Made by a program: the position numbers and the translations under genes. Shown one piece after another: positions 1 to 64,000 of a DNA stretch of 64,000 nucleotides (position 1 is its first letter; each line of letters starts with the position of its first letter). This stretch comes from Belliella alkalica. GTDB lineage: Bacteria; Bacteroidota; Bacteroidia; Cytophagales; Cyclobacteriaceae. The stretch covers positions 1 through 64,000 of the forward strand of contig NZ_JAKZGO010000007.1 in assembly GCF_022549785.1 (NCBI RefSeq). The letters run 5' to 3'. The notes beneath the pieces are model-generated. The model made no database searches and was not told the origin of the DNA. It saw nothing but the letters and a program-made list of their open reading frames with translations.

Positions 1-2
1 TT

Positions 3-92
3 AAACAGGGATTCTGTCAAAGGGATTGGTATGTCTTGTTGAAAAAGAAAAATGTTATAAATGATGAATATCAGAGCCAATTTATTGATTAA
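3..92 (+). CDS. possible 3' end of a truncated upstream gene
   Basis: The frame is open from the window edge to a TAA at 90-92 and would encode about 29 residues rich in Lys, Asn and Gln, ending QSQFID. I do not recognise the product. It may be the tail of a gene that starts outside the window, or chance. The attC-like repeat at 149-250 follows it. Confidence 0.25.
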   Translation, partial: KQGFCQRDWYVLLKKKNVINDEYQSQFID

Positions 93-148
93 GTACGACC
101 TAAAAATCAGAATCCTCGAAAACAAAGATTTTAAATACCCATAGGGAT

Positions 149-250
149 AGCCCAGCTTAGTCCAACTATGTTTTAAACGCAATCTTGATATATCTATTTA
201 TTATAGTTATTTTTTTGGGTAGATTGCGTCTAAAACACTTTACGTTAGTC
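149..250 (+). repeat. attC-like hairpin repeat, complete copy
   Basis: An imperfect inverted repeat pairs GTTTTAAACGCAATCT (170-185) with AGATTGCGTCTAAAAC (221-236), 15 of 16 positions, around an AT-rich 35-nt loop. Outside it, GTCCAAC (160-166) fits the integron R'' consensus RYYYAAC, and GTTAGTC (244-250) is one base off the R' consensus GTTRRRY. The next ORF begins 20 bp after it, as in integron cassettes. The left arm and loop (149-219) recur at 3434-3505. Assignment as a true attC site is inference; no integrase is visible here. Confidence 0.55.
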
Positions 251-270
251 CTAATGCTAAAAAAAACACT

Positions 271-1308
271 ATGAAGAAACTGTACACGACTAGTAAGTTC
301 AAAAAACTTAATTCTCAACGTTCAAAAAAACGACTGAGAAATCGTGTCCGGAGAAAGAACAAAAAATATAACCCGACTATACGTAAAACCGAGAATGAAA
401 GTGTTAGACCCGTTGAAAGAAAACCGACACAAAATATTGAAGCACCAAAAAAATTCAGTTTGATTGAAAATACTGAAGAAGTTTTAGCCTATTTCAAGAC
501 AGCAAGAACATATTTAAGTGAAGGTTATCCAATAAGATTTGACATTTCTGAAATAGACGCACTAACTACTGATGCAATAGCACTTCAAATAGCAAGGATA
601 AAAGACGCAAACTTTCATAAAAACAAAGGAATATTAGGTAATGCTCCAAATAATCCAAAACTCAAAGAGCTTTTTTTACAATCAGGTTTTTACAATTATG
701 TTCAAACACAAGGTCCTAAACCACAAATTAAAGACACAACTTTAATTCATAAAATAACAGACAACAAAGTTGAACCTCTTATTGCAAAAGAAGCTTGTTT
801 AAGTGGTTTAAGACACACTTTCAATAGTGAAGAAATTTTTGACCCATTGTATGACATAATTATTGAAATTATGCAGAATACAAATAACCACGCAGGTGAA
901 GAACGCGGGAAGTACGATTGGTGGATACACATATACAATGACCCTATCTCTAAAACTTCCAAGTATACATTTTTAGACCTTGGAGTAGGAATATTTGAAA
1001 GTCTACCAGCAAGAACTTTTAAAGAAAAAACGTTAGCTGAAAAATTGGGCTTTTCTCATAATGTAGATTTAATCGAGCCACTATTCAATGGGGAAATAAA
1101 ATCTAGGACAGGTAGACCAGAAAGGGGAAATGGTATTCCACAAGTTTATGACTCAAGTAAGGATAAAGCTTTTTCAAAATTTGTCCTTATAACGAATGAC
1201 GTATTTGTGAACTTAAAGACTTTAGAAACAAAAAAATTAAAAAATAATTTCAGTGGAACTTTGTTCTATTGGGAACTTAAACAAGATAATGATGGAAATG
1301 GAAATTAA
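271..1308 (+). CDS. STAS-like domain / GHKL (HATPase) ATP-binding protein
   Basis: 345 aa. Residues 1-35 are extremely rich in Lys and Arg and could bind nucleic acid or membrane lipid. Residues about 60-130 resemble a STAS-like alpha/beta domain. The C-terminal half has the three GHKL ATPase signatures: an N-box around residues 197-207 (EIMQNTNNHA), a G1 box around 234-242 (DLGVGI) and a G2 glycine motif at 285-290 (RGNGIP). No His phosphoacceptor domain is seen, so it is not a classical histidine kinase. Anti-sigma-like kinases and MORC/Hsp90-like ATPases share this fold. It overlaps the next gene by 20 bp, and the three genes 271-2208 form one unit. The fold is well supported; the biological role is unknown and defence is only inferred from the neighbourhood. 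Confidence 0.75.
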   Translation: MKKLYTTSKFKKLNSQRSKKRLRNRVRRKNKKYNPTIRKTENESVRPVERKPTQNIEAPKKFSLIENTEEVLAYFKTARTYLSEGYPIRFDISEIDALTTDAIALQIARIKDANFHKNKGILGNAPNNPKLKELFLQSGFYNYVQTQGPKPQIKDTTLIHKITDNKVEPLIAKEACLSGLRHTFNSEEIFDPLYDIIIEIMQNTNNHAGEERGKYDWWIHIYNDPISKTSKYTFLDLGVGIFESLPARTFKEKTLAEKLGFSHNVDLIEPLFNGEIKSRTGRPERGNGIPQVYDSSKDKAFSKFVLITNDVFVNLKTLETKKLKNNFSGTLFYWELKQDNDGNGN

Positions 1309-1630
1309 AGACACATTGATTATCGCAAAGGAATTTGGCGATACAGCAGGTGCAAGAGACTATGATGATGGAGACTTCTCAGGAAAAGAATTTTACGACA
1401 ACTTTTTACTTCAAAGGTTCAATAAAGCCGTTGAAGGAAATTACTTATTGTTAATTGACATTGATGGCTTTTGGGGTTGGCCTTCGTCTTTTGTGTCAGG
1501 TTCATTTGGCCTTCTTTCAATGGAACTAGGCTCGGAATTAGTTTTGAAGCACTTACGATTTAAATCTGATAAGAATCCATTAAAGATTGATAAAGCTATT
1601 CACGTTATTAAAAATCCAACTAAGAAATGA
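1289..1630 (+). CDS. DUF4325-type STAS-like domain protein
   Basis: 113 aa when started at the ATG at 1289; ATGs at 1292 and 1298 are also possible, and an upstream GTG at 1253 would lie deep in the preceding gene. The pattern DYDDGDFSGKEF, then LLLIDIDG, then a Trp-Gly-x-x-Ser-Ser-Phe segment, matches what I know of the STAS-like DUF4325 family, which is often encoded beside GHKL ATPases. By analogy with SpoIIAA/RsbV it may be a switch partner that binds the ATPase encoded upstream. It overlaps the upstream gene by 20 bp and the downstream gene by 4 bp (ATGA), so translation is probably coupled. No Ser phosphorylation site is assigned with confidence. Confidence 0.7.
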   Translation: MMEMEIKDTLIIAKEFGDTAGARDYDDGDFSGKEFYDNFLLQRFNKAVEGNYLLLIDIDGFWGWPSSFVSGSFGLLSMELGSELVLKHLRFKSDKNPLKIDKAIHVIKNPTKK

Positions 1631-2208
1631 AAATACTTAAGTTTTTTTTGTTGCCCTTAGTTACGCTTGTAGGTGGCATTATTCTAGGAATTGTAATTCG
1701 TGATTTTCCGCTTTTTACTTTGAACTATAATTTAAAAGTGACAGAAGTTTTAAGTGTACTTCTAACTTTTGGTATAGGAATTTTTATACCTCTAATAGTA
1801 AAAAAGTTAATTGATGATAAAAGGTCATTCAAAAACACACTGATTGAAGAAGCCGGCTCGTTTGTTAAAACTGCAAGTCGGATTAATGAACGTATAACGA
1901 CTATTTATGAATCGACTAAAATAACTCAAAGGGACAAAGACGATTTGAATTTGCTGTTTGAGATTGCAGACGAAGAATTTAATTCGTTATTTTCATTTAT
2001 AGAGACTTATTGTCAAGACGGTACCAAAAAAGAATTAGCCAATTTGAAAGCAAAATGGATTGACTATTGGAAAATTTTAACAGGTACAGAAGTTACAAAA
2101 AGCGAAGTAAAAAGACTTGACGAGACTACATATAAAAAAGCGGTAAAGACGTTTAATGAACTTAAAGGCATTGTGAGAAATATAAAAACTCAACTGAATG
2201 AATTATAA
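1627..2208 (+). CDS. two-TM membrane protein, third gene of the STAS/GHKL unit
   Basis: 193 aa. There are two hydrophobic helices at about residues 5-24 and 38-59, followed by a long charged, mostly helical cytoplasmic part with coiled-coil character. The ATG overlaps the stop of the DUF4325 gene (ATGA), so the product is probably made with that protein. I recognise no named family. A small membrane protein next to an ATPase/STAS pair could be the membrane effector of a sensing system, but this is inference. The stop is only 14 bp from the 3' end of an oppositely oriented group II intron remnant. Confidence 0.65.
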   Translation: MKILKFFLLPLVTLVGGIILGIVIRDFPLFTLNYNLKVTEVLSVLLTFGIGIFIPLIVKKLIDDKRSFKNTLIEEAGSFVKTASRINERITTIYESTKITQRDKDDLNLLFEIADEEFNSLFSFIETYCQDGTKKELANLKAKWIDYWKILTGTEVTKSEVKRLDETTYKKAVKTFNELKGIVRNIKTQLNEL

Positions 2209-2222
2209 AAGCACTAGGGCTA

Positions 2223-3003
2223 GTCGAGTAGGCAAAGGGGAATTCCACCCCTAAGCCTCTCACAGAACCGTACGTGAACCTCTCGATTCATACGTCTCTT
2301 ATCATGCAGTCGGTTAATTGCCCGTTATGTCAGACTAATTTGTAGCCCAGTTCCCAATGATAGAACAGGTTTGGATAAGAGACTGTAACTTGCCTAAGCC
2401 ATTTTACTGCTTTGACCTTGCTTCCTTTGAATCGCTTGTACTTGTTCAGAATCCACCTGATCAGTCGGTGATGTAGGTAATAAAACACAGGTTTTAAACT
2501 TCTACGGCTTATTTTCCCATAGTATTGAATCCATCCTCGTATCTTTGGATTTAGCAATATTGCTAGATCCTGAATACCTCTTTGGGTTTTGTTATGGAAA
2601 TTGAGTTTTCGAAGTTCTTCGTTGATACGCACCATAGATTTTCGGCTCATCTTACAATCAAACTGCAGATAACTTCCCCACTCCTTAATTTGTTTCTAAT
2701 AGGCTGAAAACTGAAGCCCAGAAAATCAAACTGAACAGGATAGCCTTCCAGGTTTCTGCCATCTTTCTTGCAATACACAATTTTGGTCTTTTCAGGATGG
2801 ACTTTTAAACCACAATTTTCAAGACGTCTTTTCAGATCTGCAAGGGTTTCTACAGCTTTCTGATAGCTACTGCAATGGATAATTAGGTCATCAGCGTACC
2901 GAATCATAATGACTGATGGATGTAATTTCTCCAACCACTTATCAACACAGTAATGCATATAGAGGTTGGCGAGGATCGGGATGATTACTCCTCCTTGAGC
3001 GGT
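2223..3003 (-). mobile_element. 5'-truncated group II intron (3' part with domains V and VI)
   Basis: On the minus strand the sequence runs through reverse transcriptase coding DNA into a recognisable intron 3' end. Domain V lies at 2264-2298, with GAGACGTATG pairing across a GAGA-type loop to the CGTACGGTTCT side; the canonical start is GAGCCG, so one base differs. A domain VI-like hairpin (AGGGG...CCCCT) and the terminal CTACTCGAC at about 2223 follow. The 5' end of the ribozyme and the first RT motifs are missing, so it cannot be mobile by itself. It lies opposite in orientation to the 271-2208 operon and begins 14 bp after it. Confidence 0.75.
2330..3003 (-). pseudogene. ltrA-like: group II intron reverse transcriptase/maturase, truncated and frameshifted
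   Basis: Reading leftward from 3003, the frame gives an RT motif-4-like stretch (AQGGVIIPILANLYMHY), then the catalytic YADD box (IRYADDLIIH) and motif 6/7 (FDFLGFSF). It stops at 2647. The maturase part continues in another frame from 2650 to 2330, with an IRGWIQYYGK motif and a C-terminal HWELGY. The N-terminal RT domains are absent, and a stop sits just upstream at 3004-3006. It is therefore an inactive remnant with one frameshift near 2650. Family membership is clear; I do not assign an intron subclass. Confidence 0.8.
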
Positions 3004-3372
3004 TTACTGGATTGTAGGTTGCGCCCGCCCGGATGGCCCAGTCGGACGGGATTTGATGTAGTAGGAAAGCATAGATTCATACCTTTTTCCTCTCAATCGT
3101 GACAGAGTTATAGTAGTAATAAGTATAGGACTTTGATCCGCCTCGGCGGACCAATCCCCTCTCCTACCTCCCCTAAGGTTTGGCTCCTCCGCTAAAAATG
3201 TCCTTTGGGACAATTTTCTTGACGCTCGGCCCTTCAATGCATGGGCATGTTCTTGATCCACCCCTAGTCTGAGCAGGTTTTTACGTTTCTGCTCAAATTT
3301 CTTCTCCGTTGCCTTGTACAATTGGTTGACTTTGTCCCACTTGAAGCGCTTGAACTTGTTCAAAACTAACAT
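3004..3372 (-). pseudogene. C-terminal fragment of a second, different group II intron RT
   Basis: 122-codon open frame. Its end (RKNLLRLGVDQEHAHAL, then SPILITTITLSRLRGKRYESM) resembles the C-terminal tail of another RT/maturase family, which typically reads R-K-G-x-W-R...SPIL.TTLTN..L...GY.S. An Arg/Gly-rich stretch of about 20 residues interrupts that homology. Because this tail lies upstream of the YADD domain of the other fragment, it cannot belong to the same protein copy. The two remnants share one frame and are separated only by a TAA (3004-3006). The assignment is by remembered family pattern, so moderate. Confidence 0.5.
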
Positions 3373-3433
3373 GATTGGTTATTTTGGTCTGACTATGATC
3401 AACATTTTCCAAATTAAAAGTACTCCTAGCCAC

Positions 3434-3505
3434 AGCCCAGCCTAGTCCAACTATGTTTTAAACGCAATCTTTAAATATCTTTTATTGAAGTTATTTATTT
3501 TTGGT
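3434..3505 (+). repeat. partial second copy of the attC-like repeat
   Basis: Bases 3434-3471 match 149-186 at 37 of 38 positions, and similarity continues through the AT-rich loop to about 3505. The right arm present at 221-250 is missing. The two copies bracket the three-gene operon and the intron remnants, giving an interval of about 3.28 kb that could be a cassette or an excisable segment. Confidence 0.7.
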
Positions 3506-3545
3506 ACTTACCTCCTGATTGAAAGTTTAACTATAAGAAAAAAAA

Positions 3546-3572
3546 TAACCCTCGCGATTTTGCGAGGGTTTA
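3546..3572 (-). terminator. rho-independent terminator for the 62-aa ORF
   Basis: The stem ACCCTCGC/GCGAGGGT has a GATTTT-type loop. On the minus strand it is followed by TTATTTTTTTTCTT. It lies 56 bp past the stop of the minus-strand ORF at 3628-3816. Confidence 0.8.
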
Positions 3573-3627
3573 CATTATCTATTTTTCTGCCGACTTAAGT
3601 CAATTATCTATTTAAATTTTAGGGAAT

Positions 3628-3816
3628 TTACTTTGCATTTACAAGATACCATTCCTTCTTTTCTGTATTTTGTTGAAATAGTAAACTGTAATCATTTCCT
3701 TCATAGGTGATTTCTATTTTAACAACTCCCTTTTTTAAATCTGTTCCCCATGCGTATGGTACGATATGTAGTCCATGGGATTCTAATTTTTTTAAAAGTA
3801 ATTTATCTTTTACCAT
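3628..3816 (-). CDS. small hypothetical protein, 62 aa
   Basis: The product is charged and soluble, with an alternating beta-strand pattern in the second half (KIEITYEGNDYSLLFQQ) and no membrane segment or signal peptide. I do not recognise the family. It begins with ATG and is followed by a good terminator at 3546-3572, which supports expression as a single-gene transcript. Nothing around it explains its role. Confidence 0.5.
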   Translation of the reverse strand: MVKDKLLLKKLESHGLHIVPYAWGTDLKKGVVKIEITYEGNDYSLLFQQNTEKKEWYLVNAK

Positions 3817-4533
3817 AAAAATTGGTCTCGCATTTTTTAGCTAAATGCCTGCAGAACAACACGTACTGCTATTAGCATCTCATCTTGTGCGAGATTTATT
3901 TATTACATTAATATCTCAATTTTAGTTCCATACACTCAATCTTATTACAAAAGAATCTTCAACACTTTTAAAATCAACAGAATGAACAAAAAATTTCTTT
4001 TTTAAGCTACGTGAATGGTGAAGAGTTGAAATTCCAAATATCCGAAATATACTAATTTAGCATAATAAGAAAATTGTTAAAAGGCCTGTAAATAACTTGT
4101 TTACTCCTGGAAGGAAAAGTACTAAAAGACGTAGATTTTAGTCATAAAAATTCAATGGAAATAAATAAATCTGATACATTAGATTGAGACCTAATCCCAT
4201 ACTGTATCTTTTACGATTTAGCTCTGTAAAACCAAGCTTTAAGATCATGTTGTTTTGTAACTGGAGTATTTACCTACTATAATTGAAGATAAAACGTAAA
4301 CTATTAATCAAGCAAACGGATTTGATACGGAAATCTATGGGTTTTATTGGTTTTGAAAGGATTGATTAGGAGCAAAAACAATTGCTTTGGTTGACAAATT
4401 ATGTTTTTTATCGAAATCTGTCAATCAGCGTTCTAGATTAAAAAAAGAAACTAAGATATTTCATGGGATATTGAGGCATATTGTATTATTTTACGTTTAT
4501 ATCTTAAAGAGTAGATTTTTGGTAATTCCAACC
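3817..4533. other. 717-bp gap, no recognisable gene
   Basis: AT-rich sequence with stops in all frames. A frame open from 4387 (TTG) runs into the AAA ATPase, but the 49 residues before the ATG at 4534 do not look like protein domain sequence. I treat them as leader DNA that probably holds the promoter of the ATPase-protease pair. Confidence 0.5.
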
Positions 4534-5502
4534 ATGGCAGCTGCAGAACAAATAAAAACGTTAATCAAATCATTTGGAGAAGGGGATGAATCCCGCTTCT
4601 ATGCTACTGCTATGCAAATTGCTGCATCTGAAGCTAGAAAAGGGCATCTTGCACTGGCTGAGGAATTGAAAAAATTGATTGATAAGAGTAAATCTTCCAA
4701 AGCTGTTGTCAAAAGATTACCTGTAAATGCTGCCCAAAAAGAACTGAATGACCTCTTGGAACTGGTCAGTCCCAGCATAAGATTGAAAGACATGGTGCTT
4801 TCCAAGGATATTCAGGAGACCTTGGCTAAAGTCATCCACGAACAAAGGCATTTGGATAAGTTATTAAGCCATAATCTTCAACCTAGAAGGAAACTCCTTC
4901 TTGTTGGTCCTCCGGGATCAGGAAAGACCATGACTGCCCATGCGTTAGCTGGAGAATTAGGGCTTCCCTTATTTGTCATTCGTTTGGATGGTCTTATCAG
5001 TAGATACCTTGGTGAATCCATAGCGAAGCTTAGATTGATTTTTGATGCCATGATGGACTTTAGAGCTGTTTATTTGTTTGATGAATTTGACAGCATTGGT
5101 AGCACTAGAACCCAGACTCAAGATGTGGGTGAAATCAAAAGAGTATTGAATAGTTTTTTGTTACAGATTGAAAAAGATAAGTCCAATAGTTTGATAGTTG
5201 CTGCTACCAATTTGCCAGAAAGTTTGGATACTGCCCTTTTCCGAAGGTTTGACGATATCATCAATTATACTAACCCTTCAGAAGTACAGATCAAACAAAT
5301 TTTTGCTTCAAGATTAGAGGAAATAGGAATTCAAAAAAACCTGGACTTAGATCACCTATCTAAGAGCTCAATGGGTTTGAGCTATGCGGAAGTGCATAAA
5401 ATATGTGAAGATACCTGGAAAGATTATTTGCTGTATGGAGAAAATCGTGTAACCGAAGAAAAAATAATTCAGTATATAATGGCAAGAAAGAGAACATACT
5501 AA
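4534..5502 (+). CDS. AAA+ ATPase paired with a subtilisin-like protease
   Basis: 322 aa from the ATG at 4534. The N-terminal ~100 residues are helical (EQIKTLIKSFGEGDESRFYA...). The AAA+ core has Walker A GPPGSGKT at residues 125-132, Walker B YLFDEFD around 185-191, a sensor-1 AATNLPE and an Arg-finger region LFRRFDDI. It most resembles single-ring FtsH/katanin-like AAA proteins. The subtilase gene starts 9 bp after its stop, so the two are one operon. Such AAA/S8 pairs recur in accessory islands. I infer that the ATPase recognises or unfolds a target for the protease, or restrains it. Confidence 0.85.
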   Translation: MAAAEQIKTLIKSFGEGDESRFYATAMQIAASEARKGHLALAEELKKLIDKSKSSKAVVKRLPVNAAQKELNDLLELVSPSIRLKDMVLSKDIQETLAKVIHEQRHLDKLLSHNLQPRRKLLLVGPPGSGKTMTAHALAGELGLPLFVIRLDGLISRYLGESIAKLRLIFDAMMDFRAVYLFDEFDSIGSTRTQTQDVGEIKRVLNSFLLQIEKDKSNSLIVAATNLPESLDTALFRRFDDIINYTNPSEVQIKQIFASRLEEIGIQKNLDLDHLSKSSMGLSYAEVHKICEDTWKDYLLYGENRVTEEKIIQYIMARKRTY

Positions 5503-5511
5503 TCAAAACAC

Positions 5512-7968
5512 ATGGATGGATTTTTTAAGCATATATTTTTAGAGAACAAAGCGAGTTCTATAAGCTTTACTCCCCTAGGAACTGGTAGGTTTAAAACAAA
5601 CAAAAACATCGATCAAACCAAACAAGGGAGTAAACTCAAGAATGAATTTGATGCTGCTTTCCAAGGTTTTTGGCAAGGAGAACCTGGTGATTTCGTGTAT
5701 GTGGAATTTGAAACATTTCCTGGTTTTGAACTTGATATCAACAAATTTGAAGTGAAATCGGGTGATATAAGAATTGCTTCTTTAAGACAAGTAATAGAGG
5801 AAGATGGTTCTGAAAAGACCACGAGTTCGATCTATCTTTCTAAGAAAGGAGTTAAAGTTTTTCTCGAAAAAATATCCGCCTATTCTCAACCAGAAAGAAA
5901 TACAGAAATAGGAAACCCTAAAAACGCAAGCCTATTATCCAACCTTGAATCCATACATCAAGCTACTCTAAAGTCCTTTTGGCAAGAACCTGAAATCCCC
6001 TTCCCTGATAATGAACAGGAAGTATGGTGGGAGGTTTGGTTAGATATAACGACCACGTCAGCGGAGGCTGTCCGTACGGAGATCACTGACCGATTACAAG
6101 CATTCGGTGTACAGATATCCTCTCGATTTTTGGTTTTTCCAGAACATCTTGTGATTCTGGTAAAGGGAGGTGCTAAACAACTGGCTGAACCACTGTTATA
6201 TTCTCAATACCTGGATGAATTAAGAAAACCAGTGGAGTTGTCTGATGCTTTTACTTCCATGGATATTCCTGAACAAAAAGACTGGATAGCCAACTTGGCG
6301 GAGCAATTAGAAATTCAGGAAAATTCAAACTTGTCAATATGCCTTTTGGATTCTGGGATCAATGAAAGCCATCCCTTATTGGCACATTTGTCATCAATTA
6401 TCCATGTGGATACGGTTGACCCTTCATGGGGGACTAATGATTCTTGGCGTTTCCCTGGTCACGGAACAGCTATGTCAGGAATCATCTTTTTTGGGGATTT
6501 ATCGGAAGCCTTAGTATCTAGGGAAAGCATTAGGATTTTCCACCAATTGGAAAGCATAAAGTTGATCCAGCAATCAAAGCCAATAGATCCAGATCAATAT
6601 GGTGCGGTTACAGAAGAAGCCATTGCTAGAGCAGAGACAAATCCTATTGAACAAAGAGTATTCTGCATGGCCATAACTGCTGATGGAGATACCAACTTTG
6701 GTAGACCTAGCGCTTGGTCTGCGGCAGTAGACAAATCAGCCTTTGGAGAAGAAGATTGGAAACGGTTAGTATTGGTTTCCGCAGGAAATATTCCCAATCA
6801 TAGATGGCTGGAATATCCTTTATCCAATAAGGATTACAGCATACATGACCCTGCCCAAGCTTTCAATGCCCTGACAGTTGGAGCATATACCTTGAAAGAT
6901 AGAATTGATTTATCCAAATATCCAGGAGCAACTCTTTTGGCTCAAAGAGGGCAGTTAGCTCCTTCAAGCAGTACAAGCATAACTTGGGGAAAAGAATGGA
7001 CAATTAAACCAGAAGTTGTTTTTGAGGGAGGAAATGCTGCAGAATGGAATCGCGGACTTTGTGATCCTGATTCCTTGATGCCATTAAGTATTTCCAAAGG
7101 AGGAATGGCAAGCTCTCTATTCTCCACTTTTGGAGAAACCTCCTCAGCAACGGCATTTGCTAGTAAGTTTGCCGCAAGTATTTTAGAAAATTATCCAAAA
7201 ATTTGGCCAGAAACAGTAAGGGCACTTATGATCCATGCTGCCCAATGGACAGATCAAATGTTGGGTGACAGGAAAATTGAAGATCTTTCCACAGTTGAAA
7301 AAATGCAATTATTAAGGACAGTAGGTTATGGAGTGCCTTTTTTGCCTGCTGCCTTATACACTTTACAAAATTCCGTTTCCTTAGTTGTTCAAGAAACCAT
7401 TACACCTTATAAATTTGAAAGTAGTCGGGTTCAGGCCAATGAATGCCATGTATTCACCCTTCCTTGGCCACAGCAACAATTGTTGGAAATGGGAAATACA
7501 CAGGTCAGGTTGAATGTAACGCTCTCGTATTTCATTGAACCCAACCCAGGCAATAAGAGGTATGCCAAGGCTAACAATTATGCTTCATTTGGTCTTCGGT
7601 TTAAATTAAAGGATACCAATGAAACTTCCACTACTTTTTTGGCAAGGATCAATAAAGAGGCTAGAAATGCATTAGAGGAGGACTATCAACAAGAAGGTAG
7701 TGAAAATTGGGTAATCGGTCAAAAAATACGAGACAAAGGATCCATCCATAGAGATATCTGGATAGGCAATTCAGCTGATTTGGCTACCAAGAACGAACTG
7801 GCCATCATTCCAACTGGGGGTTGGTGGAAGACAAGACCCATCCATAAACGCTACAAACAATCCGTCCGATACAGCCTGATCATCAGCATAGAAACAGATA
7901 CGGAGGATTTACTGACTCCGATTTTGAATGAATTGAAGTTAGGTGTTGAAGTCTTAAATATTCCCTAA
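5512..7968 (+). CDS. S8 family subtilisin-like serine protease
   Basis: 818 aa with a complete catalytic triad: Asp280 in LLDSGINESHP, His317 in FPGHGTAMSG and Ser544 in GETSSATAFAS. Residues 1-270 form a large N-terminal region unlike a standard pro-peptide, and about 170 residues follow the protease fold. No signal peptide or membrane segment is seen, so it should act in the cytoplasm, which suits pairing with the AAA+ ATPase encoded 9 bp upstream. Members of this ATPase-associated subtilase group occur in defence-rich regions. Substrate and trigger are unknown. Confidence 0.88.
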   Translation: MDGFFKHIFLENKASSISFTPLGTGRFKTNKNIDQTKQGSKLKNEFDAAFQGFWQGEPGDFVYVEFETFPGFELDINKFEVKSGDIRIASLRQVIEEDGSEKTTSSIYLSKKGVKVFLEKISAYSQPERNTEIGNPKNASLLSNLESIHQATLKSFWQEPEIPFPDNEQEVWWEVWLDITTTSAEAVRTEITDRLQAFGVQISSRFLVFPEHLVILVKGGAKQLAEPLLYSQYLDELRKPVELSDAFTSMDIPEQKDWIANLAEQLEIQENSNLSICLLDSGINESHPLLAHLSSIIHVDTVDPSWGTNDSWRFPGHGTAMSGIIFFGDLSEALVSRESIRIFHQLESIKLIQQSKPIDPDQYGAVTEEAIARAETNPIEQRVFCMAITADGDTNFGRPSAWSAAVDKSAFGEEDWKRLVLVSAGNIPNHRWLEYPLSNKDYSIHDPAQAFNALTVGAYTLKDRIDLSKYPGATLLAQRGQLAPSSSTSITWGKEWTIKPEVVFEGGNAAEWNRGLCDPDSLMPLSISKGGMASSLFSTFGETSSATAFASKFAASILENYPKIWPETVRALMIHAAQWTDQMLGDRKIEDLSTVEKMQLLRTVGYGVPFLPAALYTLQNSVSLVVQETITPYKFESSRVQANECHVFTLPWPQQQLLEMGNTQVRLNVTLSYFIEPNPGNKRYAKANNYASFGLRFKLKDTNETSTTFLARINKEARNALEEDYQQEGSENWVIGQKIRDKGSIHRDIWIGNSADLATKNELAIIPTGGWWKTRPIHKRYKQSVRYSLIISIETDTEDLLTPILNELKLGVEVLNIP

Positions 7969-7972
7969 TGAT

Positions 7973-8862
7973 ATGCTAAACTGGCGAGACATAAATTCCG
8001 AAAAACCTGAAATTGGACAAGTTGTAATCCTATTGGATGAAAAGATCACAGATTTTAGAAGTGGACTTTAGGCCAGTTTTTAGAAAATGAAAATAACACT
8101 GACCATGGATACTTAATTCAATCAAATAAAATAATTAAGCCTGATAGCTATGCTTTTTGGACACCATTTTTAATAAAAGATCAAAGGATTCCGGGAGACT
8201 ATAAAGAAAAAGAGTTGCCACAGTTTCTATGTGCCTTCAAAGAAATTTTAAAAAGCTATGAAAATAGAATACTACTTATGGCTAAAACAAGTCAGTTATC
8301 CAGTGGAAAAACCTTCCATTTGGATTTCTATTTGAATGGTACCTATTCCAGAGCACTATCATTAATTGAGGGTTTTAGAGTTCTGTTAGATTCGAAAAAT
8401 TACATGGCTGCATCTCATATTATAAGACCTTATCTGGACAATTTCCTTCGCTTATTTGCATCTCATTTGGTCAAGAATCCAAATGGATTTGGCAACGAAG
8501 TGATGAAAGGAAAAAAAATGGAGGAGTTCTTTGATAAAGAAAATCCAAAAAAAACGCTTAAGGATTGGTATTTAAGGGAAAAAGCCTCTGAATCACACCC
8601 TTGGATCAACGAAGTCTATAAAAAAACCTCAGGATATATCCATTTTAGCTCCAAACATATTTTCAATCCAATTAGCAAAGTAAATAAAGAAGATGGAACT
8701 ATTGGACCTTATCTAACTAATTACGACTCTGAAACAGTTACTGACCTCAACCGAATTGAAGCAGTCCTAGTAATAATTGAAATTTCAAACTGTATTTTGG
8801 AATATGCTTATGGTTGGACTAGAACGAAAAATCAGGACTACTTATCATTTTGTAAAGTGTAA
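7973..8862 (+). pseudogene. frameshifted gene: DUF551-like start plus DUF5677-like body
   Basis: The ATG at 7973 starts MLNWRDINSEKPEIGQ, which resembles the W-I...KPE-G-Q opening of DUF551, and hits TAG at 8068-8070. A second frame open from 8059 (about 12 bp of overlap) supplies the matching end (YLIQSNKIIKPDSYAFW-P-F) and runs to 8862. Joining the frames gives one protein. The C-terminal 195 residues from the ATG at 8278 are helical, with ALSLIEGFRVLLDSKN and ASHIIRPYLDNF, recalling DUF5677/Abi-like helical proteins. That downstream part could still be translated alone. Its end overlaps the convergent gene at 8845 by 18 bp. Confidence 0.55.
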
Positions 8863-9741
8863 TCTATCGAATTCTATTCCATTTTTCAGGTTATGTTCAC
8901 CTTCAATATAAGTGACAATTTCCCCGTTTTTTTCTTTGTTTACAATCTTCACTCCATATCTTTCAAGAAACGGACTTATATTTCCGTGCTGCTGAAGCCA
9001 CTCTTCATAGCCTTTAATTGATGGCCCTCCAGTGTTAATTACGAACTCTACACCATGATAAACAAAAACAAAAAAAGTCTCCTTTCTGCTAGTAATTAGT
9101 AAATCATTTCCTATTCCAGCTGTCACCCAATCTCCACTTTGAGGATCACGCATTAAGGCATCCATGGGATAGATTGTTCGCTGTGAGAATGGCCAAACAC
9201 TTACTCCTTTGTTATACCGAGCATAATTCCGAATCGAGTCATAATGCGGTTCTTCTGCCAATATCTTACACCAATCTGAATCGTATAAGTTTTGATAAAC
9301 CAAAAACTCCAAAGCCATCTTCGCTAGTAATCGAGACATTAGGTCTTTTGGTGGATTGATACTAATTGGAAATAAAAAATGATTGGCTTCAAGACTGATA
9401 TTTTTATGAACATTAAATTTTGTGGAATTTTCTAAACTTATTGTAAGATTACCCTTCTCATTAAGTTTCAAGTTAATCTTTGTTTCCGTTCCAGCTATTT
9501 CACCTAGAACAGAAGGATGATTCCCTTTTTTATTGGGTACTTGATACCAACCCCTCATATTTCTAAATGAAGGATGCTCAAGTATCGGCTTTTCCACCTT
9601 TCTAGCAAAATAGTTATTGCAAGAATCACAGACTATACCTTTCGGAAGTACCAGTTTGTAGCTACCAAGAGACTCTGGAACAACATGTTCTCTACTTGTA
9701 GATTCTGATGTATCCTTTTTACAAAATAGGCACTGTTTCAT
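8845..9741 (-). CDS. HNH-type (CxxC...EHVxPExLG) protein, last gene of the defence operon
   Basis: 298 aa. The N-terminus holds a zinc-knuckle HNH signature: CLFC (residues 4-7), then REHVVPESLG, then IVCDSCNNYFA. This order (CxxC, E-H-x-x-P, CxxCN) is that of HNH_5-like nucleases. The remaining ~230 residues are unrecognised and may be a sensor or target-recognition part. It begins 10 bp after the PtuB-like gene and is the sixth and last gene of the minus-strand operon running from hsdR. It is distinct from the HNH of the preceding gene, so the operon encodes two different HNH proteins. Nuclease activity is predicted, not shown. Confidence 0.75.
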   Translation of the reverse strand: MKQCLFCKKDTSESTSREHVVPESLGSYKLVLPKGIVCDSCNNYFARKVEKPILEHPSFRNMRGWYQVPNKKGNHPSVLGEIAGTETKINLKLNEKGNLTISLENSTKFNVHKNISLEANHFLFPISINPPKDLMSRLLAKMALEFLVYQNLYDSDWCKILAEEPHYDSIRNYARYNKGVSVWPFSQRTIYPMDALMRDPQSGDWVTAGIGNDLLITSRKETFFVFVYHGVEFVINTGGPSIKGYEEWLQQHGNISPFLERYGVKIVNKEKNGEIVTYIEGEHNLKNGIEFDRLHFTK

Positions 9742-9751
9742 AATTAAAATC

Positions 9752-10540
9752 TTATAAAAATATTAAGTATTGACTAAAATTACTTTTAAACATATTTGAA
9801 TATTCACCACCTTCAGAAACATAGTTTCTTAATCTATCAAAAAAAATTTCTTTACATTTTTGCTCATTTGGGTGTCCTATGGAGGTGATATAGCAATCCT
9901 CTAAAGCACTAAGGTCATCGAGCCTCTCTTCTCTAAAATTGTCTAGAAAACTTCTATCTAGCCCTAGTTGGGTAATAGTTACTTGTCCTCTAGTTGTTTT
10001 GGCTTTTATATATTGATCGATAAATTCAATATGATCTTCAGGATCATCGTTTTCAGGATGAATAAAAGTTGGCAACTCACTATTTACGTCTGAATGATGA
10101 TTTAATGCCCTTACAGAATTACTTTCAATTGGAAATACATCTTGCTTTTCTCGCTGATTGCATTTTTGACACGCTAAAAACAAATTATCCCAATCATAGG
10201 ATTTCCAATAATATCCCGGATAAACAATTGGTGTCCCATTCGCCTGCTTCCATCGACCCTTTGGTCTAAAATGTTCAATATCACCGTCCGAAACATGCCT
10301 CATTTTTGATTCGCAAAAACAGCATTTGCCATTTTGAATATCTGTTAATGCCTCCTTCACCTCATCGCCTCCATATATTTCTTTTTTAAAATTGAACTGA
10401 GAAACTGGTTTATTTGGGGATAATGCAAGATATCCACTTGGATTTGAATCAAAATCAGTTTGAAATTTCGATTTTTCAAGTAATCCATCTGAGGCCAATA
10501 TAGATGGTACAGATACTCCAGATTTATCAATTCTTATCAT
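9752..10540 (-). CDS. ptuB-like: PtuB-like HNH endonuclease (Septu-type)
   Basis: 262 aa. The HNH core is CCFCESK, then DIEHFRPKGRW, then a YYWKSYDWDNLFLACQKCN segment and an FP motif (DVFPIE). This is the pattern of PtuB and of the TIGR02646/retron-associated HNH family. Its start overlaps the stop of the ATPase gene by 4 bp, the PtuA-PtuB arrangement of Septu anti-phage systems. In Septu the ATPase forms a complex with and controls the nuclease. No retron RT or msr/msd is adjacent, so I favour Septu over a retron. An N-terminal extension of about 75 residues precedes the HNH core. Confidence 0.85.
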   Translation of the reverse strand: MIRIDKSGVSVPSILASDGLLEKSKFQTDFDSNPSGYLALSPNKPVSQFNFKKEIYGGDEVKEALTDIQNGKCCFCESKMRHVSDGDIEHFRPKGRWKQANGTPIVYPGYYWKSYDWDNLFLACQKCNQREKQDVFPIESNSVRALNHHSDVNSELPTFIHPENDDPEDHIEFIDQYIKAKTTRGQVTITQLGLDRSFLDNFREERLDDLSALEDCYITSIGHPNEQKCKEIFFDRLRNYVSEGGEYSNMFKSNFSQYLIFL

Positions 10541-12147
10541 TTTTGCTGACTTTTTATTCTTATTGCTTCGTTTCTTAAAATTATCTTATCTTCAACTTCT
10601 TCAATTGTTTCTCCAGTTGGTAAATACCCTAGTTTGTTTTTGTATAATTCCAAAAGCCTTTTATCTTCTTCGCTCAAATTACCTTTTGAAATTATTTGCT
10701 TTCTCTTTTCTGCAAAGTCATCTGTTGATAAGGTTCTAGAACTATTTAAATTAAAATATTTACTCAATAAAACATGATCAATTCTCCAGTTTGGTAATTC
10801 AAATACTTTATAATCAACCTCTATCGTATTTTCTATTCCTTCTTTAAATAAAAAAATATCGCATCCTTTTGCTTCCTGAACAATTAAAGGACTATGCGTT
10901 GCTACTATAATATGACTGTTATCATCATTCAAATTGAAATAATGTAGCAATTCCACAAATCTTCTTTGCCAAGCTGGGTTTAAATGTGTGTCTGGTTCAT
11001 CTAGTAGAAACAGGCAATCTTGCCTCCCAGAAATAAGTATCAATCCCAAAACGGTTATCAGTTGTTGTTCTCCTTCACTAAGAGAATGAAATTGAAACAT
11101 TGTATCTCTTAATTCGGACCTGACACTTAATTGAATTTCATAAATCGAATCAATTACATAAAGAGCATCGAGGGCATCTAAAAAATCTGCTGGGTGTAAA
11201 AATTCTTTGTTAACTTTAGTTGCAACTTTATTTTTATCTAGTTTAATAATTAAATGTTCTAGCCCATCCTCGTCGTCAAAATACGATGTGGGAATATCAG
11301 GACTGTTTAAGTATAAAAATGAAATTAGCTTATGTGCTTTTCCTTTTGTCCCCCAAAAAGGATATTCAATTTCTTCTTCTTCTGTTTTTTTTGGTAAAAG
11401 GTTTTCTACAATAAATTCTATACTAACTGGATTCAAAGATTTTTCAGAACCACGTTTATACCAGTTTGGCTGTTTCAAATGTATAGTAAATTCTTCTAGA
11501 TTGGAAAATGAAGTGAACTCTTTTATTAAGTAATCTAGTCTTTCTTTGAATTTAGCAGAAGGTGGATCAAATCGAAATAGCAATATAGTCAATAGTACTA
11601 GTTGCGAATGGTGATTTTCTGCAAAAAACATATCCCGAAACCCCTGATCTAAAACGTTGTTTTTCTTAAGATCTTCCCATACTGTTTCTTCATATGGCCG
11701 AATTATTTCTCTTATCCTTTTGTTTTCCCCTGAATAATAACCAATTATATAATCTGGCAAATATTCTTGTTTTCGCTTACTTTTAAATTCAGAAAATTTT
11801 AATGTATGGAATTCTAGATCAGATGTGCCTTTTTGTTTGCGCTTAATATAAAAAACATTTTCTCCATCATTATTAAAGCATTCAATAATCAACTCTGAAT
11901 TCTTACACTCATATCGAATTTTGTATTCAAAAAAATTATACGGCCATTCTAAAAACGCTTTCCTAGTCCGCAGTAAACCTAGGTCTCTAAAGATTAAACC
12001 CAATATCTCTATTAAATTAGACTTGCCAAGTCCATTCCTACCTACTAATAGTGAAATTAGATCAGAATTAAATTCTAGATGCAAATTTTTGAAATTTTTA
12101 TATTTGGAAATCCAAAGAGACTTTATCTTCATATTATTTTTTTTCAT
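10537..12147 (-). CDS. ptuA-like: PtuA-like ABC/RecF-type ATPase (Septu-type)
   Basis: 536 aa. Walker A is GRNGLGKSN (about residues 36-44). The ABC signature is SLSEGEQQL, Walker B LFLLDEPDTHLNP and the switch histidine VATHSP. A long insertion lies between Walker A and the signature, as in PtuA, OLD and other SMC-like defence ATPases; no TOPRIM domain follows. The ATG at 12147 lies 15 bp after hsdS, and the 3' end overlaps ptuB by 4 bp. The ATPase is therefore in one operon with the type I restriction-modification genes. The likely role is to sense infection and gate the HNH partner. Confidence 0.88.
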   Translation of the reverse strand: MKKNNMKIKSLWISKYKNFKNLHLEFNSDLISLLVGRNGLGKSNLIEILGLIFRDLGLLRTRKAFLEWPYNFFEYKIRYECKNSELIIECFNNDGENVFYIKRKQKGTSDLEFHTLKFSEFKSKRKQEYLPDYIIGYYSGENKRIREIIRPYEETVWEDLKKNNVLDQGFRDMFFAENHHSQLVLLTILLFRFDPPSAKFKERLDYLIKEFTSFSNLEEFTIHLKQPNWYKRGSEKSLNPVSIEFIVENLLPKKTEEEEIEYPFWGTKGKAHKLISFLYLNSPDIPTSYFDDEDGLEHLIIKLDKNKVATKVNKEFLHPADFLDALDALYVIDSIYEIQLSVRSELRDTMFQFHSLSEGEQQLITVLGLILISGRQDCLFLLDEPDTHLNPAWQRRFVELLHYFNLNDDNSHIIVATHSPLIVQEAKGCDIFLFKEGIENTIEVDYKVFELPNWRIDHVLLSKYFNLNSSRTLSTDDFAEKRKQIISKGNLSEEDKRLLELYKNKLGYLPTGETIEEVEDKIILRNEAIRIKSQQK

Positions 12148-12162
12148 GAAGTAGTTTAAAAC

Positions 12163-13407
12163 TTAATCGACATTAACCAACTCCCCCCGAAATGCCTTCG
12201 CCAATATCGCCTGAGGCAATTGGTCAATCTTGGCTTTTAAGGAGTCATATTGGGATTCGATTTTGTCTGCCATAGAGAATAGAGCATCGACCTGAGATAC
12301 GATTTCTTTTTGTTCTTCTAAAGGCGGCATAGAAATATCCCAGTTTTTGACTTTACTTAGATTCAAATTAGGCTGATTTCCTCCTTCTGCTTTTGCTCTA
12401 ATGTCATTGTATTGGCTTAAGCAGTAATAGAATACATAGGTTCTAGTAATCGTAGGCATTGTTTCATTTACTAATGCTGCAATTGCTTGATTGGTTGTAG
12501 CCTCTATTTTTAGCCATCCAACTTGACCTCTAGTTTTACCTTCACCATACATGGCAACCAAAAGTGTATCTACTGGGAAAATTTTAACATTTGAGTCCCT
12601 GATAGCTATTTCTGTTATAAGTTCATCAGCTTCAAATATTAACTCATTTTTGACCAGTCCAGATTTTACCCAAGGGATGGTTCCCCCTTCATAATATTCT
12701 TTCACACCTCTTCTCGGGGTACCACCGGTTTTGACCTCAAATAAACTTCCAATTGTAGTCTCCTCCCACTCCTCCAATCCTTTCCCCTCTCTCCATTCCC
12801 TCGTCAACTCCCCAGTAACCGCCTGGGTCAAAACCTGCTGACGGAAGTTTTTTAGCAAGGTAGGTATCCCGTCCAACTTCTCCCTTAAACTATCCAAATG
12901 TCCAAACAATGCATCCAATTTGGCTACTATGCGCTGTTGCTCGAGAAGGGGAGGGAGTAAAAACTCTAATTCCTCAATCATTTTTGCAGAAATATTTGGT
13001 TGGGCTGCTCCGTAAGCCACGTCCTCAATTTCTTTCTTTAAGTTTCCAAGCAGGTAGAAAATGAATTTCTTGGATACTTTATCTGTGTTTGGTTTTAAGT
13101 TACCGACACGCTGATTTTGGAGTGCAATTTCACTTTCGTTGTAAATCCCATATTTTCCTGTTGTTGCGCCAGACATAGCAACCAAGATATCCCCCCTTTC
13201 AACAACAAAATTTTTCTTGAAAAGCTCTTCAGGAACCATTGCTGAATTTTGAATAAGTACTTGTCCATCTTGGATATTAGATATCCTGATAACTGGAATT
13301 CCGTAATCTTTAAAATCCTGTGATTTAAATGCATATCCGTTTTTCACAGATAAAACTTCTTTTAGCTTGGTTTGAGTCCACCCCATTGGTAATTTCTCCT
13401 CCATCAT
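12163..13407 (-). CDS. hsdS: type I restriction-modification specificity subunit S
   Basis: 414 aa with the classic repeated layout. Target-recognition domain 1 begins LPMGWTQTKLKEVLSVKNG; a conserved helical spacer follows (PPLLEQQRIVAKLDALFG...LRE). Domain 2 begins LEEWEETTIGSLFEV and ends with a second spacer (PPLEEQKEIVSQVDALF). HsdS sets the bipartite DNA target of both methylation and cleavage; the target cannot be read from the sequence. The start overlaps hsdM by 4 bp and ptuA follows after 15 bp. Confidence 0.95.
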   Translation of the reverse strand: MMEEKLPMGWTQTKLKEVLSVKNGYAFKSQDFKDYGIPVIRISNIQDGQVLIQNSAMVPEELFKKNFVVERGDILVAMSGATTGKYGIYNESEIALQNQRVGNLKPNTDKVSKKFIFYLLGNLKKEIEDVAYGAAQPNISAKMIEELEFLLPPLLEQQRIVAKLDALFGHLDSLREKLDGIPTLLKNFRQQVLTQAVTGELTREWREGKGLEEWEETTIGSLFEVKTGGTPRRGVKEYYEGGTIPWVKSGLVKNELIFEADELITEIAIRDSNVKIFPVDTLLVAMYGEGKTRGQVGWLKIEATTNQAIAALVNETMPTITRTYVFYYCLSQYNDIRAKAEGGNQPNLNLSKVKNWDISMPPLEEQKEIVSQVDALFSMADKIESQYDSLKAKIDQLPQAILAKAFRGELVNVD

Positions 13408-14867
13408 CCCAACAAAGCAATTATCTGGTCCAACTCTTTTTTAATGGCATCCAATTCAGATGCTGCCTGCTTGGCGATATCCAAGGGCTGACCCAGGTCG
13501 GCATTTTTGCTGATGTTCTCATTCTCAATCAGACCGATATCCAAGGAATCGTTTTTGGCGGCGATCTGCTCACGGGTAAAGACCTGCCATCTTGGGTCCT
13601 GAATGGCTTGACGTTTGGCATCATCCACCGTCCCATCATAGCTGTCCTTCACTTCCTCCAAGCCCAAGCCTCCTGTATAAGCTTTTACAAAATCCGCAAA
13701 GGCTTCCCGGGTAAAGGGAGTTCGCTTACCATAGCTAGGGGCATTGGTTCGCATATCGTAAAACCATACCCGTTTGGTATTGCCTGTTTCTTTTTTGCCC
13801 CGAGTAAAAAACAGCACATTGGTCTTCACACCTGCAGCATAGAAAATTCCCGTTGGCAAGCGAAGCACTGTATGTAGGTCGCATTTATCCATTAAGTCAC
13901 GACGGATTTTTTGTCCATCATTATCTTCGAAAAGCACATTATCGGGAAGCACCACTGCAGCCCTTGCTGTACCCGTATCCCTTCTTAGGGAACGGTAGAT
14001 GTGCATCAGGAAATTCAGCTGCTTATTTGAGGTTTGGATGGTAAAATCATCCCGAGTAGGCCTTTCTCCTCCCTGCTTGGTTCCGAAAGGTGGATTGGCA
14101 AGCACGCCGTCATAGTTTTTGAAACTTTTACCTTGTTCTGTCAAGGTGTCTCCCATAAAGATTGGGCTTTCCAGGCCATGCAGCTTGGCATTCATCAGAG
14201 CGAGTCTATGGGCATCCTGTACCAGTTCACAACCTGAAAAAGCCTCGTTGACTTGAAAAGCTCTTTCTTTGCTGTCTAAGGCATAGTAGTCCATTGTCTT
14301 TCGCTTCAGATACTCATCCGCCGCAATCATAAAGCCAAAAGTTCCTGCTGCTGGGTCATTCCAGCGCTCACCAATTTTGGGAGCGAGCAACTCCACCATC
14401 ACATTTATCAGTGGTCTAGGTGTAAAGTACTGCCCTGCCCCACTCTTTTTCTCTCCCGCATTCTTTTCCAGTAGTTCTTCATAAATACTGGCAATCTTAT
14501 CCTGCTCCTCGTCCTCATACCAATCGATTTGATCAATATTGGTAATCAACGTGCGGAGGTTGACAGGCTTGCGCAGGGTACTAGAGGCATTTGTATAGAT
14601 TTCCGTGATTGCAGCATTGGTGGACATCGTACCCAAGTTAGCCAGCAAGTCACGGTAAGTATCAAAGAGTTCTTTGTTGTCTTTGATCCCTTTGAGTTTA
14701 GACCAGCGATATTGTTCGGGAATGTCTTGGTCGAATTTCTTCACCTCGGACAATCTTAAAAAAAGTATATATGTAAGTTCGTTCAAATACTGATGATATG
14801 TAACTCCGTCATCACGAAGTACGTTACAAAGTTCCCACAGTTTCTTTGCAATCTGTTCTGCACTCAT
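13404..14867 (-). CDS. hsdM: type I restriction-modification DNA methyltransferase M
   Basis: 487 aa N6-adenine methyltransferase. An N-terminal helical HsdM domain (residues about 1-130) is followed by SAM-binding motif I DPAAGTFGFM and catalytic motif IV NPPFG, with GAGQYFTPRPL between. Motif I has Phe where Gly is more usual (GTGGF), a mild deviation seen in relatives. The C-terminal coiled region ends at the hsdS start. The gene is 9 bp downstream of hsdR and overlaps hsdS by 4 bp, so R-M-S is a single transcript in the order hsdR-hsdM-hsdS. Confidence 0.95.
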   Translation of the reverse strand: MSAEQIAKKLWELCNVLRDDGVTYHQYLNELTYILFLRLSEVKKFDQDIPEQYRWSKLKGIKDNKELFDTYRDLLANLGTMSTNAAITEIYTNASSTLRKPVNLRTLITNIDQIDWYEDEEQDKIASIYEELLEKNAGEKKSGAGQYFTPRPLINVMVELLAPKIGERWNDPAAGTFGFMIAADEYLKRKTMDYYALDSKERAFQVNEAFSGCELVQDAHRLALMNAKLHGLESPIFMGDTLTEQGKSFKNYDGVLANPPFGTKQGGERPTRDDFTIQTSNKQLNFLMHIYRSLRRDTGTARAAVVLPDNVLFEDNDGQKIRRDLMDKCDLHTVLRLPTGIFYAAGVKTNVLFFTRGKKETGNTKRVWFYDMRTNAPSYGKRTPFTREAFADFVKAYTGGLGLEEVKDSYDGTVDDAKRQAIQDPRWQVFTREQIAAKNDSLDIGLIENENISKNADLGQPLDIAKQAASELDAIKKELDQIIALLG

Positions 14868-14876
14868 GTTTTTCGT

Positions 14877-17800
14877 TTAGGCGTATAAATTTTGATTGAT
14901 CTGAGTGATCATTTCTTCCAGTTGCTCCTCAAAAATCCTGTTTAGCCGCTCAAATCCTCCGGCTTCATCGAAAGGATCTTCATCCAGATCTTCTTTTCTC
15001 AGAACTGTTTCTTTGAGCAGTTGTTTTTCAAAGCGGTCTATCCATTTTAGTTGGGTTTTGTTCCAAACTTTCATCTCCCGAATGCTGTTGACTGCTTTTT
15101 TGACACGTTCTTCGTGACTGATAAGCGAACTGCCCAAGGATAGTGTACGGATATATGAAATGATATCTGCTGCAATATCTTCATTTTTTGTTGCTTTCCA
15201 TGCAGCATGCAATGAAGTGGTATTATAACCTTCTTGGTCAAGGGCTAGCATCAGATCCTTCAAAGACTTGCGGTCCAGTTCGGTAGGGCGACTACAGACG
15301 ATTTTTAGGGCTTCGATTTTGTTTTGATTATCTTGAATAAATCTAGCAAAGTTATCTAGATAGTCTTCAGGCTTTTTGGCTTTGCCATATCCCCGTTCTA
15401 TTCCAAGAAACATATCATCATGTTCTGATACTAAAGTTGGATTTATCTCAGGTCGTAATTTGTCCAGAAAAACCCATAAGCCCGTTAGCTCAACAATTTT
15501 CTTTAAAGCTTCAGATGTATCTAAACCTTTTAATTGCTCCAAAAACTCCTCTGGATCTGATCCATTGGCATTATAAGCAAATTGATTAGCATGATCTCCT
15601 TTAAGGTATCTCTTCTTGCGCTGAATTTTAGCCACCAATTGTTCCACCTGCTTTTTGGCCTTTTCTCCTTGGTCAATTTCTTTCAGCTCTTCTACCAAGA
15701 GTTGGAAGCTGACTTTGGGGTTGGCTACAACTGGTTTCATTTGAGTGAAATCTTCTAATGTTTCGTAAATTTTCACTGCATCGTAAATTTTAAAAACTTC
15801 CTTGCCGATTTCATCACAACGACGGGTAGCTCTCCCTAACATTTGTTCATAGAGAATTCTTGATTTAATTCGACGCATAAAGACCAAGTTACAAATAGCT
15901 GGCACATCAATGCCAGTGGTCAAAAGATCTACCGTCACCGCAATATTTGGGTATTTTTCATTTTTGAAGCGACGAAATTGCTCTTTTGGGTTATAAGATT
16001 TTCCAGTGATTTTCTGAATGGCATCATCTTCTACTTCAACACCAATCGTTGCAAACTCTTCTTTCAGGTAAGACACCACCATATCAGCATGTTCATCAGT
16101 TGCTGCAAAAACCAAGGTCTTTTCCTCCCCATCAGGATCAAGTTCCTTAACCAATTGTTGGATGACCGTTCGGTTAAAACTCGGAGTAATTACTTTTCTA
16201 TTGAACCCAGAAATATCGATTTTCAACTCATCATCGAGTTTTTCAAGTTCGATGATCGTATTATTTTCCCTATCCAAAGCCTTTGGTTGAGCGCCTTTCT
16301 CCCAAATAATACCCTCTTCTCCTAATTGGGTTTTGATGATGTAAGGAGGTTCATGGTCTATCAAGAACCCGTCAATCACTGCCTCTCTGTAGGAATAAGT
16401 ATATACAGCTGGGCCGAAAATTTCAGTAGTATGTAAGGCAGGGGTGGCTGTGAGACCTATCGCAAAAGCATCAAAATAATCAAGTACCATTCTGTACTTG
16501 CTAACATAATCCCGCTGATCTTTGAAATTGAGCTCGTCTTCATCCATCTCACGATCCATCAAGTAGCCTCTATGGGCTTCATCGATGATGATACAATCGT
16601 ATTGATCTACCGGAGGGCTATCTTGATCTTCACTATAAAAAAGACGCTTGACCATACCTTGTACCGTAGCAAAATGAAGCCGTGTGTCCAATTCGGGCAC
16701 TTTGTCTTGAAGTTCCTTTATTCCATATATTTCGGAAAAGGTATTGAGTCCGATGATTTTATTGTCTTTGAAAGAATTGATAGCTTGGGTGGCCAATAGA
16801 GTTCTATCTACTAAAAATAGAATTCTTTTGAAGCGGTTAGACTGAATCAATCGGTAGCAGAGACCAATGATAGTTCGGGTCTTTCCTGTTCCAGTAGCCA
16901 TCGTAATCAAAGCCCTTGATCTAAAAGGATCTTCAAGCAATACTTTCTCCAATTCTTTAATTGCTTGAATTTGATACTTCCTCAAACCAAGCCCTGACTG
17001 ACTTTCTAAAAAATCTACAGTCTCGGTTTTTAGTTTATCCTCTGATGCCTGTAGGTCTTTTTCCATTAACTTGACTAAACCTTCCGGACTGTACCACCCT
17101 TTTAGCGCTTTGGATCTTTTGTGTTTTTGTCTTACATCGAGAAACCAAACCCCGCTCTTGGTTTTAATTTGCTCCAAGTAAGCCCTTCCATTTGTAGAAA
17201 AGAGGAAAGGAACCTTATGTCCCTGCCAATCTCCCAATAAGCTACCTTCAAACTTGGTTTCTACTAGCTCAGCATAAATTTTGGATTGGTTTAAGTCTGT
17301 CGAAATATCCGAAGCATATTTTTTTGCTTCCACAATTGCGTATAATTGTGTTCCTATGAAAAGTGCATAGTCTGCCCATTTACCTCCACACGGCCATTCT
17401 GCTATTGCTAGATTTTTACCTCTTTGAGGTTGTGTCTTATTCTTTTTGAAATTGAGTACTTGTGTATCAACTTCCCAGCCTGCAGCCCGTAATTGCTCGT
17501 CTATCAAAAGACGGGTTTCTGCTTCTGACATTTCTATCTTTCGAGCAGCTTTCTGAGAGCGAGTTTGGATTTCTTGTTGTTTTTCTTCTGGAAGTTGAAT
17601 AGTGCTCCTTTCTTGGAGCAGTTCCTCAAATTTTACTTGCAGCTCCGCATATTCCTGTTCTAAAATATGAAGCGCATGGCGTGTATCCTTATTTTCTGGT
17701 AAGTGAAATTTTACTGTGCTGAGGTCATCATTTTCTTCTGAATATGTTTGATAAAACCATTTGGATATTTTGAATGTGGAAAAGAGTAATTCTTTAGCAT

Positions 17801-18110
17801 CGTTCAAAGATCCTTTGTTATCATGTACTGCTTTGTTTCCCTTGTTTTTGATAGTGTGAAGGAGGTCTTTTACTTGAGAAGGCAAGACATTTTCAAACTC
17901 CAAAGTTTTCAATCGGCTATGAAAGGTATTATCATAAGGGAAGTCCAGATGATGCAATTCAAAAAGTAACTCACTGACCCTTTCCCCAAACTGTCGCAGT
18001 TTCCATAGACTAGTTACTGGATCCTGATACAAATTAAACTCGGCTGACTGCCCGATATTAAAAAGGATTGGAAATTCAGATTCTAGAAAAGAAAAATTGG
18101 ATTTGGGCAT
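14877..18110 (-). CDS. hsdR: type I restriction endonuclease subunit R
   Basis: 1077 aa. Residues 1-150 are a helical DUF4145-like N-terminal part. The PD-(D/E)xK nuclease follows at about 250-290 (WADYALF...AIVEAKKY). The SF2 translocase has Walker A TMATGTGKT, a DEAH box IIDEAHRGY, motif III GLTATP and motif VI QMLGRATRR. The C-terminus is an EcoEI_R-like helical domain. It cleaves unmodified DNA after ATP-driven translocation. It is the first gene of the minus-strand operon; a 279-bp gap separates it from the divergent regulator operator at 18390. Confidence 0.95.
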   Translation of the reverse strand: MPKSNFSFLESEFPILFNIGQSAEFNLYQDPVTSLWKLRQFGERVSELLFELHHLDFPYDNTFHSRLKTLEFENVLPSQVKDLLHTIKNKGNKAVHDNKGSLNDAKELLFSTFKISKWFYQTYSEENDDLSTVKFHLPENKDTRHALHILEQEYAELQVKFEELLQERSTIQLPEEKQQEIQTRSQKAARKIEMSEAETRLLIDEQLRAAGWEVDTQVLNFKKNKTQPQRGKNLAIAEWPCGGKWADYALFIGTQLYAIVEAKKYASDISTDLNQSKIYAELVETKFEGSLLGDWQGHKVPFLFSTNGRAYLEQIKTKSGVWFLDVRQKHKRSKALKGWYSPEGLVKLMEKDLQASEDKLKTETVDFLESQSGLGLRKYQIQAIKELEKVLLEDPFRSRALITMATGTGKTRTIIGLCYRLIQSNRFKRILFLVDRTLLATQAINSFKDNKIIGLNTFSEIYGIKELQDKVPELDTRLHFATVQGMVKRLFYSEDQDSPPVDQYDCIIIDEAHRGYLMDREMDEDELNFKDQRDYVSKYRMVLDYFDAFAIGLTATPALHTTEIFGPAVYTYSYREAVIDGFLIDHEPPYIIKTQLGEEGIIWEKGAQPKALDRENNTIIELEKLDDELKIDISGFNRKVITPSFNRTVIQQLVKELDPDGEEKTLVFAATDEHADMVVSYLKEEFATIGVEVEDDAIQKITGKSYNPKEQFRRFKNEKYPNIAVTVDLLTTGIDVPAICNLVFMRRIKSRILYEQMLGRATRRCDEIGKEVFKIYDAVKIYETLEDFTQMKPVVANPKVSFQLLVEELKEIDQGEKAKKQVEQLVAKIQRKKRYLKGDHANQFAYNANGSDPEEFLEQLKGLDTSEALKKIVELTGLWVFLDKLRPEINPTLVSEHDDMFLGIERGYGKAKKPEDYLDNFARFIQDNQNKIEALKIVCSRPTELDRKSLKDLMLALDQEGYNTTSLHAAWKATKNEDIAADIISYIRTLSLGSSLISHEERVKKAVNSIREMKVWNKTQLKWIDRFEKQLLKETVLRKEDLDEDPFDEAGGFERLNRIFEEQLEEMITQINQNLYA

Positions 18111-18389
18111 ATATTACTATTAAGTGTGGTTTTTAGCTTCTGCTAAAATAAGGATCTTAAACTAAAATCACTATATATGATATAAAATAAACTTGTTTTG
18201 AAAAAGAAGAAAATGGTTTAAGTAAATCGATTCGCATCAAGTGGGAAATTGCAGGGATTTTAACCCTCTAGTTTTCGTTAAATGCCATAATTGATTAAAA
18301 AACCTTATAAAAGATCAAGTGGGAAAGATATCAAGGAAATGGGGGGATAGGTGACTTTTTCTTCTAAAGACAAATAAGCCTGATACTAA

Positions 18390-18421
18390 ATGTCAAGTTT
18401 TACACATCAAAAACTTGACAT
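18390..18421. promoter_or_regulatory. palindromic operator before the AbiEi-like antitoxin
   Basis: A perfect 12-bp inverted repeat: ATGTCAAGTTTT (18390-18401), an 8-bp spacer, and AAAACTTGACAT (18410-18421). It sits 28 bp before the ATG at 18450. Self-repression through paired upstream repeats is typical of AbiE-type antitoxins. Its presence argues against starting the protein at the ATG at 18390, which lies inside the palindrome. Confidence 0.7.
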
Positions 18422-18449
18422 ATTAAATCAAACGAACTACCCTTGCATT

Positions 18450-19172
18450 ATGAAAGTAGCAGAACAAATACGAAAAACAATCGCAAAACTACCCGAGGAT
18501 AAAACCTTTGGATATGCCGACTTGCGTATTGGTAAAGAAGACAATCAAACTGCTGCCAAAGCCTTAGAAAGAATGCAAGCTAAGGGATTAATCAAAAAAA
18601 TGTCGAAGGGCATATTTTATAAACCCATAAAAACAGTATTTGGAGAATTGCTTCCTGATGAAAGTGAACAGTTAAAACGCTATTTATTTAAAAATGGGAA
18701 GCGCATAGCCTACATCACAGGCGAATCGCTTTATAATCAAATGAACCTCACTACCCAAATGGCATTTAGAATAAAAATAGCCAGTAACAAAAGAATAAAT
18801 ATTGACAAAGGCGCAATCAAGGCAAAATCTGTAAAAAGCTATGCTGAAGTATCCGAAGAAAATTATGGATTGTTGGGATTTTTAGATGCTTTAAAAGATA
18901 TAAAAACAATACCCGATTGCCCTGTATCCAAAGCAGTCATGATTTTAAGCAAAAAACTAGAATTGTTTCAAGATAGACAAATAGAGGATTTGATAAAATA
19001 CGCTCTTTTATATCCGCCAAGAGTTAGGGCATTATTGGGTGCTATACTCGAAAACAGCAGCACTCAATATAATATTTCAAAATTAAAAGAAAGCCTAAAC
19101 CCATTAACAAAAATCAAATTAGGTTTAAAAGAAACAGATTTATCATCCATTAGGAATTGGTATATCACATGA
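18450..19172 (+). CDS. AbiEi-like (DUF6088) type IV antitoxin
   Basis: 240 aa from the ATG at 18450. The N-terminus is a winged-helix-like segment (KTFGYADLRIG...AAKALERMQAKGLIKKMSKGIFY) typical of AbiEi/DUF6088 proteins, followed by the antitoxin domain with TGESLYNQMNL. Such proteins bind DNA at their own promoter and counteract the adjacent AbiEii nucleotidyltransferase toxin. The downstream toxin start overlaps by 4 bp (ATGA), the normal pair arrangement, but that toxin is gutted. This antitoxin therefore looks orphaned, perhaps kept as a regulator. Confidence 0.8.
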   Translation: MKVAEQIRKTIAKLPEDKTFGYADLRIGKEDNQTAAKALERMQAKGLIKKMSKGIFYKPIKTVFGELLPDESEQLKRYLFKNGKRIAYITGESLYNQMNLTTQMAFRIKIASNKRINIDKGAIKAKSVKSYAEVSEENYGLLGFLDALKDIKTIPDCPVSKAVMILSKKLELFQDRQIEDLIKYALLYPPRVRALLGAILENSSTQYNISKLKESLNPLTKIKLGLKETDLSSIRNWYIT

Positions 19173-19384
19173 AATTACATCAAAATAAAGAACTTTTTAT
19201 AAACTCCATGAGAGTTACAGGACAGCAAATGAAAATCCCAGCCATTTATGTTGAGAAAGACTATTGGTTGACTTATTTCAAAAAATTAGTCTACGGAGAA
19301 TTTCCTAAAGAAAATGAAGTTTTCGAAACATTGAATATGATTCAAAAAAGACTCCAACACATCACCTGGAATATCGCTGAATAG
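19169..19384 (+). pseudogene. AbiEii/AbiGii toxin, internally deleted
   Basis: The ATG at 19169 overlaps the antitoxin stop. The first ~30 residues (MKLHQNKELFINSM...YVEKDYWLTYF) match the AbiEii N-terminus. The sequence then jumps to what looks like a toxin C-terminal tail (EVFETLNMIQKRLQHI) and ends after 71 aa, against 250-300 in the family. The nucleotidyltransferase core, including the GGTSLSK-type motif, is absent. It should be inactive. Confidence 0.7.
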
Positions 19385-19476
19385 TTACGATTTATTGGTA
19401 CTCGTCGCTCTTCAAATCATATAGCACTATATTTTCAAATATTTTCCTTAATTTAAATCTTTAGTTTAATTGATCC

Positions 19477-20079
19477 GTGTTTAAAGAAGCCAAGTTAGAG
19501 TCAATTATCATAGATTTGCTACATAAGAAGGGCATTAAGCACCTCAATGGTAAGGATATTTAAAGATACCTTTCTGAGGTTTTGCTAAAAGATGGTCTGA
19601 GGGGTTTTTTGTTAGCACGCTATGTTCATGTTGGCATCACTGCCAGTGAAATAGACCAAGTCATCCGCAACTGGGAGCAACTCCCCTCTTCTGACCTCTA
19701 TGCCAGCAACAAGACAATGGCTTTATACTCAAACGAGAGCATGCAACAGATAAGGATATTTATATTCAACTGCTAGACTATGGCATTGTGCATCGCTCCC
19801 ATCAAGCTAACGATGTAGTCTGGGAATCACTCAGCATCGCAACAGAAGATCCATTTCTTTACTACAGCACTGACAGCAACATCTACCGTATTGTCAATCA
19901 GTTGAAGACTCACTATCAGGAAAAGAGAATTCCAGACAGCATATTAGATAAATGGCCTACCCTTTTTGGTGTTTGAGTTCAAAAATGCCATCAGAGAAAA
20001 ACCTACTTTTTTTGATGCATAAAAGCAAATTTCCACGCGATACCACAGGGACATCCCCGAGTTTCACATTAACAATTGC
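19477..20079 (+). pseudogene. remnant of a second hsdR (N-terminal nuclease domain)
   Basis: From GTG 19477 the frame reads FKEAKLESIIIDLLHKKG, stops at TAA 19561-19563, and resumes with RYLSEVLLKDGLRGFLLARY...ASEIDQVIRNWEQLPSSDLY. It then shifts frame near 19735 (DIYIQLLDYGIVHRS) and continues to EKRIPDSILDKWP. Back in the first frame come LVFEFKNAIREKP, a second stop at 20020-20022, and RYHRDIPEFHINN. This is the type I HsdR N-terminal domain with the FEFK nuclease motif. It differs from the intact hsdR at 14877 and breaks off at a junction into rhuM-like sequence. Confidence 0.75.
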
Positions 20080-20085
20080 TATTAA

Positions 20086-20937
20086 ATAGAAGAATTAGAT
20101 AAAGCAGCAACTGTAAAAGAACCCTTGACAGTTCAGCAAGAAGGTCTACGAAAAGTTACCCGGTAAATAAACTTCTACAATTTAGATGTAATCATTTCAG
20201 TAGGTTATCGAGTCAAATCAAAACAAAGAACCCAATTCCGTATTTGGGCCACAAAACGCTTTAAAGATTACTTGATCCAAGGCTACGCCATTAACGAAAA
20301 TAGACTTTCACAGAAATAGCAGGAGGTCCAAACTCTCAAGGATGGCATTCGGATTTTAAGCAGAGTGATAAATCCGAATGCTGAAGACCAAAATTTGGAT
20401 TGGATTCATCAATTTTCAAAAGGATTAGAGTTGCTTGATGATTATGATCATGAAAATTTAGATAAAAAAGGACTAACCAAAAAACAAACAAAGTACCCAG
20501 AACTTGAAGATTATAAAAAGGTCATATTCGCCATGAAGTCAGATTTTGAATCAAGTGTATTTGGGAAAGAAAAATATGGGAGTTTTGAAAGTTCTATTTC
20601 GCAAATCAGTAAAGGTTTTGATGAAGTGGACTTCTACCCTAGCCTTGAGGAAAAGGCGGCTACTCCCCTATACCTGATTGTGAAGAATCATGGATTCGTA
20701 GATGGAAACAAAAGAATTGCAACAGCATGCTTTCTCCTTTTTTTGCAAAGCAACGGCCTCCTTTACGACCGTGTGAAAAACGCTATCATTAGCAATGATG
20801 CATTGGCTAGTTTAACCTTATTTATAACATCAAACAAGTCTTATGAAATGGATACGGCTAAGAAATTAATCATTAGTGTACTAAATAGAAACCGCAATAT
20901 CAATTCGAAGAAATCAGGTGGGATATGCTATAACTAA
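20086..20937 (+). pseudogene. rhuM-like: RhuM-Fic protein, degraded N-terminus with intact Fic part
   Basis: One continuous frame encodes ELDKAATVKEPLTVQQEG, NFYNLDVIISVGYRVKS, FRIWATKRFKDYLIQGYAI and QTLKDGIRIL, all RhuM family hallmarks. In-frame stops lie at 20164-20166 and 20317-20319, and another at 20083-20085 just before. After them a 190-codon stretch (GTG 20365) holds a Fic/Doc domain with HGFVDGNKR, close to the HxFx(D/E)GNxR AMP-transfer motif. The 5' start is lost in the junction with the hsdR remnant. The Fic half might still be translated. Confidence 0.75.
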
Positions 20938-21399
20938 TTCTCAGAAATTAGGTCAGTTTGACCAAAATGATCCATATAAAGCAATTTGTGAAATGTACCT
21001 ATTGTTTCAAGCTGACGAACTTAAAAAGCACTAAAAAAATTAGATTGAATCACTAAAATCAAAAAAACAAGTGTGAGCTTCATACAGCTTGACCAGCATT
21101 CGAATTTTTATATAACTTGTAATAAATAATCAATCACGACGAAATATAAAAGAACCAAATCAGCTGGGATTGTTAGAGAAAAATAGTCATAAAAGTGAAC
21201 ATTAATCTAAAAATTGAGTACTTAAAATAAAAAAATAAAGGGAAATTTGGTTAATAAATTTAAAGGTGTTTTATTTGTAAGTAATATTTTGGGTATAGTA
21301 CGACTTAAGTACAACTTTTTAACACTTAAACATCTGATTATCAAACACTTATAACTTCCTGTATCGGGAAGTAAATTCAATCCTGCCTAATTGAAATTT
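20938..21399. other. 462-bp gap with a short unplaced remnant
   Basis: One frame open across about 20920-21034 gives GYAITNSQKLGQFDQNDPYK and ends ADELKKH, which looks like real protein but is too short to name. The rest, about 21035-21399, is AT-rich and probably carries the promoter of the Crp-like gene. This closes the decayed part of the island. Confidence 0.35.
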
Positions 21400-21966
21400 A
21401 TGGAAAGACTTGATTTCTTCAAACTATTTCACGAGATCGGCAGTGCTGATTATGAATTGCTGTGTAAAAGTCTGAAAACTAAAACTTTTGAAAAAGGCGA
21501 CTTTATTACTGTGGCAGGACAAATTCAGCGAGGTCTTTTTTTTGTAAAAAGTGGTGTCCAAATGTCTTATTTTGAGGCAGAAAACAAAACGCATGTGATT
21601 GCATTTACTTATTCGCCTAATCTTTGTGCCGTTCCTGAATCCTTTTTCCAACAAATCCCCTCAAAATGCTTTTTGACTTGCCTTACGGACTCAGAAATGG
21701 ATTACATTTCTTTTGACCAACTCCAAAATCTATTTGACAAGTCTCAGCAGATAGAACGACTCTTTAGACGTATGACAGAAGATGTGTTGGCGGGTGTCAT
21801 TAACCGGCACATAGAATTACACAGTATGACTATCGAGGAGCGCTACAAAACATTCTGCAAGCGCAGCCCTCAACTACTTCAGCTTGTACCTCACAAATAC
21901 ATCGCTTCTTATTTGGGAATCAATCCGACAAATTTCAGCAAACTTTATAACAGTGTTAAGTTCTAA
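21400..21966 (+). CDS. Crp/Fnr-family transcriptional regulator
   Basis: 188 aa from the ATG at 21400; a TTG at 21391 is less likely. The N-terminal cyclic-nucleotide-binding-like beta roll (KTFEKGDFITVAGQIQRGLFFVKSG) is followed by a dimer helix and a winged-helix DNA-binding part (HKYIASYLGINPTNFSKLY). This is the usual size of Bacteroidota Crp-like regulators, which often respond to stress rather than cAMP. It lies 77 bp upstream of the alpha/beta hydrolase gene on the same strand and probably controls it. Confidence 0.85.
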   Translation: MERLDFFKLFHEIGSADYELLCKSLKTKTFEKGDFITVAGQIQRGLFFVKSGVQMSYFEAENKTHVIAFTYSPNLCAVPESFFQQIPSKCFLTCLTDSEMDYISFDQLQNLFDKSQQIERLFRRMTEDVLAGVINRHIELHSMTIEERYKTFCKRSPQLLQLVPHKYIASYLGINPTNFSKLYNSVKF

Positions 21967-22043
21967 TGTTGGTATAGACCAACTTTTTTGATCCTATCAA
22001 TTCCTTACTTTGCCTTAGGTTATCAACAACAATCAATTTAACT

Positions 22044-22904
22044 ATGGCAAATCTTTGGCTTGACAGATCCGAATATCCTTTTGTATCACATCATTTTGAC
22101 ATTAATGGTCAGAAGCTTCATTTTATTGATGAAGGAAAAGGTGAAACGATTTTGTTTGTTCACGGAACTCCTTCTTGGAGTTTCGACTTCCGAAATGTGA
22201 TAAAAGAATTAAAAGAAAATTTCAGATGCATTGCAGTTGACCATATTGGTTTTGGACTTTCGGACAAGCCAGAGCATTATGATTATTCGACACAAAACCA
22301 TAGTAAAACACTCGAAAAATTTATCCTTGAAAAGCAGCTTGACAATGTCACACTTGTTGTTCATGATTTCGGGGGACCTATTGGGCTGAACATCGCTATA
22401 AAGTATCCCGAAAAAATCAAGAATATAGTCGTGCTAAATTCATGGTTGTGGAGTAGCAAAGATGATCCCGATTACATCAAGCTTCAAAAAATCTTAAAAA
22501 GCCCGCTTCTCCCCTTTCTTTATCGCTATTTGAATTTTTCACCAAGATTCATTTTACCAAAATCATTTGGTGAGCATAAACTTACAAAATTATTGTTAAA
22601 ACAATACACCAAGCCTTTTGCAAACAAAACACAACGAAATGGGCCGCTCGCATTTGCCAAGTCGTTGCTAAATGACCAAAACTGGTTTGAAGAGCTTTGG
22701 AACAAGAAAAAACCTATTTCTGAAAAGCCCACTTTGTTTATTTGGGGAATGAAAGATCCCGTCATCAAACCTCATAATCTTGTTAAGTTTCAGGCTGGTT
22801 TTGTAAATTCTAGGACGATTAAATTAGAAACTTCTGGACACTTTCCACAAGAAGAACAACCTGATAAAGTCACAAAAGCAATTTTTGACTTTTTAAACGA
22901 ATAG
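22044..22904 (+). CDS. alpha/beta hydrolase, haloalkane dehalogenase-like
   Basis: 286 aa. The oxyanion region is FVHGTPSWSF. The nucleophile elbow is VHDFGGPIGL, with Asp rather than Ser as nucleophile, which points to the haloalkane dehalogenase/epoxide hydrolase branch. The acid lies in IWGMKDPVI and the base in SGHFPQEEQP. No signal peptide is seen, so it is cytoplasmic. The substrate cannot be read from the sequence. It is probably co-regulated with the Crp-like gene. Confidence 0.8.
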   Translation: MANLWLDRSEYPFVSHHFDINGQKLHFIDEGKGETILFVHGTPSWSFDFRNVIKELKENFRCIAVDHIGFGLSDKPEHYDYSTQNHSKTLEKFILEKQLDNVTLVVHDFGGPIGLNIAIKYPEKIKNIVVLNSWLWSSKDDPDYIKLQKILKSPLLPFLYRYLNFSPRFILPKSFGEHKLTKLLLKQYTKPFANKTQRNGPLAFAKSLLNDQNWFEELWNKKKPISEKPTLFIWGMKDPVIKPHNLVKFQAGFVNSRTIKLETSGHFPQEEQPDKVTKAIFDFLNE

Positions 22905-22973
22905 TAAAAACAATACCATTGCTTTTCTTTAAATCTGCTTTCATACAATTAAACGCGAAAAAAATATGGAGTA

Positions 22974-23378
22974 ATGCTACCCATCATTGCTATATTGTTT
23001 TTTGCTTCCAACTACATGATATTCACTGAAATTGTTCCTTTACTACATTGGAATATGTCCTGTGTTTTATTGTATTTGCTGATGCTTTTTGGCTTTATTG
23101 TATCCTGGATTTATGCTGGAGCGATCAACAAAAACTATTTAGTAGCAAAGGCTGAACTTGAAGATGAAGATACAGAAATCCTTGCCTTACAGGAAAAGCT
23201 CAAAACCCTATCTAGAAAAGAGAAGGAAGTACTGAACCTAATTCTTCAGAATAAGAGCAACCAACAAATTTGTGATGAACTTTTTATCTCTCTTAGCACC
23301 CTAAAATCCCACATCAATCATATTTACCATAAAATGGAAGTTAGCAAAAGACAAGAAATAATCGCTCTCTTTGGTTAA
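22974..23378 (+). CDS. membrane-anchored LuxR-type transcriptional regulator
   Basis: 134 aa. Two hydrophobic helices (about residues 1-20 and 27-48) lead into a short linker and a LuxR/GerE HTH (TLSRKEKEVLNLILQNKSNQ...LSTLKSHINHIYHKM). An HTH linked directly to membrane helices, without a receiver domain, suggests a small membrane sensor or the surviving C-terminus of a longer one. The start codon overlaps AT-rich DNA with no clear ribosome-binding site. The signal is unknown. Confidence 0.7.
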   Translation: MLPIIAILFFASNYMIFTEIVPLLHWNMSCVLLYLLMLFGFIVSWIYAGAINKNYLVAKAELEDEDTEILALQEKLKTLSRKEKEVLNLILQNKSNQQICDELFISLSTLKSHINHIYHKMEVSKRQEIIALFG

Positions 23379-23459
23379 TTGAAATGGTCTTTGTTTAAAA
23401 TCAACCTTTTTTGGAACTTGAAAAAACACTTTTTTCCAATTTTATAATTGATATTTCTA

Positions 23460-23624
23460 GAGGTTTTTGCCAAATACAAAGATTTTGTTGAAAAAGGGTC
23501 TCAAGCTAAAGTAAGCGGGGTACTACTAGATTACTATGCTTCAGAGGGTTAATTGGGGAAAGTTGAGATAGTGATTAATGTTGATACAGCAACAAATCAG
23601 GAACTATTGTTTACAAGACCATAA
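23460..23624 (+). pseudogene. short decayed coding fragment
   Basis: One frame reads VFAKYKDFVEKGSQAKVSG...LLDYYASEG, is broken by TAA, then continues GKVEIVINVDTATNQEL and stops at 23622-23624. The residue pattern is clearly protein-like, but I cannot name the family. Apart from this the 364-bp gap 23379-23742 shows nothing. Confidence 0.4.
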
Positions 23625-23742
23625 AAAAGACTTGAAATAACTCTGTATTGCTCTTGATTTTTGATTCGGTTGTCGGTCTTTTTTGCCATGATGAAATCGT
23701 GATAAGAATCCAAGATAGTTTTCTGGTTACGAAAATGCTATA

Positions 23743-24303
23743 TTATTGATGAAAGGCTTCATTATCAGAACCACCCAAAACCTCTATTAATCTTTTGTTG
23801 AAAGCGGGTAGATCTTCGGGAGTTCTTGAAGTGATTAGACCTTGATCTTCCACTACTTCTTGGTCAACCCATTTTGCACCTGCATTGGTCAAATCCATTT
23901 TGATGGAATGAAAGGATGTTAACTTTCTGTTCTCAACAACCTCTGCATTGATCAACAACTGTGGGCCATGACAGATAGCTGCTACAGTTTTTTTCTCGTC
24001 GAAAAATGCTTTTATAAAATTAATGGCTTTTTCATTAGCCCTCAATTTATCGGGGTTTAGCGTGCCTCCAGGTAGTACCAAAGCATCATAATCCATAGCA
24101 GATACATCATCTAGAGACTTATCAACTTCAAAGCTATCAGCCCAATCTCCGTCTATCCATCCTTTGATTTTTCCTAGTTTAGGAGCTACAATGTCAACTT
24201 TCACCCCTAATTCCTTAAGTTTTTCCAAAGGACTTGTAAGTTCAGATTGCTCAAATCCATCTGTTGCTAATATTGCGACTTTTTTATTTTTCAAATTTTC
24301 CAT
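23743..24303 (-). CDS. DJ-1/PfpI family protein (type 1 glutamine amidotransferase-like)
   Basis: 186 aa. The fold starts KKVAILATDGFEQSEL and has the nucleophile elbow AAICHGPQLL with the conserved Cys, preceded by the acidic residue region DALVLPGG. It is the normal length of the YhbO/YraA/PfpI stress proteins, reported as glyoxalase- or deglycase-like. No signal peptide is seen. It stands alone, followed on the same strand by nothing until the pseudogene at 23460. Confidence 0.9.
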   Translation of the reverse strand: MENLKNKKVAILATDGFEQSELTSPLEKLKELGVKVDIVAPKLGKIKGWIDGDWADSFEVDKSLDDVSAMDYDALVLPGGTLNPDKLRANEKAINFIKAFFDEKKTVAAICHGPQLLINAEVVENRKLTSFHSIKMDLTNAGAKWVDQEVVEDQGLITSRTPEDLPAFNKRLIEVLGGSDNEAFHQ

Positions 24304-24437
24304 TTCTCTTTGTTTTTTTTTATAAAAACGATTATATCTTTCTATTCACGACCGGCATTGACAGGCGCCAGTCAAATATTGGTTTCAAAATAATTACAGG
24401 ATCAATTGACTCTATCCTGGATACAATTTTCTGACAA

Positions 24438-25016
24438 TCATCTCAAAGCAATTGCTTTTTCAATAATCATGGGACGGATGTTTTTTAACATTTTCCTAGA
24501 AGGATAGAATACCTCTGACCGATTAAGTTTTTCTTCAATTTCGAAATTACTCCCTACCCTACCCAAGGCGAAAATGTTAATTGGATTGTAGTTTTTTTGG
24601 TCGACAAACTCTTCTTCAAACATACTTTCAGAAAAGCCTGCCATCTGATGGATGAAAACTCCCATATCTGTTGCTACTTCTGAGGCTTTAGCCATAAAAG
24701 CACCTGTATCATAAAAATTTTGATTTCTCTCACTTAGAATACATTCAGGACTTTTTTTATAAAGTGCGATTCCAAGGTATGGTGCCTTATTAGCCCACTT
24801 GCGATTGAATCCGTCCAAACAGTGGAGCAGCTTTTGATACTTTTCTCCACCTTTTTTTACCAAGAAAAATGTCCAAGGGTTCTTACCAAATCTATTTGAA
24901 ATTTGTCTACCTGCCCTAAAAATAATATCTATTTCCTTATTGGTGATTTCCTGAGAATTGTGGTTTCTTAGAATCCACTGATCCATCATCAAGTCATTTG
25001 CAGTTTTAATATCCAT
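24438..25016 (-). CDS. nitroreductase family protein
   Basis: 192 aa FMN-dependent nitroreductase fold: an N-terminal Arg-x-x...F-x-x segment, NPWTFFLV in the FMN-binding strand and a long central helix FMAKASEVATDMGVFIHQM. Family members reduce nitro compounds, quinones or flavins with NAD(P)H. It is slightly short for the family but appears complete. It lies upstream of the DJ-1 gene on the same strand with a gap of 134 bp, so co-transcription is possible. Confidence 0.85.
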   Translation of the reverse strand: MDIKTANDLMMDQWILRNHNSQEITNKEIDIIFRAGRQISNRFGKNPWTFFLVKKGGEKYQKLLHCLDGFNRKWANKAPYLGIALYKKSPECILSERNQNFYDTGAFMAKASEVATDMGVFIHQMAGFSESMFEEEFVDQKNYNPINIFALGRVGSNFEIEEKLNRSEVFYPSRKMLKNIRPMIIEKAIALR

Positions 25017-25348
25017 GATATTTGTATTTAAAGTTTGATTAAAAAATTTGCTTGTTTCTTACTATTTCAAAGGTATTTAAAAATATAGGCAATGGCATTA
25101 CACTATTTTAAAGTAATTTTATATAATTTCAGGTAATTCGATGATTATTTATTACAAAATGTAGATGATAGATATCATTGGAGATTGAGGAAAGTTGAGC
25201 ATAATGACAATAATTCCCCGTAATCCTATGGATAAATTATGCCAATCCAAATACTGTAAATATGAAAACTGATTTTTGAAAGTTGTTGATTACAAATTTT
25301 AGGTCTGATAATTGGACAATATTCGTTTTAACAAAAACCAATAAGATC

Positions 25349-25579
25349 ATGATCAAAAAATCCTCAATTTCAGAAAATGAACAGGCTGTAGATGTACAAA
25401 CTGAAACCAATAGAGAGTTTTCTATTTTTTCTAAAATTTTCAAGTTTGTAATAAGGCTGTATATCAAAATCCTAAAGTATACCATAGTAGCCTTTATAGA
25501 AATTTTCAAAGAAATACTAAGGATTCCTTTTGGAAAAAAATCAAAGAAACATAGAAAAAACAGCCATACTAAACTATAG
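25349..25579 (+). CDS. possible small basic membrane-associated protein, 76 aa
   Basis: From the ATG at 25349 the product has an acidic start, an amphipathic or hydrophobic helix (about residues 24-56) and a strongly basic tail (PFGKKSKKHRKNSHTKL). The composition is protein-like, but there is no family match and no clear ribosome-binding site. The opposite strand is also open here, so this remains uncertain. Confidence 0.35.
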   Translation: MIKKSSISENEQAVDVQTETNREFSIFSKIFKFVIRLYIKILKYTIVAFIEIFKEILRIPFGKKSKKHRKNSHTKL

Positions 25580-25931
25580 CCTTGATTTTAAATTGAAATA
25601 GATTAATACTCAATCTATAAATCCTAGTTTTATATAAGCTGAAAATTTACTGATTCTTTAATCTATCTGTAGATTTTAGCAGTTTTCATAGTGCTTAACT
25701 AAAACCAATTTCAAATAGAATCTAGATCCAAATTCTAGCTTAGCAGTCGTAATTTATATTTACTTGTAGCTTGTCTTATAAAAAAATTTGTGGAAAAAAT
25801 TACCCATTTAATACTATATTTCCACCTCCCTTGGCTAAGTACCAATTACATGAAAATAATTTTGCGACAATTTTAATTAATATATTCACCACTGTATAAA
25901 AGGTTAGAATTTTAACTTTTTGAGTCAAAGA
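25580..25931. other. 352-bp gap, nothing recognised
   Basis: AT-rich DNA between the possible 76-aa ORF and the convergent 3' end of egtD. No strong hairpin with a T-tract, tRNA-like fold or protein-like frame was found. Confidence 0.4.
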
Positions 25932-26858
25932 TTACTTTCTAAAAAGGCTGAGTGAAAAATACTCCTTACTATCCAAAAAGTGTTTGTCCCATTCAAATCC
26001 TGTTTCTTTACCAATTGAATCTAGTTCCTTTAAGCTATACTTTCTGGAGATTTCTGTACGGATAGTTTCATATTTTTCGAATTTAAATACGTGATTCCCG
26101 ATTGTTACTTGCTGATTATTTTCACTGAACAAGAAACTTAGTGCTTCACCATTGATGGGATTGTAGGTTCCATAATGACCAAAAGAATCAATATCAAAAT
26201 CACCTTTCAATTCCCTATTTATCCTTTCAAGCAAATTGAGATTGAAGCGCTTTGTCACTCCTTTGCTATCATTGTAGGCTTTACGAATGATATGAGGATT
26301 CTTTTTAAGATCCACGCCCATCAAAAAATAATCCCCCACCTTCATCATGTCATTGACAAAACGCATAAACTCCTTGGCTTTTTCTCCAGAATAATTTCCA
26401 ATATTACTTCCCATAAATAATATGAGTCTTGGATTTTCTCTTTCTACCAATTGACCTGTAGTCAAAGTATAATCTCCTGAAATCGTAATTATTTTGATAT
26501 CAGGTATTTGTCTAAGGATGGTTGATTTGTTTACTTCCAAAATCTCTGGAGAAATATCCATTGGAATGTAAGTTACTGACTCGATTTTTTTGTGGAAAAG
26601 TTCTAGAAATGAAATCATTTTTGAACCATCACCAGCTCCCAGTTCTATAATATCAATTGAATCAAATGGAATTTGTTCTAAAATTGATTCAGCACTGTTA
26701 TTTAGAATTTCAACTTCACAGGCTGGTAAGTAGTACTCTTCCAAACCCATAATTTCCTGAAAAATTTTTGAACCACTTTCATCATAAAAATACATAGAAG
26801 GAATGGTTTTTTGCTCTGAACTGAGACCATCAATCACGTCTCGAAGAAATCTATCCAT
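25932..26858 (-). CDS. egtD: L-histidine N-alpha-methyltransferase (EgtD)
   Basis: 308 aa. EgtD trimethylates histidine to hercynine with three SAM, the first step of ergothioneine synthesis. The diagnostic start is present (SMYFYDESGSKIFQEIM, EEYYLPACEVEIL). The SAM-binding motif is IIELGAGDGSK, and LILFMGSNIGNY matches the family. It starts 4 bp after the egtB stop, so the two form a two-gene operon egtB-egtD. Length is normal for the family. Confidence 0.93.
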   Translation of the reverse strand: MDRFLRDVIDGLSSEQKTIPSMYFYDESGSKIFQEIMGLEEYYLPACEVEILNNSAESILEQIPFDSIDIIELGAGDGSKMISFLELFHKKIESVTYIPMDISPEILEVNKSTILRQIPDIKIITISGDYTLTTGQLVERENPRLILFMGSNIGNYSGEKAKEFMRFVNDMMKVGDYFLMGVDLKKNPHIIRKAYNDSKGVTKRFNLNLLERINRELKGDFDIDSFGHYGTYNPINGEALSFLFSENNQQVTIGNHVFKFEKYETIRTEISRKYSLKELDSIGKETGFEWDKHFLDSKEYFSLSLFRK

Positions 26859-26862
26859 ATAG

Positions 26863-28017
26863 TTATTTACTTAATCTAATACCTGAATACAACCATCTAC
26901 TGGATGCATGAAAAAAGTTTCTGTATGTTTTGCGGCTGTGTCCTGTTGGGGTTGCTACTGAGCTTCCTCTTAGGACATTTTGATTTGACATAAATTTCCC
27001 ATTATACTCTCCAAGGGCACTGGGTGCTTTTTGATAATTAGGGTATGGCAAATAGGCGCTGTTAGTCCATTCCCATAGTTGACCCCAATTCAACTTGTCT
27101 GCAGCACACTCCCATTCAAATTCAGTGGGGAGCCTCATTCCTTTCCAAGATGCATATGCCTGAGCCTCGTAAAAGCTCACATGTTGGACAGGGCTTTCTA
27201 GTACTACTTTTTCAAATCCGTTGAGTGTATAATTATACCATTCACCGTTAATTAAACTCCAGTATAATGGCGCCACAATTTTTTCCTTTTGGATAAAATC
27301 CCATCCTTCCGAAAGCCATAAATTAAAATCTTTATATCCACCTGCATTCATAAACTCGAGGTACTCGCCATTCGATACCAAGCTTTTTGATATTTGGAAA
27401 TCCTGAAGATAGACCTGATGACTTCCATGTTCGTTGTCGTAGGTAAACCCCAAGTCTTTTGCTCCGATTTCATATAGCCCTGCTTTGAAACTGAAAAAGC
27501 CAGCTTCATTTTCTTTTTGTGTAGCAAATTGCTTTCCATAGACAGGAAGTAAAGGCTGTGTGCCCAAGATATATTTAATGTCATAAACCAAAAGTTCTTG
27601 ATGCTGCTGTTCGTGGTTGATTCCTACTTCAAAAATGTCAAGAACTTCATCAGAGGGTGAGGACTCCAAGAGTTCCACGCATTTTTGGGTCACATAATGA
27701 CGATACTTAACTACCTCTCTCACAGGTGGCCTGCTCAAAAAACCCCTGTTTGGTCTTTCTACCCGATCTCCCACGTTATTATAGTAACTATTGAAAATAA
27801 AAGAGAAGTCTTTGTGAAACACTTTGTAATCCTTTACATATTTTTTGAGCAAAAACTCCTCATAAAACCAAGTAGAATGTCCAATATGCCATTTTGGTGG
27901 GGAGACATTTGCCATCGGTTGGACGATATAGTCTTCTATTTCCAATGGTTCGCAAATCCTTTCTGTCTGTTCTCTCACCAATTCGAACCGGATTTTCAAC
28001 TCTATGTTCTTTTTCAT
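26863..28017 (-). CDS. egtB: ergothioneine biosynthesis protein EgtB (sulfoxide synthase)
   Basis: 384 aa. The N-terminal DinB-like domain carries the iron ligands: a histidine in KWHIGHSTWFYEEF and the HxxxH pair in NHEQQHQELL. The C-terminal formylglycine-generating-enzyme-like domain ends PTEFEWECAA...NVLRGSS. EgtB joins hercynine to a thiol (gamma-glutamylcysteine or cysteine) with oxygen. No egtA, egtC or egtE lies nearby, so thiol supply and the lyase step must come from elsewhere. A repeat shared with the trkA leader begins at its start codon. Confidence 0.93.
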   Translation of the reverse strand: MKKNIELKIRFELVREQTERICEPLEIEDYIVQPMANVSPPKWHIGHSTWFYEEFLLKKYVKDYKVFHKDFSFIFNSYYNNVGDRVERPNRGFLSRPPVREVVKYRHYVTQKCVELLESSPSDEVLDIFEVGINHEQQHQELLVYDIKYILGTQPLLPVYGKQFATQKENEAGFFSFKAGLYEIGAKDLGFTYDNEHGSHQVYLQDFQISKSLVSNGEYLEFMNAGGYKDFNLWLSEGWDFIQKEKIVAPLYWSLINGEWYNYTLNGFEKVVLESPVQHVSFYEAQAYASWKGMRLPTEFEWECAADKLNWGQLWEWTNSAYLPYPNYQKAPSALGEYNGKFMSNQNVLRGSSVATPTGHSRKTYRNFFHASSRWLYSGIRLSK

Positions 28018-28124
28018 GTGTTTATAATTTGTATTTAAGAGGTCATCCCGATTAGTCGGGACAGGCTATGGAATCTCGCATGGTTGATAATCATCCCAGT
28101 TTGTGACGTTCTTCGTCATGCCTG
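28015..28124 (-). repeat. leader repeat, copy 1 (upstream of egtB)
   Basis: Starting at the egtB start codon, about 110 bp resemble the DNA before trkA (41017-41124). Shared blocks include TTATAATTTG, a GG-CA-GCTATGGAAT segment and a CCCAG-TGTGA segment in the same order. Inside it CCCGATTAGTCGGG can form a hairpin. It is either an intergenic repeat family or a shared 5'-leader control element. Confidence 0.55.
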
Positions 28125-28140
28125 TCTGCCCCAGGCAGGC
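28120..28140. other. strong hairpin in the egtB upstream gap
   Basis: GCCTGTCTG and CAGGCAGGC pair at 8 of 9 positions around a CCC loop. No T-tract follows, so it is not an obvious terminator. The rest of the gap 28018-28703 is AT-rich; beyond the leader repeat I see only likely promoter DNA for the gene at 28704. Confidence 0.5.
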
Positions 28141-28703
28141 TTGATTTCATATTCTCAAATTTCACTTTAATTTCATCCAAACTATAAGCCAGCTTTAAAA
28201 TTGAACTGAAAAACTAGATTACCTTCCAAAATCAAATGCTAATTCAGCAATTTTCGTTGTATCAAAAATCCCAATTTCTGGATTTTATACTTACTTTTTG
28301 TCAGTTTCTATTTTGATCAATCTCTATTAATTCTATCTGTAAATTCTTTACGAAGATCTTGACTCTACTTATAATCAATATGTTTTAAAAGATGATTTTC
28401 ATTTTCCAATTTACATTTGTTGCGATTTTTTTTAATTCAAAATCATTTTTTCAAAACGACTTAAATTTGATAATTTATTCTTTGAATCTTCACATTTATA
28501 TTCCCACAATTGGTCAAAAGACACTCAAATTGGGAAAAAAATTGACAAATTGGACATACTTTAAATTGCATTAAACTTTTCAAATCACTCCAAATGTTCA
28601 ATATATGTAATATAGAGGTATTTTTTGATTTTCGGAATAGCTTTTGGACGATTAGGCATATCAACTATATAACAAAAAATATTTAAAACATTAATAAAAC
28701 ATT

Positions 28704-28940
28704 ATGGAAGAGCACCGTAAAGAAGGCCAAGTGGCTAAAACAATCGAAAAAAGAACAGCGCAAATCCCTTCAGATGTATTTCTCTGGACTTCGTTGTCCA
28801 CCATGGCAGTATCACTGACTTTAAAGATTATGGGAAGAGGAAAAGATGCTTTGTTTGTAGGACAGTGGGCAGCTCCATTCCTTTTGATGGGAGTTTACAA
28901 TAAAATAGTAAAAACTGAAGGTTCCGATAAGGAGGAGTAG
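28704..28940 (+). CDS. small conserved membrane protein, 78 aa
   Basis: A charged start (MEEHRKEGQVAKTIEKRTAQIP) is followed by two short hydrophobic segments (about residues 27-43 and 50-66) and a charged tail. The pattern is like small Bacteroidota membrane proteins of unknown role. It has its own downstream terminator at 28966-29006, which supports it as a real single-gene transcript. Confidence 0.6.
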   Translation: MEEHRKEGQVAKTIEKRTAQIPSDVFLWTSLSTMAVSLTLKIMGRGKDALFVGQWAAPFLLMGVYNKIVKTEGSDKEE

Positions 28941-28965
28941 ATTTAAATATCTTCAATGAAAATCT

Positions 28966-29006
28966 GAGGGGATGGTTGGATCGAATTCATCCCTCCCCTC
29001 TTTTTT
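28966..29006 (+). terminator. terminator after the 78-aa gene
   Basis: GAGGGGA pairs with TCCCCTC, extended inward by an imperfect stem, and is followed by TTTTTTCTTA. It lies 25 bp past the stop at 28940. Confidence 0.7.
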
Positions 29007-29038
29007 CTTAAAATCAATTTATAACTAAATAAAATTTT

Positions 29039-29467
29039 ATGAAAACGATACAAAGACATTTTAGAACTATGATAGGATTGGCAATGTGTGTAATGATGGC
29101 AAGTGTATTCATTTCTTGTGACAACAGAACCACACAAGCTGAATATGCTGAGGATGAAAGTATTTATGGTGACAGAAGCGACGAAGCGCTAAGAATAGAA
29201 AATGAAGGTATTCCAGATACGACAGATATGCAGGATACAACAGGTTTGAAAGCCAAACACGATGAGGTTGCTCGTACCCTACCATCCAATATCTATAACA
29301 TCATCAAAAGTGATTCTACAATGAAAAATCAAATGATTTTAGAATCCAGAGAGTATGAAAAAGACAATGTTACTTATTATGAAGTACTTTTCCGTCATGA
29401 TAATAAAATCACTCCCGTGACTTTCGACAAAGATGGAAATCGTCAAGAAGATTATGATGTTAATTGA
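29039..29467 (+). CDS. PepSY-like lipoprotein of unknown function
   Basis: 142 aa. A signal peptide ends in the lipobox FISC at about residue 26, followed by Asp-Asn, so it is probably a lipoprotein. A low-complexity acidic/Thr region follows (DTTDMQDTTG). The C-terminal ~70 residues resemble a single PepSY-like repeat (ESREYEKDNVTYYEVLF, then FDKDGN), a fold found in periplasmic inhibitor-like proteins. It lies between small envelope genes, and its partner is unknown. Confidence 0.65.
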   Translation: MKTIQRHFRTMIGLAMCVMMASVFISCDNRTTQAEYAEDESIYGDRSDEALRIENEGIPDTTDMQDTTGLKAKHDEVARTLPSNIYNIIKSDSTMKNQMILESREYEKDNVTYYEVLFRHDNKITPVTFDKDGNRQEDYDVN

Positions 29468-29488
29468 TTTAAAAAAATGAGCGAATGA

Positions 29489-29770
29489 AACTTTCGGGCT
29501 GAGGTATTCTCTGGGATTATTGGAACTTTCGCAATGACAGTCATTATGTATTTGTATGCGAAAGTATTTCGAACAAATACCAAAGTAGTGCATGTATTAG
29601 GCATTATGACGACTGGAGGAATGGATTCTCCAATAAACAATAAAAAAATCTTTTTTGCTGGAGGAACCTCACATACAGCAGCTGGAGTATTGTTTTCATT
29701 CGCTTATTTCTTGCTTTGGAATTGGGGGCTTTTTAGAATCAATTTTGTAGAATCATTTTTTTTAAGGTAA
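29489..29770 (+). pseudogene. truncated small membrane protein gene
   Basis: The frame opens after TGA 29486-29488 without a good start (first ATG 29534) and reads VFSGIIGTFAMTVIMYLYAKVF, then GGTSHTAAGVLFSFAYFLLWNWG. Its last 32 bp lie inside the convergent histidine kinase gene, where the sequence turns unlike a membrane protein. Both ends look lost, perhaps from the rearrangement that placed the kdp block here. Confidence 0.5.
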
Positions 29771-31550
29771 ACCAAAAAACAGACCCTATGCCTTCTTCAC
29801 TTTTCACACCTATTTGGCCATCCATTGCAGTTATGAACTCTTTGCTAATGGCTAATCCAAGTCCAGATCCGTTGTTTTTATTGCCAGGAACTCTATAGTA
29901 TTTTTCAAAAAGCTTTTCTTTGAATTCGGACGGGATACCTTTTCCCTGATCTATTACCTCAAATTTTAAATTGTCGCCAAAATATTCTTTACAAACCAAT
30001 TGGATCTCTGAATTTTCTTTGGAATATCTAATCGCATTTGATAGTAGGTTTACCAGCACCCAAGTCACTTTATTGGAATCTCCTAAGACTGGATTATTGC
30101 TTTCTATGCTTGTCAAAATCTTGATTGATTTGTCTTTAGCCTGCAAAAGAAGTGCATTTACAGCATCAGAAATGACTTCGGAGGGATCAAATGCTTCTTT
30201 TTCTAGAATTATATTTCCAGTTTCGGCTTGAGTTATATCCAAAAGTTCACTTGTTATCGACAACAATCTGTTTTTGTCATCCTTCAATCCATCAAGTAAT
30301 TTTTTCTGTTCATCATTTAGTTCTCCGGTTCTATTGTCAGAAAGTAGTTTTATTCCTAGACCGATAGAAGATATCGGTGTCTTCAATTCATGGGAAATAG
30401 TGGCTATAAACTGAGTTTTTGCCTTGTCTTTATCACTGAAATCTGTGATATCAGAGATTACTACTACATATCCTATATTTATTGGTTGTTGGTTTTCATA
30501 TTTAGGGGCATTTATAGGAATGATTTCTCTTGAAAAAGTAAGCTCTTTCCCATTATGGATTATCTTCACGATTTTAGGCTTCAAGCTTTCATCTCCTCCT
30601 AATGCAAAGTCTACTGCAAATGAGGCGAAAAAATCAATTTTCTGAGCTATAGTCTGAATATGCTCTCCTTTTTTGATATCTCCTCCCAAATTAAACAGTG
30701 ATTTGGCGTAGTCATTTACAAACAGCAGTCTTTGATTTTCATCTATCCCAATAATCCCTTCATGCATTTGGTTGATGATCGCATCAATTCGTTTTTTTTC
30801 TGAAAACAGCATTACATAATTAGAAGCCTCGTACTCCTTAAGCTTGACTGCCATAGAGTTGAAAGATTTTGCAATTTCACCTAATTCATTTCCTTCATTG
30901 TCTGGAAGTTGATGATCGTATTTCTTCGCCGCAATAGCCTTGATTCCAGTATTTAGCTTTTGGAGTGGATCAAAAATTACTTCAGGAAAGCCAATGATAA
31001 AAATCAGGCTTAATATAGAACCTGTCACTCCTGTTATTGACATATATAGAATTACTCTTTCTGCAGTTTCATTCGCAGTATCATTTTTCTTTAGCAGAGT
31101 CTGAATATTCAATTCATAAATTTTACTAGCCAGGTCTTGGAGGTTACTTGCTTGGGAAATTATTCCACTCGGGTCAGAATTTTCATTATTGATACTTTCT
31201 TCAAGGAGTTTTTGTAAAAGCAAAAAGCCTCTTTCAAATTCTTTACTGAGTTTATCTTCACCAGGTTCGGTTACATTTTTCATTTGTTGTGAAAGACTTT
31301 CCCGAATAGTTTCCATAGAGGTATCCACTTTGTTTTTGCCAATGATATCTTGGTTATCAGAATTGGCAATTAATACATCCAAAGAGGATTTGATCTGTTG
31401 CATATAATCCAAGGTCCTATAATTATCTTGAATGATGGACTTCGAATCATCTGCAAGTTGTCTGACGAAAATCGACCCCAATCCTGAAAGCAGAACTATA
31501 AGAAGAAAAAGAAAGCCGAATGCAAAGTATAATCTGGTCTTAAGTTTCAT
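29739..31550 (-). CDS. sensor histidine kinase, likely split C-terminal half of KdpD
   Basis: 603 aa. One N-terminal TM helix (about 6-26), a periplasmic helical sensor, a second TM (about 172-195), HAMP (NTGIKAIAAKKYDHQL), PAS, then HisKA with the phospho-acceptor in FIATISHELKTPIS. HATPase boxes are WVLVNLLSNAIRYS, IDQGKGIP and GSGLGLAI. It starts 12 bp after the KdpD/Usp-domain gene and ends the kdp operon. In E. coli both parts are one protein; here sensing and kinase functions are separate polypeptides. Its partner is probably the NtrC-type regulator at 38987 rather than an OmpR-type KdpE. Confidence 0.9.
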   Translation of the reverse strand: MKLKTRLYFAFGFLFLLIVLLSGLGSIFVRQLADDSKSIIQDNYRTLDYMQQIKSSLDVLIANSDNQDIIGKNKVDTSMETIRESLSQQMKNVTEPGEDKLSKEFERGFLLLQKLLEESINNENSDPSGIISQASNLQDLASKIYELNIQTLLKKNDTANETAERVILYMSITGVTGSILSLIFIIGFPEVIFDPLQKLNTGIKAIAAKKYDHQLPDNEGNELGEIAKSFNSMAVKLKEYEASNYVMLFSEKKRIDAIINQMHEGIIGIDENQRLLFVNDYAKSLFNLGGDIKKGEHIQTIAQKIDFFASFAVDFALGGDESLKPKIVKIIHNGKELTFSREIIPINAPKYENQQPINIGYVVVISDITDFSDKDKAKTQFIATISHELKTPISSIGLGIKLLSDNRTGELNDEQKKLLDGLKDDKNRLLSITSELLDITQAETGNIILEKEAFDPSEVISDAVNALLLQAKDKSIKILTSIESNNPVLGDSNKVTWVLVNLLSNAIRYSKENSEIQLVCKEYFGDNLKFEVIDQGKGIPSEFKEKLFEKYYRVPGNKNNGSGLGLAISKEFITAMDGQIGVKSEEGIGSVFWFTLKKMILQN

Positions 31551-31562
31551 GTCATTTTACTT

Positions 31563-32756
31563 TTACGTCACTACTATCAGGTCAATATCTGTTGGAGTGA
31601 TCAATTTCACCAATTCTCGAAAGTGGTTTTTACTTGTGAAAGTTCTCCAAAAACTCTGATTTGGCCTTCCGATCACAATATTGGTTGCTAGATTTTCAAT
31701 TGAAGCCTCAAATAGTATCTCAGCAACATCTTTTTTGATGGTAGAAACTGTAGTTGCTCCTTCTTGAATCAGCTGCAATTCATCAGAGATTGATTCTTCG
31801 GAATTTTTCTCACCTGCAGCATAAATAAATACTTTTGCACCCAAAGTATTAGCAAGCTTAAAATTAGCAAGTAATTTGGTTTGCTTTCTACTATCAATTT
31901 TTTCAAGAGACTCACTTGGCATTTTTACATATACCACATACCATTCAGCATTGTAATTATTTGCCAAACGGGCAGTTTTTCTGATGACTTTCCGTGCGAT
32001 GACATCATTGGTACTGATGCATGCCATAAAGCGCTCTACTACACTGGCTTTCTTCTGTTGGACAAAACTAATTTTCTGCTCCAGGTTTTTGGCGACCTGA
32101 AGCAATGCCAACTCTCTAAGTTGAAGTATTTTTTCTGATTGGAAAAAGTTATCCAATGCTTGTTGAATTTTAGGGCCTTTATAAATTTTACCATCTTTTA
32201 GTCTTTTGATCAAATCTTCTGCCGGTAAGTCTATGCTTACCACTTCATCAGCTTTCTTCAAAAAAACGTCTGGAATTCGTTCTGACACCTCTATTCCGCT
32301 AAGCTGAAAGACCTTATCATTCAAACTTTCCAAATGCTGTACATTGAATGCTGTAATGACATGGATGCCGGCATCGATCAAATCCTGTACATCTTCCCAT
32401 CTTTTCTGATTGGTGCTTCCTGGGATATTGGTATGGGCCAGTTCATCTACGATCACTATAGAAGGTCTTTTCTCCAGTATGGACTCAAGATCCATTTCCT
32501 TTAGGTTTTTACCTTTATAAAAGACCTCTTTCAATGGAATCTGTGGTAATCCATGAACCAAAGCTTCTGTTTCAGATCTCCCATGTGTTTCTATAAATCC
32601 TATTTGTACATCAACTCCAGCCTTTATTAATTCATGGGCTTCCTGAAGCATTCTGTAAGATTTTCCAACCCCAGCGATCATGCCTACATAGACTTTCAAT
32701 CTGCCTTTCTTAGACTTCTTGATCAGTTGAAGAAAATAGTCTGGATTACTTCCCAT
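31563..32756 (-). CDS. kdpD: KdpD N-terminal domain plus universal stress protein domain
   Basis: 397 aa from ATG 32756. I prefer this start to ATG 32783, which sits inside a perfect hairpin (32779-32800). Residues 1-215 are the KdpD domain with its P-loop (GMIAGVGKSYRML) and the VDELAHTNIPGS and ITAFNVQHLESL motifs. A UspA-like domain follows and ends IVIGRPNQSFWRTF. There is no kinase domain; the histidine kinase is the next gene (gap 12 bp). It lies in the kdp operon after the porin and probably tunes the kinase by sensing K+ or nucleotides. Confidence 0.92.
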   Translation of the reverse strand: MGSNPDYFLQLIKKSKKGRLKVYVGMIAGVGKSYRMLQEAHELIKAGVDVQIGFIETHGRSETEALVHGLPQIPLKEVFYKGKNLKEMDLESILEKRPSIVIVDELAHTNIPGSTNQKRWEDVQDLIDAGIHVITAFNVQHLESLNDKVFQLSGIEVSERIPDVFLKKADEVVSIDLPAEDLIKRLKDGKIYKGPKIQQALDNFFQSEKILQLRELALLQVAKNLEQKISFVQQKKASVVERFMACISTNDVIARKVIRKTARLANNYNAEWYVVYVKMPSESLEKIDSRKQTKLLANFKLANTLGAKVFIYAAGEKNSEESISDELQLIQEGATTVSTIKKDVAEILFEASIENLATNIVIGRPNQSFWRTFTSKNHFRELVKLITPTDIDLIVVT

Positions 32757-32778
32757 GTAATTGTAATGATTTGTAATG

Positions 32779-32800
32779 CCCATCCCGATTAAGGGATGGG
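32779..32800 (-). other. hairpin between the porin gene and kdpD
   Basis: CCCATCCC and GGGATGGG form a perfect 8-bp stem with a 6-nt loop, 13 bp beyond the porin start. No T-tract follows. It may be an RNA processing or partial-termination site setting the ratio between transporter and sensor expression. Confidence 0.5.
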
Positions 32801-32812
32801 ACTTGATGAGTT

Positions 32813-33907
32813 TTATGGAATTGTAATGGCTAAAGAACCAATTAAAAGGGTATTCCCTTTGACTAGTTGATTATCTTTCTCGAAATTAGGACTCGCATTT
32901 TGTAGATGTCTTCCTTCAATTCTGAATAGGATATTATCTGTTATTTTTCTATCTATATTGATCGAAAAACCTGTAGTCTTAAATCCTTCGGGAGAAAACG
33001 CAGATATGATCACGCCATCTTCATCTTGGTAATATTCACCTCTCAAAGCCATTCCCCAATTTTCATTGAAGTCAACTCTTAAAATACCTACTGGAGAAAA
33101 CCATTGTTCGAACTCCCTGTCATCTCCTACAGCTACTATTAAAGATGATTCTTCTTGGATTCCATAATCAAAACCCAATATCAACCCAACTTTTTGAGAC
33201 ACTTGAAGCTGTGCATACAGGTTATTGAAATAACGCATTCTTTTGTCTTCCTGAGGAAAATCATTGCCAATAAATGTACTCCAGTTAAACGTGAGTTTAT
33301 CATTTGGTGTATGGGTTATTCTGGTACCAAAAGCTGGTGAAGTAATCCCCGGCAATCTTTGAATTCGCTGCCAGCCATTGAAGATGCCTCCTTCAAATTC
33401 CCATCTTTCATTAGGAGTAAATGTCAGTTTGGCCCCGGAAAGGAAATATGGTGAGTTTTCGGCGAGCAAGCTTCTTGTCAAGGTATAGTTCTGGGCTGAA
33501 ATTGCAGATTCAAACCCAATATGGGATGCAAATATACCAGCATCTATCCATAGTTTTCTTTCTTTATCCAAGGCCAAACCAATGTTTGCCTCAAATACAT
33601 TTTTCAACAAATCCTGCTCCGCAGCAAGATTGTACTGAGCGTATGTTCCTACCATGAGACCTAGATTTCCACGATAAAAACCACCATCAATTTCCATGTT
33701 TACCAGTCCCAAATTCAAATTCACTTCATTGTGTCGGGTGTGATTGAAGAGAAAATCGGGTCGCTCATTTGAAAACGGTTGATTAAAATCAAAACCATAA
33801 TAAACATCCACAAAACCGCTGAACTTAATATCTGGTTTTTTGGGATCTTGCGCCATTGCTTGGACGGTTCCCATCAATGCGACAGCAAATAGAATAATTT
33901 TTTTCAT
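32813..33907 (-). CDS. outer-membrane porin (BBP2-like) in the kdp operon
   Basis: 364 aa. A signal peptide (MKKIILFAVALMGTVQAMAQ) precedes a beta-barrel with alternating aromatic strands (FSGFVDVYYGFDFNQPF, NEVNLNLGLVNMEIDGGF) and a C-terminus typical of outer-membrane barrels. It resembles beta-barrel porin-2 proteins. Position between kdpC (13 bp) and kdpD suggests it helps K+ or another solute cross the outer membrane under K+ limitation. Substrate specificity is inference. Confidence 0.8.
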   Translation of the reverse strand: MKKIILFAVALMGTVQAMAQDPKKPDIKFSGFVDVYYGFDFNQPFSNERPDFLFNHTRHNEVNLNLGLVNMEIDGGFYRGNLGLMVGTYAQYNLAAEQDLLKNVFEANIGLALDKERKLWIDAGIFASHIGFESAISAQNYTLTRSLLAENSPYFLSGAKLTFTPNERWEFEGGIFNGWQRIQRLPGITSPAFGTRITHTPNDKLTFNWSTFIGNDFPQEDKRMRYFNNLYAQLQVSQKVGLILGFDYGIQEESSLIVAVGDDREFEQWFSPVGILRVDFNENWGMALRGEYYQDEDGVIISAFSPEGFKTTGFSINIDRKITDNILFRIEGRHLQNASPNFEKDNQLVKGNTLLIGSLAITIP

Positions 33908-33920
33908 TTCTACAGTTGGT

Positions 33921-34496
33921 TTAATTATTTGTCAAGGATGGGCTGATATTGTCCAATGCCATATTCAATTTCAATACATTCACAAGATCTTTTGGACCAA
34001 AAAGCCCTAATAATGCTGCTTCTTTATGATCAAGGATTAATTGCTTAAGTTGGTCATTGTCCAAACTTCTAGCACTGGAAATTCTTTCTGACTGAAAAAG
34101 AGCAGATTCAAGTGAGATAAAAGGATCTAATCCGCTTCCCGAGGCTGTGACCATATCGATTGGTATTTCAGCTTTTGTTTTTCCAGGATGGCTTTGAAGA
34201 ATGGATTCTATTCGATCAGAAACCTCTTGCAAGAATACTTCATTGGAAGGTCCATAATTGGATCCCCCTGTGCTAGAGGCATCATATTCTACTGCAGAAG
34301 GTCTGCTCCAGAAGTAATTTTCGCTACTGAATTCTTGTGCGATATTTTCAAATCCTCTGAGCTGACCATTGATGATAATTGGTTTGCCATTTGAGGCATT
34401 TGGCATCAATTTTCCAATTCCCCAAATAGTCATGGGATACAATACCCCGAAAATCACAAGAGAAATTATAATGAATGTTATACTTTGACGTATCAT
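33921..34496 (-). CDS. kdpC: K+-transporting ATPase subunit C
   Basis: 191 aa. A single N-terminal TM helix (about 8-30, LVIFGVLYPMTIWGIG) is followed by a periplasmic domain with FSSENYFWSRPSAV, YDASSTGGSNYGPSN and VTASGSGLDPFIS, all KdpC hallmarks. It stabilises the KdpFABC complex. It begins 13 bp after kdpB and has normal length. Confidence 0.96.
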   Translation of the reverse strand: MIRQSITFIIISLVIFGVLYPMTIWGIGKLMPNASNGKPIIINGQLRGFENIAQEFSSENYFWSRPSAVEYDASSTGGSNYGPSNEVFLQEVSDRIESILQSHPGKTKAEIPIDMVTASGSGLDPFISLESALFQSERISSARSLDNDQLKQLILDHKEAALLGLFGPKDLVNVLKLNMALDNISPSLTNN

Positions 34497-34509
34497 AGAA
34501 ATTTTGCTA

Positions 34510-36531
34510 TTAGATAAATAATGAAACTACTAGGTCAATGGCCTTAATACCTATAAATGGAAGAATGACACCACCCAATCCATAGATCAATAAGTTTCTG
34601 CTCAGCAAAGCCGAAGCACCTATCGGTCTGTATTTTGATCCTTTGAGCGCCAATGGAATCAATGCAGGTATAATCAATGCATTGAAAATCACTGCTGAAA
34701 GGATGGCCGATTCTGGACTGGAAAGCCCCATCAAATCCAGTGCTGCCAATCCAGGTATGGAAGCTGCAAAAAGTGCAGGTACAATTGCGAAGTATTTTGC
34801 TACATCATTTGCAATGGAGAATGTGGTGATGTTTCCTCGCGTAATCAAAAGTTGTTTGCCAATTTCAACTACTTCCAGAAGTTTTGTAGGATCTGAATCC
34901 AAATCTACCATGTTTGCCGCTTCCTTTGCAGCTTGTGTGCCTGAATTCATCGCCACACCGACATCTGCCTGAGCCAATGCAGGTGCATCATTTGTACCAT
35001 CGCCCATCATTGCCACCAATTTGCCTTCCTTTTGCTCATTTTTGATATAATTCATTTTGTCTTCCGGCTTAGCTTCGGCGATGAAATCATCTACTCCAGC
35101 CAATTCTGCAATGAATTTTGCGGTTAGCGGGTTATCACCTGTTACCATCACTGTTTTGACACCCATTTTGCGAAGCCTCGCAAATCGCTGCTGGATTCCA
35201 GGCTTTATTATATCTTCCAATTGAATGACTCCAATGGCAAGTTCATTTACAGATACTGCTAATGGTGTTCCTCCTTTACCAGCTATTTTGGTCACTTCTT
35301 CTTCCAGAAAATCCAAATCTGAGGTACTTGATTTTACAGACCATTTTTTAATGGTATCCCATGCGCCTTTTCGGATACTGGTACCATCTGGAAGATCAAT
35401 CCCACTCATGCGGGTTTCTGCAGAAAAGTCTATGAACCTGGATGATCTAGGTGCTTCATAAGTAGCATTCTCCTTCTTGCGAGCCAATTCTACCACCGAC
35501 TTTCCTTCTGGTGTAGTATCGGCAAGGGAACCTAGTACCGACGCTTTAACCAAGTCTTCCATTGGTACCCCTGGAGCATTGATGAAGGCAGTTGCTTTTC
35601 TGTTTCCAATGGTAATTGTACCTGTTTTATCAAGAAGCAAGACATCAATATCTCCAGCAGTTTCCACAGCTTTTCCTGATTTGGCAATAATATTTGCTTT
35701 CAATGCCCTGTCCATTCCAGCTATTCCTATCGCAGAAAGCAACCCACCAATAGTGGTAGGGATCAAACAGACGAATAGAGAAACCAAAGCAGCAAGTGAC
35801 AAGCTCACATTGAGAAAATCTGCAAAAGGCTTCAAAGTAACGGTCACTATCAAAAAGACCAGTGTAAATGCAGCCAAAAGAATCGTCAAAGCGATTTCGT
35901 TTGGTGTTTTTTGTCTATTTGCTCCTTCTACCAAGGCAATCATTTTATCCAAAAAGCTCTCCCCAGGGTTTGAGCTGACACTGATCACAATCCTATCACT
36001 CAATACTCTGGTGCCACCAATGACCGTATTTTGGTCAGATCCAGCTTCCCTGATGACGGGGGCAGACTCTCCTGTGATGGCTGATTCATCGATAGATGCA
36101 AGTCCTTCGACGATTTCACCATCAGCAGGAATGATATCATTTGCTTCACAGACAAACAAATCGCCTTTTTTCAGGGATGCCGAACTTACCACCTCTTCTT
36201 TTCCATTTGTCAAAAGTCTGGCTGGAGTATCCTGTCTTGTTTTTCGCAGAGTGTCGGCTTGTGCTTTTCCCCTTGCCTCAGCTATAGCTTCAGCAAAATT
36301 CCCCAGCAAGACAGTCAAAAACAAAAGCAAGGTGATCGTAAGATTATACCCAAAGTTTCCCAAGAAATCATTTTGTGAAACCATAGAGACTATGGTGACT
36401 ACAAGCATGATCAAAGTTCCAAGTTCTACGGTAAACATTACCGGGTTTTTGATCATGTAACTCGGATTGAGTTTTATAAAAGCTTCCTTAAAAGCTTGTG
36501 AAGTATTGACTTGATTATTTTTATTGTTCAT
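34510..36531 (-). CDS. kdpB: K+-transporting P-type ATPase subunit B
   Basis: 673 aa. P-type ATPase with the phosphorylated Asp in [10 protein letters not shown], the actuator motif [13 protein letters not shown], the P-domain [10 protein letters not shown] and the hinge [12 protein letters not shown]. Seven hydrophobic segments are expected. It hydrolyses ATP to drive K+ uptake through KdpA. It lies 11 bp after kdpA. A 327-codon antisense frame inside it is a coding shadow. Confidence 0.97.
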
Positions 36532-36542
36532 ATCGTGAATAG

Positions 36543-38240
36543 TTAAAAGGAGAAGAACTCAGCAATTGGTCCCAATGCCATCACAGGGAAAAAAGCAAGA
36601 GCTGCCACAATCAGGATTACAGAGATCAATACTGCTGCAAATGCTGGTGTTTCCAGTTGAAGGCTACCCGCAGATTCAGGTACACGTTTCTTAATTGCCA
36701 GGGACCCAATAATCGCCAAAGGCCCGATGATTGGTAAAAACCTTCCTAATAGCATTACAATCCCGTTCATGATGTTCCAAAATGGTGTATCATCTCCCAA
36801 TCCTTCGAATCCAGAACCGTTATTTGCTGATGAAGAAGTAAATTCATAAAGCATTTCTGAAAGGCCATGATAGCCCGGGTTATGAATCCATTCACTAGCA
36901 AGGGACTGGTCGGTGGCTGCTAGATAACTGGAAATAGCAGTACCTGTGAGAATTAAAAATGGATGTAAAATGATGATTAAAGCAGCTATTTTCACCTCTC
37001 TTGCCTCGATCTTTTTGCCCATAAATTCAGGTGTACGACCGATCATCAATCCAGCTATGAAAACGGCTACGATTACGAATACAAAGAAATTGATAAAACC
37101 TACACCAACACCTCCATATATGGCATTGATAAACATGTCCAAAAGGAAGATTCCGCCTGATAATGGTGTGTGGCTATCATGCATGGAGTTAACCGAGCCG
37201 TTGGAAGTAGCTGTTGTAGATACACCCCAGAGGGATGATGCCGCTGCGCCAAATCGAAGTTCTTTCCCTTCAAGGTTTGTAGGATCTGATAATCCAAGTT
37301 TTGTGAATTCAGGGTTGCCATTCATTTCTTGGCTGATACTGACAGCAACGAATGCTACAAACAATACCGACATAACACCGATAAACAGCAAGGCAAGTTT
37401 TTTTCTTCCTGTATAAAAACCAAATGCGAATACCAATGCCATTGGTATCAATAGAATTGCAACGTTCTCAGCTATATTGGTCAGGTAGTTGGGATTTTCA
37501 AAAGGATGTGTGGAATTTGGTCCAAAGAACCCACCTCCATTGGTACCGAGTTGTTTGATGGCTACCATTGGGGCAGCTGGACCGGCAGCTACCAATTGGG
37601 TACCTCCCTCCAGAGTTTCTACCTCCTGTAATCCTTCAAAATTTGTAGGTGTGCCGTTTACCATCAAAATAATAGCTAAGATGATTGATAATGGCAATAA
37701 GATCCGCGTGCAGCTTTTGACAAGGAGGTTGAAGAAATTCCCCAAACCTTCGCTTGCCTTATTTTTAAGTCCTTGGAAAAGCAATGCACAGGCGGCTATG
37801 CCTGTTCCGGCGCTTACAAACTGCAACCAGCAAAAAACCAATAATTGCGTATAATAAGAAGCTCCAGATTCGCCGCTATAGTGTTGAAGGTTGGTATTTG
37901 TGGTAAAACTAACAGCTGTGTTGAATGCCAAAGTAGGTTCCCAATTTCCAAATCCATTTGGATTCCAGAATGGATGCAAAGATTGTAATGCAAGAAAGAG
38001 AAAAGCCAAAATGAAGAAGCCTATATTGATAACAATCAAAGCTTTCATATTTTCTTTCCAATTAAGACTCTGATCTGGATTTGCACCTGCTATTTTGAAA
38101 ATCAATTTTTCAAGCGGGCCCATAAAATCAGTCCAGACCCTTTCTCCCTTAAATACTTTTACCATATATTTCCCCAATGGCCAAGCCAGTAGTAGGGATA
38201 GGAGGAAAATGAAAATTACGCCTAATATTTCTGTGTTCAT
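36543..38240 (-). CDS. kdpA: K+-transporting ATPase channel-like subunit A
   Basis: 565 aa with about ten TM helices. Filter-like segments typical of KdpA are present, such as [25 protein letters not shown] and [15 protein letters not shown]. It binds and translocates K+ with high affinity. It starts 3 bp after kdpF and precedes kdpB by 11 bp. Confidence 0.97.
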
Positions 38241-38243
38241 GAT

Positions 38244-38321
38244 TTAAAACTTTTCGGGTTTCATAATGGCGTACGTGAGGTATCCAGCAGCCAAAAGGGA
38301 TGTGATTAGAATAAGTATCAT
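38244..38321 (-). CDS. kdpF: K+-transporting ATPase subunit F, 25 aa
   Basis: The 25-residue product (MILILITSLLAAGYLTYAIM, then KPEKF) is one TM helix ending in the KPEKF-type tail typical of KdpF. It overlaps the upstream gene by 4 bp (ATGA) and ends 3 bp before kdpA, exactly where KdpF belongs. It is too short for most gene callers. KdpF stabilises the Kdp complex in the membrane. Confidence 0.92.
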   Translation of the reverse strand: MILILITSLLAAGYLTYAIMKPEKF

Positions 38322-38692
38322 TTTTCGATTCGATTGTGTTCGTACAATAAATAGTATGATTGGAGTAAGCAAAATGGAAGCATTGATTTAGCTTCTTTGT
38401 ACATTCTGTGGTTTTGATGAAGATGAAGATGGGGTAAGAAAATATGTTCAAGACCTATTTTGATCATATCATCACCTTCTTTGTAAAGCCTTTCTGCCAA
38501 TTCAAAAGATTTTTTTACTGTAGTCATATTGCCAGAAAGAATGGCTCTTTCTGTAAATTCTGCAAAAAGGGAGATATGTGAAAGGATCAGCAATCTCTCT
38601 TTTTCCTTTTGTCTGCAATTGACTTCATTGGAAAATTCAGGTAATTGCTTTTCGATTTCAAGACACATCGATTTGAAGTTATTCATGTTCAT
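38318..38692 (-). CDS. kdp-operon protein of unknown function, 124 aa
   Basis: A soluble, helical protein with FTERAILSGNMTTVKKSFELAERLY and a His-rich region (HIFLPHLHLHQNHRM). I recall DUF7674-like proteins of this kind in Bacteroidota, but the assignment is tentative. It overlaps the microprotein gene before it and kdpF after it, each by 4 bp (ATGA), so all three are translationally coupled. A role in assembling or regulating Kdp is inferred from this alone. The His cluster could bind metal. Confidence 0.75.
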   Translation of the reverse strand: MNMNNFKSMCLEIEKQLPEFSNEVNCRQKEKERLLILSHISLFAEFTERAILSGNMTTVKKSFELAERLYKEGDDMIKIGLEHIFLPHLHLHQNHRMYKEAKSMLPFCLLQSYYLLYEHNRIEK

Positions 38693-38781
38693 AAGTCATC
38701 AAATAATTTAATGGATTTGAAAATTGCGGTGAGGATGGCTATTCCAAGAAGCAGCATCCCAATGATTAATATTCCGTTCAT
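38689..38781 (-). CDS. 30-aa single-TM microprotein, first gene of the kdp operon
   Basis: The ORF encodes MNGILIIGMLLLGIAILTAI followed by FKSIKLFDDL: one hydrophobic helix of about 18 residues and a short charged cytoplasmic end. Its stop overlaps the next start (ATGA), and its ATG lies about 19 nt after the start site predicted from the sigma-54 promoter at 38811-38826. It resembles KdpF in size and topology but is a separate ORF; true kdpF is at 38244. It may be a second small Kdp subunit or a regulator. Confidence 0.7.
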   Translation of the reverse strand: MNGILIIGMLLLGIAILTAIFKSIKLFDDL

Positions 38782-38810
38782 GGTGTTTTCAGATGATTTG
38801 GAATCCATTT

Positions 38811-38826
38811 GGCAAGAGGTGAACCT
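38811..38826 (-). promoter_or_regulatory. sigma-54 promoter of the kdp operon
   Basis: On the minus strand AGGTTCACCTCTTGCC has GG and GC exactly 10 bases apart and keeps TTGC, against the consensus TGGCACGN4TTGCW. Transcription would start near 38800, about 19 nt before the microprotein ATG. A sigma-54 activator (NtrC type) is encoded just upstream at 38987-40318, which strengthens the call. Confidence 0.7.
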
Positions 38827-38914
38827 GATACCAAAAAATTTTGAATAAAAATTTTAAAATATTGAAAATCAGATTTTTAAAATTTGTTAAGTTAGATTAT
38901 AAAAAATACTAAAT

Positions 38915-38947
38915 AAAAGAACCCTTCGGATTCCGAAGGGTTCTTTT
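38915..38947 (-). terminator. terminator between the NtrC-type regulator and kdp
   Basis: A perfect 15-bp stem (AAAAGAACCCTTCGG and its complement) with a 3-nt loop and T-runs on both sides, 40 bp past the regulator stop. It isolates the kdp operon from trkA-regulator transcription. Confidence 0.9.
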
Positions 38948-38986
38948 CCAAAATGGAAGGGTATTATGAATTAGTGTTGGTGATAA

Positions 38987-40318
38987 TTATTCTATTCCGA
39001 AATCATGCAATTTCTTATAAAGCGTAGTCAAGCCTATTTCCAACAGCTTTGCAGCCTGGGTTTTGTTCCCATTGACTACATCGAGTACCCTTAAAATTTG
39101 TGCTTTTTCAGCTGCTGCCATAGTAAGGTCCATTGAAGATTCGGTATTTTTGACTTTTCTAAAAGGCAAAAGATCTGGGGTTAAATATTTACCGTCACTT
39201 AGAATTACTGCTCTCTCTATGATGTTTCTCAATTCCCTGATATTTCCTTTGAATGGCAGCTTTTGTATTTCTTTTAAAAATTCGGGGGTTATTTCTAAAA
39301 CTTTTTGATTGGTTTTTGCTGCAAAAATACCTGCAAAATGTATAACAAGCTCTGGGATATCTTCTCTCCTATCAGCAAGGGAAGGAAGTTCAATTTGGAT
39401 AACGGAAAGGCGATAAAGCAAATCTTCCCTAAACTGATTGTTTTCAACTTCCTTTTCCAAGCTGCGATTTGTGGCTGCGATTATCCTTACATCAACTTTT
39501 ACCTCCTTGGTATCTCCTACAGGAATAAAAGTTCCAGATTCCAAAACCCTCAAAAATTTAGCCTGAAGGTCTATTGGCATTTCTCCAATTTCATCCAAAA
39601 ACATAGTACCTTTGTGTGCTTCTTCAAAAAGCCCTCTTTTATCTTTCTGAGCACCTGTAAAAGCTCCAGCTTTATGTCCAAACAATTCGCTTTCCAAAAT
39701 ATCTCCACTGATAGCGCTACAATTGATTGCTACAAAAGGTTTGGAAGACCTAGAGCTTTCGTAATGTATCGCTTGCGCAAAAACCTCCTTACCTGTGCCA
39801 GTAGCTCCTGTCAACAGCACTGTTGTCCCTGAGTTTGCTACTTTTCTCGCCAAACTAATAGCACTTTGGATCACTTTGCTTTTCCCCAAAATACTTTCAA
39901 AACTGTACTTCTTGCTGATCTTTGTTTTTAAAACACTCAGTTCTTTTTGGAGTTTGGCCTTGGTTATAGCTTTTTCCACTAAAGGTAAAAGCTTATCGTT
40001 GTCATCACCTTTTACCAGATAATCAAAAATACCGTTTTTGACTGCAAGCACTCCATCTTGTATCCTTCCATAAGCAGTGAGAAGTATAAACTCTATGTCA
40101 GGGAATTCATTTTTTGACTTAATACAAAAGTCAACACCATTTCCATCGGGTAATTTGACATCACAAATCACCAAATCTGGAGCTTCTAGATTGATCTTTG
40201 ATTTTGCTTTATGAATATTTTCAGCTTCAATGACCTCATATCCTTCATAGCCTAGGTATTTGGCTGTAAGTTCCCTAAGCTTTGTTTCGTCATCGATCAA
40301 TAAGATTCTACCTTCCAT
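38987..40318 (-). CDS. sigma-54-dependent response regulator (NtrC family)
   Basis: 443 aa. The receiver domain has phospho-Asp in PDLVICDVKLPDG (about residue 54). The AAA+ core has Walker A GATGTGKEVF and the sigma-54-contact loop GAFTGA in ELFGHKAGAFTGA. A Fis-type HTH ends the protein (GNKTQAAKLLEIGLTTLYKKL). It starts 11 bp after trkA, so it is probably co-transcribed with it. The next promoter downstream is the kdp sigma-54 promoter, making this the likely replacement for KdpE, paired with the histidine kinase at 29739. Confidence 0.93.
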   Translation of the reverse strand: MEGRILLIDDETKLRELTAKYLGYEGYEVIEAENIHKAKSKINLEAPDLVICDVKLPDGNGVDFCIKSKNEFPDIEFILLTAYGRIQDGVLAVKNGIFDYLVKGDDNDKLLPLVEKAITKAKLQKELSVLKTKISKKYSFESILGKSKVIQSAISLARKVANSGTTVLLTGATGTGKEVFAQAIHYESSRSSKPFVAINCSAISGDILESELFGHKAGAFTGAQKDKRGLFEEAHKGTMFLDEIGEMPIDLQAKFLRVLESGTFIPVGDTKEVKVDVRIIAATNRSLEKEVENNQFREDLLYRLSVIQIELPSLADRREDIPELVIHFAGIFAAKTNQKVLEITPEFLKEIQKLPFKGNIRELRNIIERAVILSDGKYLTPDLLPFRKVKNTESSMDLTMAAAEKAQILRVLDVVNGNKTQAAKLLEIGLTTLYKKLHDFGIE

Positions 40319-40329
40319 TATTTGCTAGA

Positions 40330-41019
40330 TTATTCCTCCATATTCAAGATCGTATTGATATCCTTGATATGGCCAAACAATAAAAGAATATCCCCTTCCT
40401 CTACAACGGTATCAGGTGTTACCACTCCTGTTACTTTCTTGGACTTTGATTTGACACCAAAAATATTCGGTTTTTCTTCCATCTTAATTAGGGTCAAAAC
40501 ATTGATATTGTAATCTTGGCGGATTTTTGTCTCCGAAATAGTCAATCCCACATATCTTTTTGGTGTTTTGACTTCAATGATATTGTAATCATCAGAGACA
40601 TCAAGGGAATCAATCACTCCTTTCATCTGCAAGCTTTTAGCCATTCTTTCGGCAGAATCTTCCTCTGGATGAAGGATTTCGTCTACCCCGATGGCTTTGA
40701 TCACTGTTTCATGAACTTTGTTGATCGATCTACTTATAAGTCTTCTGATATTCAATTGTTTGAAGATTGCTGTAACCATAATTGACGCACCAAAATCTTC
40801 TCCTATGGCGATGATTACTGCATCAGCCTCTTTACAAGGTAGGTTTTTGACAGCTTGAATGTCCGTTGCATCCATTACCACAGCATGTGTGATCTTTTCC
40901 TTGACAGCATCTACTTTATCTTCACTGCTATCCACTCCTATAACTTCGTGTCCATACGATGTCAACCTTGCAGCCAAATGGCCACCAAAATTCCCCAATC
41001 CTACAATGATGTATTTCAT
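40330..41019 (-). CDS. trkA: TrkA/KtrA-type K+ uptake regulatory subunit
   Basis: 229 aa. An N-terminal RCK/Rossmann domain (YIIVGLGNFGGHLAARL, with the acidic ribose-binding residue in VIGVDSSEDKV) is followed by a TrkA-C domain (YVGLTISETKIRQDYNI...EGDILLLFG). One RCK unit is the KtrA arrangement. It gates the membrane subunit encoded upstream at 41304. The gap to that gene is 284 bp, and the leader carries a repeat shared with egtB. Confidence 0.92.
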   Translation of the reverse strand: MKYIIVGLGNFGGHLAARLTSYGHEVIGVDSSEDKVDAVKEKITHAVVMDATDIQAVKNLPCKEADAVIIAIGEDFGASIMVTAIFKQLNIRRLISRSINKVHETVIKAIGVDEILHPEEDSAERMAKSLQMKGVIDSLDVSDDYNIIEVKTPKRYVGLTISETKIRQDYNINVLTLIKMEEKPNIFGVKSKSKKVTGVVTPDTVVEEGDILLLFGHIKDINTILNMEE

Positions 41020-41124
41020 GTGCTTATAATTTGTTTATATAGTTCAACCCTATTACCTGGGGCATGCTATGGAATATGGTTTGACAAATAATCTTCCCAG
41101 TGTGTGAGGTACTCATAATGCCCA
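41017..41124 (-). repeat. leader repeat, copy 2 (upstream of trkA)
   Basis: Starting at the trkA start codon, about 108 bp resemble 28015-28124. Shared stretches include CATGTG-TTATAATTTG at the start, GCTATGGAAT in the middle and TGCC near the end. Both copies abut the ATG of a minus-strand gene. The rest of the 41125-41303 gap is AT-rich with nothing clear. Confidence 0.55.
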
Positions 41125-41303
41125 ATTCCATAATCGCTTTTTATGATTATACGCTTCTTTGCCAGTAGCTTTAATTCCAAGGTTGATTGCTTACTTATGT
41201 TCAATATCTATGAGTATCTAATATCAATTAATATCGGATCTAAGCTAAATCAAGCTTTTTTTTAGTTAGTGGCAAAGTTCCGTATATCCGTATCGCTTTT
41301 TTC

Positions 41304-43115
41304 TTATGTGATAAATACTCCCTCTTCTGGATACTTGTACCTTAAAGTCCTAGCTTTTTGAATCATGGCTACCAAAACTGTCAATGTGCCAACCCTTCCC
41401 AAAAACATGATGATTGACACAACAATCTTACTGCCTGTGGATAGGTCTCCCGTGATACCAAGACTCAGCCCCACTGTGGAGAATGCTGAGAATATTTCAA
41501 ATGCCACACTTATCAAAGGCAATTCTGGATCAAAAAGCAATACAAGAAAGACTCCCAAACCGATGACCAAGAATGAAAGCAAGATAACCGCAAATGCTTT
41601 TCTCAATGTTTCATTGCTGATCTGCCTTTTGAATATTTCTACCCGATTTTTTCCCTTCGCAATACTCACAGCGTTCAATACCGCTACTGCAATCGTACTT
41701 GTTTTCAAACCACCACCCGTAGAACCAGGTGAAGCACCAATCCACATCAAAATCAGGTAAATCAAAACCGTGGGCATTGCCAAAGCCGACATATCGACAG
41801 TATTGAAGCCAGCTGTTCTTGGAGTTACAGATCCAAAGAAGGCTGTGACAAATTTTCCATATCCAGACAATCCTTTTAGCGTATTATCTGCTTCATAAAT
41901 CCAATAGGTAACAAATCCCAGCACCAATAGAATTCCCGTGGTATATACTATCAATCTGATATTCACATTGGCTACCCTTGGGGCATGCTTGTATTCTTCC
42001 TCTCCAGTAATCATTCTTTTGGTTCCAATAACCACATGTTTGAAATAATTATAATATCCCAAAACAACCGGAAATCCTATACCCCCCAAAATAATCGCAA
42101 AAGCAATAATCAAGTGTACAGTGTATTCTTCCCTGAACCCAACTTCATATAGTCCATCCCCCAAAGTAGAAAAACCAGCATTGCAAAAACCTGAAATTGC
42201 ATGAAATACAGAGAAAAACAACTGATCTCCACTACTATCAAATAAATTGCTGTCTATTACCGAAGAAATTAATAAAGCAGCAACGCCTTCTGTAAGTAAT
42301 GTAAAAAGTATTATTTTGAGCAAGGTGGAATTTATCGCACCTATGTTTTCTTCATTGATGTAATCTTTCAGAAAAAGCTGATTTTGTAGAGAATACGATC
42401 CTTTGAAAAAGAATCCGAAGAAGGAAGTAAATGTCATCATTCCCAATCCTCCAACCTGAAAAAGGATCATTATGATAAACTGTCCTAGAAAAGTAAAGTC
42501 AGAAGATGTATCCAATACAATAAGTCCTGTCACACAGACAGCCGAAGTTGAGGTAAATAAAGCATCAATCAAGCTGATTCCATTTACTGTAGCATTTGGC
42601 AATGATAACAAGCCAGTCCCAAGCATAATCACCAACAAGAAACTGAGTATAAATACCATTGCAGGATGGATTTTTAACTGATTGGCGATCAAGCTAAGTT
42701 TGCTTAATTCTATAAGGAAAAGAATGAATACAAGTAAGTTGACAAAAAATGCTTTGATCTGAAGATTGCCTACAGTCAATGTACTTTCCAGTTCTAGGAC
42801 TTTGAAATTGACCAAGGAAGCGAAAACCAAAATCAGGATGATGCCAATCTCGACAATGTATCTAGACATTTTGAATTTCTCGGATTTAGAGAATAACCTG
42901 ACAGTATATCCCAAAGACAAGAGCAGCAAAAGCGTAAAATATATTTTGCCAATTACTCCTGAATGCACCTCATCCCTAAAACCAAGGTCAAACACCAAGA
43001 TCCCAAAAGCTAATACGCTAATGATTTGAATAATTCTGTTATTCAGTTCAAACAATTTCCGGATCTTTAAGATCCTTTCATCTGGACTTTTGAAAAATCT
43101 ACTTTCCATATTCAT
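41304..43115 (-). CDS. trkH: TrkH/KtrB-type K+ transporter
   Basis: 603 aa. About ten hydrophobic segments include K+-filter-like loops such as TSTSAVCVTGLIVLD, ISGFCNAGFSTLGD, VTPRTAGFNTVD and FSTVGLSLGIT, each with a conserved Gly, as in the TrkH/KtrB family. The N-terminal ~110 residues add two or three extra helices. It works with the TrkA-type subunit encoded downstream. With Kdp, the strain has both constitutive-type and induced K+ uptake in one block. Confidence 0.93.
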   Translation of the reverse strand: MNMESRFFKSPDERILKIRKLFELNNRIIQIISVLAFGILVFDLGFRDEVHSGVIGKIYFTLLLLLSLGYTVRLFSKSEKFKMSRYIVEIGIILILVFASLVNFKVLELESTLTVGNLQIKAFFVNLLVFILFLIELSKLSLIANQLKIHPAMVFILSFLLVIMLGTGLLSLPNATVNGISLIDALFTSTSAVCVTGLIVLDTSSDFTFLGQFIIMILFQVGGLGMMTFTSFFGFFFKGSYSLQNQLFLKDYINEENIGAINSTLLKIILFTLLTEGVAALLISSVIDSNLFDSSGDQLFFSVFHAISGFCNAGFSTLGDGLYEVGFREEYTVHLIIAFAIILGGIGFPVVLGYYNYFKHVVIGTKRMITGEEEYKHAPRVANVNIRLIVYTTGILLVLGFVTYWIYEADNTLKGLSGYGKFVTAFFGSVTPRTAGFNTVDMSALAMPTVLIYLILMWIGASPGSTGGGLKTSTIAVAVLNAVSIAKGKNRVEIFKRQISNETLRKAFAVILLSFLVIGLGVFLVLLFDPELPLISVAFEIFSAFSTVGLSLGITGDLSTGSKIVVSIIMFLGRVGTLTVLVAMIQKARTLRYKYPEEGVFIT

Positions 43116-43308
43116 TTAAGAATTCGAAAGGTATTAAATAGAACAGATAGACAAAAGATTTTTTCAAAGAAATCCTTTTTTGGCTAAGTATATTTTCAAG
43201 AAGATCAATTCTGACAAGTAGCACTGAATTCTGTTTACCTTTTACCTAGATTTAAGCAAGGATAAAAAGTATGGATTCAGTGCTACTCCTTTTATATTTG
43301 GTATTTCC

Positions 43309-44124
43309 TCATTCTTCCACCTGTTCTCCAATCACAATTCCCAAACCAATTATTCCAACTAAAACCAATAAAATACCAGTTCCATGCCCTTTTGAAATGC
43401 TGTAACTACCCAGATCTTCACGAGTGAGCAAATTTTGATTTAGCTCTTTTTGTCCCATATTTCTTACTTTAAAAAAACCTGACAAATAGAAATTTTGGTT
43501 TACAGTCTTTGTGATAATTGGATTGTTATTGGAATCGATTAAGGAGTAATTGATAAAGCTATTGAGCTTCATTGGAGATTTTGAGTCTTCATAGAAAACA
43601 AGGTTTGTATTGATCGGATAATTGAACAAAGCGTAGTAAGTCTGATTTCCAACAAATCTATTTCCTACTATTTTTCTTACTTCTGGTTGGATATTAGCAA
43701 AAGAACCTTCCACATATGATAGTGGTGGTACAAACAAAGTATTAGGTTTTCCTACAATTTCTCCACCAAAAGATCCAAATTGACCTCCATTTGCCGATCC
43801 AAAAGTATCTAGCCAACCACGGATGGTTGATTTTCCATCTACATAGCCGAAAGTTTTCCCATTTATCGTAAGTGCTGTCTTGGTCAAATTGATTAGCATG
43901 GGCGTTTGTGAATAATTTTCAATACGAACCAGAACATTTCCACTAAGACTGTTGAAGGCGTGGGAAACACCTATTGTATCATTTTTTATCATCACATTTC
44001 CATCATCTGCCACTGTACTTTCTTCATCATAATTTTGCCATTGCGAAATGTAATGCGTAGTACAACTAAAAAGAAAAGGGAGTAAAAAAATCAAGGGCAA
44101 GTACTTCTTAAGGTAGTTTGTCAT
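43309..44124 (-). CDS. lipoprotein of unknown function
   Basis: 271 aa. The lipobox FLFSC (about residue 21) follows a signal peptide. The body is beta-rich (VSHAFNSLSGNVLVRIENY...). The C-terminus is hydrophobic (GTGILLVLVGIIGLGIVI) and may be a TM anchor, unusual for a lipoprotein. I recognise no domain. It has its own upstream gap, divergent from the gene at 44306. Confidence 0.6.
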   Translation of the reverse strand: MTNYLKKYLPLIFLLPFLFSCTTHYISQWQNYDEESTVADDGNVMIKNDTIGVSHAFNSLSGNVLVRIENYSQTPMLINLTKTALTINGKTFGYVDGKSTIRGWLDTFGSANGGQFGSFGGEIVGKPNTLFVPPLSYVEGSFANIQPEVRKIVGNRFVGNQTYYALFNYPINTNLVFYEDSKSPMKLNSFINYSLIDSNNNPIITKTVNQNFYLSGFFKVRNMGQKELNQNLLTREDLGSYSISKGHGTGILLVLVGIIGLGIVIGEQVEE

Positions 44125-44305
44125 AGTTCTCGGCTTTTAAAATCTTAATTTACATAACGGAAAATAAAAATTAAGTTTTCAAATAATGAAGGAAATTTTA
44201 GTAGCCTATTGTTTCAACTAGTGAGAACTCATTTAACTTTTAAGTATTTTTATGAAGGAAACTAATAATTTATTTTTTTAATTTGGCAAAACATACTTTC
44301 TAACC

Positions 44306-45559
44306 ATGAATAAGTCAAATTATCAACTTTCTGTTGCAATAAAGACCTTTTTGGGTCTATACATCCTGATTTATTGCTTCCCCTTTCCGGCAGACAATAT
44401 TCCATATATGTATGTTTATTTTAGCAAGTATGTATATGCATTAAAATCTGAGTTTACACTTTTCATAGGCAGGAAACTACTTGGTTTTGGCGATTTGGTT
44501 TATGTCTCTATGAATGGAAGTGGAGACACGACTGTGGATTATTTATCTCTTGTCAGTTATTCTATTCTCGCCATTTTGATGTCTATTCCAATGCTGTTCT
44601 TTTTGAAAAGTAAGCAAAGAACTAACAGCTTTTATGCTATCATGCTGATATATGCACGCTATTTTGTAGGACTTTCCTTGATTTCTTATGGTGTGATAAA
44701 ATTCATGAATGGGCAATTTCCCAGCCCAACTCTAATGGCCTTGGAGTCCACTTATGGAGATTCGTCCCCAATGGCTCTTGCTTGGAGGTTTTTTGGATAT
44801 TCAGATTTGTATAAAGCTTTTATGGGATTTTCTGAACTCTTGGCAGGTTTTTTATTGCTGTTCCGGAGAACCGCTGTTCTTGGGGCATTGATTTCTATTG
44901 CTGTTTGTACCAATATCTTCTTTGTAAATCTATCTTTTGATGTGCCAGTAAAATTATATTCTGGCCACCTCCTATTTTTCTCTATATTAATCTCTTGGGG
45001 AAGCTTCAAATCTCTCTTTTCCTTTTTTCTTTTACACAAAGAAGTAAGTTTGCCAAAGATTCAATATGATTTTTCCAAAAAATGGAAAAGAGGAACATAC
45101 CTTACCTTAAAAGTGATTTTCGCAGGATTGGTACCACTAAGCTTGATCACAGGCCACGTACTTAGCCAACAATATCGTACATTTCTAAACGAATGGGAAG
45201 GAGTCTATGTCGTAAGTTCAATGGAGGCTGAAGGGGATTTTGATAATCAGAAAAACTATGATTGGGAAAAGATCATCATACAAGGAAAAACCATCATGAC
45301 TTTGGATCCTGAGAAAAACAAGAAATACTACACAATAGAGAATATTTGGAATGAAGGTGAAATCAATTTCATAGAAAACCAAACACAAGAAGACCCTTAT
45401 CAAATTTTGCTTTCGGCATCCGAAGATGGAAGTTACAAATTGAAAATAGAATTGGATAGTGCAAAGTATTTGGTGACTGCTTCTCGAAAAGTAAAAAGTG
45501 ATTACTTATTGATAAACAGAGGGTTCAATTGGATCAATGAAACTCCATATAATAGGTAA
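44306..45559 (+). CDS. DoxX-like multi-pass membrane protein
   Basis: 417 aa. About seven TM helices, with a DoxX-like core (ARYFVGLSLISYGVIKFMNGQF, then YKAFMGFSELLAGFLLLFRR, then AVCTNIFFVNLSFDVPVKL). The C-terminal ~140 residues are soluble and beta-rich. DoxX relatives act in redox or detoxification at the membrane, but this protein's partner is unknown. It is transcribed divergently from the lipoprotein gene. Confidence 0.7.
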   Translation: MNKSNYQLSVAIKTFLGLYILIYCFPFPADNIPYMYVYFSKYVYALKSEFTLFIGRKLLGFGDLVYVSMNGSGDTTVDYLSLVSYSILAILMSIPMLFFLKSKQRTNSFYAIMLIYARYFVGLSLISYGVIKFMNGQFPSPTLMALESTYGDSSPMALAWRFFGYSDLYKAFMGFSELLAGFLLLFRRTAVLGALISIAVCTNIFFVNLSFDVPVKLYSGHLLFFSILISWGSFKSLFSFFLLHKEVSLPKIQYDFSKKWKRGTYLTLKVIFAGLVPLSLITGHVLSQQYRTFLNEWEGVYVVSSMEAEGDFDNQKNYDWEKIIIQGKTIMTLDPEKNKKYYTIENIWNEGEINFIENQTQEDPYQILLSASEDGSYKLKIELDSAKYLVTASRKVKSDYLLINRGFNWINETPYNR

Positions 45560-45586
45560 TATAAGTATCCGCAATGTTAAATATTG

Positions 45587-45710
45587 GGTAATAAGAGGCT
45601 TTACTTGTTGCGGATAATCGTCAACAGTCCACAGTCATCCGACCAAAGCAGTTTGAAATGAACTTCATACTATATTATTAATCGCTAGTATTAAGAAAGC
45701 GGATACATAA
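45587..45710 (-). repeat. dispersed TATCCGC repeat, copy 1
   Basis: Read on the minus strand it starts ATGTATCCGCTTTCTTAATA and ends GACGATTATCCGCAAC followed by a CTTATTACCC block. The copies at 53063 and 60051 share both ends and length (124-131 bp). It lies in the gap before the pyrophosphatase gene. No ORF is inside; the function is unknown. Confidence 0.55.
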
Positions 45711-45815
45711 TTAAAAAAAGAATCAAAACCTGACACTAGACACTAATTTGTAAACCAAATTCAGGAAAGATCAATCTGTCGACAGTCGACCGCCGATCGC
45801 CAACATACATATATA

Positions 45816-46478
45816 ATGATAAGAACAATGAAAATTCGCTACAGCATCGTCTTTTTTTTCTTGCTTCTGTCTCGTGGAGTTGCTGAAAAGAATGAACATT
45901 CAGGTCCTGATCCTATAAATTTGCTTCATGGCATATCCCCTTTTACAATTGATTCACTCGTAAATGTGGTAATCGAAATCCCAGCTGGAACCAATCAGAA
46001 ATGGGAAGTAAACAAAAATTCTGGTCATCTCGAATGGCAAAAAATCACAGCCGACTCTTCAAGAGTGGTAGATTATCTATCTTACCCTGCCAACTATGGA
46101 TTTGTGCCGCAGACATTGCTTTCCCAAGCTACTGGTGGTGACGGGGATCCTGTGGATGTTTTTGTCATTGGTGAATACATACAGCGAGGACAAATTGTCA
46201 CTTGCAGAATCATAGGAATGATCGATATGATGGACAGTGGTGAGTCTGATGGAAAGTTGATTGCTGTGCCGATTCCCAGCCATTTTGAAAAGCTGAATAC
46301 GATCGAAGATCTAGAAAATTATTACCCTGGTGTATTGGATATCCTAAAAATTTGGCTTTCAAATTATAAAGGATCAGGTAAAGTTGAAGTTCTTTCTGTT
46401 GAAAATAATCTTGAAGCCAATATCTATTTAAAAGAGGCAACAGTGGGTTATATTCAAAAGAATGAAGTAAAAAAATAA
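45816..46478 (+). CDS. ppa: inorganic pyrophosphatase with signal peptide
   Basis: 220 aa family I soluble pyrophosphatase. Metal and substrate residues are present: VVIEIPAG, QKWEVNK, YPANYGFVPQT, the DGDPVDVF core, MDSGESDGKLIAVP and NYKG. Hydrolysis of PPi to phosphate should work. Unlike cytosolic enzymes it starts with a hydrophobic leader (RYSIVFFFLLLSRGVA) followed by about 20 extra residues, so it is probably exported to the periplasm. ATG 45828 is an alternative start that also keeps the leader. Export is predicted only. Confidence 0.85.
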   Translation: MIRTMKIRYSIVFFFLLLSRGVAEKNEHSGPDPINLLHGISPFTIDSLVNVVIEIPAGTNQKWEVNKNSGHLEWQKITADSSRVVDYLSYPANYGFVPQTLLSQATGGDGDPVDVFVIGEYIQRGQIVTCRIIGMIDMMDSGESDGKLIAVPIPSHFEKLNTIEDLENYYPGVLDILKIWLSNYKGSGKVEVLSVENNLEANIYLKEATVGYIQKNEVKK

Positions 46479-46490
46479 ATAAAATAGGGA

Positions 46491-46524
46491 TTTGAAAAAT
46501 ATGTGAAAAATTCATTTACATTTG
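46491..46524 (+). promoter_or_regulatory. Bacteroidota-type promoter before the 116-aa ORF
   Basis: TTTG (46491-46494) and TACATTTG (46517-46524) match the TTTG/TAnnTTTG consensus with a 22-bp spacer, slightly longer than the usual 19-21. Transcription would begin about 16 nt before the GTG at 46547. Confidence 0.5.
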
Positions 46525-46546
46525 ATCCGTTATTTATCATTCAACT

Positions 46547-46897
46547 GTGAAAAATTCAATCCTAGCCTTACTTGTGCTTTTTGTTCTCCTCGGAGTTGAA
46601 GGCCTGTATGCTGGTACTTTTGAAGATAACTTTCAGGTTTCTGCTGAAATAAATAATGCTTCTATTGCTGCAAGTGAACAAGGAGAAATTTCGTTACATT
46701 ATTCGGATGGGATTTGTCCTACTTCAAGCACTTTTTCTCTAGGAAAAGACAAATCTAACGAATCCAAGTATGCAGTAGTGCAATTGATTCTAAACCTGAA
46801 TTTTACTCAGTCATTTATTGAGGAATTTGGCTTTTTACTTCAGTTATGTTGCCAAGGAATATTAGATTTTCTTTACCCATATTTTTTCTTTTTTTAA
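46547..46897 (+). CDS. small secreted protein, 116 aa
   Basis: The GTG start (46547) follows the predicted promoter. The signal peptide is NSILALLVLFVLLGVEGLYA. The mature part has no recognised domain, and the C-terminal 40 residues are hydrophobic with a run of Phe, ending in two Cys (LLQLCCQG). It could be a lipoprotein-like or TM-anchored small protein. No family known to me. Confidence 0.45.
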   Translation: MKNSILALLVLFVLLGVEGLYAGTFEDNFQVSAEINNASIAASEQGEISLHYSDGICPTSSTFSLGKDKSNESKYAVVQLILNLNFTQSFIEEFGFLLQLCCQGILDFLYPYFFFF

Positions 46898-46984
46898 ATC
46901 CAAACTATAGCCTTTCTATTCACTATTAGGCATTATTCTTTGATATTACATTCACAAAGTTTGGTTCAGAAACATTGATCCTTT

Positions 46985-48667
46985 ATGGAAAATAAGTTAG
47001 CCTCTAAGGAAGCTTGGGGCTCTAGATTGGGGCTTATCTTGGCGATGGCTGGAAATGCCGTTGGATTGGGAAATTTCTTAAGATTCCCCGTTCAAGCTGT
47101 CCAAAATGGCGGGGGTGCATTCATTATACCTTATTTGATTTGTTTCCTTTTGATGGGGATTCCTTTGCTTTTGATCGAATGGTCCTCTGGAAGGTTTGGT
47201 GGCAAATTCAACAATCATAGCACGCCATACATCATGGATGGTATGGGAAAAGCCAAGGTATGGAAATATGTAGGGGTATTTGGGATATTTACCAATATAG
47301 CAGTAGTAGCCTATTACACCTACATAGAATCTTGGAGTTTAGTGTATGTGTTGCATTCCATATTTGGGACTTTCGAATCGATGTCCCAGTCAGAGGTTGC
47401 ATTGTTTTTCACAGAATATGTCAATGTTTTAACCACAAGTACAGGAATTCCTTTTGAGGCTGTTTTCTTTTATGTTTTGGTTTTGGCTTTGAATATTATC
47501 ATCCTGTCCAAAGGTCTTGGAGGAATAGAAAAAGCAGCAAAAATCGGAATGCCATTATTGATTCTGTTTGGGATAATTTTAGCTGTTCGAGGTTTGACAC
47601 TTGGAGAATCAGGGAAATCCGATCTATTCCCAGATGCAAATGCTTTGGATGGATTGAATTTTCTTTGGACACCTCAGTTTGACTCCTTAGCCAATCCAAA
47701 AGTATGGTTAGCTGCCGCAGGTCAGATTTTCTTCACGCTTTCTGTAGGTATGGGGACGATTCAATGCTACGCTGCCTACATCAAAGAGAAAGAAGATATT
47801 GCCTTGAATGCAGTCTCAGCTGGCTTTTTAAATGAATTTGTAGAAGTTGTGCTTGGGAGTAGCATTGTCATTCCAATAGCTGCAGGCTATTTAGGGTTAG
47901 ATTGGGTATTGGAAAATGCAGGCTTTGGGATGGCTTTTCAGACTATGCCATTTCTATTTCAGCAATGGGGCGAAATCACAGCTGCATTTGCTGGGGTATT
48001 TTGGTTTGGGCTTCTATTTTTTGCAGGGATTACATCATCCTTAGCTATGGGAACCCCTTGGATGGGATTTATGAAAGATGAATTCGGTTGGGGAAAAACA
48101 AAAGGAGCTTGGTCATTTGGGGCTTTGGCTCTGATTATGGGGCTGCCTACTGTCCTACTCTATCAATATGGAGTTTTCGATGAATATGACTATTGGGCCG
48201 GTACTGTAAGTTTGGTGGTTTTTGCTTTGCTTGAAGCAATCCTCTTTTCATGGGTTTTTGGCATAGACAAAGGATGGAAGGAAATAAATGAAGGCTCTGA
48301 AATCAAAATCCCTCAAGTCTATAAATTCATCATCAAATACATTACTCCATTGCTTTTGCTTTTGGTATTTTTGAGTGCATTGATTACACCGTTTCAGAAT
48401 GAATGGTCAGAAAATATTTCAAGCATTTTGAATGGTGGAAACTGGGTTTTGGATAACAGCTCTTTGATAAAAAATATTTCAAATTATGGTTTAAAAGAAC
48501 AGATTCAAATAGCTATAAATGAAAGTGATAAATCATATCTTGAGAATAAACTATTTTATATAAACATGGCTAGAATATTCTTGATTTCATTGTTTTTGTT
48601 TATCAGTTTTCTAGTCTATTTGTCATATCAAAAAAGAAAAAAAGAGGGAAAAACAAACCATGAATAA
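46985..48667 (+). CDS. NSS-family (SNF) sodium-dependent transporter
   Basis: 560 aa with about 12 TM helices. The family hallmark is present at the start (WGSRLGLILAMAGNAVGLGN, then FPVQAVQNGGGAFIIPY), containing the unwound TM1 Na+/substrate site. These transporters import amino acids with Na+. The small gene that follows (48660) encodes a MetS-like subunit, suggesting methionine/alanine-type import. The last ~25 residues are charged. Confidence 0.92.
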   Translation: MENKLASKEAWGSRLGLILAMAGNAVGLGNFLRFPVQAVQNGGGAFIIPYLICFLLMGIPLLLIEWSSGRFGGKFNNHSTPYIMDGMGKAKVWKYVGVFGIFTNIAVVAYYTYIESWSLVYVLHSIFGTFESMSQSEVALFFTEYVNVLTTSTGIPFEAVFFYVLVLALNIIILSKGLGGIEKAAKIGMPLLILFGIILAVRGLTLGESGKSDLFPDANALDGLNFLWTPQFDSLANPKVWLAAAGQIFFTLSVGMGTIQCYAAYIKEKEDIALNAVSAGFLNEFVEVVLGSSIVIPIAAGYLGLDWVLENAGFGMAFQTMPFLFQQWGEITAAFAGVFWFGLLFFAGITSSLAMGTPWMGFMKDEFGWGKTKGAWSFGALALIMGLPTVLLYQYGVFDEYDYWAGTVSLVVFALLEAILFSWVFGIDKGWKEINEGSEIKIPQVYKFIIKYITPLLLLLVFLSALITPFQNEWSENISSILNGGNWVLDNSSLIKNISNYGLKEQIQIAINESDKSYLENKLFYINMARIFLISLFLFISFLVYLSYQKRKKEGKTNHE

Positions 48668-48761
48668 AATTGCATTAATCATGCTTCTAGCAACTCAGGG
48701 ATTGGTAATCTCTGCAACTTTGTACTTTCTCTATAAAGTCCTAAATTCTCCAAAAAAATAG
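48660..48761 (+). CDS. MetS-like small subunit of the NSS transporter, 33 aa
   Basis: The ATG at 48660 overlaps the transporter stop by 8 bp. The product (IALIMLLATQGLVISATLYF, then LYKVLNSPKK) is one TM helix with a basic tail, like MetS and other NSS small subunits (usually 30-60 aa). MetS is required with MetP for methionine/alanine import in Corynebacterium. The match is by size, topology and position, since such peptides share little sequence. Confidence 0.7.
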   Translation: MNKIALIMLLATQGLVISATLYFLYKVLNSPKK

Positions 48762-48833
48762 TTGAAACATAGACCGGAAATTTAAAATCATGGTACATAT
48801 TTTGACAATATAAATTAATACATTCGCACCGAA

Positions 48834-49196
48834 ATGAATAACCTTCTAAAACAAACTATTGGAATTTCACTCACAATCATCATGATTTTTCATGGGATGG
48901 TGTTGCCTTATTTCAGTGTTTCGGAAGAACATGTTTTAGAGGATTCTTTAGCTTATTTTACAAGCAATAGTTTGGCAGAATATGCATCTGATCTTCCTTT
49001 GGTTTCAGATGCTGACCAATTGGTTATTGTTACCTGCAAAGGACAATTTGTCGGTGATAGTTACATTGGAAGTTTTAATGCGATCAATTCTTTTCATTTT
49101 GAAAATTTTGTCAGGACACTTTTTAAACTCAGCCAGAAAACTGATGTGGTTTTTGGCATAAAAGAACTCAAGTTTCCAACACATTATTTTTGGTAA
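48834..49196 (+). CDS. small exported protein of unknown function
   Basis: 120 aa. A hydrophobic leader (TIGISLTIIMIFHGMVLPYF) suggests export. The rest is unrecognised, with short beta-like stretches (DQLVIVTCKGQFVGDSYIG). It stands alone between the transporter genes and the 49320 pair. Confidence 0.5.
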   Translation: MNNLLKQTIGISLTIIMIFHGMVLPYFSVSEEHVLEDSLAYFTSNSLAEYASDLPLVSDADQLVIVTCKGQFVGDSYIGSFNAINSFHFENFVRTLFKLSQKTDVVFGIKELKFPTHYFW

Positions 49197-49319
49197 TAAT
49201 TGATTTTTAGTAACCCATACATTGTATGAGGTCATTTGCCGTGCATTAGAATGCATGGTTGCTAGCATAATTCCAAAAAATGCCGGACTGAAATGTCCTG
49301 CCCAAAAATCAAAAAAATC

Positions 49320-49838
49320 ATGTTTGACATAGATATTATCACCATTTCCATAGCAATTGTCTCTATGGTGGCATTTGCCATTCCTTTTTATTTAAATAAT
49401 GTAAAAGTAAAAAAGGAAAAACTAAATAATGACAAGCTTCTACAAACCTTCTTAAATAGCCATAATCTAAATTTGAATATTCAAGACAATTGGAGAAAGC
49501 AGTATTTCATTGGCATTGATACTTCCCAAAATAAATTGGTCTATGTTGATGATCTAGCTGATATCAAGCCAATTATTCTGGACATAAGAGATGTAAAGCA
49601 AGTAAAAATCAATGAAGTATCGAGAGTTGTAGGTGCAAAAAGCAATAGCAGAAAAATAATCGATAGCCTTCACTTACAACTTACAAACCACCAAGGGAAA
49701 GTAATCGGCTTGTTGGAGTTTTATGATGGGGAGAAATTCTCAGATCTTGTAGGAGAACCCATATTGATCAAAAAATGGGAGGCTACTATTAGTGCTGAAG
49801 CAAAAAGTACTGGAAAAAAAGAAAGCTTGGTATTATGA
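49320..49838 (+). CDS. single-TM protein of unknown function
   Basis: 172 aa from ATG 49320; the ATG at 49293 would add nine residues before the TM and is less likely. One TM helix (about 5-24) is followed by a basic linker and a soluble beta-rich domain (KQYFIGIDTSQNKLVYVDD...VIGLLEFYDGEKF). The fold recalls PH-like single-TM proteins, but no family is assigned. It overlaps the next gene by 4 bp. Confidence 0.6.
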   Translation: MFDIDIITISIAIVSMVAFAIPFYLNNVKVKKEKLNNDKLLQTFLNSHNLNLNIQDNWRKQYFIGIDTSQNKLVYVDDLADIKPIILDIRDVKQVKINEVSRVVGAKSNSRKIIDSLHLQLTNHQGKVIGLLEFYDGEKFSDLVGEPILIKKWEATISAEAKSTGKKESLVL

Positions 49839-50116
49839 TAGAACCTGTGATAATCAAGAAAGAGGATATCAAGAATTTCCGCTTTCCGAAAGAGGATGTT
49901 CTTCCAAACGAAAGTGACATCAAAAGTAGGGAAAAAGCATTGGCTAATGCACTTTCTCTTGGAAACTTGGAACATGGAAAAGTTAAGTTGATTTTCTTGG
50001 ATTTGGGAATGAATCCTTATCAAATCGAGACTACTATTTGGGCTTTGACTGACGAAAGTATATGTCTTAAAGGTGATTTGCTCTTACCAAAACGCGCTGT
50101 TTTGGATATAGTCTAA
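49835..50116 (+). CDS. small soluble protein of unknown function
   Basis: 93 aa, no TM or signal. The ATG overlaps the stop of the single-TM gene, so the products are probably partners. The sequence is unrecognised: KSREKALANALSLGNLEHGKV, then IETTIWALTDESICLKGD. A strong terminator (50122-50152) ends the unit. Confidence 0.6.
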   Translation: MIEPVIIKKEDIKNFRFPKEDVLPNESDIKSREKALANALSLGNLEHGKVKLIFLDLGMNPYQIETTIWALTDESICLKGDLLLPKRAVLDIV

Positions 50117-50121
50117 TTGAA

Positions 50122-50152
50122 CCTAAGGGAATTTGATAAAAATTCCCTTAGG
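50122..50152 (+). terminator. rho-independent terminator
   Basis: A perfect 13-bp stem (CCTAAGGGAATTT and its complement) with loop GATAA, followed by CTTCTTTATCTTT. It lies 6 bp past the stop at 50116. Confidence 0.88.
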
Positions 50153-50189
50153 CTTCTTTATCTTTAAATTCAATCAAATCTATTCTTAT

Positions 50190-50936
50190 ATGGAAATTTT
50201 CCTATTAACGGAAACATGGATTGCACTTGCCACTTTGACATTCTTGGAGATTGTATTAGGAGTGGATAATATTATTTTCATTTCTATTATTTCCAACAAA
50301 CTTCCGGAGCATCAGCAAGAGAAAGCCAGGGTTCTTGGGCTTGCTTTTGCTATGATTTTCAGGATTGGGCTTCTGCTTGGTATTTCTTACATCATCAAAT
50401 TCAACGATCCCTTGATTTCTGTTTTTGATTTTAACTTGAGCGGTAAGGATTTGATTTTAGCTTTTGGAGGACTTTTTCTACTGTTCAAATCAACAGTTGA
50501 GATCCATCACAAAATGGAAGGAAAACCAGAAGAAGTAAAACCAAATTCTGCTAAAGGAATATCGCAAGTCATCTTTCAGATCATTTTGTTGGATGTAATA
50601 TTCTCATTTGACAGTATTCTGACAGCAATTGGATTGGTAGATGAGGTGATTTTAATGATCATCGCCGTTATTATTGCAATGGCTGTGATGATGATTTTCG
50701 CAGGTAAAATCAGCAAATTCATCAACAAAAACCCAACGCTGCAAGTGTTGGCTTTATCCTTTCTGATTTTGATTGGCTTTATGCTTTTGGTAGAAGGCTT
50801 CCATGTAGAAGTTCCAAAAGGGTACATATATTTCGCGGTGTTCTTCTCACTCAGTGTAGAACTGATCAATATGCGGATGAGAAAAAAATCTGAAGGAACC
50901 AAAGTGGAGCTAAATCCAAGGATTACGCAGAAATAA
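50190..50936 (+). CDS. TerC family membrane protein
   Basis: 248 aa from ATG 50190; the ORF upstream to 50133 overlaps the terminator, so it is excluded. Seven TM helices are expected, and the two conserved acidic helices are present (FLEIVLGVDNIIF and LDVIFSFDSILTAIG). TerC/Alx proteins export Mn or protect against oxidative and metal stress. It appears single-gene. Confidence 0.9.
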   Translation: MEIFLLTETWIALATLTFLEIVLGVDNIIFISIISNKLPEHQQEKARVLGLAFAMIFRIGLLLGISYIIKFNDPLISVFDFNLSGKDLILAFGGLFLLFKSTVEIHHKMEGKPEEVKPNSAKGISQVIFQIILLDVIFSFDSILTAIGLVDEVILMIIAVIIAMAVMMIFAGKISKFINKNPTLQVLALSFLILIGFMLLVEGFHVEVPKGYIYFAVFFSLSVELINMRMRKKSEGTKVELNPRITQK

Positions 50937-51015
50937 AGAGTTATAAATGCATAATAGTCAATGAATATAAATATGATTTAAAATCAAAATTAGACAATTT
51001 ATTTAGTCATATTTA

Positions 51016-51420
51016 TTACAAATGTTTCTCCATTACCACATACTCCAATCCTGATTTTTCAAAGGTTTTGTCAGTTATTGTCAACCCAAATCCATTATAA
51101 AAATCAATTTTGGACATCCTAGCATTGCACCAAATTTTCTGAATTTGCTTCTTTTGGACAAATCCAATCATGTAAACAAGTAGCTTACTTCCATAGCCCT
51201 TTCCTTGGTAATCTGGTAAGGTTGCAAACTTTCGAAATTGTGCACCATTTTCTTTTTCAAAAACTGAAACAACTGAAATTAATTTTCGATTTACAAAAAG
51301 ACCTAGATGCATCGCTTTGTCATCTCCCGAAACTCTCACAAAATCAAGATCTTTTTCGGGCCACATTGCTTTGTGGCGGATGGGTAGAGCTTCATCTATA
51401 GAAATTTCCTTGATCAACAT
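51016..51420 (-). CDS. GNAT family N-acetyltransferase
   Basis: 134 aa. The acetyl-CoA-binding motif A is YQGKGYGSKLL, between FRKFATLPD and a C-terminal beta strand (FYNGFGLTI). Length is usual for a single-domain GNAT. The substrate is unknown. It lies 53 bp downstream of selO on the same strand. Confidence 0.85.
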   Translation of the reverse strand: MLIKEISIDEALPIRHKAMWPEKDLDFVRVSGDDKAMHLGLFVNRKLISVVSVFEKENGAQFRKFATLPDYQGKGYGSKLLVYMIGFVQKKQIQKIWCNARMSKIDFYNGFGLTITDKTFEKSGLEYVVMEKHL

Positions 51421-51472
51421 GGCGGGTGGTTTTGGTTATTTTTGGATTAAAATGCTAAAATAGTATAATTTA

Positions 51473-52927
51473 TCAAGTTCCACAGAAGGTTTGATAGCCA
51501 TTATCACCTTCTAGAGCTGGAAATTGATAAGCGGTAAAATTTTCGTTGAACTGGTATGGCGTTTTCATCACCTTTAGCATTTCATGAAATATACTATAAT
51601 CATTATTTTCAGTTGCTTGAAACAAGGCTTCTTCAACTTTATGATTCCTAGGAATATATATTGGATTATGAAGTGCCATTGTCTTTTGGGCAGCTTCCAA
51701 AGTCTGTCCATTTTTAGTAGCTCTTTGAATCCAATTCAAGTACCAATCCTGAAATCTGTCATTTTCGAATAATTCATTTTCCGAAAATTCACCTGAGGTT
51801 AGACTTGCAAATGTATTGGTGTAATCCGCTTTCATTTGATTCATGATATTCAACAAATCCTCTACCAAAGCTTTGTCTTGTGGCTCTTCTCCGATCAAGC
51901 CAAGCTTATTTCTCATTAATTGTAGATACTTACTTTCGTAAATGTCAGGAAATTGATTGAGGGTTTCTTGTGCTGTTTTTACAGCTTTGTCTTGATCCTC
52001 ATCTATCTGAGGCAATAAAGCAATCGCGAGTCTAGATAGATTCCAATGTGTGATTTTTGGCTGATTACCAAAAGCATAGCGACCTGCTGTATCTATGGAG
52101 CTAAAAACTGTACCTGGATCATAAACATTCATAAATGCACAAGGTCCATAATCTATCGTTTCACCTGCTATGCTTACATTGTCTGTATTCATCACCCCAT
52201 GAATAAAACCTACTCGCATCCAATCAGAAATCAATTCGGCTTGCTTTTCCATTACTTTCTTCAATAATTCCAACGCGGGATTTTTTGAACCTTCAAGCTC
52301 TGGATAATGCCTCTTGATGACATATACAGTCAGTTCTTTTTGTTCCTCCAGTGATAAGTATTGGTAGGCAAACTCAAATGTCCCTACTCGAATGTGACTT
52401 TTGGCTACTCGGGTTAGTATAGCACCATCATTTTCCCATTCTCTTTGAACAGTCTCCCCTGATGCTACTACAGCCAAAGATCTACTGCTCGAAATACCCA
52501 AATGATACATGGCTTCACTAATCAAATATTCCCTGAGCATTGACTTCAAAGTAGCTCTACCATCTCCACCTCTTGAGTATGGAGTCCTCCCCGACCCTTT
52601 CAATTGGATATCAAATAGTTTTTGACTATTGGTCAATTGCTCTCCGATCAAAATTGCTCTTCCATCTCCTAAGATGGTGAAATTCCCAAATTGATGACCT
52701 GCATAAGCTTGAGCTAATGGTTTGGAGTTTTCTGGCAGAACGTTTCCACCCAAAACCTGACTTAGTTTATCTAATTCATTATCAGAAACTTCAAGATCGA
52801 TTGATTGAGCAAGCTCGTGATTGAACAATACGAGCTTTGGTGATTTTACCGGAATAGGTGATTGGAAACTAAAAAGCTTATTTGGTAAACTGCTATAACT
52901 ATGTTGAAGATTCCATTTCATATTCAT
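51473..52927 (-). CDS. selO: protein adenylyltransferase SelO (YdiU)
   Basis: 484 aa from ATG 52927; the frame continues upstream to 52972, but those residues lack SelO similarity. Pseudokinase motifs are YAGHQFGNF, LKGSGRTPYSRGGDGR, GFIHGVMNTDN and IDYGPCAFMNVYDP. SelO transfers AMP from ATP to proteins involved in redox homeostasis. The C-terminus ends TFCGT with Cys where some eukaryotic forms use selenocysteine. Confidence 0.93.
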   Translation of the reverse strand: MNMKWNLQHSYSSLPNKLFSFQSPIPVKSPKLVLFNHELAQSIDLEVSDNELDKLSQVLGGNVLPENSKPLAQAYAGHQFGNFTILGDGRAILIGEQLTNSQKLFDIQLKGSGRTPYSRGGDGRATLKSMLREYLISEAMYHLGISSSRSLAVVASGETVQREWENDGAILTRVAKSHIRVGTFEFAYQYLSLEEQKELTVYVIKRHYPELEGSKNPALELLKKVMEKQAELISDWMRVGFIHGVMNTDNVSIAGETIDYGPCAFMNVYDPGTVFSSIDTAGRYAFGNQPKITHWNLSRLAIALLPQIDEDQDKAVKTAQETLNQFPDIYESKYLQLMRNKLGLIGEEPQDKALVEDLLNIMNQMKADYTNTFASLTSGEFSENELFENDRFQDWYLNWIQRATKNGQTLEAAQKTMALHNPIYIPRNHKVEEALFQATENNDYSIFHEMLKVMKTPYQFNENFTAYQFPALEGDNGYQTFCGT

Positions 52928-53062
52928 TGGGAATAGATTCAGTGGGTTTGATTGAAAGTAAAAAATTAACATGCTTCCAAGGAATTTAATTCCAAGTGTA
53001 ACTAATGATCATTAAAATTCCTTTAATCCCATGATTAATTTAGGTTGGTTAAAATTGATAAT

Positions 53063-53190
53063 ATGTGTATCCGTTTTCTTGCACGTAGCCAAGCAATAGA
53101 TTTTTGGAGGATCGATTTGTGTGTGTTTCTATTGACTATGAACTGTTGTCGAATGACGAGTATTCGCAACTTACAAAACTACTTCTTACC
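53063..53190 (+). repeat. dispersed TATCCGC repeat, copy 2
   Basis: Begins ATGTGTATCCGTTTTCTTG, contains GAACTGTTGTCGAATGACGA and ends TATTCGCAAC then ACTTCTTACC, matching the order seen at 45587-45710 and 60051-60181. It lies in the 373-bp gap between selO (divergent) and the ECF sigma gene; the remainder of that gap (to 53300) is AT-rich promoter DNA. Confidence 0.5.
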
Positions 53191-53300
53191 CTACGTGCAA
53201 TATTGCAGATACTCATAATTAATAATATCATAACGCAAGATTAAAAACCTTTTGGAAATACAGATATATCTTTATCCTTAAATTTTAGCACCGATTACCC

Positions 53301-53828
53301 ATGTTGCTTACAAATAGTCCAAAAAAATTCGAAGAAATATTCAATGAGTACTGGGAAGTGCTTTATAGTGCTGCTTTTGTTCGAACAAAAGATCAGGCTG
53401 TCACAGAAGATATTGTTCAGGAAATTTTTATTGATTTTTGGCAAAGAAGAAATGAAATAAAAATCAAAACGAGCTTGAAGGCTTATCTTTTGACTGCCGT
53501 AAAATATAAAGTTATCAAGCATTTTGCACATTCTGATCTGTATCTTCAAAATACCAAAGATCATGAAGAAATCGCCATGTATGATGATGACAACTTGGAA
53601 TTTGAGGATCTTTATGACGCGTTGGAAATAGCGATAGATAAGCTTAGCCCAAAGTGTCAAATGATATTCAAAATGAGTAGAATCGAAGGATATTCGGCAG
53701 ATGAAATAGCAAGTCAATTAAAAATATCTACACAAACTGTTCACAATCAACTAAGTAAATCTTTAGGTATTGTACGCAAAGAACTAAAGCATTTGTCACC
53801 TTTGGTAATTTTGCTCATTAGGCTCTAA
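53301..53828 (+). CDS. ECF RNA polymerase sigma factor (FecI-like)
   Basis: 175 aa. Region 2 (EIFNEYWEVLYSAAFVRTKDQAVTEDIVQEIFIDFW) and region 4 (KMSRIEGYSADEIASQLKISTQTVHNQLSKS) are those of a Bacteroidota SusC-linked ECF sigma factor. The FecR gene follows after 105 bp, then the STN-bearing receptor, the standard three-part outer-membrane signalling arrangement. It should direct transcription of the SusC locus when substrate is bound. Confidence 0.92.
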   Translation: MLLTNSPKKFEEIFNEYWEVLYSAAFVRTKDQAVTEDIVQEIFIDFWQRRNEIKIKTSLKAYLLTAVKYKVIKHFAHSDLYLQNTKDHEEIAMYDDDNLEFEDLYDALEIAIDKLSPKCQMIFKMSRIEGYSADEIASQLKISTQTVHNQLSKSLGIVRKELKHLSPLVILLIRL

Positions 53829-53933
53829 GCTTAAGTTAATGTTAAGCGTAGATTTTTTTGATAACTTTTTGATAATCGTTTTGCATAGTAGTCCTTCATT
53901 GATTTTTGGACTTGATAGTATAGCACTATCGCA

Positions 53934-54899
53934 ATGGATAAAAATACACTTCAAAAAACACTTCAAAGGTTATTTAAAGGAAAGGCCTCTAGTGAAGACA
54001 GGAATGTCATAAATGATTGGTATCATTCTTTTGATTCGGACGAGGACATTATTATCGAAGATCATAAAAACCGAAGCAGACAAGAAATTAGAGATGAGAT
54101 TTTTTCTAAAATTCAAGCCCAATCTGGTATAAAAAGACAACATGACAATAGAAGAATCTATTTTCTGACCTTTGCTATTGCTGCATGTATTTGCATTGGA
54201 CTTTTCAATTTAGCTTACAAATTTTCAAACCCTTCTTTACAAATTCAGCCTGAAGAAACATTCATCAGCTTCGAGAATGAAGTTGGAATGATCAAAAAAG
54301 TAAAGCTACCTGATGGTTCCTATGTACAGCTTCATCACAACTCTTCGATTGATGTCAATAAAGAATTTTCTCAAAACAGGAAAGTTCTTCTCAAAGGAAA
54401 AGCGTTTTTTGATGTGGTACCAAACAAAGACCTGCCATTTACTATCGAAACGGAGTCATTCAAAACAACCGTATTGGGAACTTCTTTTTCTATAGAAAGT
54501 CGTCCAGGTTCATTTGACAAAGTCGCTGTAAAATCTGGGAATGTGAGTGTCCAATCCCAAGAATTTGGAGAAGTGTTGTTGGGAAAAGATGAAACGGTAA
54601 AGCTGGAAAGCAATCAGTTGGTGCAAGGGTCTATTACCAATTCGGAATTGGAATTTGGCTGGACTGAGAGAACCCTTGTTTTTATAAATACAGATATCTC
54701 CACAATGATAAAAGAAATAGAGAATTGGTATGGTGTGGAGCTATACAGCAATTGTGAAAACTTACCAAACAGAAAAATTTCTGGTGCATATCACGATATG
54801 AATTTAGAAGAGCTCTTAATAACTATTCAATTTTCTATTCCACTAGAATTTGAAATCAACAAAAAATCTGTCCACCTAACTTTCAAAGAATGTAAATAA
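53934..54899 (+). CDS. FecR-type anti-sigma factor
   Basis: 321 aa. A cytoplasmic helical anti-sigma part, one TM helix (about 77-96, IYFLTFAIAACICIGLF), the FecR domain (VKLPDGSYVQLHHNSSI, GKAFFDV, TTVLGTSFSIESR) and a C-terminal DUF4974 domain (WYGVELYSNCENLPNRKISG). The periplasmic part contacts the STN domain of the SusC receptor. A compact hairpin separates it from the receptor gene. Confidence 0.92.
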   Translation: MDKNTLQKTLQRLFKGKASSEDRNVINDWYHSFDSDEDIIIEDHKNRSRQEIRDEIFSKIQAQSGIKRQHDNRRIYFLTFAIAACICIGLFNLAYKFSNPSLQIQPEETFISFENEVGMIKKVKLPDGSYVQLHHNSSIDVNKEFSQNRKVLLKGKAFFDVVPNKDLPFTIETESFKTTVLGTSFSIESRPGSFDKVAVKSGNVSVQSQEFGEVLLGKDETVKLESNQLVQGSITNSELEFGWTERTLVFINTDISTMIKEIENWYGVELYSNCENLPNRKISGAYHDMNLEELLITIQFSIPLEFEINKKSVHLTFKECK

Positions 54900-54900
54900 A

Positions 54901-54924
54901 GTGGAGCCGCGGCAACGGCCCCAC
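54901..54924 (+). other. hairpin between fecR and the receptor gene
   Basis: GTGGAGCCG and CGGCCCCAC pair at 8 of 9 positions around CGGCAA, only 2 bp after the FecR stop. No T-tract follows. It may stabilise or attenuate the transcript so that receptor and regulator levels differ. Confidence 0.5.
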
Positions 54925-54984
54925 CTATTCTGTTCTACAATCAAATAATCCCGCAAAGAATCATTTATCAGAACACCTAAAATT

Positions 54985-57900
54985 ATGAAAAAAAAGTTAC
55001 CCAACTCATTTAATCGGATTACAATGAGATTATTTCTAACCTGCTTGCTCCTGTGCATTCTTCAAGGTCTTGTCTTTGCAGAAAACAGTGATGCTCAACA
55101 AATGCATGAGATTCAAATCAAAGTCTCCAGCAATCGCCAAAATGTTTCTCAGTTTTTTGGTGATGTAGAAAGTCAGACCGATTTCAAATTCTCGTTTGCA
55201 AATGGATTGAACCTTAGTCAAGAGGTTCAGGTTCGATCAAGAAATTTGAATCTGGAAGAACTTCTTATTGAAATATCAAGAAATAGTGACCTGAAATTCA
55301 AGCAGGTAAACAAAACACTTGCTGTAAGTACTAAACCAATACTTTCCCAAATTTCTTCCAAATCTATGGATGAAATTTCAGTCAAAGGTAAAGTGATAGA
55401 CGAAGAAACGGGTGAAGGATTGCCCGGTGTAAGCGTGGTTATTTTGGGGAGAAATAAAGGTACAATTACTGACATGGAAGGAAACTATAACATTACCCTT
55501 GAAGAAGGTGAAATATTGGTTTTCTCATATGTAGGCTTCAAGAAAGAAGAAGTTCTAATCGGTAATGAAAGCATTGTAAATGTGGCTTTGAAGTTAGATG
55601 ATACATTAGAGGAAGTAGTCGTGACTGCCCTAGGTATCAAAAGAGAAGAAAAAGCACTCGGTTATTCTTCCAGAACTGTAGGAGGCGAAGAGATTACAGA
55701 TGCATTGCCAAACAACTGGAGTGATGCCCTTACTGGCAAAGTTGCTGGACTAAACCTGATCAAATCAGGAGGTGGACCGGCAGGTTCTACACAGATCATT
55801 CTTCGTGGTGAAACTTCTTTGACAGGTGACAACTCAGCTTTGATCGTAGTGGATGGAGTCGTGATATCAAGCAGCAGTGGGCAATTGACTGGACAAGGAA
55901 GCGGGTCTTACTTGAGCGCAGATTCTCCTGTAGATTTTGGATCCAGCCTTTCGGATATTAACCCAGATGATATTGCCAGCATCACAGTTTTGAAAGGTCC
56001 TGCTGCAGCGGCACTTTACGGTTCCCGTGGTGCCAATGGAGCCATCATGGTCACTACAAAGAGCGGTAGCAATTTGAACAACAAAGGTTTGGGAATTACA
56101 TTTTCTTCCAATACATCATTTGACTTTATCAACAGATGGCCAGATTATCAAAATGAATATGGTCAGGGAAATGTAGGTGGAGACCTCTATTACAGCTATG
56201 GAGCCACGGAAGATGGACCTAGTACTTTCTCTACTAGTTCTGCTTGGGGACCAAAGTTTGATGGGCAATTCTTTTACCAATATGACCCAAATTTCCATAG
56301 AGTAGCTCCTCCTGAGAGAACATTGTGGAGAGCTTATCCAAATAACCGAAGAGACTTCTTTGAGACTGGGAAGACTTTTACCAACAACCTTTCGATCCAA
56401 GGAGGAAATGAAAAAACTAGAACTAGGCTTTCATTTACCAACATGAAAAATGAATGGATTGTACCAAATACTGGATATAACAGGACCACAATCGCATTCA
56501 GTGTAAACCATGAAATAACACCAAAACTTAACATCAGCACCAAGATCAACTACAACAACCGACAGTCTGACAACCTCCCTACTACAGGATACAACAATCA
56601 GACAATCATGTATTTCATCAGGGGGATGGTGCCAAACGCTGACATTAACTGGTTTAAGCCAGCATGGGTTCCTGGTCAGGAAGGAGTTTTGCAAAACAGG
56701 CCATTCTCTAACCTTTTGGACAATCCATATTTACAGGCATTTGAAATGCTCAATGCATCAGAGAGAAATGGCTATGTAGGAACTGCCCAGGCAAACTACA
56801 AATTCACAGACGAGCTCAACTTGATGGTGAGGACTACAGTAGATATGATGTACGAATCCCGCAGTCAGCAAAGACCAATGGGTACCCAAAAATACAATGA
56901 AGGCATGTATCGGGAGCAGGACATCTACGCACACGAGATCAATTCCGACTTTTTGCTTTCTTATAACAATAAAAGAGCAAGGGATTTTGATTTTAGCATT
57001 TCAGTAGGTGGTAGTTTGATGAACAATACTTACCGAAGAGATGAATATCGTGCAGAAAGATTGCTGTTTCCAGGCATCTACAATTTCGCAAATAGTAAAG
57101 ACTTATTGATTCCATTGCCTTTCAGAAGAAATTATGCTGTAAACAGTCTTTATGCGCTAAGTACTTTCAGCTATAAAAATGTCTTGTTTTTGGATGTGAC
57201 AGGTAGACAAGATTGGGCCAGTACCTTGGCTTCACCTATCAGCGGAAATGTATCCCCTTTCTTCTACCCTTCTGCCAATTTGAGTGCGATAATTTCAGAT
57301 GTGGTTTCTTTGCCAAGTCAGTTTGACTATCTCAAATTGAGAAGCTCATTCGCTTCAGTAGGTGGTGGAGGTACTACAGCATATTTAACAGATTATGCTT
57401 ATAGCCCATTGGCTACCTTCCCAGGAGGTCTTACCAATCCAAGTTCAATCCCTGATCCAAATCTTAATTTCGAAAGAACTAGAAGCTTTGAGCTGGGAAT
57501 GGATTTAAAAATGTTCAAAAACAGGTTTGGATTGGATTTGACAGTATATAGAAGTAATTCATTTGACCAGATCTTGAGCACACCGATAGATCCTGCCAGT
57601 GGTTACACTTCCAAGATCGTAAATGCTGGAAATGTACAGAACCAAGGGATAGAAATAGAATCATATATCATCCCTATTCAGAACAAAAATGGCCTCAACT
57701 GGAGAATATTTGGAAATTTCACACACAATGACAGCAAAGTGATTTCTCTTGCTGATGGAATGGAGAACATGGTACTGGGGACAGTTTTCGGAAGTAGAGG
57801 AACTGTAGAGGCTAGACCAGGAGGAAGATATGGTGATATCTATGGCTTGGGATACGAAAGAACTTCAAACGGTGATATTTTGTACGAAGGCGGCTATCCT

Positions 57901-58476
57901 GTTTTGGGAGATTCTATTCTTTACTTGGGAAATGCCACAGCACTTTACAGATTCGGATTGGGACATGAATTCAAATACAAAAATTTCAGGTTCAGCTTTT
58001 TGTTTGATGGACAGTTTGGAGGACGTGCATATTCTCTGACGCACTCTGTGCTGATGGAAGAAGGAAAACTCAAAAAATCAATTCCAGGGAGATACAACGG
58101 GATCATTGGAAATGGTTCGATCGATAATGGAGACGGAACTTACAGGCCAAACGATGTAGTAGCTACATCAATCAGGGATTATTATTTCAGACATTTTAAT
58201 AGAGACAATCTCGAATCCAATATTTTCAGCACCGACTACATCAAGTTGAGGGAAATGAGGTTTGACTATAAAATCCCGGCCAAATATTTACAAAGAATTC
58301 TTTTACAGAATGCCACCATTGGAGTATATGGAAGGGATCTGTTTGTCTTTAGTCAATGGCCATCATTCGATCCTGAGTTCGGTACATTGGGAAATGGAAA
58401 TATCTCTAAAAGTGCAGAAGTCGCACAATTCCCATCTACTCGTACGATTGGATTCAACATTTCATTAGGAATATAA
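54985..58476 (+). CDS. SusC/RagA TonB-dependent receptor with STN domain
   Basis: 1163 aa. Signal peptide MRLFLTCLLLCILQGLVFA at about residues 14-32. An STN domain (about 40-120) receives the substrate signal for FecR. A CarboxypepD_reg-like domain follows (VKGKVIDEETGEGLPGVSV...DMEGNYNITLEEGE). The plug starts EEVVVTALGIKREEKALGY and has VLKGPAAAALYGSRGANGAI. The rest is the 22-strand barrel, ending in an outer-membrane-type C-terminus. It imports a substrate with the SusD protein and TonB energy. Substrate is not evident, though a phosphoesterase is co-encoded. Confidence 0.95.
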   Translation: MKKKLPNSFNRITMRLFLTCLLLCILQGLVFAENSDAQQMHEIQIKVSSNRQNVSQFFGDVESQTDFKFSFANGLNLSQEVQVRSRNLNLEELLIEISRNSDLKFKQVNKTLAVSTKPILSQISSKSMDEISVKGKVIDEETGEGLPGVSVVILGRNKGTITDMEGNYNITLEEGEILVFSYVGFKKEEVLIGNESIVNVALKLDDTLEEVVVTALGIKREEKALGYSSRTVGGEEITDALPNNWSDALTGKVAGLNLIKSGGGPAGSTQIILRGETSLTGDNSALIVVDGVVISSSSGQLTGQGSGSYLSADSPVDFGSSLSDINPDDIASITVLKGPAAAALYGSRGANGAIMVTTKSGSNLNNKGLGITFSSNTSFDFINRWPDYQNEYGQGNVGGDLYYSYGATEDGPSTFSTSSAWGPKFDGQFFYQYDPNFHRVAPPERTLWRAYPNNRRDFFETGKTFTNNLSIQGGNEKTRTRLSFTNMKNEWIVPNTGYNRTTIAFSVNHEITPKLNISTKINYNNRQSDNLPTTGYNNQTIMYFIRGMVPNADINWFKPAWVPGQEGVLQNRPFSNLLDNPYLQAFEMLNASERNGYVGTAQANYKFTDELNLMVRTTVDMMYESRSQQRPMGTQKYNEGMYREQDIYAHEINSDFLLSYNNKRARDFDFSISVGGSLMNNTYRRDEYRAERLLFPGIYNFANSKDLLIPLPFRRNYAVNSLYALSTFSYKNVLFLDVTGRQDWASTLASPISGNVSPFFYPSANLSAIISDVVSLPSQFDYLKLRSSFASVGGGGTTAYLTDYAYSPLATFPGGLTNPSSIPDPNLNFERTRSFELGMDLKMFKNRFGLDLTVYRSNSFDQILSTPIDPASGYTSKIVNAGNVQNQGIEIESYIIPIQNKNGLNWRIFGNFTHNDSKVISLADGMENMVLGTVFGSRGTVEARPGGRYGDIYGLGYERTSNGDILYEGGYPVLGDSILYLGNATALYRFGLGHEFKYKNFRFSFLFDGQFGGRAYSLTHSVLMEEGKLKKSIPGRYNGIIGNGSIDNGDGTYRPNDVVATSIRDYYFRHFNRDNLESNIFSTDYIKLREMRFDYKIPAKYLQRILLQNATIGVYGRDLFVFSQWPSFDPEFGTLGNGNISKSAEVAQFPSTRTIGFNISLGI

Positions 58477-58489
58477 AACTAGCACAGCA

Positions 58490-59953
58490 ATGAAAACCAA
58501 AAATATATTTATAGCATCATTTGCATTGTTATTGGGATTGATGACATTTTCCTGCACTGAGGATTTTGTTGATATGAATACCAATCCAAATGCCTCAACG
58601 GCAGCAAATCCAGAATCACTGCTCGCTCCTACCCTTCATGATTTGGTTTGGAGAAATCAAAATAGAGCCATGAGACTCAATAATGAAATCATGCAAGTAC
58701 ACGTCACTACTGTCGATTCAAGGGAATTCCACAGGTACTTTATCAGACCTACAGAATCAGATTATATGTGGAGAAACTGGTATGTACAATTGACCGATAT
58801 CAAAGATATGTATGCCAAAGCCGAAGAAAGTAAACTTGCAGGTTTTGAGACATTCAAAGGAATCTCTTTGGTTTTGGAGGCATGGACATTTTCTATGCTT
58901 ACTGATATGTTTGGTGACATACCATATTCTGAGGCCAACCAAGGGAAAAATGGAAATGTTACTCCAAAATTTGATCCACAGAGAGATGTTTACCTTGGAT
59001 TATTTGAAAAACTCGAAGAAGCAAATACACTTTTGACTTCAAGTGGTGATTTGCCAGGAGCATTGATAGAATATGATCCTTTGTATGCAGGCAATGCATT
59101 GCTTTGGAGAAAATTTGGGAATTCGCTTTACTTAAGATTGCTTTTGAGAGCTTCTGGAAAATCTGAATCAAATGCCATCAGTAAAATCCAACAAATAACA
59201 GAATCTACCCCTGCAGCCTATCCAGTGTTTTCAAACGCTCTGGAGTCAGCCATTTTGCCAGTTGGCAATACACAGCCACTTACCAGTGCATTTTTCAATT
59301 TCCGTGATTTTGATTTCAATGGTGACAAAGGATATTCCGAATTTTTTATCAACAATCTTAATTCATGGCAAGACCCAAGGCTTCCTATTTGGGCTACAAT
59401 ATCTTCCGGAATTTATGCAGGTATTCCAAGTGGTTGGTCCTCCGGTCAGATTCCAGAAAGACAAAGTACACTTCAGGTTGGTTTGAAAACTGACCCAAGG
59501 TTAGGCAATATCATGAATCACGCTGAACTGCAATTTATCCTTGCTGAAGCGAGTCTTAAAGGATTTATTGGTGGTGATCCCAAAGCATTTTATGAAAGAG
59601 GAATTGAATCAGCACTAGCACATTGGGATTTGGAGATGCCTGAAGATTTGTTGGAAAGACCATTTATTTCATGGGATGAGAATTGGGATTTTGATCAAAA
59701 AATGGAAGCCATTCACATGCAAAAATATTTTGCGCTTTTCTTCACAGACTTTCAGCAATGGCATGAATATAAGAGAACAGGCCATCCAAGTTTGATCCCA
59801 GGAGAAGGAACACTCAATGGAGGAAGGATGCCTTCAAGATTTGGATATCCTATCAATGTTCAGGCATTGAATGCCAAAAACTACAACGAGGCTATCCAAA
59901 GAATGGGGCCTGACAATATAAACACAAAAGTCTGGTGGAATATAGAGGATTAA
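58490..59953 (+). CDS. SusD/RagB-type outer-membrane lipoprotein
   Basis: 487 aa. Lipobox FSC (about residue 23). SusD_RagB features are TPR-like helices (LLAPTLHDLVWRNQ...LVLEAWTFSMLTDMFGDIPYSEA) and a conserved middle region (AELQFILAEASLKGF). It starts 13 bp after the receptor. SusD lids capture substrate at the surface. The group resembles the SusD-like SusD_2 type rather than classic starch SusD. Confidence 0.93.
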   Translation: MKTKNIFIASFALLLGLMTFSCTEDFVDMNTNPNASTAANPESLLAPTLHDLVWRNQNRAMRLNNEIMQVHVTTVDSREFHRYFIRPTESDYMWRNWYVQLTDIKDMYAKAEESKLAGFETFKGISLVLEAWTFSMLTDMFGDIPYSEANQGKNGNVTPKFDPQRDVYLGLFEKLEEANTLLTSSGDLPGALIEYDPLYAGNALLWRKFGNSLYLRLLLRASGKSESNAISKIQQITESTPAAYPVFSNALESAILPVGNTQPLTSAFFNFRDFDFNGDKGYSEFFINNLNSWQDPRLPIWATISSGIYAGIPSGWSSGQIPERQSTLQVGLKTDPRLGNIMNHAELQFILAEASLKGFIGGDPKAFYERGIESALAHWDLEMPEDLLERPFISWDENWDFDQKMEAIHMQKYFALFFTDFQQWHEYKRTGHPSLIPGEGTLNGGRMPSRFGYPINVQALNAKNYNEAIQRMGPDNINTKVWWNIED

Positions 59954-60050
59954 GGTAATTAAATAGTTACTAGTGAATAGTTATTAGTTAGCTGTGAATA
60001 CTTAAGCCAATACTTGCTTTTTGTGACAATGCTGATATTAGAATAATTCA

Positions 60051-60181
60051 TATGGATATCCGCTTTCTAATCTGTAGCCAAACAAATCGATATAATTTAA
60101 GTCAATTAATGCACTAATAACTAATTGACTAATAACCTAATAACGATTATCCGCAAGGTTTTATTGGGAAATTCTACTACC
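60051..60181 (+). repeat. dispersed TATCCGC repeat, copy 3
   Basis: Begins GGATATCCGCTTTCTAATC then TGTAGCCAAACAA, and ends AACGATTATCCGCAAGG. It fills most of the 269-bp gap between the SusD and DUF5689 genes, which makes that gap unusually long for this operon. Confidence 0.5.
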
Positions 60182-60222
60182 AGTGTCACAGCGGGTAATC
60201 ATAAAAAATTAACAAAAAGATC

Positions 60223-61494
60223 ATGAAAACAAGAATAGTTATACCATTTCTAATATTAATATTTGGATTCACATCTTCTTGTATGAAAGAAGATATCAAT
60301 CCAGCAGAAGGAATTCCAAATCCTATAGCAGCACTACCGGTTGTGCATCAAGCCTTCAAAGGTGATCCGATGCCATTGAATGCAGAAGTTCTTTCTGGGG
60401 CAAGGTTTACTCAAGGTTATGTGATTTCTGACCAAGAGTCAGGAAATATACCTTCCAACCAAATTGTGGTTGAATTCAACTGGAGGGGTTTAAACAGAGG
60501 TCTTGTGTTGTTCTTGGACGACAACTTGGCATCTTTATATACTACAGGCGACTTTCTTCAACTGGATTTGACAAATACTGTAATCGAAAGAGTAAACGGC
60601 TCTTTGGGCATTACAGGGTTGACCCAAGACAAAATCCAGAAGTTAGAGGAATCAAATAATTTAGAAGCAGCCTCTGTAGATATCGCAAGACTGAAAGCGA
60701 ATTTTCAAAGTTTTGAAAACACTTTGGTGATGGTTACCGCAGACTTGTTGGATTTCCCTACTGGTGGAGTGACATTATCCGGTAGAAATTACATCATCGA
60801 TGGAAGTGGTGATAGCATAGCCATCTATACAGACCCAAATGCTGATTTTAGTAATCTTCGATTGGCACCAAGTGCTGGGTTTAGAGGAATTGCTTATCAA
60901 ACTGAGGATGGAATAGAAATCAGGATGAGAAATGCCAATGATTTGATTGATCCAAGTGGCCCTATCTATGCCAATTATCCTGAAGATTTTGAATTTCCCG
61001 AGGCGAGTGTTAAGCCAAGTTACAATATGGTGGCTACCAATAATTTGGTAGAATTGAAGACTGGCGAATGGAGGTTGTTTTACTCAATACTAGGTGATAT
61101 TGCCAATAGAGATCGATATGTAAGCGGAAGTCAAGCGGTCAGAATGCAGCAGAATCTCAATTTTCCAATTTTCTTGGAAATGAATTATGACTTACCAAAT
61201 GGCGCATCAAAAGTGACATTCTGGTACGGTTCCTACTTCAACGATCAAAGCTGTACGTTCCAATTGGAATTTTCCACCGACCAAGGCGAAACATGGGAGA
61301 TCATCGGTGAACCGATTTCTGATGCACACACATTTGCTTCCAGTCCTATAGCAAAACAAGCATCATTCCTTGTTGATATTCAAGAACCTGTCAGGTTTAG
61401 AATCAACAAACTGGGACTTGGGCCAAGCAATGGTTCAACAGTTAGAAATGGCAGGTTGGGTATTGATGATTTTGCAGTATATCAAAGTTACTAA
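60223..61494 (+). CDS. DUF5689-domain lipoprotein of the SusCD locus
   Basis: 423 aa. Lipobox SSC (about residue 20). Two halves: residues 45-240 look like a DUF5689/OB-fold-like region (GYVISDQESGNIPSNQIVV...TDLLDFPTGGVTLSG). The C-terminal half is a beta-sandwich (VSGSQAVRMQQNLNFPIFLEM...KVTFWYGSYFNDQSCTFQL). Such proteins accompany SusCD pairs as surface binding proteins. Together with the phosphoesterase it may bind nucleic acid or phosphorylated substrate. Confidence 0.75.
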   Translation: MKTRIVIPFLILIFGFTSSCMKEDINPAEGIPNPIAALPVVHQAFKGDPMPLNAEVLSGARFTQGYVISDQESGNIPSNQIVVEFNWRGLNRGLVLFLDDNLASLYTTGDFLQLDLTNTVIERVNGSLGITGLTQDKIQKLEESNNLEAASVDIARLKANFQSFENTLVMVTADLLDFPTGGVTLSGRNYIIDGSGDSIAIYTDPNADFSNLRLAPSAGFRGIAYQTEDGIEIRMRNANDLIDPSGPIYANYPEDFEFPEASVKPSYNMVATNNLVELKTGEWRLFYSILGDIANRDRYVSGSQAVRMQQNLNFPIFLEMNYDLPNGASKVTFWYGSYFNDQSCTFQLEFSTDQGETWEIIGEPISDAHTFASSPIAKQASFLVDIQEPVRFRINKLGLGPSNGSTVRNGRLGIDDFAVYQSY

Positions 61495-61509
61495 TCAAAC
61501 TATAAATAG

Positions 61510-63075
61510 ATGAAAAAAATCATCAGTAGTATTATTATAACCCTGTTTGTTGGCAATATTTCCGCCCAACAAATGGCAAAGGGAATCATTTATGAAGACC
61601 TGAATGGCAATGGCAAAAAAGACCGAAATGAAAAAGGAATCTCAGGTGTGGGTGTTTCAAATGGTACAGATGTAGTTGCTACAAATGAAAAGGGTGAATA
61701 CAGCTTAGAAGTAAATGACGGAGAGTTGATTTTTGTAATCAAGCCATCAGGTTATTCTTTGCCATTGAATGAATATAATTTCCCAAAACACTATTACATC
61801 CATAAACCTACAGGTTCTCCGGAGCTCAAATACAAAGGTTCAGCGCCAACTGAACCTTTACCAAAATCCATAGATTTTGGTCTTCAAAAAGCTACAGAAA
61901 ATAAAAAATTTACCAGTTTGGTTTTCGGTGACCCACAGCCATACAATCTGGAGGAAGTTGGTTATTTCGAAAAAGCTGTGGTAGAGCATGTCAAAGGAAT
62001 AGAAGATGTTGAGTTTGGGATTTCTTTGGGAGATTTGGTCGGCGATGACTTAAGCTTGTTTCCCGCATATTCCGAAGTAATGGCAAAAATTGGTATTCCA
62101 TGGTACAATATCATGGGAAATCATGATCAAAACTATGATGTGGATAGTGATAAATTGACTGACGAGACATTTGAAGCACATTTTGGTCCAGCTACATCTT
62201 CTTTCAATTATGCTGACGTTCATGTGATTTTGCTGGAAAATATACTTTATCCTGATCCTAGAGATGGAGTTGGTTATTGGGGTGGATTCCGAGAAGATCA
62301 ACTCACATTTATTGAGAATGACCTGAAACTGGTTCCAAAAGACAAATTGATCATTTTGGCTATGCATATTCCTTTGTTTGAAGAAGGTGATTCTTTTAGG
62401 GATGCCGATAGGGAAAAACTATTCGAATTGCTAGCTGATTATCCAAATACATTGTCCTTTTCAGCCCATACCCATTACCAAAGACAGGATTTCTTTGGAA
62501 AAGATGATGGCTGGAAACAAGAAAAACCACATCACCACTACAATGTAGGAACGCCTTCTGGAGATTGGTACAAAGGTATTTTGGATGAAAAAGGGTATCC
62601 AGTTTCCACCATGAGAGATGGTACACCAAAGGGATACGTTTTCTTGGATATTGATGGAAATCAATACAAAACAAGATACCAAGTAGCAGGTAAATCATCT
62701 GAATATCAAATTGAAGTATTCACCCCAAAAGTAATTGAGCAAGGAAAAAGAACAACCTCTGGCATTTACGCCAATTTCTTCATGGGGACGGAAGGCAATG
62801 AAGTAAATTACCGAATCAACGATGGGAAGTGGACCAAAATGAATTACCTGGAAGATTACGACCCAAAGTATCTCGTTGATTTGTTACAATGGGATATTTC
62901 TGAGGAACTCCTTGATGGAAGAAGACCTTCACTACCACAGAAAAGTATGCATCTTTGGAGAGCCAATATTCCAAATAACCTGCCAGTAGGAAAGCATACT
63001 GTAGAAGTGGAAGCAATAGATATGTATGGACAAAAACATGTTTCCAAAACTGAGATGGAAGTAAGAAAAAAATAA
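61510..63075 (+). CDS. exported calcineurin-like phosphoesterase
   Basis: 521 aa. Signal peptide (MKKIISSIIITLFVGNISA), then a SdrD/metallophos-N-type beta domain (about 25-125), the metallophosphoesterase core, and a C-terminal beta domain (about 400-521). Metal motifs are FGDPQPY, GDLVGDD, MGNHDQNYD, AMHIP and SAHTHY. The first motif reads D-x-Q instead of the more usual D-x-H, which I recall in this subfamily. It probably cleaves phosphoester substrates captured by SusCD. It is the last gene, followed by a strong terminator. Confidence 0.9.
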   Translation: MKKIISSIIITLFVGNISAQQMAKGIIYEDLNGNGKKDRNEKGISGVGVSNGTDVVATNEKGEYSLEVNDGELIFVIKPSGYSLPLNEYNFPKHYYIHKPTGSPELKYKGSAPTEPLPKSIDFGLQKATENKKFTSLVFGDPQPYNLEEVGYFEKAVVEHVKGIEDVEFGISLGDLVGDDLSLFPAYSEVMAKIGIPWYNIMGNHDQNYDVDSDKLTDETFEAHFGPATSSFNYADVHVILLENILYPDPRDGVGYWGGFREDQLTFIENDLKLVPKDKLIILAMHIPLFEEGDSFRDADREKLFELLADYPNTLSFSAHTHYQRQDFFGKDDGWKQEKPHHHYNVGTPSGDWYKGILDEKGYPVSTMRDGTPKGYVFLDIDGNQYKTRYQVAGKSSEYQIEVFTPKVIEQGKRTTSGIYANFFMGTEGNEVNYRINDGKWTKMNYLEDYDPKYLVDLLQWDISEELLDGRRPSLPQKSMHLWRANIPNNLPVGKHTVEVEAIDMYGQKHVSKTEMEVRKK

Positions 63076-63101
63076 TTAACTAGGGCATCTTTTTTGAAAA
63101 G

Positions 63102-63130
63102 GTCACTTCATTTTGGGGTGACTTTTTTTT
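63102..63130 (+). terminator. terminator closing the SusCD locus
   Basis: GTCACTTC pairs with GGGGTGAC (two G-T pairs) around an ATTTT-type loop and is followed by eight T residues. It lies 27 bp past the phosphoesterase stop. Confidence 0.85.
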
Positions 63131-63159
63131 CTGAAATTTTTATAGTTGATAAACAAAAT

Positions 63160-64000
63160 CACAGATTGCATATAAAACACCTTAGTTTTCTCTTTTAAAA
63201 AGACAGGGAATTATCGAAAATATCTACGCCACCTTCATAGAGAAAATTTAAATCAAAAATCTACTATGGGACATAGCCCTAAAATCTTCGTAGAAATTAT
63301 AAAATGCACATATTCCCTTGAGGGGCGTTGCCCTGATTTCTTAAATACGACAAATAAAGAATGCAGGGCTACGCCCCTTGCCTGTGGTCTTATTCATTCA
63401 TTTGCTACGAAGAGCAGTGGGCTCTGCCCCCATATATTGATTTACAATTTTTCATTCAGATTATGGCTTACACTTTATCACAGATTCCAAATAAAACACC
63501 TTGGTTTTCTCTTTTAAAAAGACAGGAAGTTATTGAACTTATATCTGCCATTTTCATAGAACAAATTTAAATCACAAATCTACTATGGGGCATAGCCCTA
63601 AAATCTTCGTAGAAACTATAAAATGCACATATTCCCTTGAGGGGCGTAGCCCTGATTTCTTAAATACAACTAATAAAGAATGCAGGGCTACGCCCCTTTC
63701 CTCTGGTCTAATTCATTCATTTGCTACGAAGAGCAGTTGGCTCTGCCCCCATAAATTGATTTACAATTTTTCATTCAGAATTTGACTTACACTTTATCAC
63801 AGATTGCATATAAAACGCCTTGGTTTTCTCTTTTTAAAAGACAGGAAATTATCGAATATATCTACGCCACTTTCATAGAGCAAATTTAAATCACAAATAT
63901 CCAATGGGGGATAGCCCTAAAATCTTCGTAGAAATTATAAAATACACATATTGCCTTGAGGGGCGTAGCCCTGATTTCTTAAATACGACAAATAAAGAAT
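63160..64000 (+). repeat. tandem array of 319-bp repeats with nested inverted repeats
   Basis: Units begin at 63160, 63479 and 63798, exactly 319 bp apart, and the third runs off the window. Each unit has an outer inverted repeat (copy 2: 63585-63612 with 63724-63752) and an inner one (AGGGGCGTAGCCCTG 63640-63654 with CAGGGCTACGCCCCT 63683-63697). Short ORFs inside read through the repeat and are not genes. The units could form long RNA or DNA hairpins; their function is unknown. Confidence 0.88.

Follow-up and report, generated by a model that had tools for sequence, protein, structure and literature searches.

A 64,000-nucleotide stretch of Belliella alkalica DNA (the window) contains the type I restriction-modification genes hsdR, hsdM and hsdS, followed by genes for a Septu-like ATPase and nuclease (ptuA and ptuB) and a further HNH gene. 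The locus raises the question of whether the restriction genes and PtuAB form a single defence machine or are two systems sharing one site. The reading preferred here, at a probability of about 0.5, is a composite defence in which PtuAB would be a latent effector kept in check by a type I methyltransferase (M2S, accompanied by HsdR in the window), in the manner of PrrC.

Gene content and layout

The sequence-only reading listed six minus-strand open reading frames and five junctions, and ORF coordinates confirm them all (Table 1). From hsdR to the HNH_5 gene, the junctions are 9 bp, a 4-bp overlap, 15 bp, a 4-bp overlap and 10 bp. The third is probably 30 bp, because seven other aligned PtuA-type proteins begin at the position of Met6 in the window PtuA.

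Table 1. Features of the hsd-ptu locus (window coordinates)
Feature	Position	Strand	Description
hsdR	14877..18110	-	1077 aa; EcoEI/PRK11448-type type I restriction subunit; optional in relatives
hsdM	13404..14867	-	487 aa; type I N6-adenine methyltransferase, motif IV NPPF intact
hsdS	12163..13407	-	414 aa specificity subunit; two Methylase_S stretches; C-terminal tail domain absent
ptuA	10537..12147	-	536 aa SMC/ABC-type ATPase; likely start Met6, base 12132
ptuB	9752..10540	-	262 aa HNH-type nuclease
HNH_5 (PF14279) protein gene	8845..9741	-	298 aa; variable accessory slot, no conserved system part
hsdS-ptuA junction	12148..12162	-	15 bp; ~30 bp if Met6 is the ptuA start

No terminator-like site is found at any of the five junctions. 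One transcript for all six genes is plausible from this layout, and the HNH_5 gene probably shares it. There is a weak sigma-70-like match (9/12) at the hsdS-ptuA junction (12160-12133) and another sigma-70-like match upstream of hsdR (18204-18177); such matches are rarer than in shuffled sequence (21 versus a mean of 29.6, sd 5.2). The strict form TTTG-N17..23-TAnnTTTG has no match on either strand between 8000 and 18600; its relaxed form is uninformative, with 12 minus-strand and 16 plus-strand sites.

HsdR matches EcoEI_R_C, ResIII and PRK11448 and has the nuclease (D247/E261/K263) and helicase residues. HsdM matches N6_Mtase and HsdM_N, while HsdS matches Methylase_S. The three genes are co-directional with intact R and M catalytic motifs, as is characteristic of type I restriction-modification. 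PtuA matches the PADLOC model PDLC00293 (1.3e-93) and has the Walker A/B, signature and H-loop motifs of a Septu ATPase; its Septu partner PtuB, encoded directly downstream, matches PDLC00339 (6.6e-79) and scores under NCBIfam's PtuB cut-off (55.7 of 150). Both also have profile matches to solved PtuA and PtuB. The AF2 model of PtuA is closest to retron/Septu PtuA; the best fold match to PtuA chains has an E-value of 1.4e-13 but a TM of only 0.43, and PtuB matches the PtuB fold with a best E-value of 1e-7 and a TM of 0.55. PtuA residues K42, S357, G359, D383, E384 and H418 and PtuB residues H90, N119 and N128 are kept in all 81 rows (window plus the best 80 loci), and PtuA S43 in 80. The sixth gene product matches HNH_5 at 1.2e-10.

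Linkage of PtuAB to hsdM and hsdS

A genome scan gave at least 463 PtuA relatives; counts use the best 80, which span 13 phyla. In all 80, hsdS precedes ptuA (with a gap of at most 163 bp in 79), ptuB follows ptuA and hsdM is present. All six viral-contig loci share this arrangement, and in an unranked phylum sample hsdS is directly upstream in 10 of 10 assessable loci (L141 repeats L060). By comparison, hsdS abuts ptuA in only one of 20 control loci from two other PtuA families. Near-duplicates occur: L133 is nearly identical to L134, and L191, L192, L193 and L245 lie on contigs already represented among L133-L136. Seven of 33 plasmid loci were inspected, two of them chosen by annotation. Phage records contain no near DNA match to the locus and a partial PtuA in two records. 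In G1274, another member of the class, an HsdM relative (72%) is on a contig that ends after hsdS, short of the ptuA position.

These neighbourhoods show that, among the closest relatives, this PtuA clade has a near-obligate link to hsdS and hsdM. The suggestion that the genes are a composite rather than chance neighbours is thus borne out by a pairing that recurs across phyla. Judged by gene content, the conserved core is hsdM-hsdS-ptuA-ptuB, because hsdR is missing beside 37 of the 80 (in five cases the contig end is close, with less than 3.6 kb upstream). The six-gene order does not hold as a conserved unit, as no HNH_5 relative turned up in 93 other loci; the slot after ptuB is elsewhere occupied by McrB-like, RES, PLD-nuclease or other genes. 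An order unique to this strain would have told against a composite system: uniqueness is excluded for R-M-S-A-B, which is found in 23 of the 80, and still stands for the full six genes.

HsdS tail domain, HsdR and the methyltransferase

An extra C-terminal HsdS domain is present in 63 of the 80 PtuA-linked loci. The profile used to find it was trained on 33 loci that it also detects, after six tails had been excluded; beyond these, some matches are weak (E up to 0.003). Against Pfam, one of 20 tail members has a weak match; matches to the PDB are also weak (best E 0.00068).

Searching plasmids by tblastn with the L101 tail gave two records, both PtuAB-linked. The tails of L075, L085 and L109 gave none in this insensitive search, and the L069 tail gave 12 records that match over the canonical HsdS end only. 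The tailed HsdS of L046 and L048, present in that collection, were missed. Since tail tblastn was too insensitive to prove specificity, an HsdM-centred sample was adopted. Its count of 51 was made after removal of ten viral rows that repeated a contig; near-identical loci were retained where their contigs differed, and PtuA matches under 100 bits (L199, L200) were classed as unlinked. The tail is found in none of the 42 unlinked HsdS in this sample; the 3' end is complete in 39 of them.

This distribution shows that the tail domain goes with PtuA in most of the closest relatives. Tail distances correlate with those of PtuA at r 0.880 (63 loci), compared to 0.709 for HsdM and 0.616 for the tail's own HsdS core (60 loci for the core). 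The tail-PtuA correlation could come from co-transfer of one contiguous piece of DNA, not contact. The window HsdS has no tail and neither do its 12 nearest relatives (L053-L064), of which the 11 with enough flank keep HsdR. Because of this, the window itself may be ordinary restriction-modification beside an independent Septu.

HsdR co-occurs with PtuAB in 43 of the best 80 relatives and is present in 41 of 46 PtuA-unlinked hsdM loci. Among the five exceptions, two are cut by contig ends and three have no HsdS called. The difference in HsdR absence between linked and unlinked loci has a Fisher p of 3e-5, relatedness not being removed. Of 36 searched genomes that carry an R-less cassette (partly drafts and MAGs; L070 is left out), 15 have no match to any of three HsdR queries.

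Among the 80 HsdM rows that have a residue at this position (the window is one of them), the NPPF motif is intact in 76. In four relatives it is replaced by EPP[MIL], with loss of the catalytic Asn; PtuAB is intact alongside. The Asn-less HsdM has a dN/dS of 0.107 in the least diverged pair and, on this estimate, is an M subunit under purifying selection. A search of 393 genomes from the order of G453 for further pseudo-methyltransferases gave only that genome's own copy (L067) and one ordinary NPPF relative.

It had been proposed that the locus is a layered defence, with restriction backed by a nuclease. This is at odds with the loci that have no HsdR and with the four whose methyltransferase lacks the catalytic Asn. 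A better fit is a latent effector that the M-S complex keeps in check.

Over all 80 loci, the cross-phylum correlation of PtuA with HsdM is r 0.138; within-phylum permutation gave a value at least this high in 985 of 999 cases. Across phyla PtuA does not follow HsdM, and a single cassette always inherited together is unsupported over the full set. Within the 63 tailed loci there is a weak PtuA-HsdM link (r 0.362, where the null is 0.327 and none of 999 permutations reaches the observed value). The difference between S-A-B-M and M-S-A-B order needs one change on the HsdM tree, eight on the PtuA tree and nine on the PtuB tree (FastTree).

Proposed mechanism, known systems and alternatives

Many distantly related bacteria have the same pairing, in some cases without HsdR, which suggests that restriction and PtuAB act as one machine. 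In the preferred reading, an oligomer of PtuA (an ABC-type ATPase) with PtuB (HNH) would dock on the M-S complex, which would keep it inactive. A phage that inhibits, occupies or destroys that complex, for example with an anti-restriction protein, would cause PtuAB to be released or switched on by ATP. Active PtuAB would stop the infection by cutting nucleic acid, either phage DNA, as in Septu, or tRNA, the target of retron-Eco7 PtuAB; PtuAB would be a guard of restriction, in the role that PrrC has for EcoprrI. Against this reading, ATPases from the same PADLOC family at a greater distance (L144, L145, L147, L148 and that of G719) lie after hsdS with no PtuB found beside them.

More tentatively, the whole class may be derived from type I restriction, with the M-S complex as sensor, PtuAB as effector and HsdR dispensable. 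PtuAB would sit on the HsdS tail in most lineages. One lineage would have no methylation and would use a pseudo-methyltransferase and a half-sized HsdS purely as sensor or clamp; the window would be the form that keeps full restriction-modification.

If the preferred reading is correct, PtuAB would be an effector of general use that is coupled to different sensors (retron RT-msDNA in one case, a type I methyltransferase in the other), and loci annotated separately as 'RM type I' and 'Septu' would be one machine. It would also account for hsdR-less hsdMS loci, assign a new function to HsdS via an uncharacterised tail domain, and provide a second example, itself testable, of the PrrC principle, in which phages that disarm restriction are punished.

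PrrC, associated with the type IC system EcoprrI, is described as a latent anticodon nuclease silenced by the restriction-modification complex and freed by a phage anti-restriction peptide (PMC2610378, PMC3874165). The published PrrC170 system is given as HsdR, HsdS, PrrC and HsdM. The same genome as the window contains a PrrC gene 3 bp after hsdS, in the order R-S-PrrC-M, and the L188 gene matches PrrC at 6e-130. Like the PrrC systems, the window has an ABC-ATPase nuclease gene within a type I operon, directly after hsdS. Unlike PrrC, the window ATPase and nuclease are two proteins, and the nuclease is of HNH type. PrrC precedents keep HsdR, whereas many PtuAB loci are without it; PtuAB-locus relatives mostly have the HsdS tail, and silencing of PtuAB is predicted. 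PrrC-type identity was rejected for the window ATPase, since PtuA is its best PADLOC family (1.3e-93). The best 25 of its 125 PADLOC matches do not include PrrC, so any PrrC match must be below 57 bits.

Both window proteins match the PADLOC PtuA/PtuB models, as in Septu type I, but the window PtuA belongs to a divergent clade tied to hsdM-hsdS. The locus is not a stand-alone two-gene Septu, as hsdS and hsdM are linked in all 80 best relatives. Septu is described as a PtuA6:PtuB2 complex that degrades the phage genome, and retron-Septu PtuAB as kept inactive by msDNA and freed on infection (PMC12948488). In accounts of Ec83, msDNA restrains the PtuAB effector. Retron I-A / Ec78 (Eco7), or 'Septu type II', is likewise presented as a PtuAB effector plus a further component; in the window, this component is a type I methyltransferase, not a reverse transcriptase with msDNA. 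Retron identity was rejected, as a Pfam scan finds no reverse transcriptase among the six genes or 10 neighbouring ORFs.

The window PtuA is related to the ATPases of NCBIfam TIGR04435 ('restriction system-associated AAA family ATPase') and is not a member, scoring 115.6 bits against a cut-off of 300. A member on a Priestia plasmid (over the cut-off) has the order hsdM-hsdS-ATPase-HNH; unlike the window, its HNH partner best matches PDC-M01B and PtuB weakly. The methylation-associated defence system (MADS) also comprises methyltransferase, HsdS-like and AAA ATPase proteins. Window HsdM, HsdS and PtuA match it weakly, far under the MAD2, MAD3 and MAD5 cut-offs (67/720, 36.2/400 and 32.5/420), and membership was rejected. 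The literature matches listed, as far as their excerpts extend, hold no published description of hsdMS-PtuAB pairing; Li 2024, Wang 2025 and the Payne 2024 preprint may mention it.

Alternatively, an independent Septu could be embedded in the type I operon or hitch-hike with it, sharing transcript and mobility without physical coupling. Defence genes are described within other methyltransferase-bearing operons, such as Septu near or in Hma. Inside type I operons, tgvAB is described as working without HsdR restriction activity, and DarTG2 as embedded (PMC11411939, PMC12255303). The type I cases favour an embedded Septu, as do the variable genes after ptuB and the r of 0.138, by which PtuAB and HsdMRS are two evolving modules over the 80 loci. 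However, these systems are described as embedded, while window-type linkage is near-obligate and accompanied by the HsdS domain in most relatives. The contrast in linkage (80/80 versus 1/20), a tail found in no unlinked HsdS (0/42), the frequent loss of HsdR while M and S are always present, and purifying selection on an Asn-less M subunit make an independent Septu unlikely.

It is rather unlikely that PtuAB is instead an alternative restriction nuclease, recruited when M-S finds unmethylated sites while methylation shields the host, with HsdR and PtuAB interchangeable or complementary. Common HsdR-less cassettes (37/80), an NPPF methyltransferase intact in most linked loci (76/80 rows) and a tail that is a possible recruiting surface are in keeping with such a role. 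Against this, host DNA would be unprotected in the four relatives without the catalytic Asn, HsdR and PtuAB occur together in 43 of 80, and PtuA matches an SMC/ABC ATPase, not a translocating helicase. Coincidental adjacency, or an artefact of annotation in this strain, would account for a sixth gene without relatives in 93 loci, but this is very improbable given the conservation counts, which already refute it for the five-gene part.

The operon and its PtuA-PtuB pair

The sequence-only reading had placed six open reading frames and five junctions in this operon, and all of them match the ORF coordinates. Pfam, PADLOC and NCBIfam identify the products as HsdR (EcoEI type), HsdM, HsdS, PtuA, PtuB and an HNH_5 protein (PF14279). 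HsdR, HsdM, PtuA and PtuB retain their catalytic residues; PtuA probably starts at Met6. No terminator-like site is found at any junction, and the hsdS-ptuA junction contains one weak promoter-like match, which lies within the range of shuffled sequence. Judged from spacing, the six genes are likely to form one transcript.

Compared with solved structures, a profile of 41 PtuA relatives matches retron and Septu PtuA chains best; AriA, Rad50 and other ABC ATPases rank below these. The PtuB profile (10 sequences) matches exclusively PtuB or retron HNH chains. The AlphaFold2 model of PtuA (pLDDT 86.1) matches retron I-A PtuA (9n69; E 1.4e-13, global TM 0.43), and that of PtuB (pLDDT 95.7) matches Ec78 PtuB (9u9y; E 1e-7, global TM 0.55). 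Family and predicted fold agree with known PtuA and PtuB; the domain arrangement may differ, since the global TM scores are modest.

Coordinates of the operon, its neighbours and genes at other loci (L, loci cut out with flanks; G000, the window's own genome; C, its contigs)
Feature	Position	Arrangement	Remarks
Six-gene operon	window 8845-18110	minus strand	
AAA ATPase and subtilase	window 4387-7968	other strand, beside operon	match to IetAS defence pair
215-aa protein	window 8215-8862	3' end overlaps HNH_5 gene end by 18 bp, tail to tail	no family match
AbiEi-like DUF6088 protein	window 18390-19172	divergent from hsdR	
Methyltransf_33 and FGE-sulfatase/DinB pair	window 25932-28017		resembles EgtD/EgtB (ergothioneine-type)
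PrrC	L188:12396-13502 (G000:C16)	R-S-PrrC-M, 3 bp after hsdS	E 6e-130
bSEFIR protein and Schlafen-AlbA protein	L186:4109-6763 (G000:C84)	between hsdS and hsdR	
1180-aa protein	L187:4060-7602 (G000:C1)	directly after hsdS, before hsdR	
930-aa protein	L068:4861-7653	overlaps start of EPP-type hsdM	adenosine-deaminase domain
YhcG/DUF1016 nuclease-domain protein	L069:12525-13610	S-A-B-M locus, between ptuB and hsdM	domain scan of L069 only

Linkage to hsdS and hsdM

The PtuA alignment was scanned against the genome contigs of 84,980 species and found at least 463 relatives. The best 80 of these, each with up to 10-kb flanks, were annotated with iterated profiles seeded with the six proteins of the window. 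The search motifs lie inside PtuA, so that neighbours were not selected; yet the 80 loci are the best-matching ones. Among these best 80 of at least 463, every locus has hsdM, a co-directional hsdS preceding ptuA, and ptuB after ptuA (gaps -128 to +20). The hsdS-ptuA distance is at most 163 bp in 79 of the 80, a 4-bp overlap being the commonest spacing; the exception is L121 (1,674 bp). Named phyla represented in this best-matching set number 13; at genus level, 58 of the 80 loci carry a name, giving 48 genera.

An unranked draw of 395 genomes from Bacteroidota, the window's phylum, gave 12 matches including the window; hsdS is directly upstream in all 10 loci with enough flank (of 11 non-window matches). 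Seven of these 10 (L142-L148) encode more divergent ATPases. PtuB adjoins the ATPase in L142 and L143, and another HNH family is found instead in L146; no adjoining PtuB was found in L144, L145, L147 or L148 (the 645-aa neighbour in L148 is outside the PADLOC scan, and the 214-aa neighbour in L147 has no family match). The phylum to which genome G470 belongs, sampled with 398 genomes, gave four matches, two of them new: G803 has M-S-A-B (R, M, S, A and B denoting hsdR, hsdM, hsdS, ptuA and ptuB) with ptuA broken into two ORFs, and G719 has R-M-S followed after 862 bp by an ATPase without PtuB. Viral-contig loci have the same arrangement in six of six cases; plasmid loci have M, S and the ATPase in all seven examined (of 33 records), and hsdR in one of the seven. 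In 20 control loci from two other PtuA families, ptuB is called in 19 and hsdS is directly upstream in one (L177). In L177 ptuA directly follows hsdS with hsdM upstream, which suggests an independent pairing.

Across phyla, distances in the best 80 of at least 463 correlate within each module (r 0.786 for PtuA-PtuB, 0.848 for HsdM-HsdR, 0.583 for HsdM-HsdS); for PtuA-HsdM, r is 0.138, or 0.362 in the 63 loci with the HsdS tail described below. Gene order requires one change on the HsdM tree versus eight on the PtuA tree. From these correlations and trees, PtuAB has apparently switched between hsd backbones, each time landing right after hsdS.

Other genes occur 3' of ptuB. Seven window relatives (L054, L056, L057, L060, L061, L063, L064) share a large related gene there, with AAA_5 (McrB-like) domains in the two scanned, L054 and L061; a RES protein (L073) and a PLD protein (L113) are found elsewhere. 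L076, L078 and L111 have inserts similar in size to the YhcG/DUF1016 gene of L069.

Optional HsdR and the HsdS tail

With loci carrying extra flanking genes entered under their core, the best 80 of at least 463 comprise 23 R-M-S-A-B, 20 R-S-A-B-M, 31 M-S-A-B and six S-A-B-M. HsdR is optional beside the PtuAB cassette: it is missing nearby in 37 of these best 80, five of the 37 being close to a contig end. A wider search with three queries covered 36 genomes bearing an R-less cassette. PF04313 was not found in 18 of the 36, window HsdR had no relative in 28 (E 1e-10), a profile of 18 linked HsdR had no match in 24 (E 1e-15), and 15 had no match by any query. A sample centred on HsdM consists of 51 viral-contig loci; 46 are without PtuA of at least 100 bits (unlinked), and HsdR is present in 41 of these 46. 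Among the other five, L203 and L208 are cut by contig ends, and L198, L200 and L204 also lack an HsdS call. HsdR absence is therefore commoner where PtuAB is present (37/80 linked versus 5/46 unlinked loci).

Linked HsdS is 511-654 aa long in 60 of 81 cases. A C-terminal tail of about 70 aa, past the canonical HsdS end, occurs in 63 of 80 genome loci (best 80 of at least 463), 33 of which trained the tail profile, and in 6/6 viral and 4/7 plasmid loci. In the HsdM-centred sample the tail is found in none of 42 unlinked HsdS (39 with complete 3' end) and in four of five linked ones (all four on contigs already in other sets; L225 is without). The tail is absent from the window, its 12 nearest relatives (L053-L064), L065-L068, L121 or plasmid loci L047, L051 and L052. 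Pfam and PDB contain no convincing relative. Pairwise tail distances follow PtuA (r 0.880, 63 loci; cross-phylum pairs 0.498) more than HsdM (0.709, 63 loci; 0.118) or their own HsdS core (0.616, 60 loci; 0.183), which argues that the tail belongs with PtuA, whether it is a docking domain or travelled with PtuA on a single transferred stretch of DNA.

A proposed latent effector after hsdS

Two papers describe how PrrC, the latent anticodon nuclease of type I operons, is kept silent by its own type I enzyme until a phage inhibitor sets it free (PMC2610378, PMC3874165); PrrC170 is described as consisting of HsdR, HsdS, PrrC and HsdM (PMC11555353). We give an even chance (about 0.5) to PtuAB being a PrrC-like latent effector of the M-S complex: the complex would hold PtuAB, and its disabling would free them. 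Linkage, optional HsdR, the tail domain, catalytic residues and the slot support this from sequence; the M-S/PtuAB contact, silencing, trigger and target we infer. The window's own case rests on relatives and linkage, because it has HsdR and no tail.

L065-L068 are M-S-A-B loci of uncultured Bacteroidales, L066 and L067 being closely related. HsdM motif IV is EPP[MIL] rather than NPPF, so that the catalytic Asn is lost, and since this motif is changed the EPP-type HsdM is presumably inactive enzymatically. PtuA and PtuB residues are intact. HsdS is 211-212 aa long, with one specificity domain in L065, the only one scanned. HsdR is absent beside the cassette, firmly so for L066 and L068; contig ends limit L065 and L067. 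Between L066 and L067, dN/dS is 0.107 for HsdM, indicating purifying selection on the EPP-type enzyme, and 0.099 for PtuA; silent sites in the remaining pairs have come close to saturation or passed it.

None of the papers covered by a literature search describes the hsd-PtuAB pairing; NCBI curators name a related family 'restriction system-associated'. Embedded defences are already a known theme, and the likeliest novelties are the HsdS tail domain and the EPP-type methyltransferases.

The window's genome has three further type I loci found with PF04313, each with a gene directly after hsdS (see table). The 1180-aa protein of L187 has no match in Pfam (0.001), PADLOC (1e-5) or NCBIfam (1e-10); it is possibly a new restriction-linked effector.
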